Shown here: positions 1 to 41,175 of the stretch, piece by piece
Layout of the letters: every line of letters starts with the position of its first letter
How positions within the stretch are numbered: the first letter of the stretch is position 1
Assembly: GCA_000747625.2 (NCBI GenBank)
Contig: JQDQ01000002.1
Location: 1-41,175 of the forward strand
DNA length: 41,175 nucleotides
Direction of reading: 5' to 3'
Source of the DNA: Smithella sp. SCADC
GTDB lineage: Bacteria > Desulfobacterota > Syntrophia > Syntrophales > Smithellaceae
The notes under the pieces: model-generated
What the model was told of the DNA's origin: nothing
The model's input: the letters and a program-made list of their open reading frames with translations, nothing else
Database searches by the model: none
Made by a program: the position numbers and the translations under genes

Positions 1-306
1 GCTCGTGACAACAGATTTTCCATAAGCTGCGCCGTAGCTTCCCGGTATCCCTCGTCAATGGCCTCCTGGGCCCGATGATATTCCAGAAACCGAACCGATG
101 TTGTTTGCACTCTTTTTGTCGAATATGTCGTGGTTCAAATCCACGGCAATGACGTAATCCGCTCCCATATTCCTGGCAGCGCTCACCGGCACAGGGTTGA
201 CCAAACCGCCATCTACCAGAAAGCCGCCGTTCTTCTTTAACGGCGTAAAAATGCCTGGGACCGAGATGCTCGCGCGGATCGCCTCTATAAGGTCTGACAT
301 ACTCAC
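1..306 (-). pseudogene. Patatin-like phospholipase, 5'-truncated and frameshifted remnant
   Basis: Translation from about 301 down gives the second half of a bacterial patatin (RssA-type) domain: EAIRASISVPGIFTP, then the catalytic-Asp block LVDGGLVNPVPVSAA and GADYVIAVDLN. The N-terminal half with the oxyanion glycines and the GxSxG nucleophile is absent, because the upstream bases belong to the membrane-fusion gene. After about position 110 the sequence continues in another frame (FLEYHRAQEAIDEGYREATA, then QLMENLLSR), so at least one frameshift is present and the piece runs off the window. Lacking the Ser nucleophile it cannot be an active lipase. The fragment may be carried on the efflux transcript by position only. 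Confidence 0.8.
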
Positions 307-1505
307 CGCCGATCTTCTTGAGAAGTTGACCCCTGGGACTTATCCGTTTCATTCTTGTTCGTAAGATCCTGCACGATTATCTCAGCGCCGGTACGCAATC
401 GACCCGCTCCGCTGGTGACCACCTTTTCGCCGTGAGCCAAACCATCACGCACTTCAGCGAGTTGTTCCTCTATGACGCCCACCTGAAGGGTTCGCTTAAC
501 CGCCTTTTTTCCGTCCACAACGAAGACGTAATACGTGCCGCTTCCAGGGAGGCGCTGCAGAGCATCGCGCGGGACGGAAAGGGTCCGTCGTTTGCCCATG
601 AACAACTTCACCTTGGCAAACATCCCGTCCACGAGCTTGCCCGCCTGATTGGGCACTTGAATCCTCACGCGAAAGGTGCGCGTCTGACGATCCACCATCG
701 GATTGATAACAATCACTTTTCCGGAGAACTCCTCTCCTGGAAAGGAATCAACCGTGATCATGGCAGTGGCTTCAATGGCAACGCGCCCGATGTCTCCCTC
801 GGGCAAATCGATATCCGCTTTCAGAGATGTCTGATCCACAATACGAAGGAGTTGGACTCCGGGCGCAACCGCCTGACCTATTTCCACATTTCTTTCCACG
901 ACGGTGCCGGTAATCGGTGAGCGGATGTCGGTATCGTTGAGATGTTCCAGGGCGGAACCCAAGGCGGCCTTTGCCTGGTTACGTTGTGCCGTAACAGAAG
1001 ATACTGTTTCCCTGGCGGTTTTAAAGGCCGCCTCCACCGCATCAAAGCGGCTTTGCGGAATGACCCTTTCTTTCAGCAGTTCCGTTGCTCTGATGTAATC
1101 CTTCTCGCCCCGTTCAAACTGAGCGTTAGCCTGTAGAATCGTTGCTTCCGCAGCCGCAAGGGCTGCCCGCACCTGTTTGACTGCAAGATCGAGGTTCGTC
1201 CTGTCCAATCGGATCACGACCTGACCGTTTTTAACGCGATCTCCGACATCAACCAGAACCTCTGTTACGGTCCCTGCCACTTTGGGACTCAGCGGGCTTA
1301 CCTCTCGGGCTTTCAAGGTGCCGACAGCACTGATCTCTTCGCGAAACTCATGTTGAACAATAGCCGCGATTGTGACCGGCAGCGCTTTATCGACCGCCTG
1401 CACATCGATGTCTTTTTGCTTTTGTTTGCTGAAAACTTGAAACACAATGATTGCAATTACAACAACGGAAACGGCAATCATGATATATGCTGATTTTCGC
1501 TTCAT
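303..1505 (-). CDS. Efflux membrane-fusion (periplasmic adaptor) protein, RND/HlyD type
   Basis: 400 aa. An N-terminal membrane anchor (about residues 8-25) is followed by the first lipoyl half (SPKVAGTVTEVLVDVGDRV), a long alpha-hairpin rich in Ala/Glu (about 105-190), the second lipoyl half (DIRSPITGTVVERNVEIGQ) and beta-barrel/membrane-proximal domains. This is the order of adaptors that link an inner-membrane pump to a TolC-type channel. The start overlaps the stop of the upstream outer-membrane channel gene by 4 bp, so the two are translationally coupled. The pump gene that normally follows is missing here; a broken patatin gene is found instead. The adaptor itself has no visible lesion. 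Substrate cannot be told. Confidence 0.9.
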   Translation of the reverse strand: MKRKSAYIMIAVSVVVIAIIVFQVFSKQKQKDIDVQAVDKALPVTIAAIVQHEFREEISAVGTLKAREVSPLSPKVAGTVTEVLVDVGDRVKNGQVVIRLDRTNLDLAVKQVRAALAAAEATILQANAQFERGEKDYIRATELLKERVIPQSRFDAVEAAFKTARETVSSVTAQRNQAKAALGSALEHLNDTDIRSPITGTVVERNVEIGQAVAPGVQLLRIVDQTSLKADIDLPEGDIGRVAIEATAMITVDSFPGEEFSGKVIVINPMVDRQTRTFRVRIQVPNQAGKLVDGMFAKVKLFMGKRRTLSVPRDALQRLPGSGTYYVFVVDGKKAVKRTLQVGVIEEQLAEVRDGLAHGEKVVTSGAGRLRTGAEIIVQDLTNKNETDKSQGSTSQEDRR

Positions 1506-2974
1506 TTGGCAGGTTCCTTTCCCTTGATGTCAGATTCCTTCACGACCTTTGCACCCACTGCTCTCTGAATGGCAGCGAGCGCAACGTTGTAGTCATAAAG
1601 AGCCTGGGTGTGAGTCGCTTCAGTTCGAGTCAAGGACGTCCGGACATCCAACACATCGGTATTTGTGCCTTCTCCCGCCCGGTATCTGACCCGTGCGTGG
1701 CGATAGGCCTCCCTGGCCGTCTTTAGCGCACTCTCGGCCGCCTCGATATTCTTTTCCGCTTTCCCAAGGTTGAGAAAGGCCTGGCGCACCTCAAGCCGAA
1801 TGCGGTCTTTTGTTTTATCATGTTCAATTCTTGCCTGTGCAAGTTGGGAGCTCGCCTCTCTGACCCTTGCCCCTGTCTTCCCCCAATTCCAGAGGGGAAG
1901 CTGCGCCACCATTCCGACCGTCCAGTGGTCTCCGCCTTCCAGATCCCGGGTATCGCCTTTCATGTATTCGTATCGCCCTTCCAGGGCAACGGAAGGCATA
2001 TATTCTCCTTTCGCCGCCCTGAGCCCCTGCTCTGCAGCGGCAATTTTGAAAGTGATTGCCGAAATCTCCGGACGTCGATCGAGGGCCAATTTGGTGAGAT
2101 GAGAAAGATCGTCTTCCGGCTTCAGAGGCCGCCCCAAGGCCTCCGTCAAACTGACCGATTCTTCAAGTGGGATGACCAGCAAGTTTTTCAGGGCAGAGTG
2201 AGCCAAATCAACTGCGTTATCGGCCGCATTCAGCTCCGTTCGGGTATTGGCCAATTCCGTGCGGGTGCGCAGAAGGTCGATTTCCGGATTCGTTCCCTTT
2301 TCCACCAGTATGGTAACATCGTGTTCGTGTACTGCAAGTAGATCGTGGGCCTCTGCGGCGACTTTCTGAAATGCCTCGGCCACCTGCACGGTCCGGTAAG
2401 CGCGCGTAACCTGGAAAGTGAGTTCCTCTTCGATGGCTTTTTTCCCTTGGGCCTGGGCGTCCCGCGAATACTGCGATGCCTTGTACGCCGCATCCAACCG
2501 GCCGCCCAGGAAAATGGGCTGCTGGATTACGATCCCCGCCTTGTAAAGATCACGGTCCATAAAGGTCAGTGATTGCGGTCCCATTGCAAAACTCAGTTCC
2601 TTGTCCAGTCGTGCGTAGGATGCCTCCGCCCCCAAAAAAGGAAGCATGGCCGCCCTGGCTTGAGTTATCTTTTCCTCGGTTTGACTAAGGGCTTCTTGGG
2701 TGAGAAGGATGTCGTGGCTGCGATGCGACGCAATCAGCAGGCAATCATTCAGCGACAGGTACAGACGCCCGTTCCTTTCGAATCTCCGAAGCAGCTCATT
2801 GGGAGACGAGGTAAAATCACTTTGCCTTTCTGGCGATAACCAGGCAGTCGCTGTCGAATAGCTGTGCGGTAGATAGGCAGGAGCGCGCACAGAAGCACAA
2901 CCTGTCAGCAGCAATCCGCCCCCAGCCAGAAGCAGAACCATGAAGCGAGTGCTCGACTTTAGCGTTTTTCTCAT
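1502..2974 (-). CDS. Outer-membrane efflux channel lipoprotein (TolC/OMF family)
   Basis: 490 aa, the usual size for the family. The N-terminus is a lipoprotein signal with lipobox LTGC (Cys26). The rest shows the two tandem OEP repeats: a long Ala/Glu/Gln-rich helical stretch around residues 170-260 and a second around 360-450 (for example KNIEAAESALKTAREAYRHA). It would form the outer-membrane duct of a tripartite exporter with the adaptor encoded next to it (4-bp overlap). The first codons (MRKTLKSSTR) and the bases upstream lie in a ~90-bp segment duplicated at 4084-4172, showing that this gene once directly followed the tetR gene. Confidence 0.9.
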   Translation of the reverse strand: MRKTLKSSTRFMVLLLAGGGLLLTGCASVRAPAYLPHSYSTATAWLSPERQSDFTSSPNELLRRFERNGRLYLSLNDCLLIASHRSHDILLTQEALSQTEEKITQARAAMLPFLGAEASYARLDKELSFAMGPQSLTFMDRDLYKAGIVIQQPIFLGGRLDAAYKASQYSRDAQAQGKKAIEEELTFQVTRAYRTVQVAEAFQKVAAEAHDLLAVHEHDVTILVEKGTNPEIDLLRTRTELANTRTELNAADNAVDLAHSALKNLLVIPLEESVSLTEALGRPLKPEDDLSHLTKLALDRRPEISAITFKIAAAEQGLRAAKGEYMPSVALEGRYEYMKGDTRDLEGGDHWTVGMVAQLPLWNWGKTGARVREASSQLAQARIEHDKTKDRIRLEVRQAFLNLGKAEKNIEAAESALKTAREAYRHARVRYRAGEGTNTDVLDVRTSLTRTEATHTQALYDYNVALAAIQRAVGAKVVKESDIKGKEPAK

Positions 2975-3033
2975 TCGGCCAAAACTCCTTTGAAAAACAT
3001 GACCTGATCAACAAGACGTTCGCCTCGTCGGAA
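2945..3033. repeat. ~90-bp duplication, copy A (tetR tail / efflux channel start)
   Basis: This stretch matches 4084-4172 almost throughout; both contain gcgtttttctcattcggcc and ctcctttgaaaaacatg. It covers the start of the channel gene and the last codons of tetR. Relative to copy B one base is missing in the tetR-derived half (catgacctg against catgtccctg), so the tetR tail here is dead. Confidence 0.85.
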
Positions 3034-3162
3034 TTCGGTCAGTTCGGTTGAGCGCGTGTCCTCCCTCATAATTCCGTCGGTGATGCCGTTCATGTGGAGG
3101 AGGCCGCTATTGGGTTTGCCGCAATACCCCTTGTCGGCGTAGACTTCCCCCATTGCGTCTTC
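3031..3162 (-). mobile_element. IS5-family transposase C-terminal remnant
   Basis: About 44 codons read VYADKGYCGKPN, then HMNGITDGIM and REDTRSTELTEF, the conserved region around the second catalytic Asp and the following block of IS5/IS4-type DDE transposases. No start, no other catalytic blocks and no terminal inverted repeats are visible nearby. The frame runs straight into the duplicated tetR tail (copy A), so the junction marks an old insertion or recombination point. It is non-functional. Confidence 0.75.
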
Positions 3163-3243
3163 AGTATGGCAACACAAAAGTATCAAAAAATGGGTTATGC
3201 AAAGGTCTCTCCAACAAATTACAAATGACAAGACATATGCACA

Positions 3244-4026
3244 TTATTCCATATCCTTTTCTATAGCCTTCCTGACCCGTTCGACAATTTTTTCCCTTGT
3301 TTCATATGTGTATTCGTCAACGGGAATGGGCTTATGGATTATCAGTTTCATATCACCCGGCAGGATCCGCAGGCTTTTATTGGGTAATATCTTTCTCCCT
3401 CCCACCACGGTTACGGGAAGTATCGGAACCCCTGCCTCCAATGCCATAACGAAACCGCCTTTTTTAAAACGTAGGAGTCTGCCATCCGGGCTTCTGGTGC
3501 CTTCGGGAAAGATGACCACAGAAAAACCGGCCTGTATCTTCTCACCTGCCGCCTTGAGGCTCTTTCTCGCCTTTTCGGAATTCCCCCTGTCAACATAGAT
3601 GTGTCCCACCTTCTCACAGGCAATCCCGAATATGGGTATCCTTCTAAGTTCCGTCTTCATAACCCATTTCAGTGATAGGGGCAGATACCCTATCAGGGCA
3701 AACACATCGTAGTAACTCTCGTGGTTCGCCATCACTATATATGGTTGATTTTCATCTATAAATTCATTTCCGCTTACGAACATGGAAACCCCCGACAGCG
3801 CGAGATTCAGCCTGCCCCAGAATCTGCTTATATGGTCAACCCAATTACCCCGAGAATTAAGATACGCGGCCAATGCGGTCGTAGCAGGGACAACCGCGGT
3901 ATTCAATGCAATCAAGACAATAAGAATCGGGCGATAGGCGGAAAAAGCGAAACGACGCGCCTTCCTTTTTGCCTGCTCTTCTGTAAATTTATAAGAGGCA
4001 AAATTCACATGCGGTACGCGATACAT
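3244..4026 (-). CDS. PlsC-type 1-acyl-sn-glycerol-3-phosphate acyltransferase
   Basis: About 260 aa from ATG 4026, which has a good ribosome site (AGAGGAGA) 5-6 bases upstream. The frame is open to 4113, but those extra 29 codons (MRKTLMLSTR...) are the duplicated start of the neighbouring efflux channel gene and probably not part of the protein. It has an N-terminal hydrophobic helix (about residues 30-55), the acyltransferase motif NHESYYD (NHx4D), a substrate-binding block around FPEGTRS, and a PILPVTVVGG-like block. The family moves an acyl chain to lysophosphatidate in phospholipid synthesis at the inner membrane. It sits between tetR and its efflux target, apparently inserted there. Whether it serves bulk phospholipid or a special lipid is unknown. 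Confidence 0.85.
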   Translation of the reverse strand: MYRVPHVNFASYKFTEEQAKRKARRFAFSAYRPILIVLIALNTAVVPATTALAAYLNSRGNWVDHISRFWGRLNLALSGVSMFVSGNEFIDENQPYIVMANHESYYDVFALIGYLPLSLKWVMKTELRRIPIFGIACEKVGHIYVDRGNSEKARKSLKAAGEKIQAGFSVVIFPEGTRSPDGRLLRFKKGGFVMALEAGVPILPVTVVGGRKILPNKSLRILPGDMKLIIHKPIPVDEYTYETREKIVERVRKAIEKDME

Positions 4027-4083
4027 TGTAAATCTCCTCTTTGAATTCTCTTGGATTGCACCGGGCATTATGGAATTGGTGAT

Positions 4084-4172
4084 GCGAGTGCTCAACATTA
4101 GCGTTTTTCTCATTCGGCCACTACTCCTTTGAAAAACATGTCCCTGATCAACGAGACGTTCGCCTCGTAGGA
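4084..4172. repeat. ~90-bp duplication, copy B (tetR tail / old efflux start)
   Basis: This is the partner of 2945-3033. The part inside tetR is in frame with an intact stop, so this is the original tetR end. The part beyond it still encodes MRKTLMLSTR, a decayed version of the channel signal peptide MRKTLKSSTR, left upstream of the acyltransferase gene. Confidence 0.85.
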
Positions 4173-4730
4173 ATGCCGATCCGGATCTTCAAGCCCGTAA
4201 AAAAGAAAAGCATTGGTAATGCCTTCCAAGGCCACGGCCATATAGTAGGGGTCTTTCTTGCGGAGCACATTTTCGCGGATGCCCTTTTTCAATGTTAAAG
4301 CCAGTTGCCTTACCAGTTTGTCATAAAGCTTGCGAATGTCCTTATCGAGACCGGCCTTGATGTTGAAACTCGCACCCCGTGTTTCAGCAAAATAAAGCCG
4401 CAAAGTGGCAAGGTTGCCGTCAAAGATTCCCATCTTGGCCGAAATGTAGTCGTTGAGAATAGTTAGAATATCACCTTGCCGTGAAAGGACGCTGCTCAGA
4501 GCATTGTGGTATTCCGCTGCCATTTCCATTATGAGGGCCTTGTACAGGTCCTCCTTGTTCCTGAAGAACTTGTAAAGCGTTCCGATGGCAAATTCGGCTC
4601 TTTCCGCAACTTCGTGCATGGAGACGTTGTGATATCCTTTCTCCGAGAAGAGATTGAGGGCGACCGCGAGCATCTCTTGACGTTGCCGTAATTTCTCTCT
4701 TTCCCGCCTGGGGGGCTTCTCTTCTTGCAT
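4110..4730 (-). CDS. TetR/AcrR-family transcriptional regulator
   Basis: 206 aa. The N-terminal helix-turn-helix (about residues 14-60) shows the typical pattern AVALNLFSEKGYHNVSMHEV then AIGTLYKFFRNKEDLY. The C-terminal ligand domain is all-helical and not diagnostic. It is first in the minus-strand group tetR-plsC-channel-adaptor and probably represses it. An imperfect palindrome overlapping a TATAAT -10 hexamer lies about 50 bp upstream (4776-4800). The inducer is not predictable. Confidence 0.88.
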   Translation of the reverse strand: MQEEKPPRREREKLRQRQEMLAVALNLFSEKGYHNVSMHEVAERAEFAIGTLYKFFRNKEDLYKALIMEMAAEYHNALSSVLSRQGDILTILNDYISAKMGIFDGNLATLRLYFAETRGASFNIKAGLDKDIRKLYDKLVRQLALTLKKGIRENVLRKKDPYYMAVALEGITNAFLFYGLEDPDRHSYEANVSLIRDMFFKGVVAE

Positions 4731-4775
4731 TGCTTGACCTCCGTATGCTTAGCGTTGTCAGATACCGTGAAAACG

Positions 4776-4800
4776 ACGTTACATTATAAATAATGACGTA
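4776..4800. promoter_or_regulatory. Candidate TetR operator overlapping the tetR promoter
   Basis: The inverted repeat cattat-aa-ataatg (4782-4795) is flanked by acgt on both sides with one-base offsets. On the minus strand it contains TATAAT (4783-4788), a plausible -10 for tetR. Overlap of operator and -10 is typical for autoregulated TetR repressors. No strong -35 is seen. Confidence 0.4.
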
Positions 4801-4919
4801 CAATTCATAATATTAAACAGAACGTCTCTTGTCAAGCGGAAATTCAAGAAAGTATCTGATATTTTTGTGGGGTCTAGTATCGCGGACAAAGATAATACGT
4901 GGGAAAACCGGAAGACACA

Positions 4920-5669
4920 TACCATAGGGATGCTGAAAACCCTTTCTGAAGAAGCCACCATCCTCGTACTCGCCGACAAGCTTGATAACTTCAGGCAGGC
5001 ATCGGCGACAGCGTCATCGTAAAGAGTTCCTTTATTTTTCTTGATCTCTTCAAGGGTAGCCTCAATACCCAAAGCCGCACGATAAGGACGATGGGAAGCC
5101 ATGGCCTCCACTACATCTGCCACGGACAAAATGCGGGCTTCCATGATAATTTTATCCCCTTTCAGATTTCTTGGGTAGCCGGAGCCGTCCATCCGCTCAT
5201 GGTGCTGATAGACAATCTCCGCCAGAGACCAGGGAGATTCAACATCCTTCAATATTTCATATCCACTTCGGGAGTGTTGTTTAATCAGGGAGAATTCGAT
5301 GTTGGTCAGTTTGGTAGGTTTGATTGATCAATATCTCCGCAGGAATCGCTATTTTCCCAATGTCATGAACAATACCTGCCATGTGCGATTTTATCCTGAT
5401 CTAATCCCATCTCTATGGCTATAGCACGGGCCAGATCAGCAGATCGGGACTGATGACCGGCCGTATAAGGATCTCTTGACTCCAAAGCGGACACCAGGAC
5501 CTGAATAGTCGTGCCAACAGATCTCTTGAGGCTTCCGAGGGTTTAGGGTAGAGTCAACAACCCAGAAAATAGCGCTCAGTCCCAGACTGACCCAGAATAT
5601 AGAACCGGAGAGACGTGTCTGATTGTTGATTTTCCCTTGCATCTGTTGCTCCGCGAGCTTCGCGCTCAT
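4920..5669 (-). pseudogene. HD-GYP domain phosphodiesterase pseudogene
   Basis: Reading the minus strand in changing frames recovers one protein. A hydrophobic N-terminal helix (SGSIFWVSLGLSAIFWVVDS) comes first, then QVLVSALESRDPYTAGHQSR, ARAIAIEMGLDQDKIAH, the HD block AGIVHDIGKIAIPAEIL, KPTKLTNIEFSLIKQHSRSG, the GYP block YQHHERMDGSGYP, then EARILSVADVVEAM and FRKGFQHPYG at the tail. At least three or four frameshifts separate these parts, so no full product can be made. The intact family hydrolyses cyclic di-GMP. It fills most of the gap between tetR and the DUF2845 gene; 4801-4919 and 5670-5803 hold nothing recognisable. Confidence 0.85.
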
Positions 5670-5803
5670 TTTCGTGAAGTGTTATGATAATTAACGACAG
5701 CGCAAATATTGCATAGACTTACAAAGGAAAGATGTCAAGGGGAAAGAGCAGGGCGAATTGTCTCTTTTTACTTTGTAAGTTAGCAGTATTCACAGCCGGA
5801 AAA

Positions 5804-6172
5804 TTATTTTCCCTGACAATCCGATTTACCGCTGCCGCGACTTTCGGTGGTTATATTTATTATTTTTCCATCATCAAAGATAAGTTTGTAAATGAAATCA
5901 TTATCGCCGCAGTTATAGAACCATGTTTCCAGTTTCTGGCCGCATTTTTTAACTTTTTTTATTTTGCCATATTTATTTGTAGTTGTGTATTGCTGACTGT
6001 TTTCACAGGATTTTTCCTTGGACGCAGGTTTGCCGCAAGTTGCCAGTACTTGAGACTTTGAATCTCCTTCAGTGACAAGGCCTGCGCCGCAGCGAAAAGC
6101 CAAAGCATCATCGGCTGCAAAAAATAAAAAGAAAAAAGATGCTAGAGAAATAATTATCATGTTCGTTTTCAT
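5804..6172 (-). CDS. Secreted DUF2845 protein
   Basis: 122 aa with a signal peptide (hydrophobic 5-20, likely cleavage after DDALA, residue 25). The mature start FRCGAGLVTEGDSKSQVLATCGKP is typical of DUF2845 (a CG..LV..GD...V...CG.P pattern). Six cysteines in the mature part suggest disulfides in the periplasm. Function of the family is unknown. The start overlaps the stop of the methyltransferase-like gene by 4 bp, so they are co-transcribed. Confidence 0.8.
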   Translation of the reverse strand: MKTNMIIISLASFFFLFFAADDALAFRCGAGLVTEGDSKSQVLATCGKPASKEKSCENSQQYTTTNKYGKIKKVKKCGQKLETWFYNCGDNDFIYKLIFDDGKIINITTESRGSGKSDCQGK

Positions 6173-7113
6173 TCAATATCTCCTTTAATCAGAATTAAAT
6201 ATTCGTATTTATAAAGATCGTAAACAAACTGCCGGATAATTTCCTGCTCGTCATTAAAAGGCGTGGCAAGCCTCAGAGCTGTTTTTACCTTATCATTAAA
6301 ATTTAGTGGAAGAAAATCGGCGAAAGATCCCCGCCGTGTTTTGTAATTTAGCATTTCCGCGATTTTCTGCAAGTAGGAAAATTTAATAGTAAATTCTTTG
6401 TGGCCTTTCAGTGAAATCATTTCCGGCGTGCCGGGAGATTGAAAAGACATGTAAGGCTTAATGTGTTCGGGAACTACCGCTTCGCAACTGTGTTCGCTTA
6501 AATAAATATATTTAATTCCGGCGAGACATAGTTTTTCCACTACTTCTATGGCGCCGGTATTGATGTGTTCATTTTCATTTAATCCCAGCGACAGATCATA
6601 TTTTTTATTGAAGTACTCCAGCTTTTCTATGATGAGGACATTATTTCGATCGAAATCATTTTTCTTTTCCTGTCCGGCTACCAGAGTCGGCAGATCGCCC
6701 ATATTTTCATTCATAATGGCTAAGTCAAAACCGGAAAGGGCTGTTTGTGGAAATGCCAGAATGTCCGACAGTTCAAAATCAACCTTAAGTGATTGAAGCA
6801 TTTCTTTTTGCTTATCAAGAAGGAAAGGGGAAATGTCGATCATTTTTGCCCGCATTTGAGGATTCAGCGTCAGAAAATCACGCATTAAATATCCCATCCC
6901 TCCGCCTATCTCCAGAATGGAGCGGATATCATGGAAGGGAATTATTTCTTTCAGGAAATTATAAAGATGCTTACCAAAAGAATAAGAGGAGGCAAGTACT
7001 TTGCGACAAGGGCTATTGACTGGATCCAGAGAATTGCAGACAGTGAGTTCCCATCCCAGCGAATTTAAATCGTGCTGATGATAATCGGCGGTGGAATTGA
7101 TGAAATATTTCAT
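6169..7113 (-). CDS. SAM-dependent methyltransferase-like protein
   Basis: 314 aa. Residues 60-95 carry a class I methyltransferase motif I (SILEIGGGMGYLMRDF) followed by an acidic residue at the end of strand 2 (AKMIDISPFL), which is where SAM binds. An LAIMNENMGDLPT segment sits where motif IV is expected. The C-terminal half has no recognised domain, and the substrate is unknown. It is coupled to the downstream DUF2845 gene by a 4-bp overlap. The start ATG has only a weak ribosome site. Confidence 0.6.
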   Translation of the reverse strand: MKYFINSTADYHQHDLNSLGWELTVCNSLDPVNSPCRKVLASSYSFGKHLYNFLKEIIPFHDIRSILEIGGGMGYLMRDFLTLNPQMRAKMIDISPFLLDKQKEMLQSLKVDFELSDILAFPQTALSGFDLAIMNENMGDLPTLVAGQEKKNDFDRNNVLIIEKLEYFNKKYDLSLGLNENEHINTGAIEVVEKLCLAGIKYIYLSEHSCEAVVPEHIKPYMSFQSPGTPEMISLKGHKEFTIKFSYLQKIAEMLNYKTRRGSFADFLPLNFNDKVKTALRLATPFNDEQEIIRQFVYDLYKYEYLILIKGDIE

Positions 7114-7183
7114 AACTCAATGGTATCAAGAAAAAATTTTCTCCTTGTTACCATATTTTGAAAATTATGCTATTAAAATTCGT

Positions 7184-7283
7184 CGTGTCATTGCGAGTCC
7201 CGATTTATCGGGACGAAGCAATCTCAAAAGCAACAAAAAATATTTAGATTGCCACGTTCACTGTCGTGAACTCGTAATGACGG
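7184..7283. repeat. Composite palindromic intergenic repeat (nested hairpins)
   Basis: Outer arms gtcattgcgag (7187-7197) and ctcgtaatgac (7271-7281) pair with one mismatch. Inside lie a perfect hairpin gtcccgat-tt-atcgggac (7197-7214), the pair gcaatct/agattgc (7218-7224 with 7246-7252), and a perfect hairpin gttcac-tgtc-gtgaac (7256-7271). The whole can fold into a multi-armed cruciform. The wording (GTCATTGCGAG, GAAGCAATCTC) matches a dispersed repeat type known from many bacterial genomes. Confidence 0.75.
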
Positions 7284-7294
7284 CCATAGTTGCA

Positions 7295-7321
7295 GGGTGG
7301 ATGAAGCAAAGCGCATCCACC
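7295..7321. repeat. Short palindrome overlapping the start of the AddB-like gene
   Basis: ggtggatg (7296-7303) and catccacc (7314-7321) are perfect inverted arms around aagcaaagcg, another common dispersed-repeat wording. The GTG start codon at 7297 and the first eight codons of the downstream gene lie inside it. Confidence 0.7.
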
Positions 7322-9738
7322 TGATAATTACGATTGGTGGAACAGGCAAAGTGTCGCAATATTCGGAAAAGATAATTGAGCTTCTACGCATTGATCATCC
7401 GGATCTTTCCGATTGGACAATCATTTGCGCCAGCGAAAGAGCTGTAGACCCCCTGCAACACCTTATCCACAGCAATCTTGGTGGTATCCTGCCCCGGGTC
7501 GAAAGTCTTGATTCATACATTACTAAAAAAACAGGCAATAAACTGAATCTCCATCCTGTTCCAGGTGAAGAGCAGCTTCTTTTATTTATCCAATTCCTGG
7601 CTGAAAGATTCCCGGATGAGCAATATCCCGCCAGACGGGCCGCCAGTCTTTTGCCCCTGATCACTAAACTTGCGGAATACAATATTGGCAGGAATACAAT
7701 TTATGGCGCGGAGCGTTTTACCGAGGATGAATGGAACAGGCTCGATGAATACCTGGAAACCGCGCAGGCTTTTCGCAAGTGGCTTTCTCAAGTAAATTTT
7801 TTCATGCCGCAACTGGAAATAGCGGCGCTCGATGAAATCACTCCCGGCGAAAAAGAATTATTTATCGGACTTCCCGAGATAACGCCGGTGACAGAGCGCT
7901 TCTACAGAAAGATAAAAAAAGAACGGCTATTTATTGATCAGCCGCTTTTCGGTTCCGATTTATCCGGGCCGGAAAAGCTGCCTTTTGATTCAGCAAAAAA
8001 TCTTATATTGTCCTTCGGCGGTGGAGTTGCGCCATCAGAAGGCGTCGGCATTGAGTTGATCTCACTTGCCGGGCTTCATGCCCTGGTTGATCTGGTCACG
8101 CTGGAGGTTTCCACTTTCCTTAAAGAAAAGTCAGGCAACGAACAGTTGATGATATTCCTCCTTGATGAATCACTCACCACAATGCTCTGGAACAGATCTC
8201 TTCGCCTGTTCGGAAATGACGTCAATCTTGCCGTCTGGTTGCCGTTTTCGACAACTTCGGCAGGACGAAGACTTCTGCTGGAGATAAAAAACGCTGAAGC
8301 GTCAGGCCAAATGCCCGATTTTAAGAAGTTTGCCATAACCTGCGCTGTGGAATTATCCAAAAACCGGGACAATTACGTTCGTGAAGAATGCGAGGCGTCG
8401 GAAGCGGCGATATCTTTTTCCACTCTCCTTGATTTTTGGAAAGAAAGGCTGGGGCGCCATCTGGCTGATGCAGCGAAAATGCTGATCGAGATGAAAAAGT
8501 TCCGTGTTACCGGCAGCAGAACGGCGCCGGTGCAGGTTGCCGGTTTCGGTCATGTTTCGGGTGAGAGATTCAGCCGGGGATTAATACTTTCTCTGGATAG
8601 CGGTATCATGCCGACTCAGCCTTTTGAAGGACCTTTTATCAATCCTGTGCATGTTCCGCAGATGCGCAAAAGTGTGTTTGAATATGAGGATCTTATTTTC
8701 CGGCAGATTATGGCCCAGGGCGACAGAATAAAGATAGTAGGTGTGAACGATACGATAAGGGAAAGAACGCCGAGCTACTATATGAGCCTGCTGGCTCAGG
8801 AATTCGGAAAACCAATTAAAGCGATGGCGTTTAAAGAATCGCTTACCGCAAGGCCAGGCAAAGAAAAGACAGCGATAACCATTGACGACGATTTGAGAAA
8901 CAGGCTGAAAGATTTTACCTATTCATTTTCAAGCCTGGGCAAGATTCTGGCCTGTCCGTTTCTGTTCTACCATCAATATATATTGCGGATGGAACCGCCT
9001 TCATTTATGGACGATGATGAAAAAATAAATATGCAGATGGGGAGTTTTGTTCATAAATTCCTTTATCAGCTCTCAACCGGCCCAAAAGAAAAGATCGATG
9101 ATTGGGAGAATCTTTTTGACAGATTATGGGAAAATGATGAAAACGCCGATGTGCGTGAAATGGATGGGATTAATATTTACATGCTCAACGCGAAAATCTT
9201 ATTGAAAGAGATATACGAAGACGAGCAAGAGTCGGGCGAACGTTTAATATTTTCCGGCAATGCACTGGCGTGCGAGAAAAGATTCACCGGAATGCTTGCC
9301 GGAAGTTATAAGATAACCGGATTTTCGGACCGGCTGGCTAACATCGCGGGACGAACTGAGGTGATCGATTTCAAGTATTCCAAAAAGCAAAGCAAGTACG
9401 ATCTTTCGGGAAAAACAACGGTGCTGGAGCGCTTTAAAGAAAAAGGTGTTTTGCATCCCGCGGCGCAGCTCATTATTTATCAGCATTTTAATAAAGATGC
9501 GGAAGGCGCGCGCTTTTATTTTTTGAAAGAACCATCAAAAGATAGGGAAATAGCGCTTCCTCCTGAAGAAAGCGCCGAGGCGGAGGCCCTGATGCTGGCC
9601 ATCAAGGAGAATCTGGACGCGATAATCGGCGGCGGTGAGCTTGTGCCGGTTCATGATTGTCAGGCCTGTGAGTACTGTCAGTTTCAGGCTTTATGCGGCA
9701 GGGAAGATTATTACAAGGTTTCGCGGAGGAATAGCTGA
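7297..9738 (+). CDS. AddB-like PD-(D/E)XK nuclease with inactive helicase fold and Fe-S site
   Basis: About 813 aa from GTG 7297. The N-terminal ~500 residues resemble the degenerate helicase fold of AddB/RecC proteins (no intact Walker motifs). The C-terminal quarter is a RecB-type nuclease: LACPFLFYHQY, MGSFVHKFLY, SDRL, the catalytic core EVIDFKYSKK, QLIIYQ, and a terminal CQACEYCQFQALC. That cluster plus the earlier Cys fits the [4Fe-4S] staple of AddB nucleases. It would act with the following helicase in double-strand-break end processing. It is shorter than classical AddB (roughly 1,100-1,200 aa). The start lies in a palindromic repeat, so the true N-terminus may be at IHLIITIGGTGK or altered. 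Stop and next start overlap by one base. Confidence 0.75.
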   Translation: MDEAKRIHLIITIGGTGKVSQYSEKIIELLRIDHPDLSDWTIICASERAVDPLQHLIHSNLGGILPRVESLDSYITKKTGNKLNLHPVPGEEQLLLFIQFLAERFPDEQYPARRAASLLPLITKLAEYNIGRNTIYGAERFTEDEWNRLDEYLETAQAFRKWLSQVNFFMPQLEIAALDEITPGEKELFIGLPEITPVTERFYRKIKKERLFIDQPLFGSDLSGPEKLPFDSAKNLILSFGGGVAPSEGVGIELISLAGLHALVDLVTLEVSTFLKEKSGNEQLMIFLLDESLTTMLWNRSLRLFGNDVNLAVWLPFSTTSAGRRLLLEIKNAEASGQMPDFKKFAITCAVELSKNRDNYVREECEASEAAISFSTLLDFWKERLGRHLADAAKMLIEMKKFRVTGSRTAPVQVAGFGHVSGERFSRGLILSLDSGIMPTQPFEGPFINPVHVPQMRKSVFEYEDLIFRQIMAQGDRIKIVGVNDTIRERTPSYYMSLLAQEFGKPIKAMAFKESLTARPGKEKTAITIDDDLRNRLKDFTYSFSSLGKILACPFLFYHQYILRMEPPSFMDDDEKINMQMGSFVHKFLYQLSTGPKEKIDDWENLFDRLWENDENADVREMDGINIYMLNAKILLKEIYEDEQESGERLIFSGNALACEKRFTGMLAGSYKITGFSDRLANIAGRTEVIDFKYSKKQSKYDLSGKTTVLERFKEKGVLHPAAQLIIYQHFNKDAEGARFYFLKEPSKDREIALPPEESAEAEALMLAIKENLDAIIGGGELVPVHDCQACEYCQFQALCGREDYYKVSRRNS

Positions 9739-12524
9739 TGAAAAGTATTCTTCTGAAAGCGTCCGCAGGTTCGGGAAAAACAACAAGGCTCACCGAAGAA
9801 GTGTTTAAAAGAATACTTATCGGCGGGAAATTCATTGCCGCGCTGACCTTTACCCGCGCTGCCACAACCGGGATGCGTTCCCGGATAATGAAAGAGATAG
9901 CGTCAAAACAAGGTCTGCCTCTCTTGGAGCGCCTGCGGCTGATTATGGAGGCGGGACGCGTCGGGTACGCGACAATCGATTCATTTTTTTACCGGCTCTT
10001 TGCCGCGGCCGACTTAGCGCCGAAGCTCGCAGACGAAAAGGCGCAGATAGAACTATCGCGTGAGATAGAAGTCTTTTTCCGTGACAGAGTCATGCAAAAC
10101 GGCAGGGCCCGTAAAATAATAGTGGCGGCGAGAATTTTAAGAACAGATATTGACACGCTCTGGAAGCCTCTGGCGGATGAACAGACGATCGAACGCTGTC
10201 TGCTTGATATGGCCAGACTTACCGATCTTGATGATCTTATGAAAGAGAACGGTGTTTTAAGAAATACACTGGAATCTATTAGTGAAAAGGCCAAATTTTT
10301 GTCGGAGCAGGTGACACCTAATGTTAACAAGTTGGTTGTAAATGCTTTGGCCGATTACGATATTTTTATTTCCAGAACTGTGGCAACTCATTGTGATCTT
10401 GAAAATTACAAGAGCCTGGGTAAAAAGATAGTGTGGAGTGAAAAACCACATTCAGAGCTAAATAGAATATTTAAGAATTACAGAGAAACCGCCGAGAAGC
10501 TGACAATCAACAGGGCGCTGCTGCGAGAGCTGGCCGTGGCATTTCTTTGCGAGATATATCTGGAAGCGGCTGATACCGTGAAGAATGAAAAAAGATTAAT
10601 ATTTTTCCACGACGTCAGGCGAGGCCTCCTTGCTCTGGACGGTGCGGCATCAATGGAACGCCCGAAATTGATGAGCAATTATTTTTCTCTGGGACTTGAC
10701 CGGACGGAGCATCTGCTGATTGACGAATTTCAGGATACTTCAAAAGGTGACATCGAGATATTGCTGCCCATGATTGACGAGATTTTATCCGGTCGAGGCG
10801 AGCGCGGCGAAAGGTCGTTTTTCGCCGTGGGCGATTGGAAACAAATGATCTACGGGTGGCGCGGCGCAGATCGCGGGGCTTTGGAAGAGGCTATCGAAAA
10901 ATACATCAAAAACAAAGTAATTACGGAAAGCTCGCTCGAATACAATTATCGCAGTACACCGCTGCTTATTTCTTTCTTTAATGAACTGGTCCAAAATATC
11001 TTTACCGGAAAAGAGAGAAACGAAACACAGAAACCGCCGGATGAAATTAAAGCTTTTGAAGGCGTGTCGGAAGCGAATCTTGTTGAGTTGGAAAAAGACG
11101 GCTATTCGCAAGATGCTTTCTATCCCGCGATAGTTGAATATTTGCAGAAGAAAAAAGATGAGTACGGCTGTGCGTGGGGAGATATCGCCGTGCTGGCTTT
11201 AACCAATAACCATGTTCAGAAGATAGAAGCCGAACTTTTAAAAAATAACATCGGCGTGGCGGCGGTGAAAGGAAGGCAGCTTCTTTCAACCCGGGAAGGT
11301 GTGGCGGTAATGCTTTTCATTGCCGGTGTGCTGGCGAAAGATGGTGACGCACAATTTGTTGCCAAAGCGGCAACCTCGCCATTATGGGAAGATCTATTCG
11401 TCAATATCGACGCTATTCGGGTGGAGTTTGCGCAAAAGTTCCCCCAACCTTTCGGGTTAATGGCTGTCAGTTGTGCGATTGAACTGTTGCGAGGAAAACT
11501 GCCTGCGACAATACTGGATATCTGGCAGGAGGAAGCGCAGGCCTTCTTCAGTGAAGGCGGTGCTGACGTAGATGGTTTTCTTCTCAGGATGTTCAACATA
11601 CGTTTTAGTGTGAAAGTTCCAGAATCGGAGGACAGTGAAAATATTAAGGTTGATACTATACACGGAACAAAAGGCCTACAGTTTAAACATGTATTTGTCT
11701 TCTGGAATGAGGATGAAAGGGAGTCCCCGTTTTATCTGGAAGCCGAACGATGTTATGTGCAGTTTTCAGGCAAGGAGATTGATTTCCTGGGTGCGAGCGA
11801 TTCGGCAATTGCCGGAGAAATCATTCAAAATCACGAAATAAATAAAACTCGGCTGCGCCGTGAGCAGGCGAATGTTTTCTATGTTGCAGCAACAAGAGCC
11901 ATACAAACACTGACCGTTTTTCTGCCCAAAAAGAAAGATGAAAACTACAAGCATGTCCATCAGGCCGTGCTGGATACCTTTTTACGCTTTGCGCCGGAGG
12001 GTAGTAAGAAAGAAATATGTTATTCGTCCGGCAAGCCCCAAGAACCTCAACCTGTGACAATATGCAGTGTGCCCGCAAAGCATAATGAAGAGCCGGAAAA
12101 ATACGGCGAGATTGATCCGGCGCTGGTGTCGGCCAATATCAAGGCCGGTATTATGAGAGGTGACCGTCTGCACCGCTGGCTGGCCGGGGTTGTTGATCGG
12201 ACAGTACTTCCGCCGACCGGAGAGCTGAATGATGAAGAATATGAAACAGCTGTACGTTTCGTCGGACGCGGTGATGTCGCCGCAGTCATGTTCCGGTCGG
12301 GCAACATCTATATCGAGCAGCTGATATCGGATAAGGAAAATTTTGGTATTGTGGATAGAATGATCGTGTCGAATAATCTCATTACAATTATCGATTATAA
12401 ATCCGGTTCCATGAGAGGACTAAGATACAAATACGAGGAACAGCTCAAGCGTTACACAAGGATTATGGAAACGCTCTATCCGCAAAAAAGGGTCGAATAT
12501 TATATGCTTTCGATAGATATTTGA
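9738..12524 (+). CDS. AddA/RecB-like UvrD-family helicase-nuclease
   Basis: 928 aa. Superfamily-1A helicase motifs are in order: Walker A KASAGSGKTTRL (8-19), Ia ALTFTRAAT, II LLIDEFQDTSKGD, III FAVGDWKQMIYGWRGAD, IV LEYNYRST, V VDTIHGTKGLQFKHV and VI NVFYVAATRA. A C-terminal RecB-type nuclease follows, with GDRLHRWL, GIVDRMIV, the catalytic TIIDYKSG and QLKRYTRI. The set is that of AddA, the ATP-driven partner of AddB in recombinational repair, although it is shorter than typical AddA (about 1,200 aa). Translation is coupled to the AddB-like gene (TGATG). It converges on the response-regulator gene with 22 bp between stops. Confidence 0.82.
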   Translation: MKSILLKASAGSGKTTRLTEEVFKRILIGGKFIAALTFTRAATTGMRSRIMKEIASKQGLPLLERLRLIMEAGRVGYATIDSFFYRLFAAADLAPKLADEKAQIELSREIEVFFRDRVMQNGRARKIIVAARILRTDIDTLWKPLADEQTIERCLLDMARLTDLDDLMKENGVLRNTLESISEKAKFLSEQVTPNVNKLVVNALADYDIFISRTVATHCDLENYKSLGKKIVWSEKPHSELNRIFKNYRETAEKLTINRALLRELAVAFLCEIYLEAADTVKNEKRLIFFHDVRRGLLALDGAASMERPKLMSNYFSLGLDRTEHLLIDEFQDTSKGDIEILLPMIDEILSGRGERGERSFFAVGDWKQMIYGWRGADRGALEEAIEKYIKNKVITESSLEYNYRSTPLLISFFNELVQNIFTGKERNETQKPPDEIKAFEGVSEANLVELEKDGYSQDAFYPAIVEYLQKKKDEYGCAWGDIAVLALTNNHVQKIEAELLKNNIGVAAVKGRQLLSTREGVAVMLFIAGVLAKDGDAQFVAKAATSPLWEDLFVNIDAIRVEFAQKFPQPFGLMAVSCAIELLRGKLPATILDIWQEEAQAFFSEGGADVDGFLLRMFNIRFSVKVPESEDSENIKVDTIHGTKGLQFKHVFVFWNEDERESPFYLEAERCYVQFSGKEIDFLGASDSAIAGEIIQNHEINKTRLRREQANVFYVAATRAIQTLTVFLPKKKDENYKHVHQAVLDTFLRFAPEGSKKEICYSSGKPQEPQPVTICSVPAKHNEEPEKYGEIDPALVSANIKAGIMRGDRLHRWLAGVVDRTVLPPTGELNDEEYETAVRFVGRGDVAAVMFRSGNIYIEQLISDKENFGIVDRMIVSNNLITIIDYKSGSMRGLRYKYEEQLKRYTRIMETLYPQKRVEYYMLSIDI

Positions 12525-12546
12525 TAATTTTTATTTCGGAACAATG

Positions 12547-13224
12547 TCAAACATGCGTTTGCTGCATTCTCATCATAAGTGCTCTCAGTTCCTCTTGTGA
12601 ACTATACCCGAGCATGTGGTAAAAAGCAGAATTTAGAGTAAGGAATCGTCCCTCTTTAGTTGTTCGATAAATGCCTGAAATGGAATTATCAAAAATGGAG
12701 CGATATTTTGTTTCACTTTCTTGGACCATTTGATTTGCTTCTTCCAGTTGCCGGATTTTCTTTTCCAGTTTTCTAAACAATGCTTCATTGTGTTCTTGTA
12801 GAAAAGCTTCTTCGGAAAGTTCGATCTCCGATGTTGGTTCCGTTATCGTTGATTTAAACTTTGCCATAATCTTTTGTACAAGGTTCAATAGAATATCCGG
12901 TTCCTGAGGTTTTATGATAAACAGATCAGCGCCCATTTCCATGGCCAGTTTTTCGTCTTTAGGATCAGTATAAGTTGCCGTGTAAAAAATAAAGGGAATA
13001 TTCTTTAAATGATCGTCATTTTTCCATTCTTTGCAAAGCATAAAACCATCCATGACAGGCATGAGAATATCGCTGATGATTATATGAGGAGGATCTTCTC
13101 GCGCCGCTTCCAGCGCTTTGGCGCCGTTGCGGGCAGTCATTACTTGGAAACCGTGAGCTTTAAAAAGTGTTTCCAGATAAGAAATATTTTGTTCTTCATC
13201 ATCAACAACGAGAATTTTTTCCAT
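12547..13224 (-). CDS. Response regulator receiver with a C-terminally cut PAS domain
   Basis: 225 aa. Residues 1-120 are a receiver: acidic DD at 8-9, phospho-acceptor Asp52 (IISDILMP) and the Lys of LFIIKPQEP. A coiled-coil linker (about 140-170) leads into a PAS domain start (ESETKYRSIFDNSISGIY, LTLNSAFYHMLGYSSQEEL). The protein ends about 10 residues after the first PAS half, where a full PAS and usually an output domain would continue. It is last in a kinase-receiver-receiver group. The missing PAS half suggests truncation, possibly linked to the PAS fragment that opens the kinase gene. Confidence 0.8.
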   Translation of the reverse strand: MEKILVVDDEEQNISYLETLFKAHGFQVMTARNGAKALEAAREDPPHIIISDILMPVMDGFMLCKEWKNDDHLKNIPFIFYTATYTDPKDEKLAMEMGADLFIIKPQEPDILLNLVQKIMAKFKSTITEPTSEIELSEEAFLQEHNEALFRKLEKKIRQLEEANQMVQESETKYRSIFDNSISGIYRTTKEGRFLTLNSAFYHMLGYSSQEELRALMMRMQQTHV

Positions 13225-13257
13225 AATGGCTCCTTGTATAAAAATGTGCTATTGAAA

Positions 13258-13629
13258 TCAGTCAAAATAAATATGCTCTTTTATTTGTTCAATAAATTTT
13301 TCAGGGTCGATCGGTTTTTCAATGTAGCCGTCTGCTCCGGCAGCGAGAACCCGTTCCCTGTCGCCCACCATGGCATAAGAGGTAACAGCAACGATTGGTG
13401 TAGCGGAGAGTTCATCATTTTTCCTTATCTCCCGTGCCACGGCATACCCATCCATCCTGGGAAGCTGGATGTCGAGGAGAATAAGATGGGGCTTCGTCTC
13501 TTTTGCCATTTCCACTCCTTTTTCTCCATCCGTTGCCTCCACCACGGTGAAACCATTTTTTTCCAGAAGGAACCGCATGAGATAGAGATTCTGTTCGTTA
13601 TCTTCAATTACAAGAATTATCGGATTCAT
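13258..13629 (-). CDS. Single-domain response regulator (CheY-like receiver)
   Basis: 123 aa, only a receiver: acidic pocket VIEDNEQN, phospho-acceptor Asp53 (LILLDIQLPRMDG), Thr/Ser switch VAVTSYA, and conserved Lys in YIEKPIDP. The sequence resembles the DivK-like receivers paired with hybrid or PAS kinases. It starts 11 bp after the kinase stop, so it is probably the direct phosphorylation partner. It has no DNA-binding or enzymatic output. Confidence 0.88.
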   Translation of the reverse strand: MNPIILVIEDNEQNLYLMRFLLEKNGFTVVEATDGEKGVEMAKETKPHLILLDIQLPRMDGYAVAREIRKNDELSATPIVAVTSYAMVGDRERVLAAGADGYIEKPIDPEKFIEQIKEHIYFD

Positions 13630-13640
13630 TTTATTGCTCC

Positions 13641-15035
13641 TTATATTTTAGGCAATGTAACTGTAAATGCAGAGCCTTCTTCTAGCTTGCTTGCCATATG
13701 GATGGAACCGCCCATCATTTCTACAAGTTTTTTTGTTATGTTAAGTCCCAGACCTGTTCCTTCCTGTACCCTTGTTATTCCGCTGTTTACCTGACGAAAG
13801 GCGTCAAAGATAATATTAAGATTTTCCGGTTTAATGCCGATACCGGTATCTGTCACGGACAACGTAATCGATTCGTCGTCTGCATGACAATCAAGCTTGA
13901 TTTCTCCACGGCCGGTAAACTTTACCGCATTACTGAGTAGATTGATGATTATCTGTTCCACTCTTCGCTGATCTCCGCGTATTTCGGATATATTATCTCC
14001 AATTTTGGAATAGAGGCGAAGATTTTTTTTCTCGGCGAGGGGCGAAACAATTTGTAAAGTCTTTTCGATTGATTTTCTCAAATCAAAGATTTCCGACATT
14101 ATTGTAAGTTGCCCTGCTTCTATCTTGGAAATATCGAGGACATCATTGATGAGGTCAAGCAGATGGCGGGCGCTCCCGCGCACCATTCCCAATTGTTTCT
14201 TTTGTTCTTCGTTGAGAGGGCCGGCGAGACCCTGTAGAACCATTCCCGTGAAGCCGATAATCGAGTTAAGAGGTGTGCGTAGCTCATGAGACATAGAGGC
14301 CAGGAAAGCAGATTTGAGCCGGTCGGCTGATTCAGCCTGTTCCTTGGCTATGACCAATTCGGCGGTGCGCTCAGCTACGCGCTTCTCCAAGCTGGTGTTC
14401 AACTCCCTGATTTCCTCCTCCGCTCTTTTTAGTTCTGTAATATCTGTACCAATGCTCATAATTTCGGTTATTTCGCCCTGCTCATTCCGAACAATTCTAT
14501 TAGTCCAGGCAATCCAGACCCGCTCTCCATTGCGGAGGATGTTTTCATTGATGTTTTTTTCGAACGCAATTGGATCATCGCAAATTTGATCCATAAGATG
14601 AATTAGGTCGTGTCCGACGCTATCGATTGTGGGAACAATGGTGCCAATGACATGGCGGCCGATAATCTCCTCCGCGGAATATCCGAAAAATCGTTGTCCA
14701 AACTCATTAAGAAAGGTGATTTTTCCGTCATTTGTCCAGTGCAGAATAATACTATTGGCATACTCTACCAATTCGCGATACTTCCGTTCACTTTCCTGAA
14801 GAGACCTTTCTGCCTCTTTGCGCTCGGTGATGTCGCGAATAACGGCCTGATAGAACCTTTTCCCTTCGCTTTGAATGGCGCGCAAACTGATCTCAACAGG
14901 AAATGTGCTTCCATCTTTACGCTGATGAATGGTTTCGTAAAGTGCCTTGCCCGATAACTGTGCAATCTTTATCTGATTAACAAATTCTTCTTTTGTTTCA
15001 GATGCGCGTAATTGTGACGCATGCATCCCGATCAA
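13641..15035 (-). CDS. PAS sensor histidine kinase, N-terminus cut inside a PAS domain
   Basis: 464 aa from TTG 15035 (ATG 15026 is an alternative). It opens in the second half of a PAS domain; the same frame reads YGYSHEELIG just upstream but hits a stop at 15081-15083 with no ATG. Residues 78-205 form a complete PAS/PAC (YRELVEYANSIILHW to GEITEIMSIGTDIT), followed by a short coiled coil. HisKA has H-box FLASMSHELRTPLN (His250). HATPase has the N box QIIINLLSNAVKF and the G boxes DTGIGI and GTGLGL. It has no transmembrane segment, so it is cytoplasmic. Catalytic parts look intact. A good promoter lies about 60 bp upstream of the start. Confidence 0.85.
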   Translation of the reverse strand: MIGMHASQLRASETKEEFVNQIKIAQLSGKALYETIHQRKDGSTFPVEISLRAIQSEGKRFYQAVIRDITERKEAERSLQESERKYRELVEYANSIILHWTNDGKITFLNEFGQRFFGYSAEEIIGRHVIGTIVPTIDSVGHDLIHLMDQICDDPIAFEKNINENILRNGERVWIAWTNRIVRNEQGEITEIMSIGTDITELKRAEEEIRELNTSLEKRVAERTAELVIAKEQAESADRLKSAFLASMSHELRTPLNSIIGFTGMVLQGLAGPLNEEQKKQLGMVRGSARHLLDLINDVLDISKIEAGQLTIMSEIFDLRKSIEKTLQIVSPLAEKKNLRLYSKIGDNISEIRGDQRRVEQIIINLLSNAVKFTGRGEIKLDCHADDESITLSVTDTGIGIKPENLNIIFDAFRQVNSGITRVQEGTGLGLNITKKLVEMMGGSIHMASKLEEGSAFTVTLPKI

Positions 15036-15095
15036 TTCTTCGTGTGAATATCCATAAAAATCTTTTGTAGTGAAATTTAGTTATGATTTGAATTA

Positions 15096-15123
15096 ATCAT
15101 ACTATAAGTTGTTTGAATGTCAA
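15096..15123 (-). promoter_or_regulatory. Sigma-70-type promoter for the histidine kinase group
   Basis: On the minus strand TTGACA (15118-15123), a 16-bp spacer and TATGAT (15096-15101) lie upstream of the kinase. Predicted transcription begins near 15089, giving a leader of about 55 nt to the TTG start. Confidence 0.6.
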
Positions 15124-15170
15124 TGAAGTTAATAATAACATAAATTATAGATTACGAAGCCGGTAATTAA

Positions 15171-15206
15171 AAAGCCCCTTCAGTTTTTTAAGTTGAAGGG
15201 GCTTTT
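15171..15206 (-). terminator. Rho-independent terminator after the MFS gene
   Basis: Stem gccccttca (15174-15182) with tgaaggggc (15194-15202), short AT loop, and T-rich tract on the minus strand. It lies about 30 bp after the transporter stop and separates it from the kinase promoter. Confidence 0.85.
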
Positions 15207-15234
15207 ATTTTTGGATAAGCAAAAAATAGTTTAC

Positions 15235-16527
15235 TTAGCTTTTTTTACCTTTTGGTGCTTTGTAAACAAGAGTTATGCAAAAGCCAGCGGTTAGCAGACC
15301 GGCTGCGATGAACAGTGCCTGAGGTTTGAACGCTTCAAATACAAAGGGGCCGATGATACCGGCGGTGCTCCATGCGGTCAGCATAAATCCATATACTTTA
15401 CCAATATAGGCCGGGCCGAATGCGTCTGCGGCAAAGGCGGGCATGACAGCGAAACCGCCGCCATAACAGGCCAGAAGATAGCAGGAAGCTACTATAAAAA
15501 GCACGTAGGTGGAAACAAAACCTTTGGCAACCAGAACATACAGAACAGCCTGAGTGGCAAACATGATCAAGAATACCATTTTACGGCCGATATTATCGGA
15601 AATTTTTGCCCAGAAAAGTCTTCCCAAACCATTGAATATTGCGGCGTAGGCAACAACAGCTCCACCGGCAGCTGCTACTATGGCTACTTGTTCCGGAGTC
15701 AAATCACCGGTTAAGCCCATTGTTTTCTTGTAAATATCCTGGGCCAGCGGGGAATGTTGGGAGATAAGGCCAAGACCGGCGGATACGTTAAGGCACAGCA
15801 TGGACCAAAGCATCCACCACTGGGGGGTCTTTACGGCTTCACCTAAAGTGAAAGAATCAGCCGCGGAAACGGTTGTAGCGGCTGGTTTAAAACCGGCAGG
15901 CAGCCATCCCTTTGGAGGATTTTTGAATAATTGGGCGGAACCGGTTACAAGAACAAGGAATATCACGCCCCAAATATACCAGGTTGTGGAAACACCAGAG
16001 GAGATTATTGTACCGTTAGGGTCAATCTGCTGAAAGGACTTGATCATTATCGGAGCGATTTTTCCCATAAAGAAAGCGCCGGCGCCGAAACCCATAACCG
16101 CCAGACCAGTTACCAGACCTCTTTTATCCGGGAACCAGCGAATCAGTGTGGCAATCGGTGTAACGTAGCCAAAACCATTGCCCAATGCGCAAATTACGCC
16201 GAATCCGAGATATAGAAGAGTTATGCTTCCAATTTGATCAGCGTAACCGGCTACTAATGTACCGATACCAAAAAGGATACCACCAATCGTGGCTACGAAA
16301 CGGGGCCCTTTTTTATCGACCAGAGTGCCGCCGAAAGCAGCAGCCAATCCAAGAATACCCATAAGAATCATGAATGTGTATTGGACTGTTTTCCCATCCC
16401 ATCCGTGCATTTTCATTAAAGGCATTTTAAAAACCGACCATGCGTACACAGTGCCCAGACAAAGCTGAATGATAACAGCTGCGCCTGCAATCAACCATCT
16501 TTTACTTTCTAAATTTTCATTTGCCAT
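15235..16527 (-). CDS. MFS transporter, oxalate/formate antiporter (OFA) family
   Basis: About 430 aa with twelve hydrophobic segments and a hydrophilic central loop near residues 200-225. QLCLGTVYAWSVFKMPL in helix 1 and the internal repeat (YAAIFNGLGRLFWAKISDNIGRK) are typical of OxlT-like proteins. The ATG at 16527 has AGAGAGGA about 9 bp upstream and is preferred; the frame also has ATG 16536, which directly abuts the ribosome site. OFA members exchange small carboxylates. Formate or another organic acid would fit the neighbouring hydrogen metabolism, but the substrate cannot be read from sequence. It has its own promoter and terminator. Confidence 0.88.
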   Translation of the reverse strand: MANENLESKRWLIAGAAVIIQLCLGTVYAWSVFKMPLMKMHGWDGKTVQYTFMILMGILGLAAAFGGTLVDKKGPRFVATIGGILFGIGTLVAGYADQIGSITLLYLGFGVICALGNGFGYVTPIATLIRWFPDKRGLVTGLAVMGFGAGAFFMGKIAPIMIKSFQQIDPNGTIISSGVSTTWYIWGVIFLVLVTGSAQLFKNPPKGWLPAGFKPAATTVSAADSFTLGEAVKTPQWWMLWSMLCLNVSAGLGLISQHSPLAQDIYKKTMGLTGDLTPEQVAIVAAAGGAVVAYAAIFNGLGRLFWAKISDNIGRKMVFLIMFATQAVLYVLVAKGFVSTYVLFIVASCYLLACYGGGFAVMPAFAADAFGPAYIGKVYGFMLTAWSTAGIIGPFVFEAFKPQALFIAAGLLTAGFCITLVYKAPKGKKS

Positions 16528-16657
16528 AAATTTCATTCCTCTCTTAATTTAAAATTTATCAAAACTTCTGATTTATTTTAGATGCTTCCATTTTTACCAC
16601 ACAGATTCATAAGTTTTTGCATGGTATTTAAACGAATTAGTCAGCAATTTGAAACTG

Positions 16658-16686
16658 CTTATAGCTTCAATATGTCATTTTGTCAA
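16658..16686 (-). promoter_or_regulatory. Promoter for the OFA-family transporter
   Basis: On the minus strand TTGACA (16681-16686), an exact 17-bp spacer and TATAAG (16658-16663). The predicted leader is about 125 nt, with no clear hairpin terminator in it. Confidence 0.65.
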
Positions 16687-16755
16687 ACATAAATGTTTAT
16701 TATTCTTCAATTATTTTAATTGACCGTAAGTCATAAATAACTTCGATAACTTATG

Positions 16756-16783
16756 TTGTCAAATGGTTAAATAGTGTTATATT
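16756..16783 (+). promoter_or_regulatory. Promoter for the radical-SAM gene
   Basis: TTGTCA (16756-16761), 16-bp spacer, TATATT (16778-16783). Predicted transcription begins near 16790, after the upstream in-frame ATG at 16774, which argues for the GTG at 16816 as the real start. Confidence 0.55.
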
Positions 16784-16815
16784 ATTCTAAAAGTTTATCT
16801 AAAAAAGGAGTAAAT

Positions 16816-17931
16816 GTGGCTTGGACAGCGGGAAATGGCGCTTATAGAAATAACGTTGAAAAAATCAGCAAATTATCTTTTGCCGTGGGTGTGTATCGGC
16901 CGCCCAGTGAAGGGGGAAGTGGGTCGCTTTTATTACGGGTTACTGAAAATTGTCCCTGGAATAAATGCACTTTTTGCGAAATGTACAAGGGGCATTCCTT
17001 TGTTTATCGTTCGGTTGAGGATATTAAAGCCGATATCGATACAGTCAAGACTATGATTGATGAAATACAGGAAGTCGCAAGAAAAGTCGGGCAGAAAGGC
17101 CGGATTAACAGAGATGTTCTGCAAGCGCTCTTGAGCGTCAATCCATATCTTAACGAGAATTATTGTTTTTCCACAGTATTCAACTGGCTTTATTATGGAG
17201 GTAAAACGGCTTTTCTTCAGGATGCCGACAGCATGATCATGAGACCTTTGGAACTTATCGAAGCGCTGAAGCATTTACGAAAAACGCTTCCCACCCTGAG
17301 CAGAGTGACCTCCTATACCCGTTCTAAAACGCTGTCGCAGAGAAAGCTTGAAGATTTGAAAGCTATTCGCGAGGCGGGTCTTGATCGTATTCATGTAGGC
17401 TTGGAAACAGGGGATGATGAGGTACTGAAAATTATCCGCAAGGGCGTGACCAGCGCCGAACAGATTGATGGTGGTAAAAAAGCAATGGCGGCCGGTTTCC
17501 AGCTTTCCGAATATTGGATGCCTGATATAGGCGGTAGAGAACATTGGCATCAAAACGCTGAAAATACCGCAAGGGTTTTAAACGAAATCAACCCGCATTA
17601 TATCCGGTCGCGACCTTTTGTCCCGCGATGCGGTACACCAATATTTGATGATTATGAGCAAGGCAGAATGCACATCTCTTCGCCACACGAGCGGCTGGAG
17701 GAGCTACGTGTGATGATTAATAATTTGAATGTTACATCGAGTGTGTGTTTTGATCATAGCATGAATGTATGGGCCAACCGGCAAAGCGGACTTCTCTTTC
17801 GTCAGGATTACGAAGGGTATAAATTTCCGGAAGAAAAAACGCTGGTGCTGGAGCTGATCGACGAAGGTTTATCCATAGACGAAACAAGGCATGTTCATGT
17901 CAAGGATCTAATAGCTATAAGTTCACTGTGA
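16816..17931 (+). CDS. Radical SAM protein with CX4CX2C cluster motif
   Basis: About 371 aa from GTG 16816, which is preceded by AAAGGAG at 5 bp. The cluster motif NCPWNKCTFC places Cys at residues 46, 51 and 54, a CX4CX2C spacing rather than the usual CX3CX2C. The following barrel pattern (YSFKTLS-like strand SYTRSKTLS, DRIHVGLETGDDEVL, and a GGKKAMAAGF helix) fits the Elp3/MiaB-like radical-SAM fold that splits SAM to a 5'-deoxyadenosyl radical. No cobalamin, TRAM or SPASM domain is visible, so the substrate is unknown. It converges on hydE with 20 bp between stops, and a role near hydrogenase assembly is only a positional guess. Confidence 0.7.
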   Translation: MAWTAGNGAYRNNVEKISKLSFAVGVYRPPSEGGSGSLLLRVTENCPWNKCTFCEMYKGHSFVYRSVEDIKADIDTVKTMIDEIQEVARKVGQKGRINRDVLQALLSVNPYLNENYCFSTVFNWLYYGGKTAFLQDADSMIMRPLELIEALKHLRKTLPTLSRVTSYTRSKTLSQRKLEDLKAIREAGLDRIHVGLETGDDEVLKIIRKGVTSAEQIDGGKKAMAAGFQLSEYWMPDIGGREHWHQNAENTARVLNEINPHYIRSRPFVPRCGTPIFDDYEQGRMHISSPHERLEELRVMINNLNVTSSVCFDHSMNVWANRQSGLLFRQDYEGYKFPEEKTLVLELIDEGLSIDETRHVHVKDLIAISSL

Positions 17932-17951
17932 TTAGGTATGATCGTACAGAA

Positions 17952-18998
17952 TTATTTTCCGGGACGATTACCTGGTGAATATAAAAGAGTCCGGCCAATG
18001 GATTGAAAATCTTTTTCCAGTTGGCTGATGATTTCTGCTGCTGAACCAACATCTGTTCTACCGGGATAAATATCATATCTGATTTTATAAATTTCGGGCG
18101 TGAAATCCGGCATAACAACGTTGGCTCCAGCCTGTAGTGCCAGAAGCCGTCCCTGCGGATGAAGCGTGGCCAAAGCGGTTGTCGCGGGAATATTGGTATT
18201 GCGGGTGAGCAATCGCGCGATGGCCAGAACACGCAGAGTCATTTCAATATCGTCATTTTCAATGCCGGCAAAAGGCGTATCGGGATGAGCGATAAACGGG
18301 CCGATGCCCAGCATATCGGCATCCAGTATTTTCATCACCAGCAGATCATCGGCCAGAATTTCATGTGTCTGTCCCGGCAGACCGGCCATGTTTCCAGTTC
18401 CCGTTTCAAAACCCAGGTGCTTTAGCGAATGCAGACACTGCATCCGTTTGTCAAGTTGACATCCTGGCCGGATGTATTTGTATAATTCGGCAGACGCGGT
18501 TTCATGTTTGAGCAGATACCGGTTGGCGCCTGCCTGCTGAAATGATTGAAAATCGGAAGCGCTTCTTTCGCCGATGGATAATGTGATAATCAGGTCCGTT
18601 TCATTTTTAATTTGTTCAATCAGACGGCAAATCTTACCGGTAGAATAAAAAAAATCTTCTCCTGATTGCAGAACTACTGTAGATATGCGCGAATTTTTGA
18701 TTTCTTGTGCCGTATTTATGATTTCATCGTCAGTCATCCGGTAGCGGCTGAGTTTATCATTGCTTTTGCGCAGACCGCAATAAAGGCAGTTGCGCTCGCA
18801 GTAATTGGAAAATTCAATAATGCCGCGTAAAAATATCTCATCACCCATTTGCTCTTTTCTGACCCTGTCTGCTGCGGCGAACAAAGCAGGTGAATAATCG
18901 CCGGGTAGCTTGAGAAGCGCGACAATATCCTCGCGTGTTAAATTCCCACCGGTCTCAGCCTTAGTCAGCAGATTTTTAATTTTATCAGATATAGACAT
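17952..18998 (-). CDS. hydE: [FeFe]-hydrogenase maturase HydE (radical SAM)
   Basis: About 348 aa from ATG 18998; in-frame codons extend to 19070 but lie inside hydG. The radical-SAM motif FSNYCERNCLYCGLR has the CX3CX2C spacing, and LKHETASAELYKYIRPG and GNMAGLPGQT match HydE. HydE acts on a cysteine-bound Fe(CO)2CN synthon from HydG to build the di-iron subcluster of the H-cluster in the cytoplasm. It overlaps the hydG end by 14 bp, so the two are coupled. It is last in the aspA-hydF-regulator-hydG-hydE group; no clear terminator separates it from the converging gene. Confidence 0.93.
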   Translation of the reverse strand: MSISDKIKNLLTKAETGGNLTREDIVALLKLPGDYSPALFAAADRVRKEQMGDEIFLRGIIEFSNYCERNCLYCGLRKSNDKLSRYRMTDDEIINTAQEIKNSRISTVVLQSGEDFFYSTGKICRLIEQIKNETDLIITLSIGERSASDFQSFQQAGANRYLLKHETASAELYKYIRPGCQLDKRMQCLHSLKHLGFETGTGNMAGLPGQTHEILADDLLVMKILDADMLGIGPFIAHPDTPFAGIENDDIEMTLRVLAIARLLTRNTNIPATTALATLHPQGRLLALQAGANVVMPDFTPEIYKIRYDIYPGRTDVGSAAEIISQLEKDFQSIGRTLLYSPGNRPGK

Positions 18999-20379
18999 CT
19001 CTTGTGCCATCCTCAATTTTTTGCAGCCGGTCGCAAACCATTTTTTTGCGTTTTGTTTTGAAAGTTTCATCCAGCATTTTTTGAATTAATTTTTCGCCGG
19101 CCTCGCGGGTTGCCGGGGTGGCGTAATCGAGCAGATATTCCTTAAAAGAAAAGACGGCATTGGTTTGGCAGAACTTCTGAATCAGTCCCGGTTTGGCCAG
19201 ATCCATAAAATCCTTACCGGTGCGTCCCAACCGATAACAGGCCGTGCAAAAACTGGGAATGTGGCCGCGTTCGGTAATATCCAGAATGACTTCATCAAGC
19301 GTGCGCGTATCGCCTAAGTTGAATTGCGCGGCGCGGAAGGCTTCGCTGGAGTCTTCCTGATAGCCGCCGGGATTAGTGCGTGATCCCGCGCTGATTTGTG
19401 AAACACCGAGTGCAAAGACTTCGGCACGCATGGCGGCTGTTTCTCTGGTGGTAAGAATCATCCCCGTGTAGGGAACGGCCATTCTTATGATAGCCACAAG
19501 TTTTTTAAAATCATGATCACTTACCGGATGAGGAGGTTTGATGGCTGCCGGTGCGTTGAAAGCAGGTTCCAGCCGGGGGATGGAAATGGTATGAGGTCCC
19601 ACACCGCAGTCCTGCTCCAGTTGAAGAGCATGGAGAAGCAGACCTAAAACTTCAAACTTGTAATCGTAAAGGCCGAAAAGTGCGCCCATTCCAATATCGT
19701 CGATACCGCCTTCCTGCGCACGATGCATAGCGGTGAGACGGTATGCATAATCTTTTTTAGGGCCGGATGGATGCATCTTCTTATATGTTTCGTGGTGATA
19801 TGTTTCCTGAAATAGAAGATAAGTACCGATGCCGGTTTTTTTTAAACGCTTAAATCCATCAACTTCGAGAGGCGCAAGCTCAACGTTAATGCGTCGAATC
19901 TCTCCTCCGTGTTCAGTTTTTACGGAATATGCGGTTTCAATCGCTTCCATAAAATAATCAAGACTGGAGCGGGCAGGGTGTTCGCCGCAAAGCATGAGCA
20001 AACGCTTGTGGCCCTCCCGTTCCAGAACCTGCACTTCTTTAGCGATTTGATCCATCGTCAGAGCAACGCGGTTGAGTTCCTTGTTGTCGCGTCGGAAGCC
20101 GCAATACAGACAATTATTAGCGCAGAGATTGGCGATATAAAGCGGCGCGAAAAGAACAAGCCGGTTGCCGTAAATATCCTCCTTGATCTTATGTGCCGCC
20201 TGTAAAATTTCTCCGATAAGCTCATCATTTTCGGTTTGAAGAAGGAAGGCGACATCTTCCGGTGGCAGGCCTTTTAGTTCATACGCCTTTTTGATGATTT
20301 CGCAGACGCGTTCAGGATCGGGATCTTTCGCCTGCTTAAGAATATTTTCAATGTAATTGTCGTCAATAAAATCTCTCAT
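18985..20379 (-). CDS. hydG: [FeFe]-hydrogenase maturase HydG (tyrosine lyase)
   Basis: 464 aa. Radical-SAM cluster NLCANNCLYCGFR (Cys86, 90, 93; CX3CX2C). The C-terminal auxiliary-cluster motif CX2CX22C is complete (Cys378, 381, 404; SFCTACYRLGRTG). HydG cleaves tyrosine to p-cresol and delivers CO and cyanide on iron for the H-cluster. Full length compared with known HydG. It starts 23 bp after the TM1266-type regulator and overlaps hydE. Its expression lies behind an intrinsic terminator at 20663-20697. Confidence 0.95.
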   Translation of the reverse strand: MRDFIDDNYIENILKQAKDPDPERVCEIIKKAYELKGLPPEDVAFLLQTENDELIGEILQAAHKIKEDIYGNRLVLFAPLYIANLCANNCLYCGFRRDNKELNRVALTMDQIAKEVQVLEREGHKRLLMLCGEHPARSSLDYFMEAIETAYSVKTEHGGEIRRINVELAPLEVDGFKRLKKTGIGTYLLFQETYHHETYKKMHPSGPKKDYAYRLTAMHRAQEGGIDDIGMGALFGLYDYKFEVLGLLLHALQLEQDCGVGPHTISIPRLEPAFNAPAAIKPPHPVSDHDFKKLVAIIRMAVPYTGMILTTRETAAMRAEVFALGVSQISAGSRTNPGGYQEDSSEAFRAAQFNLGDTRTLDEVILDITERGHIPSFCTACYRLGRTGKDFMDLAKPGLIQKFCQTNAVFSFKEYLLDYATPATREAGEKLIQKMLDETFKTKRKKMVCDRLQKIEDGTRDVYI

Positions 20380-20402
20380 GTTATTTTTTTCCTTAATGTT
20401 GA

Positions 20403-20651
20403 TTATATTTTTGTCAAAGACGATTTGACCGAAACGCCGGACAGTGCGCCCAGTTTTCCGGTGAGTGCGCCGATTTCGTCGGTTGTCGCATGAACGATAA
20501 GCGCGATGATGTGCAAATTACCGTGAGCGTAGGGCAGTCCCATACGCCCGATAATCATTTCACCGAAATCACAGAGAATCTGATTTACTTTCTGCGCCTG
20601 ACTGGTCCTTTCGGTAATTATAATTGTGATTGTGCCGATTCGTTTATCCAT
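20403..20651 (-). CDS. TM1266-type iron-only hydrogenase system regulator
   Basis: 82 aa, ACT/NikR-C-like ferredoxin fold: KRIGTITIIITERTSQAQKV, GRMGLPYAHGNLHIIALIV and TGKLGALSGVSVKSSLTK are diagnostic of the family found with [FeFe]-hydrogenase maturases. The family has no DNA-binding domain, and its mechanism is not established. Ribosome site GAGG is 6-8 bp upstream of ATG 20651. The gene starts only 12 bp after a strong intrinsic terminator, so it is expressed by read-through or anti-termination. Confidence 0.88.
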   Translation of the reverse strand: MDKRIGTITIIITERTSQAQKVNQILCDFGEMIIGRMGLPYAHGNLHIIALIVHATTDEIGALTGKLGALSGVSVKSSLTKI

Positions 20652-20662
20652 ACATTCCTCAC

Positions 20663-20697
20663 AAAAAAAGGTTTGATTCGGGAAGAATCAAACCTTT
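20663..20697 (-). terminator. Intrinsic terminator placed directly before the regulator-hydG-hydE genes
   Basis: A perfect 13-bp stem (20667-20679 with 20685-20697; aaaggtttgattc and its complement) with a 5-nt loop is followed on the minus strand by seven T. It ends 12 bp before the regulator start codon with no room for a promoter after it. That makes it an attenuator-type terminator rather than a simple operon end. Confidence 0.8.
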
Positions 20698-20795
20698 GGA
20701 ATTAATAAAATAACAAAATATTAATAAAAGACTTCAAACTTCCCTCGAGATCAGAAGATTAACCTCTCTCTCAGGCAATAATAACTTTACTCGCC
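20698..20795 (-). promoter_or_regulatory. Unclassified leader RNA upstream of the attenuator
   Basis: On the minus strand, between the promoter near 20801-20828 and the terminator, lies about 100 nt. A 5' part can pair (aggc with gcct; gaga with tctc; cttc with gaag around gatctcgag), and an AU-rich stretch follows. It encodes no leader peptide with a credible ribosome site. It does not match a riboswitch class I can recognise. Confidence 0.4.
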
Positions 20796-20800
20796 TATTC

Positions 20801-20828
20801 AATATCTTTGTTTATATGATTTTGTCAA
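20801..20828 (-). promoter_or_regulatory. Candidate promoter for the leader-regulator-hydG-hydE unit
   Basis: Minus strand TTGACA (20823-20828), 16-bp spacer, GATATT (20801-20806). The -35 overlaps the stop codon of the small frameshifted gene. Confidence 0.45.
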
Positions 20829-21066
20829 TATTCTTTATCATATAAAGAAAAAATTTCTTTTTCCGTGACCATACGCCAATCCTGCCTTAAATTGGCTTTA
20901 TCAAATGTAACATCGAGGGTATATCTGATAGGGGGAAAACTGAGTTTTCCTTCAATAAGAATAACAAGTTCTGTTAATAATAATCTTTTTTGCGCTGTAT
21001 TTTTAGAAAATTCAGTTTATTTGTGGGTTCTATCGGGTAATCTTTAAGATTTTGGGCAGTTTGCAT
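20825..21066 (-). pseudogene. Small hyd-operon gene with a single frameshift in an A6 run
   Basis: ATG 21066 has an excellent ribosome site (AAAGGAG, 6 bp away) and reads MQTAQNLKDYPIEPTNKLNF then stops early after QRKKDYY. The -1 frame from the run of six A (20986-20991) continues for about 53 codons with coding character: RLLLTELVILIEGKLSFPPI, RYTLDVTFDKANLRQDWRMV, TEKEIFSLYDKEY, then a stop at 20825. Together this would be an ~80-residue protein lying between hydF and the TM1266 regulator. I do not recognise the family. It may be a pseudogene, a homopolymer sequence error or a slippage-expressed gene. Confidence 0.55.
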
Positions 21067-21172
21067 TTTTTACTCCTTTGGTCCTATTTAAGCAGACTTT
21101 AAAAACTTATTATGAAGATAAGTATTTGATTTTCATAACGATCGAATAGTAAAAGTCCTAAACCTTCAACTT

Positions 21173-22423
21173 TTACTTTATGTTTTTCAATTCATTTTCG
21201 AAGGCCGAAAGTGCGGAAGGGAAGAGGGCAAGACTACGCGAGATAACGCCCTGCAGGAAAGATATTGCCACACCATAGTTGGTAACAGGAACGCCTGCTT
21301 CCTGCGCTTTGCGCAAGCGGTTGAGCATTTCCCGGCGATTAATCATACAGGCGCCGCAATGTAAAATCAGCTTATACTTTTTTAAATCATCGGGATAATC
21401 CCGTCCCGAAGATATATCTATCCGGAGATCGCCGCCTGCATATTGCCGCAGCCAGCGGGGAATTTTTACTCTGCCAATGTCATCTTCCAGAGCATGATGT
21501 GAACAGGCTTCGGCGATCAATACTCTGTCGCCCGGCTGTAAGCTTTCAATGGCCGCCGCTCCCCGTGCCATGATGTTCAGGCCGGACTTTTGCCGCGCAA
21601 AAAGAATAGAGAAGGTGGTCACCGGGATTTTTTTCGGAACATCGGCTGTGACTTTGAGAATGGCCTGAGAATCAGTTACAACAATCGCAGGTGGATTTTT
21701 CAGGTTGGCCAGCGCCGCGGCCAGTTCTCTTTCCTTGACGACAAGGGTCATGGCGTCGTTATCGAGCGCGTCCCGGATTGTCTGAACCTGGGGCAGAATC
21801 AGTCTGCCTTTGGGCGCCTGCAAGTCAACAGGCACAACTAAGATGGCCAAACCTCCCGGCGGCAGGAGATCGCCGATGAGCGATGGCGTTCCTAAAAAAT
21901 CCTCAGGGGCAACTTCCAGCAACTGCTGTTTCAAGGCCTCCAGATAATTCTGGCGTTTAGTTTCATCATTGCAGGATACTGTTAAAATCCGTTCTGATTT
22001 TGATTGCAGGAACTTCAGATGATCGGGGGAAGGCTTATGCAAATCAATTTTGTTGATGACGATCAACATTGGTATTTTGCGGGTTTTTGATTTTTTCAGA
22101 ACTGATTCCTCGTAATCTGTCCAGGTATCCGGTTCGGTAACGAGGATAATCACATCGGTACGGTCGAATACTTTAGCTGTTTTTTTTAAGCGTGCGCCGG
22201 AAAGCTCGGAGATATCATCAAGACCGGCCGTGTCGAGAAAAAGAACCGGTCCCAATGGCAGAAGCTCCATTGCTTTTTCCACAATGTCGGTTGTCGTTCC
22301 GGCTATGGGCGAAGTAATGGCAATGTCCTGACCGAGCATTAAATTCAGCAGGCTGGATTTGCCAACGTTAGTTCGCCCCAGAAGCGCGATGTGCAAACGG
22401 TTTCCCTTCGGTGTGTTATCCAT
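21173..22423 (-). CDS. hydF: [FeFe]-hydrogenase maturation GTPase HydF
   Basis: 416 aa. The Era/TrmE-like GTPase domain has G1 GRTNVGKSS (16-24), G3 DTAG (64-67) and G4 NKID (124-127), followed by a dimerisation domain. The C-terminal cluster-binding motif fits CxHx45HCxxC: Cys307, His309, His355, Cys356, Cys359. HydF is the scaffold that receives the di-iron precursor and passes it to HydA. It overlaps the aspA stop by one base (TAATG). A hairpin agtaaaag/cttttact (21148-21155 with 21170-21177) overlaps its stop codon and may slow or end transcription, though it lacks a good T tract. Confidence 0.95.
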   Translation of the reverse strand: MDNTPKGNRLHIALLGRTNVGKSSLLNLMLGQDIAITSPIAGTTTDIVEKAMELLPLGPVLFLDTAGLDDISELSGARLKKTAKVFDRTDVIILVTEPDTWTDYEESVLKKSKTRKIPMLIVINKIDLHKPSPDHLKFLQSKSERILTVSCNDETKRQNYLEALKQQLLEVAPEDFLGTPSLIGDLLPPGGLAILVVPVDLQAPKGRLILPQVQTIRDALDNDAMTLVVKERELAAALANLKNPPAIVVTDSQAILKVTADVPKKIPVTTFSILFARQKSGLNIMARGAAAIESLQPGDRVLIAEACSHHALEDDIGRVKIPRWLRQYAGGDLRIDISSGRDYPDDLKKYKLILHCGACMINRREMLNRLRKAQEAGVPVTNYGVAISFLQGVISRSLALFPSALSAFENELKNIK

Positions 22424-23805
22424 TATTTTTTATCCTTGTAGCCCAGCGCCGTTAATTGATAAGGAGATAATACTTTATCTATAAATTCTTTGCCCAGTTT
22501 TTCTTCTAAAAACAGCCGCATGTTTTTTTCGCCTCGGGAATAAAATTCCGTTATCAACTGCGTGGCCTTTTCGTAACCGGTCACCGGCAGTAAAGCCGTG
22601 ATGATCATGGGACTGGCATCGAAATATTCTTCACATTTTTCTTTGCCGGCTTCAATGCCTCGCACATGCTCAGTGAGCAGTCCGTTGATATTAATCAGCA
22701 TATCCAGCGACTCCAGAAGAGCGTGAGCCAGCAGGGGCAGAAATTCATTAATTTGAAGTGTGCCACGTGCTGCCGCATCGGTAACAATAGCGTCATTGGC
22801 AATAACTTTCATGCCGGCTTGAATGGCTGCTTCGGCGAGAACAGGGTTGACTTTGCCTGGCATAATCGAAGAGCCGGCCTGTAATTGCGGCAGTTTGATT
22901 TCACCCAGAAAGTTCATTAAACGCAGATCATTGGCAATTTTAATCAGATTGACGGCGTGAGCCTTGAGTATTCCGGATACTTCGACAAAAGCATCGGCGT
23001 TGGCTGTTTCACCCATGATATTCTCGCCGCGCGAAAGTCCCAGTCCCGTTACATCTCTTAATTTTTCAATGACCAGAAAAATATAATCACGTGGCGCCGT
23101 GAGTCCCGTGCCCACGGCTGTTCCGCCCAGATTCACTACGCGCAGGCGCTCTTCGCATTTGAAAGTACGCCAGCGATCCCGTGAAAAAGCTTCGGCAAAG
23201 GCGGAGAATTCCGCGCCTAGCGTGATAGGCACAGCTTCCTGCAATTCCGTTCTTCCCGGTTTGACAATTGTGGCAAACTCTTTTTCCTTTTCCTGAAAAG
23301 CGCCTTGCAGATTCGCTACTGCTTTGGACAAATCACGGAGACGGAAAATCGCGGCAACTTTTATTGCTGTTGGATAAACATCGTTGGTGGATTGATGAAG
23401 GTTGATATCTTCCAGAGGATGAATAATCGAGTAGTCGCCTTTGCTGCCCCCCAGCAGCTCAATGGCGCGGTTGGCAACAACTTCATTGATATTCATATTT
23501 GTGGATGTGCCCGCGCCGCCTTGCAGAGCATCAATAGGAAATTGATCGGCAAGAATACCTGCAATAATTTCATCACAGGCAGAAATTATTGCTTTTCCTT
23601 TTTCCGGATTGAGATATCCGGTTTGCATATTAGCAAGACAGCAGGCTTTCTTAATCAGAGCAAGACTTTTGATCAGGCCAACATTTACTTTTATGCCGCT
23701 GATGGAGAAATTATTGATGGCTCTCCGGGTGTGAATTCCCCAATAAGCGTCTGCCGGTACTTCTAATGATCCTAGAAAGTCATGTTCGATTCGTTGATTT
23801 GTCAT
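22423..23805 (-). CDS. aspA: Aspartate ammonia-lyase
   Basis: 460 aa, full length for the fumarase/aspartase superfamily. Visible blocks are YWGIHTRRAINNF near the N-terminus, NLHQSTNDVYPTA in the active site, and the superfamily signature loop GSSIMPGKVNP. It converts aspartate to fumarate plus ammonium. It is the first gene of the maturation operon and is coupled to hydF by a one-base overlap. That placement suggests it feeds ammonium, the proposed source of the bridgehead nitrogen of the H-cluster dithiolate ligand, to HydF (inference). A fumarase activity cannot be excluded from sequence alone. Confidence 0.9.
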   Translation of the reverse strand: MTNQRIEHDFLGSLEVPADAYWGIHTRRAINNFSISGIKVNVGLIKSLALIKKACCLANMQTGYLNPEKGKAIISACDEIIAGILADQFPIDALQGGAGTSTNMNINEVVANRAIELLGGSKGDYSIIHPLEDINLHQSTNDVYPTAIKVAAIFRLRDLSKAVANLQGAFQEKEKEFATIVKPGRTELQEAVPITLGAEFSAFAEAFSRDRWRTFKCEERLRVVNLGGTAVGTGLTAPRDYIFLVIEKLRDVTGLGLSRGENIMGETANADAFVEVSGILKAHAVNLIKIANDLRLMNFLGEIKLPQLQAGSSIMPGKVNPVLAEAAIQAGMKVIANDAIVTDAAARGTLQINEFLPLLAHALLESLDMLININGLLTEHVRGIEAGKEKCEEYFDASPMIITALLPVTGYEKATQLITEFYSRGEKNMRLFLEEKLGKEFIDKVLSPYQLTALGYKDKK

Positions 23806-23830
23806 AAGTTATTCCAACTGTGCTTTCGTG

Positions 23831-24111
23831 TTCCCCGCTGGCGGGGGATTAAGGGGGTGGATGGGTTCTGCGTAATTTTCAACTAAGTTGAAGGTTGGAC
23901 TTTGTCCACCTCCGCCACTGCGTGACACCTCCGCCAGCGGAGGACACGTCAAAATTACCCACGTCGCTTCGCTCAGGGGATAATTCAACTAACGCTTCAA
24001 ACTTCGCTACGCTTGTTTTACCACGGCTCTACGCACCTGGTATAGTTCGCCTTACGCTTCAAACTTCACTTTATTCGTTTTCAGCTTGGCTCACTGTCAG
24101 CGAGTCTCATT
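23831..24111. repeat. Intergenic cluster of GC-rich palindromes and short direct repeats
   Basis: The ~370-bp gap between aspA and the hydA terminator holds no gene. It contains ccccgctggcgggg (23833-23846) followed by attaagggggtgg, the palindrome ttcaactaagttgaa (23878-23892), tggac-ttt-gtcca (23896-23908), cctccgccagcggagg (23928-23943), and a direct repeat acgcttcaaacttc at 23992-24005 and 24054-24067. The first motif recurs at 41094-41122 and 41163-41175, so it is a dispersed repeat of this genome. No clear aspA promoter is seen within it. Confidence 0.7.
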
Positions 24112-24146
24112 AAAAAAGAGGTTTGCCCCGGCTGGAACAAACCTCT
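24112..24146 (-). terminator. Rho-independent terminator of the hydrogenase operon
   Basis: Stem gaggtttg (24118-24125) with caaacctc (24138-24145) and a T6 tract on the minus strand, about 30 bp after the hydA stop. Confidence 0.85.
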
Positions 24147-24175
24147 TCAAATATCAATTGATCTTATCGAAAAAA

Positions 24176-25936
24176 CTATTCATCTTTTGCATGAGGCAAA
24201 TCGGTGCCTCTATTTACATACTTGGTGTGCAAAAGCTTATGTGACTTGTGACCCAAAGGTTCTTTCAGAAATTTGTCATACAGCTTTTTAACCGACTCAT
24301 TCTCGTGTGATTGACGGTTCTTCTGGACTTTCCCGTCATCTTTATAAAGAGCAGCTGACCGCAAAACCCGAATTTCGTCATTAGTGGGGATAGGTTCTCC
24401 GCCACCTGATATACAACCGCCGGGACAACACATAACTTCAATGAAGGCATAACTTGCTTTACCTTCACGGATGAGATCCATAAGTTTTCGGGCGTTACCC
24501 AGACCATGGGCAACAGCTATCTTGACATCGCCAAGAGGTCCCACCTTGACGGTTGCTTCTTTAACGCCTTCCAGACCGCGCACAGGTGTTATATCCAGGC
24601 TGGGCAGGTTTTCTCCCGTGACAACGGCATAAACGGTGCGCAGAGCTGCTTCCATAACGCCGCCGGTCGCGCCGAAAATTGTTGCGGCGCCGGTGTACTC
24701 GCCCATCGGAGCATCGTAATCTTCATCAGGCAGATTGACAAAATCAATTCCGCCTTCTTTAATCATCCGGCCCAGTTCTCTTGTGGTGAGAACATAATCA
24801 ACATCACGGAACCCGCTGCTGTCCATTTCCGGCCGCTGGGCTTCAAACTTCTTAGCGGTGCAGGGCATGATGGAGACGGAAACTATATCTTTCGGATCGA
24901 TGCCCGCTGTTTCCGCGTAATATGTTTTGGCCAGAGCGCCGAACATCTGCTGCGGAGATTTACAGGTTGATAGATGACCGAGCAGATCAGGATAAAAATG
25001 TTCGCAGAACTTGATCCATCCGGGACTGCACGATGTAATCATCGGCAATACTCCGCCTTCTTTGACTCTTTTGAGCAGTTCATTGCCTTCCTCAATAATG
25101 GTGAGATCGGCGGTAAAATTGGTGTCGAATACTTTATCAAAGCCCAGTCTACGCAGAGCCGTGATCATTTTTCCGGTGACAAGACTTCCCGGAGGCATGC
25201 CGAATTCTTCGCCAAGAGCAGCACGAATAGCCGGAGCTTCCTGTACGATTACGTGCTTGGCCGGGTCATTAAGCGCTTTCCAGACTGAATCAACATCATC
25301 CTTTTCATAAAGAGCGCCGACCGGACAAACAAGGATGCATTGGCCGCAGGCGACACAGTTGGATTCAATCAAGGGCAGATCAAACGCCGGAACCACTTTA
25401 ACGTCGCTGCCGCGATACGCGGGAGTCAAAACGCTGACAGTTTGAATCTGATCGCAGACGGTGACGCAACGGTGACATTCGATGCATTTGCGGCTGTCCC
25501 GGACAATTGCAGGACTGGAACGGTCGATCATTCCTTCCTTGGGGAATTTGGTATATTCGAAACGGACTTCCTTGAGGCCGGCAAATTCAGCTACTTTCTG
25601 CAATTCGCAGTTGCCGTTTCTCACGCAGAAATTACACTCCTGCGGATGATTGGCCAGCAGGAGTTCCACAACCATTTTTCTGGCTTCGCGGACTTTCTCC
25701 GTATTGGTGTGAACAACCATACCTTCGGAAACGGGGAAAACACAAGCGGCTATCAGAGAGCGCTGACCTTCCACTTCAGTCATGCAGACCCGGCAGGCGC
25801 CCGGTGTGTGTTTTATTTCTGTCCAGGCGCAAAGAGTAGGGATTTTTATTCCTACACTGCGTGCCGCTTCCAGAACGGTTGAACCCGCTTCTACTTCTAT
25901 CTGACGATTATCAATAGTCAATTTAACAGTTGACAT
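24176..25936 (-). CDS. hydA: [FeFe]-hydrogenase catalytic subunit HydA (HndD-like)
   Basis: 586 aa. N-terminal [2Fe-2S] (Cys36, 48, 51, 65); His-Cys3 [4Fe-4S] (His97, Cys101, 104, 110); two ferredoxin-type [4Fe-4S] (Cys151/154/157/161 and 194/197/200/204). The H-domain follows, with L1 TSCSPGW (Cys303), L2 MPCTAKKFEAQRPE (Cys359) and L3 EVMCCPGGCISGGG (Cys504, 508). This is the layout of HydA in NAD(P)-linked trimeric or tetrameric, often electron-bifurcating hydrogenases. L1 has Ser where Clostridium and Chlamydomonas enzymes have the second Cys. It is last in the hydC-hndB-hydB-hydA order and is followed by a terminator. It has no signal peptide and is cytoplasmic. Confidence 0.93.
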   Translation of the reverse strand: MSTVKLTIDNRQIEVEAGSTVLEAARSVGIKIPTLCAWTEIKHTPGACRVCMTEVEGQRSLIAACVFPVSEGMVVHTNTEKVREARKMVVELLLANHPQECNFCVRNGNCELQKVAEFAGLKEVRFEYTKFPKEGMIDRSSPAIVRDSRKCIECHRCVTVCDQIQTVSVLTPAYRGSDVKVVPAFDLPLIESNCVACGQCILVCPVGALYEKDDVDSVWKALNDPAKHVIVQEAPAIRAALGEEFGMPPGSLVTGKMITALRRLGFDKVFDTNFTADLTIIEEGNELLKRVKEGGVLPMITSCSPGWIKFCEHFYPDLLGHLSTCKSPQQMFGALAKTYYAETAGIDPKDIVSVSIMPCTAKKFEAQRPEMDSSGFRDVDYVLTTRELGRMIKEGGIDFVNLPDEDYDAPMGEYTGAATIFGATGGVMEAALRTVYAVVTGENLPSLDITPVRGLEGVKEATVKVGPLGDVKIAVAHGLGNARKLMDLIREGKASYAFIEVMCCPGGCISGGGEPIPTNDEIRVLRSAALYKDDGKVQKNRQSHENESVKKLYDKFLKEPLGHKSHKLLHTKYVNRGTDLPHAKDE

Positions 25937-25968
25937 AAATTGTTCTCCTTATCTAACACAATCATAAA

Positions 25969-28900
25969 TCAAACAGATGCGTCGCAACGCAGGCAGCGGC
26001 ACGCTTCCTTAATGGCGTCCGCTTTCTTGAATCCCAGTTCCACTTCCTCGAAAGTCTTTTTGCGTTTGGATGAAGACATCTCCGGCATCGCCATTTGAGG
26101 AGCTTCGATGCTCTCTTCGTCGATGATTAAAGGAACGTCGATTTTTTCCAGAGCCGGTTTTTCATAAGCGGGTTCACCATTGGCCTTGCGTATAGCAGCA
26201 TCAATGTCATCGGCAGCCTGATGTCCGGCGCCGATAGCGGCAATGACTGTATCCGGACCGGTTACGGCGTCACCGCCGGCAAAATAACGGGGATTATCAG
26301 TGCATGACCGATAGCCTTTACCGACGTTGTAACAATCCCACTTGTTGATCTCAATTCCGGATTTCTTATCGACAAAACTCATATCGGGAACCTGACCGAT
26401 AGCGGCGACGACGGCGTCCACGCTCATAGTGAATTCAGAACCGGCAACAGCGACCGGTCTCTTACGTCCGCTGTTATCGAAATCGCCCAGTTTCATCCGC
26501 TGGCAGGTGATAGAGCTGACCTTTCCTTTTGTTCCTTCGATTTTCAAAGGAGCGGCCAGAAATTCAATCTTGATTCCTTCTTCTTCAGCAGCCTTGATTT
26601 CTTCCTGGGCTGCGGGCATATCCTGCTTCAGACGGCGATAAAGAATGGTGACATTCGCGCCAAGACGTGCGGCAATCCGGGCGGCGTCGATGGCGGAATT
26701 ACCGCCGCCGATGACGGCCACTTTCTTGCCCAGAGTTTTTTCGCCTTTCAGCCATTTGCCTTCATTGGCGTTGAAATCGCGCAGAAATTCCACGCCTCCA
26801 TAAACGTTCTTCATGTTTTCGCCATCCACGCCCATCTTCTGACTCTTGTGGGCGCCTGTGGCCAGATAGATATAATTGAAATCTTTTTGCAGTTTGGCAA
26901 AAGTAATATCTTTGCCGACGCGAGTTTTCAACTTGATCTCCACGCCCAATTTACGAATATCGTCAATTTCTTTATCGAGGATATTGCGCGGCAGACGATA
27001 AGAGGGGATGCCCCAATAAAGCATACCGCCGGCTTTGGGTAATTCTTCGAAAACGGTCACTTTGTAGCCGCGAAGAGCCAGATCACGCGCCGCGGTCAAT
27101 CCGGCAGGACCGGCGCCGGCAACGGCTATTTTTTCTTTGCGGGTGACCGGTACGGCTTCAATCTTCGGACGCGGCGCGTTATCAGTGATAAAACGCTTCA
27201 GGAACTTAATGGCAATGGGTTCGTCCATATTGCCGCGGCGGCATTTGCTCTGACATTTGTGATCGCAGACTCTACCGCAAACGGAGGGGAAAGGATTGCT
27301 CTGCAGAAGTATTTTATAAGCGTCGTCAAATCTTTCCGCTCTGACCAGTGCGATATAGGAAGGAATATCCATTTCAATCGGGCAGGTGTGCTGACAGGGA
27401 GATTTAAACATTGCCGAACAGACAGCGGCGCTGCAGCGGTGATCGCGGATGTGTTCCTCATATTCCTTGCGGAAATAACGAATGGTGCTCAAAACGGGAT
27501 TGGGAGCGGTTTGCCCCAGTCCGCAAAGAGCCGCGTTTTTGATTACGGAAGCCATTTCTTCCAGCAGTTCGATATCTCCTTCTTTTCCTTTGCCCTGAGT
27601 GATGTTGGTTAATATATCCAGCATGCGTTTTGTTCCCTCACGGCAGGGCGTGCATTTACCGCAGGATTCATCCTGACAAAAATCCATGAAAAACCGGGCC
27701 ATATCAACGGCGCACTTGTCTTCATTCATAACAATCAATCCGCCGGAACCCATGATAGCTCCGAGTTCGGCAACTTTCTCGTAATCAACCGCAGCGTTAA
27801 GGTGCTGAATGGGAATACAACCGCCGGAAGGGCCGCCCAACTGAGCCGCTTTGAATTTCTTGCCGCCGGGAATGCCGCCGCCTATGTCGTGAACGATAGT
27901 GCCCAGCTTAGTTCCCATGGGGACTTCGACCAGGCCCACGTTATTAACGTCGCCGGTGAGAGCGAAAACTTTTGTTCCTTTACTTTTCTCCGTGCCGATG
28001 GATGCATACCAGGCTGCGCCTTTCAGCATGATCTGTCCTACATTGGCCAGAGTTTCCACGTTATTCAGGATACTGGGTTTCTGCCAGAGTCCGGCCACAG
28101 CGGGGAAGGGCGGTCTCGGACGGGGCATGCCTCGTTTTCCTTCAATCGAGGTCATCAGAGCTGTTTCTTCACCGCAAACGAAGGCGCCTGCTCCCTGATA
28201 AATTTCCAGATCAAAATTAAAACCGGTGCCTAAGATGTTTTTACCCAGCAAGCCTGCTTCTTTGGCCTGGGCAATGGCGACATTTAACCGATGAATTGCC
28301 AATGGATATTCAGCGCGGCAGTAAATGTAGCCCTGAGAAGAGCCGATGGCTTTGGCCGCGATGACCATTCCTTCCAAAACAGCGTGCGGATCAGCTTCCA
28401 GAACGCTTCGATCCATGAACGCGCCGGGGTCGCCTTCATCGGCGTTGCATAAAACATATTTTACATCGCCTTTGGACTGGGCGGCAAATTTCCATTTCAA
28501 ACCGGTGGGGAACCCGGCTCCACCCCGGCCGCGCAAACCGGAATCGAGCATTTCTTTAACAATTTGATCGGGCGTCATTTCTGTAAGCGCCTTAGCCATA
28601 CCGGCATAACCATCGCGAGCAATATATTCTTCAATCCTTTCCGGATCAATAAGACCGCGGTTTCTTAAAACTCTTAATTCCTGAAGAGCGAAGAAGGGAA
28701 TTTCCTGCATAGTGGGAATTATTTTATCTGTGCCGGGTTCGTGGTATAATAATCTTTTTACTATTCTTCCCTTAATCAGGTGCTCTTCAACCAGTTCCGG
28801 AATATCCGCCGGCTTTAGACCAACATAAATAACACCTTCAGGATATGCTACCATTATGGGCCCCAGGGCGCAGAAGCCATTGCAACCTGTCTCGACGACT

Positions 28901-29025
28901 TTTATTTCTTCTACTAATTTTCTTTTTTCAATTTCTTCCATTAAAGCTTCTTTAACGGCCAGACTGCCGGAAGATTGACAACCTGTGCCTCCGCAAATTA
29001 ATAAGTGTGAACGAAAAACCTTCAT
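25969..29025 (-). CDS. hydB: HydB (NuoF-like) flavoprotein fused to a GltD/NfnB-type NAD(P)H oxidoreductase
   Basis: 1018 aa, two proteins in one. Residues 1-95 are a thioredoxin-like [2Fe-2S] domain (Cys11, 16, 48, 52). Residues 105-525 are NuoF: GRGGAGFPTGLKW (167-179), NADEGDPGAF, and the [4Fe-4S] ligands CGKCTPC with Cys501. After the conserved linker CSAAVC (531-536) the usual C-terminal ferredoxin is replaced by the GltD N-terminal double [4Fe-4S] domain (Cys544, 548, 583, 587, 591, 595), an FAD-binding GAGPAG (637-642) and a second Rossmann site VIGGGNSAID (771-780) followed by YRR, typical of NADPH binding. The protein would therefore carry FMN, FAD and several clusters. Domain combination is seen directly; electron route is inference. 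Confidence 0.9.
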   Translation of the reverse strand: MKVFRSHLLICGGTGCQSSGSLAVKEALMEEIEKRKLVEEIKVVETGCNGFCALGPIMVAYPEGVIYVGLKPADIPELVEEHLIKGRIVKRLLYHEPGTDKIIPTMQEIPFFALQELRVLRNRGLIDPERIEEYIARDGYAGMAKALTEMTPDQIVKEMLDSGLRGRGGAGFPTGLKWKFAAQSKGDVKYVLCNADEGDPGAFMDRSVLEADPHAVLEGMVIAAKAIGSSQGYIYCRAEYPLAIHRLNVAIAQAKEAGLLGKNILGTGFNFDLEIYQGAGAFVCGEETALMTSIEGKRGMPRPRPPFPAVAGLWQKPSILNNVETLANVGQIMLKGAAWYASIGTEKSKGTKVFALTGDVNNVGLVEVPMGTKLGTIVHDIGGGIPGGKKFKAAQLGGPSGGCIPIQHLNAAVDYEKVAELGAIMGSGGLIVMNEDKCAVDMARFFMDFCQDESCGKCTPCREGTKRMLDILTNITQGKGKEGDIELLEEMASVIKNAALCGLGQTAPNPVLSTIRYFRKEYEEHIRDHRCSAAVCSAMFKSPCQHTCPIEMDIPSYIALVRAERFDDAYKILLQSNPFPSVCGRVCDHKCQSKCRRGNMDEPIAIKFLKRFITDNAPRPKIEAVPVTRKEKIAVAGAGPAGLTAARDLALRGYKVTVFEELPKAGGMLYWGIPSYRLPRNILDKEIDDIRKLGVEIKLKTRVGKDITFAKLQKDFNYIYLATGAHKSQKMGVDGENMKNVYGGVEFLRDFNANEGKWLKGEKTLGKKVAVIGGGNSAIDAARIAARLGANVTILYRRLKQDMPAAQEEIKAAEEEGIKIEFLAAPLKIEGTKGKVSSITCQRMKLGDFDNSGRKRPVAVAGSEFTMSVDAVVAAIGQVPDMSFVDKKSGIEINKWDCYNVGKGYRSCTDNPRYFAGGDAVTGPDTVIAAIGAGHQAADDIDAAIRKANGEPAYEKPALEKIDVPLIIDEESIEAPQMAMPEMSSSKRKKTFEEVELGFKKADAIKEACRCLRCDASV

Positions 29026-29086
29026 TTAGCCATTATCCTCCTTAGGAAATTATCATGCTTTTAGCAGTGCATGACAGGCGATAACT

Positions 29087-29470
29087 TTATTTTGTTACTT
29101 CAGAGCCTTTAGCCAGAACAAAAGGCGTCTGAATTTCTCCGTCTAGAACATGTTTTTTGAAAACCTGTCTCATTTTATTGGTATTCATATATTCATATTT
29201 TATGGGTTCCTGATTTAATACCTCAACAGTAACTAAAGGCTCGCGGCTGCAGAGTCCCATGCATCCGGATGTTGTAACGACAACATCATTTACCTTGGCG
29301 GTTTCAATTTCCTGAAGAAGAGTATCCATAACTTCTTTTGCTCCAGAAGCGATACCGCATGTTCCCATGTGAACAGTTATTTTGACGCGACGTACGCCAT
29401 CACGCAGAGACATTTCTTTGTGTACTTTTGTTTTAATCTTTTTTAAATCATCAATAGTTAATTTTGCCAT
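29087..29470 (-). CDS. hndB: HndB-like thioredoxin-fold [2Fe-2S] subunit
   Basis: 127 aa. MAKLTIDDLKKIKTKVHKEM and the cysteine blocks HMGTCGIASGAKEVM (Cys38) and TTSGCMGLCSREPL (Cys70, 74) match HndB of NADP-reducing hydrogenases. Only three of the four expected cluster cysteines are visible, as I recall for the family. It lies between hydC and hydB, making the complex a four-subunit HndABCD-like type. The role is probably electron transfer or assembly. Confidence 0.85.
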   Translation of the reverse strand: MAKLTIDDLKKIKTKVHKEMSLRDGVRRVKITVHMGTCGIASGAKEVMDTLLQEIETAKVNDVVVTTSGCMGLCSREPLVTVEVLNQEPIKYEYMNTNKMRQVFKKHVLDGEIQTPFVLAKGSEVTK

Positions 29471-29504
29471 CGGTTTCCCTCCATTTTATTATATAGAAAT
29501 TTCA

Positions 29505-29999
29505 TTAATTGTATTGACTTAAAATTTCTTTAACTTTCCCCGGCTTAATCCGGCCATGAACATCTTCATCCACTACAACGACAGGACCCAGTCCGCAAGC
29601 TCCCAGGCATCGTACCGTTTCCAGTGTGAACATGCGATCAGGTGTCGTTTCTCCTTCCGTGATTCCAAACTCTTTCTCTAACTTTTCATAGATGGCCTTG
29701 CCGCCACGCACGTAGCAGGCTGTGCCCAGACAAACACGAACAGTGTGTTTGCCACGTGGGGTCATGGTGAAAAATGAGTAAAAGGTAACAACGCCGTAAA
29801 CACGGCTCAGCGGCAGATTCAATCCGGAAGCAATTTTTTTCTGCACGGATATAGGAAGATATTCCAAGACGACCTGCGCTTCTTCCAATACCGGAATTAA
29901 TCCGCCCGGCTTACCTTTAAATTTTTCAATAATGCTGTTTAGCTTTTTTACCTGTTCTTTTGAAAAATCTTTTAACAACTCTGTGTCTTCAGCTTTCAT
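29505..29999 (-). CDS. hydC: HydC/HndA, NuoE-like [2Fe-2S] subunit
   Basis: About 164 aa from ATG 29999, with GAGGAGG 6 bp upstream; a TTG one codon earlier is less likely. The thioredoxin-like [2Fe-2S] ligands are Cys90, Cys95 (CLGTACYVRGG) and Cys131, Cys135 (CLGACGLGP). The N-terminal helical bundle (LIPVLEEAQVVLEYLP) matches NuoE. It works with HydB as the NAD-side electron-transfer unit. It is the first structural gene after the signalling module and the decayed ATPase copy. Confidence 0.92.
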   Translation of the reverse strand: MKAEDTELLKDFSKEQVKKLNSIIEKFKGKPGGLIPVLEEAQVVLEYLPISVQKKIASGLNLPLSRVYGVVTFYSFFTMTPRGKHTVRVCLGTACYVRGGKAIYEKLEKEFGITEGETTPDRMFTLETVRCLGACGLGPVVVVDEDVHGRIKPGKVKEILSQYN

Positions 30000-30040
30000 C
30001 AAATTCCTCCTCGATCTTTTGGGGCTATTTAAGCTTCAAG

Positions 30041-30200
30041 CTTTATTGTACAAAAACCTCCTTCTAAAACACCCCGGATATACTTTTAATTTTTCAGAAT
30101 GTTTTATCGCCACATTCTTGCTTTTCGTAATTATCTTTATAATGTCCCTTGACTGCCGGTCATATATCAATGTTTGTAGATAAAATCAACATTTGATTGC
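30041..30200 (-). pseudogene. Decayed partial copy of the GHKL ATPase gene 3' end
   Basis: The gap between the ATPase gene and hydC aligns along its length with the last ~170 bp of the ATPase gene. Translated pieces are NVDFIYKH against GVDFVYKH and KYIRGVLEGGF against KYIRGVLEEGF, with the same spacing, separated by stops and frameshifts. At base level gttgattttatctacaaaca matches gttgattttgtttacaaaca. It is a relic of a tandem duplication. Confidence 0.75.
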
Positions 30201-30242
30201 TGGTTTCTAAATTTTTTTTTCGATTTTAGGAGCAATTTTGTT

Positions 30243-30785
30243 TCATTTTTTTATTTCGTCAAAACCTTCTTCCAGAACGCCCCGAATATATTTTAATATT
30301 TCGGGATGATTTATAGGTATATCGCTGATTTCTTTACGTATTATTCTAGTGTCCAGTTCGAATTCCCGGTCATCACGCCTGTGTTTGTAAACAAAATCAA
30401 CGCCTGAATTACCGGCGACAAGAATAATTAATGTGCCGGTAATATCTCCCAGAGGTTGCCGGTCTACGTGACTGAGGCCGAAAGATGCTTGAACAGTCGT
30501 TCCTTTGCCTTCTTGAGATTCCAGATTAAAATGACCACCTGATCTTTGGGTGGCATCGGCAAGAAGTGGAAGGCCTAAACCTACGCGTCTTACAGTTTTA
30601 GTCGTATAGAAAGGATCTAAAGCCTTTTTTATTTCTTCCGGTTTCATTCCCTGACCATCATCGATAATTTCTATGGAAAGAGAATCGTTTGCCGTGTCTT
30701 CATTAATGTTGATTTCAATTAGTTTGGCTCCTGCCCGAACGGAGTTTTCGGCAATATCCAGAATATGCGCGGAAAGCTCAATCAT
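30243..30785 (-). CDS. GHKL-type ATP-binding protein (histidine-kinase-like ATPase) of the hydrogenase module
   Basis: 180 aa. N box HILDIAENSVRAGA, G1 DDGQGM, G2 GLGLPLLADATQRSGG and a following GKGTTVQASF make a complete histidine-kinase-type ATPase domain over residues 1-115. No HisKA/phospho-His domain or sensor is present. The C-terminal 65 residues (YKHRRDDREFELDT to YIRGVLEEGF) are not a domain I know. The start overlaps the PHP gene by 4 bp. It is likely a regulator or kinase acting on another module protein. A decayed copy of its 3' end follows it. Confidence 0.8.
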   Translation of the reverse strand: MIELSAHILDIAENSVRAGAKLIEININEDTANDSLSIEIIDDGQGMKPEEIKKALDPFYTTKTVRRVGLGLPLLADATQRSGGHFNLESQEGKGTTVQASFGLSHVDRQPLGDITGTLIILVAGNSGVDFVYKHRRDDREFELDTRIIRKEISDIPINHPEILKYIRGVLEEGFDEIKK

Positions 30786-31525
30786 TGTTGCTCCATAACA
30801 TAACGGCCGTTTTGTTTTTTAAAAGCCATTTTTAATTCGGCAACAGATGGTTCCTGTAGAATGATTCGTGTAATTGCCGATCCGATATCCTTAACAAAAT
30901 GAGAATCTGAGGAAATAATAAATGAATATTTAAAGAGTTCCGGATATTTAATTCTGGCCTGTTCAAAACCAGTGCGAGGTGTTATTTCCAGAGCGTCAAA
31001 TCCGGAATTATCATCAATAAATCCAAGCTGACTCAGAACACTAAAACTTTCCCGGTCTATGTGCGCGGCAATGGCTAATCCCTCAAACTGGTGTATGTAA
31101 CCAATCAGTTTATCCAGAGATATGTCGGTTGCGCCGATCAGCAATTGATTATTTATGCCCTCCACTTCGCCTTTTTCGTTGACTATAGCCTGGACACCAA
31201 AGCTATCTTCATCATTTTCTCCTTTAAGATGCTGATCAATAATATTTTGCATTAACGCAAGATTGGAAACAGAATCAAATATGGCCAGCAGGTGGACTTC
31301 TTCAATTGTTGTGATTTCCATGCCGGGCAGTATTTTCAGATTGCTTCCCCGGGCAGCGTTGATTACATAAGGAACATTTGCTGAAGAATTGTGATCACAA
31401 ATGGCAATAATATTGAGCTCGGTTTCCAGGGCTTTCTTTACTAACGGCATGGGGTGCATATCAAGCTCGGCACAGGGTGAAAGGCAAGTGTGTACGTGTA
31501 GATCACAGTTGAAAACTTTCAGCAT
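30782..31525 (-). CDS. PHP-domain phosphoesterase-like protein
   Basis: 247 aa. Metal-binding blocks of the PHP fold are all visible: DLHVHTCLSPCAELDM near the N-terminus, ICDHNSS, PGMEITTIEEVHLLAIF, AAHIDRESFS and SSDSHF. Such domains hydrolyse phosphoesters or nucleotides with a tri-metal site. The close relatives I recall sit beside [FeFe]-hydrogenase genes. It is coupled to the ATPase gene by a 4-bp overlap. It could reverse a phosphorylation or degrade a nucleotide signal; that is inference. Confidence 0.82.
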   Translation of the reverse strand: MLKVFNCDLHVHTCLSPCAELDMHPMPLVKKALETELNIIAICDHNSSANVPYVINAARGSNLKILPGMEITTIEEVHLLAIFDSVSNLALMQNIIDQHLKGENDEDSFGVQAIVNEKGEVEGINNQLLIGATDISLDKLIGYIHQFEGLAIAAHIDRESFSVLSQLGFIDDNSGFDALEITPRTGFEQARIKYPELFKYSFIISSDSHFVKDIGSAITRIILQEPSVAELKMAFKKQNGRYVMEQQ

Positions 31526-31562
31526 GGTTCCTTTAAACGGTCATTGAAGTGGCTGCCGTAAA

Positions 31563-31904
31563 TTAATCTTTTTTCCCTAATAGATTATAGATTTTGCCAG
31601 TTAACTCAAAGGCAGGCAAATCAGAAACAATTAGGGGTATTTTTTCCTGATTTGCTTTTTCTAAAGTTTCCTGAGTTGGATCGCAGGAATTAGTTAATAT
31701 AATACCTGCGTGTTCTTTCAGGCTTGCCACGGCAACAATATTCTGGTGTACCTGCCTTGTTATCCAGATATCTCCCTCGTGAGAATTTGCGATAACATCG
31801 CTAAGAAGATCTCCCGTATAACCTCCTGTGACATTATTATTAAGTTTGTCTGACACAGACCTCACTTTTAAATTTAATTCTTTAACAATAGTTTCGACGT
31901 TCAT
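31563..31904 (-). CDS. DRTGG-type domain protein (divergent member)
   Basis: 113 aa. The core TGGYTGDLLSDVIANSHEGD, IWITRQVHQNIVAVASL and AGIILTNS, then KIPLIVSDLPAFELTGKIY, matches the DRTGG domain first named in pyruvate kinase/Pta/CBS-linked proteins (GGDLMSDVL..A..G.LLITG pattern). It diverges from the two tandem copies upstream and keeps a GG rather than FGAD. It probably binds a small ligand. It lies between the RsbW-like and PHP genes. Confidence 0.75.
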   Translation of the reverse strand: MNVETIVKELNLKVRSVSDKLNNNVTGGYTGDLLSDVIANSHEGDIWITRQVHQNIVAVASLKEHAGIILTNSCDPTQETLEKANQEKIPLIVSDLPAFELTGKIYNLLGKKD

Positions 31905-31921
31905 AGTAAATCCTTGATGAG

Positions 31922-32377
31922 TTAAGGGAGATTAATAATTATTTTCAGAAAAGTTCCTTTATCGACTTCCGACGAAAGGTTGAATGTGTCAGAAGAACAT
32001 TTGATATTATAAAGTCCCATACCGGCGCCAAATCCCATCTCTCTTATCTGCCGGTCCGCGGTAGAATAACCTTGCTCCATTGCCAATTCAATATCGGGTA
32101 TTCCGGGTCCTTCATCAATGATATCAAATTCGACAGTCTTGGGAGTGACAGTCAGATTGATGACTCCTTGCCTGGCATAAGATACAATATTAATTTCTGA
32201 TTCATAACAGGCAATGGCTGCTTTCCTGATGATGTTATTAGGTAAACCAATGTTTTTGAGAATAGACTTTATTTGCGTGGAAACCGATCCTGCATTATCA
32301 AAATTACCACCTTCAACATCAAAACTATTCTTAAATAAATAATTTTCAGTTTCAGCTGTTTGCACTGTGATCTTCAA
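31922..32377 (-). CDS. RsbW/SpoIIAB-like anti-sigma-type ATPase
   Basis: 151 aa. GHKL ATPase with IRKAAIACYESEINIVSYA (N box with the metal-binding Asn), DIIDEGPGIPDIELAM (G1) and GFGAGMGLYNIK (G2). The length and lack of other domains fit anti-sigma or serine-kinase switch proteins. No sigma factor or STAS anti-anti-sigma partner is encoded nearby, so its partner may be the adjacent DRTGG proteins. It overlaps the upstream DRTGG gene by 26 bp. Confidence 0.8.
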   Translation of the reverse strand: MKITVQTAETENYLFKNSFDVEGGNFDNAGSVSTQIKSILKNIGLPNNIIRKAAIACYESEINIVSYARQGVINLTVTPKTVEFDIIDEGPGIPDIELAMEQGYSTADRQIREMGFGAGMGLYNIKCSSDTFNLSSEVDKGTFLKIIINLP

Positions 32378-32726
32378 CTTGTTCCAGACAACTAACTATG
32401 CCCTTGGTATAAAGACGGCCGGCAGTTTCAAATAAAATATATTTGGTTGTCAGAAGAGGAATTTTAAATTCTTTGGCCAGATTAATGGTTTCGATAGGTG
32501 GTTTTTTCCCTCTAACCAAGATTATAGCGGCAATATCCATAACATGGGCTATTCTGATTATCTGGCTGTTGGTCAGACCTGTCAGCAAAAGACTGCCGGC
32601 TTTTGCAAAAGCAAGAACGTCACTCATCAAATCAGCCCCGAAAGCTGTTTTGACTTCCATATCCAATTTTTCCGTACCGACTATGATTTCGGCATCAAGT
32701 ATTTCTTTTACGTCTTTCAGTTTCAA
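32352..32726 (-). CDS. DRTGG-type domain protein (tandem copy 2)
   Basis: 124 aa. KLKDVKEILDAEIIVGTEKL, then the core FGADLMSDVLAFAKAGSLL, LTGLTNSQII, AAIILVRGK and KIPLLTTKYILFETAGRLY. Over the shared ~118 residues I count roughly 75 percent identity to the protein encoded at 32805-33203, so they are tandem paralogues. The domain probably binds a nucleotide-like ligand, by analogy to its occurrence with CBS domains. It overlaps the RsbW-like gene, suggesting a functional pair. Confidence 0.8.
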   Translation of the reverse strand: MKLKDVKEILDAEIIVGTEKLDMEVKTAFGADLMSDVLAFAKAGSLLLTGLTNSQIIRIAHVMDIAAIILVRGKKPPIETINLAKEFKIPLLTTKYILFETAGRLYTKGIVSCLEQVEDHSANS

Positions 32727-32804
32727 TATCTAATCCTCACGAGAAACATATTTCGTTTTTTTACTTAAATATCAAAATTAAATTGTTGTTTTTAGTATCA
32801 TATA

Positions 32805-33203
32805 TTAACCTTTACTGTCAATGCATTCTTCTTTATACAAACTGTCACTTTGTACTTTTTTCAGGCAACCAACTATACCCTTAGTATAAAGAATGCCGGC
32901 CGTTTCGAATAAAATATATTTCGTAGCCAGAATGGGAATCTGAAGTTCTTTAGCCATATTGACAGCTTCGGGTGAAGGTTGTTTTCCTCTAACTAAGATA
33001 ATGGCAGCAATATTCCTGGTAGCCGCTGTTTTAACGACCTGGGAATTGGTCAGACCTGTGAGCAAAAGACTGCCTGCTTTCGCAAAAGCAAGAACGTCGC
33101 TCATCAAATCAGCTCCAAAAGCTGTCTGGACTTCCATATCCAGTTTTTCCGCGCCGACAATTACATCGGCATCGAGTATTTCTTTAACTTCTTGTAATTT
33201 CAA
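32805..33203 (-). CDS. DRTGG-type domain protein (tandem copy 1, first gene of the hydrogenase operon)
   Basis: 132 aa. Same architecture as the next gene (FGADLMSDVLAFAKAGSLL, LTGLTNSQVV, IPILATKYILFETAGILY), differing mainly around residues 56-64 and 75-90 and in the C-terminal tail, which has an extra Cys and charged residues. It is the promoter-proximal gene of the minus-strand group that ends at hydA. The 286 bp upstream to the tRNA-Pro gene hold a possible TTGACA (33334-33339, minus) with a poor -10. Confidence 0.8.
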   Translation of the reverse strand: MKLQEVKEILDADVIVGAEKLDMEVQTAFGADLMSDVLAFAKAGSLLLTGLTNSQVVKTAATRNIAAIILVRGKQPSPEAVNMAKELQIPILATKYILFETAGILYTKGIVGCLKKVQSDSLYKEECIDSKG

Positions 33204-33439
33204 AGATAACTCCTTTATGGACGATAAATCCGGTGTTTATATCAAATATCGAAAATAATTGGCGATATATTAAATAAAATGTAAATTTAATTAATACTTT
33301 CCGGTTATTTAATTAACATATGTAAAGCTTTAATGTCAATAAAATTATTCTCTAAATTGTAAAACATATTGACGAATGACTAAGAGTCATTAGTGAGAAT
33401 TAAGGGTGATCATTACACACAACATCGATGTATTTGCTC

Positions 33440-33468
33440 TTGACAGGGTTTTACTGTAATGGTAATCA
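33440..33468 (+). promoter_or_regulatory. Promoter of tRNA-Pro
   Basis: TTGACA (33440-33445), 17-bp spacer, TAATCA (33463-33468). Predicted start is about 15 bp before the tRNA. Confidence 0.5.
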
Positions 33469-33489
33469 CCTCAACACTTTGCGAAATGT

Positions 33490-33566
33490 CGGGGCGTGGC
33501 GCAGTCTGGTAGCGTATCTGAATGGGGTTCAGAGGGCCGGTGGTTCAAATCCACTCGCCCCGACCA
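33490..33566 (+). tRNA. tRNA-Pro (anticodon GGG)
   Basis: 77 nt with encoded CCA. Acceptor cggggcg pairs with cgccccg. Anticodon stem tctga/tcaga holds loop atggggt, giving anticodon GGG. The T arm is ggtgg-ttcaaat-ccact. Confidence 0.93.
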
Positions 33567-33591
33567 ATGAAAACAAGGGGTTAACCAATTT

Positions 33592-33614
33592 AAAGGGGGT
33601 TATCCCCTTTTCTT
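33592..33614 (+). terminator. Terminator after tRNA-Pro
   Basis: Stem aaagggg (33592-33598) with ccccttt (33604-33610), 5-nt loop and a following T-rich tract. Confidence 0.7.
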
Positions 33615-33720
33615 TTGCCTCAAGGACATTTCTCTTGCATAAAAGCGTATAATCAAATACATAAATTCACAAGAAGCTTAATTTAACTGGTTTTGTTTGT
33701 AATTACAAAAATAATCCGCG

Positions 33721-33749
33721 TTGACAATTGTGTGCGTAATGAATATATA
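33721..33749 (+). promoter_or_regulatory. Strong promoter of tRNA-Leu and probably tig-clpP-clpX-lon
   Basis: TTGACA (33721-33726), exact 17-bp spacer, TATATA (33744-33749). The tRNA begins 10 bp after the -10, and no terminator lies between the tRNA and tig. Confidence 0.75.
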
Positions 33750-33759
33750 AAATCCCAGG

Positions 33760-33846
33760 GCGAGAGTGGCGGAATTGGCAGACGCACTGGACTTAGGATC
33801 CAGCCCGCCTAAGCGGATAGGGGTTCAAATCCCCTCTCTCGCACCA
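33760..33846 (+). tRNA. tRNA-Leu (anticodon UAG)
   Basis: 87 nt with encoded CCA and a long variable arm (class II). Acceptor gcgagag pairs with ctctcgc. Anticodon stem ctgga/tccag holds loop cttagga, giving anticodon TAG. Confidence 0.95.
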
Positions 33847-33895
33847 GTGTTCAGCGGAAACTTGTAAATATTTCAATAAAGAAGGAGATACTATA

Positions 33896-35218
33896 GTGAG
33901 CGAGGTTGTAGTAAAAATAGAAGACTTGAGTCCTGTAAAGAAAAAATTGTCGTTGGAAATACCCTGGAATGAGGTTAAAAATGAACTGGATGCGGTATAT
34001 CACGATGTCGGGAAGAAGGCCAAGCTTAAAGGTTTCCGCCCGGGTAAAATTCCCCGCAAGGTATTAGAAACTTATTTTAAAGATCAGGCGGAACAAGAAA
34101 CAACAACCAATATGGTCAATAAATATTATTGGCAAACTTTGGAAGACAGAAAAATTATTCCTATTTCGCAACCTGAAATTAATCAGGAAGGCATAAAAGA
34201 GAATACAAATTTTGCTTTTACCGCATCTTTTGAAACCGCGCCGGAATTCGAACCTGAAAATTACAAAGGAATTGATTTAGAAAAAGAAGAATTTAAAATA
34301 ACAGATGATGATATTAAGAAAAGAATTGACGAAATAAGGCAAATGTTTGCCACTATGGAAGAGGTTAAAGAGGATCGCGCAGCAGTTAAAGGGGATTTTG
34401 TGGTGATCGACTTTGACGGAAGTCTCAATGGGGAATCGTATGAAGAATTAAAAGCCGAGAGCCATTTTTTAGAAATCGGTTCGGGAAAATTTGTTCCCGG
34501 TTTTGAGGAACAATTGATTGGTGCTAAAAAAGAAGAGAAAAGGGAGATTAAGGTAACTTTCCCCGCTGATTATCATGAAAGCAAACTTGCCGGTCAGGAA
34601 GTGGTGTTTAATGTATTTGTAAAAAGTATCAGGGCAAAGAAATTACCTGATAATGATGATAGTTTTATAAAAAACTTTGAAAAATATAATACTTTTGAAG
34701 AGTTTGAAAATGATGTGCGTGCGTCTTTAGAAGAAAAGAATCAGCAAATGGCTAAAGTTAATTTTCATGATACTATTACGGAAAAATTGATCAAAGAGAA
34801 CGATTTTGAAGTACCTCCGTCGCTTGTGGAAAGACAAATTTATTATATGATGGCCGATAATCAGAGAAGAATGATTTCAGCCGGTATAGATGAGGAGCAA
34901 GCGATGAAATTTAGCCTGAAAATGCATGACAAATTTAAAGATGATGCTGAAAAAATAGTCAAATCTTTCCTGCTTTTAAAGAAGATTGCCGAGAAGGAAT
35001 CATTACTGGTCGAAGAAAACGATATAGAGAAATATCTTCAGGATTTAGCTGTCCAGCATAAACGGGATTATGAATCAATAAAGAAAATGTACGATGATGA
35101 AGAAAGAAAAGAAAATCTTAAAATGGAAATAATGCAAAAAAAGGTATTTGACTTTATCGAGTTCAATGCCAATATTAAGACCGTTGAGAAAAAAGATGCG
35201 GATATGGAGGTTAAATAG
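33896..35218 (+). CDS. tig: Trigger factor
   Basis: 440 aa from GTG 33896 with GAAGGAG 8-9 bp upstream. The N-terminal ribosome-binding domain carries the signature [14 protein letters not shown]. The FKBP-type prolyl isomerase domain follows (about 150-245; [29 protein letters not shown]), then the long charged helical chaperone domain. It folds nascent chains at the ribosome exit. It lies 49 bp after tRNA-Leu with no terminator between, and overlaps clpP by one base. Confidence 0.96.
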
Positions 35219-35835
35219 TGAATTTAGTCCCTATGGTGGTTGAACAGGACGGACGGGGTGAACGGGCATATGATATTTACTCCCGTTTATTGAAAGATCG
35301 CATTATTTTTCTGGGCACAGCGATTGATGATAATGTCGCTAATTTAATTGTCGCTCAAATGTTGTATCTGGAGGCCGACAATCCGGACAAGGAAATCTTC
35401 TTCTATTTAAATTCCCCCGGTGGCTCTGTAAGTTCGGGTATGGCTATTTTTGATACAATGCAGTACATTAAATCACCGGTTTCAACCGTTTGTATGGGGC
35501 AATCAGCAAGTATGGCTGCAATACTTTTAGCAGCCGGAGAAAAGAAAAAACGATTTGCTCTGCCTCATTCGAGAATTTTAATCCATCAGCCATTGGGAGG
35601 CTTTCAGGGACAAGCAACGGATATTGATATTCAGGCAAAAGAAATATTGAGGTTAAAAGACGAGTTAAACAAAATTTTGGCCGCATTAACGGGACAGCCG
35701 CTTTCCAGGATTACGAACGATACGGAACGGGATTATTTTATGACGAGTGAACAAGCTAAAGAATACGGTTTAATCGATGAAATTATAATTCGAAAACCGG
35801 AAACTTCAGCCAACTCAAACAAAAAGGAGAATTAA
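35218..35835 (+). CDS. clpP: ATP-dependent Clp protease proteolytic subunit
   Basis: 205 aa from GTG 35218, sharing a base with the tig stop. Catalytic triad: Ser98 in GQSASMAA, His123 in HQPLGG and Asp172 in [17 protein letters not shown] is the oxyanion strand. The classical N-terminal processing region is short ([10 protein letters not shown]). It forms the tetradecameric chamber that works with ClpX, encoded next. Confidence 0.97.
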
Positions 35836-37098
35836 ATGATAAAAAAAAGCAAAAATAACCGAACGGGACAAGGCATGCTTTTTTGTTCTTTTTGTGGGAA
35901 GATGCAAAGTGAAGTACGGAAACTGGTTGCCGGTCCGACAGCCTATATTTGCGATGAGTGCATTGAACTTTGCCGGTATATTGTTGAGGAAGAGGACGAT
36001 AACCTTGTAGAAAAAGATTCCCAAAAAGGTTTACCCAATCCGAAAGAAATCAAGAAATTCCTGGATCAATACGTTATCGGTCAGGAGAAAACGAAAAAGA
36101 TATTGTCGGTTGCCGTCTATAATCATTATAAAAGATTATTTTCCCATGTTGAACCCGACGGAATAGAAATTCAGAAAAGCAATGTGCTTTTAATCGGGCC
36201 CACCGGCTCCGGTAAAACTTTGCTGGCCAAAACTCTGGCAAAATTTCTCAATGTTCCTTTTACAATTGCCGACGCGACAACTTTAACGGAAGCCGGATAT
36301 GTCGGAGAAGATGTAGAAAACATTATTTTAAGTTTGCTGCAAAATGCGGATTATGATGTTACCAGAGCATCGAAAGGCATCGTTTATATTGATGAGATAG
36401 ATAAAATTGCCAAGAAGTCAGGGAATCCTTCCATCACCAGAGATGTCTCCGGTGAAGGAGTGCAGCAGGCTCTGTTGAAAATTATGGAAGGAACAATGGC
36501 CAACATTCCGCCCAAAGGAGGCCGTAAACACCCTCAACAGGAATTTATTCAGGTAGACACAACGAATATTTTATTTATCTGTGGCGGCGCTTTTAATGAC
36601 CTGGAAAACATCATTTCCAGGCGACTGGGCGCTAATACAATGGGCTTCGGCGCTGAAATCAAAAGCAAGAAAGAAAAGAGAGTTGGTGAATTGCTTGCTG
36701 AAGTAAGGTCGGAAGATTTATTGAAATTTGGATTGATACCGGAATTTATCGGTCGTTTGCCCGTCATAGCAACTCTGGATGAATTGGAGGAAGCCACTTT
36801 AATTCGAATATTAGTGGAACCGAAAGATGCTATTATTAAACAATACAAAAAATTATTTGCTCTGGAAAATGTAGCTTTAAAATTTACAGACGGAGCGCTG
36901 AGAGCTGTTGCCAAGTTATCCATGGAAAGAAAATCCGGCGCGCGGGGCTTGCGATCCATTCTGGAAAATACCATGCTGGAAATCATGTATGATATTCCGT
37001 CGCAGGATGATATTAAAGAATGTGTCATTAGTGAAGAAGTCGTATTAAAAGAAGAAAAACCAATTTTAATTTATGAAACCAAGTCTGAGTCTGCTTGA
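35836..37098 (+). CDS. clpX: ATP-dependent Clp protease ATP-binding subunit ClpX
   Basis: 420 aa; ATG follows the clpP stop directly. The N-terminal zinc-binding domain has Cys17, 20, 39 and 42. The AAA+ module has Walker [14 protein letters not shown], Walker [17 protein letters not shown], and the pore-loop context [20 protein letters not shown] is the sensor-2 region. It unfolds tagged substrates and feeds them to ClpP. Confidence 0.97.
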
Positions 37099-37117
37099 GA
37101 AATATACAGGAAAAAAC

Positions 37118-39526
37118 ATGTTTGACGAAAAGAAAATCGATGATCATGATAAAACAATTGTAATTCCGCTCTTACCCCTGAGAGATGTTGTGATGTTTCC
37201 ACATATGATTGTGCCGTTGTTTGTGGGGCGCGAAAAATCCATTGCCGCGCTGGAATTGGCAATGCAATATGAAAAAAGTATTTTTATGGTTGCCCAGAAA
37301 AATGCCAGGGAAGACGATCCGGCGCAGGAACATATTTATAATGTCGGCACAATTGGCATTATTATTCAACTTTTGCGTCTGCCTGATGGGACCGTAAAGG
37401 TGCTTGTTGAGGGGAAGACCCGTGGAGTCATCAAAGAATATTTGCCTAATAATGATTTTTTCCTGGTTAAGGTGAATGAAATAGAGGAAATTAATGATCA
37501 AAATGATGTAAAAAAACAGGCTCTGATGCGCAGCGTTAAGGAATCTTTCGAGCTTTATCTGAAGCTGAGTAAAAAAATCCATCTCGAAATGATCGGAACA
37601 ATAGCTGTTATTGAAGATGCCTCGAAACTCTCTGATGTTGTTATTACCCATCTCAATGTGAAGCTGGAAGATAAACAAAAAATTATCGAGATATTTGACG
37701 TTGGTGAACGTCTGGAAACGATTTATTCGTTGATGCTCTCTGAAATCGAAATCCTGCAGGTTGAAGAAAAAATCAAGCGGCGCGTCAAGAAACAGATGGA
37801 AAAGACGCAAAAGGATTACTATCTGAACGAACAGATGCGGGCTATTCAGAAAGAAATGGGAGAAAAAGATGATTTTTCCAATGAGATAGCAGAGTTGGAA
37901 AAACGCTTGAAGCAGAAGAAAATGTCGGAAGAGGCCGTGAAAAAAGTCCGGCATGAAATTAAAAAATTACAAATGATGACTCCCATGTCCGCGGAAGCTA
38001 CGGTAGTCAGAAATTATATTGACTGGATATTGGATATGCCCTGGGCGGAAAAAACTGAAAACAAATACACGCTGAAAGAATCCGAAACAATTCTTGAAGA
38101 AGATCATTATGGATTAAAGAGCGTCAAGGAACGTATTATCGAATACCTGGCCGTGCAGACGCTGGTAAAGAAAAATAAAGGTTCAATTTTGTGTCTGGTG
38201 GGCCCGCCCGGCGTGGGAAAAACATCTATCGCCAAGTCAGTGGCCAGAGCCACGAATAGAAAATTTGTGCGCATGTCTCTGGGTGGCGTTCACGATGAAG
38301 CCGAGATTCGCGGCCATCGTCGAACCTATATCGGAGCAATGCCGGGTAAGATTATTCAGATGCTGAAAAAAGCCGGTTCCAACAATCCTGTTTTTTGTCT
38401 GGATGAAGTAGATAAACTCAGTTCTGATTTCAGAGGCGATCCATCATCCGCACTGCTGGAAGTTCTTGATCCGGAGCAAAACTTTGCCTTTAGTGATAAT
38501 TATCTTGATCTCGATTATGATTTATCGGAAATCATGTTTATTACGACAGCAAACGTGTTGCAGACAATACCCGCCCCGTTGCAGGACAGGATGGAAGTAA
38601 TCAGGATTGCCGGTTACACTGAACCGGAGAAAGTGCAAATCGCGAAAAAGTTTTTGATCGCGAAACAAACAGAAGCTAATGGTCTGACAAATGACAATGT
38701 GGAATTTACGAAAGGGGCCTTCCTCAAAATTATTCGTCAATATACGCGGGAAGCCGGTGTGCGTAATTTGGATCGTGAAATTGCTTCCGTTTGCCGTAAA
38801 GTTGCCAAAGAGATAGTCAATAATAATGATAATAAGAAAAAAATGATTATCACGTCCAAGTCCCTTTCCAAATATTTGGGAGTTTCCAAATATCATCATG
38901 GTGAAATAGAAGGAAAAGATAAAATCGGTTTGACTACAGGACTCGCCTGGACGGAAGTTGGCGGAGAACTTCTGGCTATTGAAGCTTCCGTTATGGAAGG
39001 CACCGGCAAGATGACAATGACCGGGAAATTAGGCGATGTCATGCAGGAATCCGTTCAGGCTGCCTTGAGCTATATTCGTGCCCGTGCCGAACAATTCGGA
39101 CTGGAAAAGAATTTTTATAAGGAAATTGATATTCATGTGCATGTGCCGGAAGGAGCGATTCCCAAAGATGGTCCATCCGCGGGCATTGCTATGGCTACTT
39201 CCATTGCCTCCGCGCTGATGAAGAAAAAAGTGCGTGCCGATCTGGCCATGACCGGTGAAATTACATTAAGAGGCAGAGTTTTACCTATCGGAGGTCTCAA
39301 AGAAAAACTCCTTGCCGCTCACCGGGGTAATATAAAAATGGTGATAATTCCGAAAGATAATGAAAAAGATCTGGCGGAAGTTCCGCACAATGTGCAAAAA
39401 GCGCTAAAGATTATTTTTGTTGAGCATATCGATGAAGTGCTGAAAATTGCTTTTCTGCAGGATGAAGAAAATACCAGCGCAGTACTTACAGCAGGTGTGC
39501 CGGTGAGTTCCCAAGCTGTGAATTAA
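37118..39526 (+). CDS. lon: ATP-dependent Lon protease
   Basis: About 802 aa from ATG 37118 ([11 protein letters not shown]), which has AGGA 6 bp upstream and lies 19 bp after clpX. An in-frame ATG at 37073 inside clpX has no ribosome site. The N-terminal substrate domain has [17 protein letters not shown]+ Walker A is [13 protein letters not shown] and Walker [12 protein letters not shown]. The protease domain has the catalytic Ser in [12 protein letters not shown] and the Lys further on near [12 protein letters not shown]. It degrades misfolded and regulatory proteins. Confidence 0.96.
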
Positions 39527-39550
39527 AATGTTTTTTCGTGCTTTTACAGC

Positions 39551-39579
39551 TTGACAAGGCATTTCAATGTTGCTAGAAG
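39551..39579 (+). promoter_or_regulatory. Promoter of tRNA-Val/tRNA-Asp
   Basis: TTGACA (39551-39556), 17-bp spacer, TAGAAG (39574-39579); tRNA-Val starts 24 bp later. Confidence 0.6.
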
Positions 39580-39603
39580 CACAAAGCGTTTTTGATGGTT
39601 TAG

Positions 39604-39679
39604 GGGCGGGTAGCTCAGCCGGGAGAGCGCCACGCTTACACCGTGGATGTCACAGGTTCGATCCCTGTCCCGCCTACCA
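39604..39679 (+). tRNA. tRNA-Val (anticodon UAC)
   Basis: 76 nt with encoded CCA. Acceptor gggcggg pairs with cccgcct (first pair G-U). Anticodon stem ccacg/cgtgg holds loop cttacac, giving TAC. T arm is acagg-ttcgatc-cctgt. Confidence 0.95.
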
Positions 39680-39726
39680 TTAATGCAAATTTGAAAAAAT
39701 GAAAATAAAAGTGAAATGAATTTTTC

Positions 39727-39803
39727 GGGGTCATAGTTAAGTTGGTTATAACGCCGGCCTGTCACGCCGGAGGGCAGGGGTTCAAGTCCCCTTGGCCCCG
39801 CCA
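39727..39803 (+). tRNA. tRNA-Asp (anticodon GUC)
   Basis: 77 nt with encoded CCA and discriminator G. Acceptor ggggtca pairs with tggcccc. Anticodon stem ccggc/gccgg holds loop ctgtcac, giving GTC. It lies 47 bp after tRNA-Val and is probably co-transcribed with it. Confidence 0.95.
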
Positions 39804-39811
39804 GAAAATCC

Positions 39812-39848
39812 AAAAGGGAGTCTGCTTAACAGCGGCTCCCTTTTTGTT
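39812..39848 (+). terminator. Terminator after tRNA-Asp
   Basis: Stem aaaagggag (39812-39820) with ctccctttt (39836-39844), 15-nt loop, then T-rich sequence. Confidence 0.75.
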
Positions 39849-39876
39849 TGACTATATAATAGACATTGTATATGTA
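39848..39876 (+). promoter_or_regulatory. Candidate promoter for the outer-membrane protein gene
   Basis: TTGACT (39848-39853), 17-bp spacer, TATGTA (39871-39876), about 50 bp before the start codon. Confidence 0.4.
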
Positions 39877-39928
39877 GAAAACAAAAAATTTCTTTGTTTA
39901 GATGTTTCAATAAAATATGGAGAATATT

Positions 39929-41092
39929 ATGAAAAAAATTTTCATGTTAACAGTTGTCATGGTGCTGATGGCTATCGTCACAGCAGCACAGGCGGAGGTC
40001 AAGGCTGGTTCTTTTTCAGTGACTCCCTTTATCGGAGGTTATATCTTTGAAGGCAATGAGAACCTCAAAGATTCTTATACCGTCGGTTTGCGCGCCGGTT
40101 ATAATTTTACAAAATATTTTGGCGTAGAAGGATTTTTTAATTATATTCCAACTGAAATTCAAAATGTACCCGACGAACCCTGGCAAAACGTATATGGCTA
40201 CGGTGTTGAAGGCATCTTGCATTTGATGCCGGAGGGCCGTATTGTGCCGTTTCTGGCAATAGGCATCGGAGGAATTCATTACAGTTATCCTGAAGAATAC
40301 AGGACAAATAAATTTGCTGTTGATTATGGCGCCGGTCTGAAAATTTTCATAACGGACGATATTGCTCTGCGAGCCGATGTTCGTCATGTAATTCCTTTTA
40401 ATGAAAGATATAACGATTTACTTGTCACCTTCGGAATTTGTTTCTCTTTCGGAGGAGAAAGGAAGCAGATGGCGTCTGCCAGAGTTGAGGAACCTGCTGT
40501 TGAGAAGGAGGCCGTTGCTACGGCCCCCGAACCTGCTGTCGCCAAAGTTGAAGAACAACCTGCACCGAAAGCTGCTGAGATAAAAGTTGAAGAACATGCC
40601 GCTCCGCAGGAAACTGTTGTTCCACCTAAAGTTGAAGAACCCGTTGCTCCGGTACCCGCACCCGTTCCCACTCCTGCACCAGTGCCCGCTGTGACCGAAA
40701 GCCCGGCTCCAATCAGCGGTGATCAAGATAAAACAAAACCTGCTCCCGAAGAAGATGTCCAAAATTTAATAAACAAATGGTTGGCGAGTTGGCAATCGGG
40801 AGATATGCAAACCTACCGCAGTTGCTATATGCCTGATTTTCAATCAAAAGGGATGGATCTGAATGCCTGGATAACTTATAAAACCAATGTGCGCCAGAGA
40901 AGTAAAGATATAAACATCAGAATTGAAAATTTGAAAATATCAGCAGATGAAAAAACTTCTCTTGCTACGGCAATCTTTACTCAATATTACAGCTCCTCAG
41001 TACTCAACGATACAGTTAAAAAGTCATTAAGTCTAAAAAAAATAGACGAAGGATGGAAAATATACAGGGAGACCATTGTTCCTCATGAGTAA
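39929..41092 (+). CDS. Outer-membrane beta-barrel protein with C-terminal NTF2-like domain
   Basis: About 387 aa from ATG 39929, with GGAG 6 bp upstream; the in-frame ATG 39917 contains that ribosome site. The signal peptide ends TAAQA. Mature residues to about 180 are an OmpA-type eight-strand barrel (GSFSVTPFIGGYIFEGNE, YTVGLRAGYNFTKYFGVEGF, YGYGVEGILHLMP, FAVDYGAGLKIFI, LRADVRHVIPF, LLVTFGICFSFGG). Residues ~185-270 form a Pro/Ala/Val/Glu-rich linker with repeated KVEE and PAP units. The end (VQNLINKWLASWQSGDMQTY to GWKIYRETI) is a SnoaL/Cds6-like NTF2 fold as found in some cell-wall transpeptidases. It likely tethers a periplasmic binding domain to the outer membrane. Confidence 0.8.
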   Translation: MKKIFMLTVVMVLMAIVTAAQAEVKAGSFSVTPFIGGYIFEGNENLKDSYTVGLRAGYNFTKYFGVEGFFNYIPTEIQNVPDEPWQNVYGYGVEGILHLMPEGRIVPFLAIGIGGIHYSYPEEYRTNKFAVDYGAGLKIFITDDIALRADVRHVIPFNERYNDLLVTFGICFSFGGERKQMASARVEEPAVEKEAVATAPEPAVAKVEEQPAPKAAEIKVEEHAAPQETVVPPKVEEPVAPVPAPVPTPAPVPAVTESPAPISGDQDKTKPAPEEDVQNLINKWLASWQSGDMQTYRSCYMPDFQSKGMDLNAWITYKTNVRQRSKDINIRIENLKISADEKTSLATAIFTQYYSSSVLNDTVKKSLSLKKIDEGWKIYRETIVPHE

Positions 41093-41175
41093 TGTCCCCC
41101 GCTGGCGGGGGCAGGGGGTGGAAGTTGCTTCTTGTTCATTTGTCTATGGTTTCTCGCTGTAATGTCCCCCGCTGG
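41090..41175. repeat. Dispersed GC-rich palindromic repeat, two units in tandem
   Basis: taatgtcccccgctgg occurs at 41090-41105 and again at 41160-41175 (70-bp period), the second running off the window. The first continues cgggggcagggggtgg, forming the palindrome cccccgctggcggggg. It matches the motif at 23831-23860. The stop codon of the outer-membrane gene is the first TAA of the repeat. Confidence 0.8.

Follow-up and report, generated by a model that had tools for sequence, protein, structure and literature searches.

The six genes that precede the hydrogenase genes in the window (the whole 41,175-nucleotide stretch of Smithella sp. SCADC DNA analysed here) belong to a conserved module, and the common partner of this module is the NuoE/NuoF-type diaphorase of hydrogenases, formate dehydrogenases and complex I. 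We consider the chances evenly balanced that the six products form the cytoplasmic signalling part of the module and operate as an ATP-driven partner switch dedicated to NADH-linked enzymes with a diaphorase of this type. Parts of the set presumably occur near clostridial hydrogenases. The module is apparently undescribed so far: no published description was found in the literature searched, the gene lists of some hydrogenase papers lying outside that search. Among the papers listed as mentioning DRTGG, none deals with the module in its title or opening abstract lines, and in PMC13039410 the term is confined to the references.

All six open reading frames were confirmed within positions 30243-33203 of the minus strand (ORF list), each where the preliminary description had placed it. 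As detailed in Table 1, the order is DRT1, DRT2, RsbW-like ATPase, DRT3, PHP and HKa, followed by HydC-HydD-HydB-HydA. Two gene pairs overlap (DRT2/RsbW-like and PHP/HKa), and HKa is separated from HydC by 240 bases corresponding to a decayed duplicate of its own 3' end (local score of 121 versus at most 67 in 500 shuffles). Upstream of the module are tRNA-Pro and tRNA-Leu, together with divergently oriented genes that, judged by eye, appear to be tig-clpP-clpX-lon. Promoter-like sites (24 versus 17.7, sd 4.2, in shuffles) and terminator-like sites (17 versus 10.6, sd 3.2) were given no weight. Only soluble domains were matched in the six proteins (Pfam), which is the basis for describing them as having no membrane segment.

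Table 1. Features of the module and of the adjoining hydrogenase genes
Feature	Coordinates	Strand	Evidence
DRT1, DRTGG-domain protein, 132 aa, TTG start	32805..33203	-	ORF; Pfam PF07085 E 2.6e-13
DRT2, DRTGG-domain protein, 124 aa	32352..32726	-	ORF; Pfam DRTGG E 5.9e-11
RsbW/SpoIIAB-like stand-alone GHKL ATPase, 151 aa	31922..32377	-	Pfam HATPase_c 3.5e-08, HATPase_c_2 1.1e-06
DRT3, divergent DRTGG protein, 113 aa	31563..31904	-	Pfam DRTGG 24.5 bits
PHP-family metal phosphoesterase, 247 aa	30782..31525	-	Pfam PHP 2.0e-09
HKa, stand-alone GHKL ATPase, 180 aa, C-terminal extension with H-x-D-R-Q-P-x-G	30243..30785	-	Pfam HATPase_c 2.8e-16
HKa-HydC gap, decayed duplicate of HKa 3' end	30003..30242	-	71% over 142 bases
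HydC, NuoE-like [2Fe-2S] subunit, diaphorase partner	29505..30002	-	Pfam 2Fe-2S_thioredx 5e-51
HydD, small thioredoxin-like [2Fe-2S] protein	29087..29470	-	Pfam 7.6e-05, 23.0 bits (cut-off 24.8); conserved neighbour
HydB, NuoF-type diaphorase fused to GltD-like FAD domain, 1018 aa	25969..29025	-	TIGR01959 504.7 bits (cut-off 558.65); PRK12771 488.9 bits (cut-off 516); Pfam Complex1_51K 1.1e-47, Pyr_redox_2 4.8e-33
HydA, [FeFe] hydrogenase group A6	24176..25936	-	NF040763 909 bits (cut-off 765)

The main survey covered 247 genomes of one phylum, the Desulfobacterota, with a threshold of E <=1e-20 for PHP and HKa. Each of the two was found in 56 genomes; 55 genomes have both, two have one alone and 190 have neither. 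PHP and HKa are co-inherited, and the expectation that the set is conserved together was borne out. Hereafter, the 'module genomes' (n=57) are compared with the 190 genomes without PHP or HKa. Among the 57 module gene sets, DRT2 was not found in nine and the RsbW-like ATPase in four. A second sample consisted of the best 80 of at least 160 confirmed related loci, all chosen by their PHP match. In these PHP-picked loci PHP adjoins HKa without exception (80/80), and 70 loci have the full set of five gene types, so that the arrangement of the module exceeds what chance would give. No phylum evidence was taken from the labels of metagenome-assembled genomes (MAGs) in this sample, such as 'Actinobacteria' (L085) or 'Spirochaetes' (L104).

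A HydB, HydC or HydD gene lies at most 1.5 kb away on the same strand in 47 of the 57 module genomes, and HKa is within 300 bases of such a gene in 45; no diaphorase gene was found within 1.5 kb in the remaining 10. The NuoF family was matched in 56/57 module genomes versus 152/190 others (p 3e-4). The association with group A [FeFe] hydrogenases, on the other hand, is not significant (12/57 versus 24/190, Fisher p 0.13), 45 of the 57 having no match at E 1e-60. The catalytic partners are diverse: formate dehydrogenase (11 module genomes), [FeFe] HydA (8, i.e. the window's genome and seven others with HydA in the same run), ETF (4) and [NiFe] hydrogenase (2) genes adjoin the module, which is also found inside complex I (nuo) operons, with NuoD within the gene run in 11 genomes (by eye). 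In 20 of the 57 the stretch examined contains no recognised catalytic partner, some of these stretches being cut by contig ends. The preliminary description had assigned the system to the hydrogenase; the module tracks instead the NuoEF/HydBC diaphorase, complex I included. On the module tree the five partner labels need at least nine changes, and they are clustered (25 changes with the unknown class included versus a shuffled mean of 41.3), indicating that partner swaps have not been frequent.

Catalytic residues of the two GHKL ATPases, a check named beforehand, turned out to be near-invariant in alignments of relatives. In the RsbW-like ATPase, E48 and N52 were kept in 74/74 scored copies, and D77, G79 and G81, as well as the glycine loop G104/G106/G108/G110, in 75/75. 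With its N-box Glu/Asn and ATP loops intact, this protein is, on a sequence basis, a predicted kinase; the identity of the catalytic Glu in SpoIIAB is our assumption. A TIGR01925 score of 40.8 bits, far under the 135-bit cut-off, speaks against equivalence to the anti-sigma F factor SpoIIAB; the weak solved relatives are anti-sigma F factors (E 0.002-0.003). No STAS antagonist was matched in the module's six proteins (Pfam) and no sigma-factor target is present within the module. In HKa, D10, N14, D42, G44, G46, G69, G71, D108, P111 and G113 were found in 83/83 scored copies and H106 in 82/83. Its AlphaFold2 model (pLDDT 90.4) is closest to MutL/GyrB-type ATPases: the 50 fold matches listed were MutL/PMS2/MLH1-type, GyrB/ParE or topoisomerase VI, and no histidine kinase fold was among them. 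HATPase families alone were matched in HKa (Pfam, E 0.1), without a HisKA/DHp phospho-acceptor domain. A two-component histidine kinase was set aside for lack of HisKA, the fold matches pointing the same way without being decisive. PHP has H10 and H12 in 77/77 and D44, H45, E70, H155, D207 and H209 in 78/78 scored copies. We take these residues to be metal ligands, after the PHP family; the predicted ligands of a PHP phosphoesterase are thus conserved. Among the profile matches of PHP were TrlF-family proteins, which scored best, together with RNase RNM and 3',5'-nucleoside bisphosphate phosphatase; an exoribonuclease is among its solved-structure relatives.

DRT1 and DRT2, which are 73% identical, pass the Pfam DRTGG gathering score of 25.2 (50.1 and 42.6 bits), and DRT3 falls just under it. 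Sequence comparison with solved structures gave weak matches only for the DRTGG proteins, with best E values of 0.024, 0.5 and 0.031. S35 was kept in 73/73 scored DRT2-type copies and 83/83 scored DRT3 copies. Since another of the genome's DRTGG proteins has a Ser aligned at this position (by eye), the invariance may have a structural cause rather than reflect phosphorylation, and Ser35 was dropped as a unique phospho-site. The GDR stretch of that other protein is replaced in DRT1, DRT2 and DRT3 (by eye).

Fusions and neighbours in relatives are informative as to partners and inputs. DRTGG and RsbW-like domains form single-ORF fusions in two genera, and six loci have fusions of HydS2, a sensory-hydrogenase-like protein, to DRTGG; this suggests that DRTGG proteins pair both with the kinase-like ATPase and with a sensor, in keeping with the partner role given to them in the preliminary description. 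HydS2 has Cys at all three H-cluster motifs (four Cys) in 23/23 aligned rows, the motif-1 Cys of the HydA yardstick row being one place earlier; which of these Cys bind the H-cluster is presumed. CBS-RsbW-like fusions were also found, two by Pfam and two more by a profile made here. A redox and nucleotide input to the module is plausible in view of the sensory-hydrogenase-like and CBS fusions: this much of the tuning previously proposed stands, without the hydrogenase as its dedicated target. Although no HydS2/HydS-like sensor gene is present in the window's operon and no SpoIIE gene in its module, some relatives have SpoIIE and HydS genes next to it (by Pfam in L053 and L038, by profile in the others), and in some HydS with PAS, a SpoIIE-type phosphatase and a hydrogenase lie there. 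The absence of a receiver noted earlier likewise holds for the window's module but not for all relatives: a receiver gene lies 24 and 39 bases 3' of HKa in two genera, and in G218 HKa is followed by a sensory hydrogenase-histidine kinase and then a receiver. The 17-19 kb stretches of G089 and G300, loci with a receiver after HKa, contain no recognised diaphorase gene.

In the partner switch that we propose, the module would have the composition DRTGG-RsbW-[HydS-like]-DRTGG-PHP-HKa. The DRTGG proteins would take the role that STAS proteins have in RsbW/RsbV systems, by binding the RsbW-like ATPase, and one of them may be its phosphorylation substrate. The switch would be biased by the adenylate level (CBS/DRTGG) and by a HydS-like redox/H2 sensor, which the window's operon lacks, and reset by PHP, or by the SpoIIE phosphatase where present. 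HKa, near diaphorase genes in most surveyed genomes, would be the output ATPase and could act on HydC/HydD/HydB through ATP-dependent clamping or phosphorylation, with the outcome that NADH oxidation is matched to the redox and energy state of the cell. HKa seems rewired to a CheY-like receiver in two genera. Several observations weigh against this reading. Besides the possibly structural invariance of Ser35, the module genomes without a recognised catalytic partner or a nearby diaphorase gene, the clustering of partner labels, the sets in which DRT2 or the RsbW-like ATPase was not found and the coverage of a single phylum, they are the following: HKa lacks a phospho-acceptor domain and has MutL/gyrase-type best fold matches; the relatives of PHP, by sequence and structure, are TrlF-type, RNase and nucleotide phosphoesterases, none being a protein phosphatase; and the window's operon has no sensor gene, its genome (MAG 95% complete) giving no SpoIIE match at E 0.001.

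Other explanations were weighed against the switch. That the GHKL ATPases and DRTGG proteins are ATP-driven chaperones inserting cofactors, or joining the diaphorase to its catalytic partner, seems rather unlikely to us. The modelled fold of HKa, which resembles the ATP clamps of MutL/GyrB, and its proximity to HydC/HydD/HydB, the part common to several enzyme types, would suit such a role, but the CBS, sensory-hydrogenase and receiver links fit sensing, G089 and G300 have the module without a recognised diaphorase gene nearby, and the NuoF-family matches in 152 of the 190 comparison genomes were obtained in genomes without the module. A still less likely possibility is that PHP destroys a small nucleotide (e.g. 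Ap4A or pAp) that is bound by the DRTGG proteins and whose signal the ATPases relay to the diaphorase. The nucleotide- and RNA-related matches of PHP and the CBS-RsbW-like fusions are in its favour, as is the association of DRTGG with AMP- and ADP-binding CBS domains in the insert of CBS-pyrophosphatases, in the sections cited of PMC10742508; on the other side, the recurrent neighbours (clusters of 40 loci, by eye) include no recognised nucleotide-synthase gene, and the module's DRTGG proteins lack the GDR motif of the genome's other one.

An output on transcription, in which the module would act in the end through a sigma factor or receiver encoded elsewhere and tune operon expression, strikes us as quite improbable. 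RsbW-like ATPases commonly bind sigma factors, and receiver genes follow HKa in G089 and G300 and a sensor kinase in G218; however, inspection of the neighbour clusters by eye (present in at least 5 of 40 loci; some clusters unnamed) gave no recognisable gene for a sigma factor, STAS or DNA-binding protein, and just two loci of one search, plus G300, have a receiver at most 2.1 kb downstream of HKa. As for the hydrogenase-specific regulator proposed earlier, HydA in the run of the window and of seven other module genomes speaks for it, but we hold it to be very improbable: the partner survey already contradicts it, unless the role is taken to be lineage-specific, given the 45 module genomes without a group A [FeFe] match and the presence of partners such as complex I and formate dehydrogenase. 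A hydrogenase-only role was rejected in view of this survey, with its nuo, fdh and ETF neighbours.

The NADH-handling core is common to bifurcating hydrogenases, formate dehydrogenases and complex I, and how it is throttled in anaerobes and syntrophs is poorly known. The module keeps the diaphorase company whichever enzyme is fed, and its parts resemble redox/adenylate sensors and ATP-driven switches. If the partner switch is real, the module is a candidate for a general control of NADH-linked electron flow. Sensory-hydrogenase clusters have SpoIIE-type phosphatases, for which the module could provide a kinase and a substrate.

The closest known systems are of several kinds. As in RsbW/RsbV/RsbU and SpoIIAB/SpoIIAA/SpoIIE, there is a small cytoplasmic GHKL ATPase with E-x-x-x-N, DxGxG and a glycine loop, a small one-domain partner (here fused to the ATPase in two genera) and, in some relatives, an adjoining SpoIIE phosphatase; the module differs in that the partner is DRTGG and not STAS, no sigma factor is linked, and the set also comprises a further GHKL ATPase as well as a PHP enzyme. 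The HydS and HfsB-HfsC clusters of Ruminococcus, Thermotoga and Thermoanaerobacterium are similar in that HydS, a SpoIIE-type phosphatase and a hydrogenase adjoin the module in some relatives, whereas the window's operon has neither sensor nor phosphatase. Such sensory [FeFe] hydrogenase clusters are described, with a serine phosphatase in the first case, in PMC11837493 and PMC10055695, the sections cited making no mention of DRTGG, PHP or stand-alone GHKL proteins; according to the former, fermentation flux in Thermoanaerobacterium changes when hfsB (PAS hydrogenase) is lost, and likewise when hfsC (serine phosphatase) and hfsD are lost jointly. CBS and DRTGG also form the regulatory insert of family II pyrophosphatase, the CBS domains of which bind AMP and ADP (PMC10742508, in part). 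Both domains are likewise used together in the module, DRTGG in the DRT proteins and CBS in the fusions to RsbW, but as separate proteins linked to ATPases and not to a pyrophosphatase. Finally, in the electron-bifurcating BfuABC family with its Nuo-Bfu complexes, HydB and HydC found beside the module have their counterparts in BfuB and BfuC. The main text of PMC9304861 has no mention of histidine kinase, phosphatase, PHP or anti-sigma (0 each), and a figure legend refers, in no detail, to uncoloured genes for processing or regulation. According to the same text, the partners of this family include formate dehydrogenase, [NiFe] hydrogenase and complex I.

As listed in the table, the six module genes of the window, for three DRTGG proteins (DRT1 to DRT3), an RsbW-like GHKL ATPase, a PHP-family phosphoesterase (PHP) and a stand-alone GHKL ATPase (HKa), are read ahead of the diaphorase genes hydC, hydD and hydB (NuoE/NuoF type) and of hydA. 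The assembly that contains the window as contig C2 totals 3.2 Mb (completeness 94.7%, contamination 8.2%); the window's HydA belongs to group A6, and its HydB joins a NuoF part to a GltD-like FAD domain. DRT1 and DRT2 are 73% identical and so are probably a tandem duplicate; paired consecutive DRT2-type genes were also seen in several relatives (e.g. loci L051, L052, L055 and L056). What separates HKa from HydC is a second, decayed and incomplete copy of the HKa 3' end, matching it at 71% over 142 bases; elsewhere, e.g. in L053 and L064, the two genes almost abut. In L051 (genome G007), PHP is 99% identical, HydB is present without HydA immediately after it, and a FadR-like gene (by eye) comes next.

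Positions of module features in the window and of selected features elsewhere
Place	Position	Strand	Feature
Window	32352-33203	minus	DRT1, then DRT2
Window		minus	RsbW-like GHKL ATPase
Window		minus	DRT3
Window		minus	PHP
Window		minus	HKa
Window	30003-30242		HKa-HydC gap, 240 bases
Window		minus	HydC
Window		minus	HydD
Window		minus	HydB
Window		minus	HydA
G000, contig C187 (window's genome)	595-1756		[FeFe] hydrogenase domain matched across two separate open frames
L051 (G007)	12013-16455		HydB with no HydA directly after it
L049	630-1886		DUF2889-cytidylate kinase fusion
L053	855-4289		GltD-like FAD + [FeFe] hydrogenase protein
L059	15430-18912		GltD-like FAD + [FeFe] hydrogenase protein
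L163	10897-11850		Formate/nitrite transporter gene
L207 (G218)	4637-6643		HydS-HisKA-HATPase histidine kinase

The module is real and widespread within the surveyed phylum, the Desulfobacterota. In an even draw of 247 genomes (cut-off E 1e-20), PHP and HKa were each found in 56 and jointly in 55; only G121 had PHP without HKa and only G079 HKa without PHP, which agrees with the preliminary description in its treatment of the six genes as one set. Among 60 genomes (the window's own and others of its genus, family and order), 53 gave a PHP match, 48 strong (E < 1e-20, own genome counted) and five weak. PHP and HKa adjoin HydC/D/B genes in 29 of 30 fetched regions, some of which end at contig ends; the exception, L050, has a weak PHP match only, and another region, L042, is without DRT2 and RsbW. 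In the 80 named loci, picked by PHP match as the best 80 of 160 relatives and partly sharing genomes with the other sets, PHP and HKa are always adjacent and 70 loci have all five gene types. HydC/D/B genes are visible in 69 loci, with short contigs among the other 11.

The active sites are intact. Residues were scored in up to 79 genomes per family, excluding copies below the script's score limits. HKa keeps D10, N14, D42, G44, G46, G69 and G71 in 83/83 copies; the RsbW-like ATPase keeps the N-box E and N in 74/74 and DxGxG in 75/75; and PHP retains H10, H12, D44, H45, E70, H155, D207 and H209 in all scored copies. DRT2 and DRT3 share a D-L-x-S motif whose Ser35 is found in 73/73 and 83/83 copies, respectively. 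Because a generic DRTGG protein of the window's genome also has Ser at the equivalent position (by eye), Ser35 is a candidate site only. The generic protein carries a GDR motif that is absent from the module DRTGG proteins (by eye).

The preliminary description had tied the module to the hydrogenase. Across the genomes surveyed this tie is not specific: a group A [FeFe] hydrogenase (TIGR02512, E 1e-60) was matched in 36/247 genomes and in 12 of the 57 module genomes (those with PHP or HKa), leaving 45 without a match (Fisher p 0.13, 247 genomes), whereas 47/57 have a same-strand HydB, HydC or HydD gene no more than 1.5 kb from the module, and in 45 the distance from HKa to such a gene is at most 300 bases. 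NuoF (TIGR01959, E 1e-60; 208/247 overall) was found in 56/57 module genomes versus 152/190 others (p 3e-4), and in the one module genome without it, G164, the locus includes part of a HydB where the contig ends. The stretches came from all 57 genomes but not from all hit contigs (the PHP contig of G075 was omitted). The ten genomes without a same-strand diaphorase gene within 1.5 kb were G089, G121, G122, G124, G179, G203, G225, G246, G266 and G284; in G179, G225, G246, G266 and G284, diaphorase and formate dehydrogenase genes are found farther upstream in the same run. The partner of the module is thus the diaphorase rather than the hydrogenase, whose linkage is one instance of a wider tie to NADH diaphorase.

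Partner marks within 12 kb, the counts of which vary with the score limits of our own profiles, were formate dehydrogenase in 11 of the 57, [FeFe] HydA in eight, ETF in four, [NiFe] in two, and NuoD and/or NuoH in 13, including one formate dehydrogenase genome also with NuoH; these profiles recognised no partner in 20. NuoD stands in one run with module genes in 11 genomes (by eye). In G112 (L161), RsbW-DRT3-PHP-HKa is placed between NuoD and NuoE, with NuoG and NuoH after; Pfam backs NuoH and NuoG there, and NuoB and NuoD in G152. The transporter gene of L163 lies between HKa and HydB, the same gene cluster being found in 5/40 loci. A quick tree was built from the HKa, PHP and DRT3 sequences of 76 genomes; several of its forks are weak, and two-HKa genomes entered it by one chosen row, not necessarily the nuo-operon copy. 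On this tree the five partner labels change at least nine times among labelled rows. The labels are nevertheless clustered, with 25 changes when the unknown class is included versus a shuffled mean of 41.3.

Fusions and sensory additions are found in relatives. DRT2 and the RsbW-like ATPase form a single ORF in G089 and G300, which belong to different genera of a single family; RsbW was matched in three of the nine genomes of that family, the third, G124, having separate genes. HydS2, a HydS-like protein with Fe_hyd_lg_C and Fe-S domains, is found in 23/57 module genomes, between RsbW and DRT3 in module runs, and not in the window's operon; its motif cysteines, of putative cluster role, are present in 23/23 aligned rows. 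It is joined to a DRTGG domain in six loci, DRT3-like in L162, L163 and L186 and DRT2-like in L122, L124 and L133 (L122 and L124 being two contigs of a single MAG). In L156 and L172, the RsbW-like ATPase carries a fused pair of CBS domains (Pfam); L171 and L196 were given the same label, and L049 has a partial CBS domain. The L049 kinase fusion lies between the CBS-RsbW gene and the DRTGG genes. Upstream of the module, some relatives carry a cluster of a HydA-GltD fusion, a small ferredoxin, a HydS with PAS and a SpoIIE phosphatase. The hydrogenase fusion of L053 and L059 (about 1150 aa) adjoins HydS, SpoIIE and the module, with Pfam evidence for L053. SpoIIE was seen in 4/30 fetched regions and 6/80 named loci (best 80 of 160), two overlapping sets, and gave no match in the window's genome. 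A CheY-like receiver begins 24 bases (G089) and 39 bases (G300) past HKa; in neither genome did the fetched 17-19 kb contain a recognised diaphorase gene. In G218, the sensory histidine kinase directly follows HKa, and a receiver comes next.

The conserved set, the diaphorase linkage, the intact sites and the fusions are established, and we consider it quite probable that the set serves NuoEF-type enzymes as a signalling or regulatory module. In a fuller switch, the RsbW-like ATPase would bind the DRTGG proteins and possibly phosphorylate them, the HydS-like and CBS parts would pass in redox and adenylate state, PHP or SpoIIE would reset the switch, and HKa would carry the output to HydC/D/B or, in rewired cases, to a receiver. 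We regard this scheme as an evenly balanced proposition, of which phosphotransfer is the weakest step.

The module is apparently previously undescribed: no description of it was found in the covered part of the literature on DRTGG, on hydrogenase with PHP, HATPase, anti-sigma or partner switching, on HydS with serine phosphatase, or on nuo with anti-sigma or PHP, some possible operon-table papers falling outside that coverage. It is a signalling module assembled from known domain types. For Thermotoga, the role of HydS is termed unclear in PMC10055695. For Thermoanaerobacterium, PMC11837493 reports that mutation or deletion of hfsB (a PAS hydrogenase) gives a higher ethanol yield, and that deletion of hfsC (a serine phosphatase) together with hfsD shifts flux to lactate.
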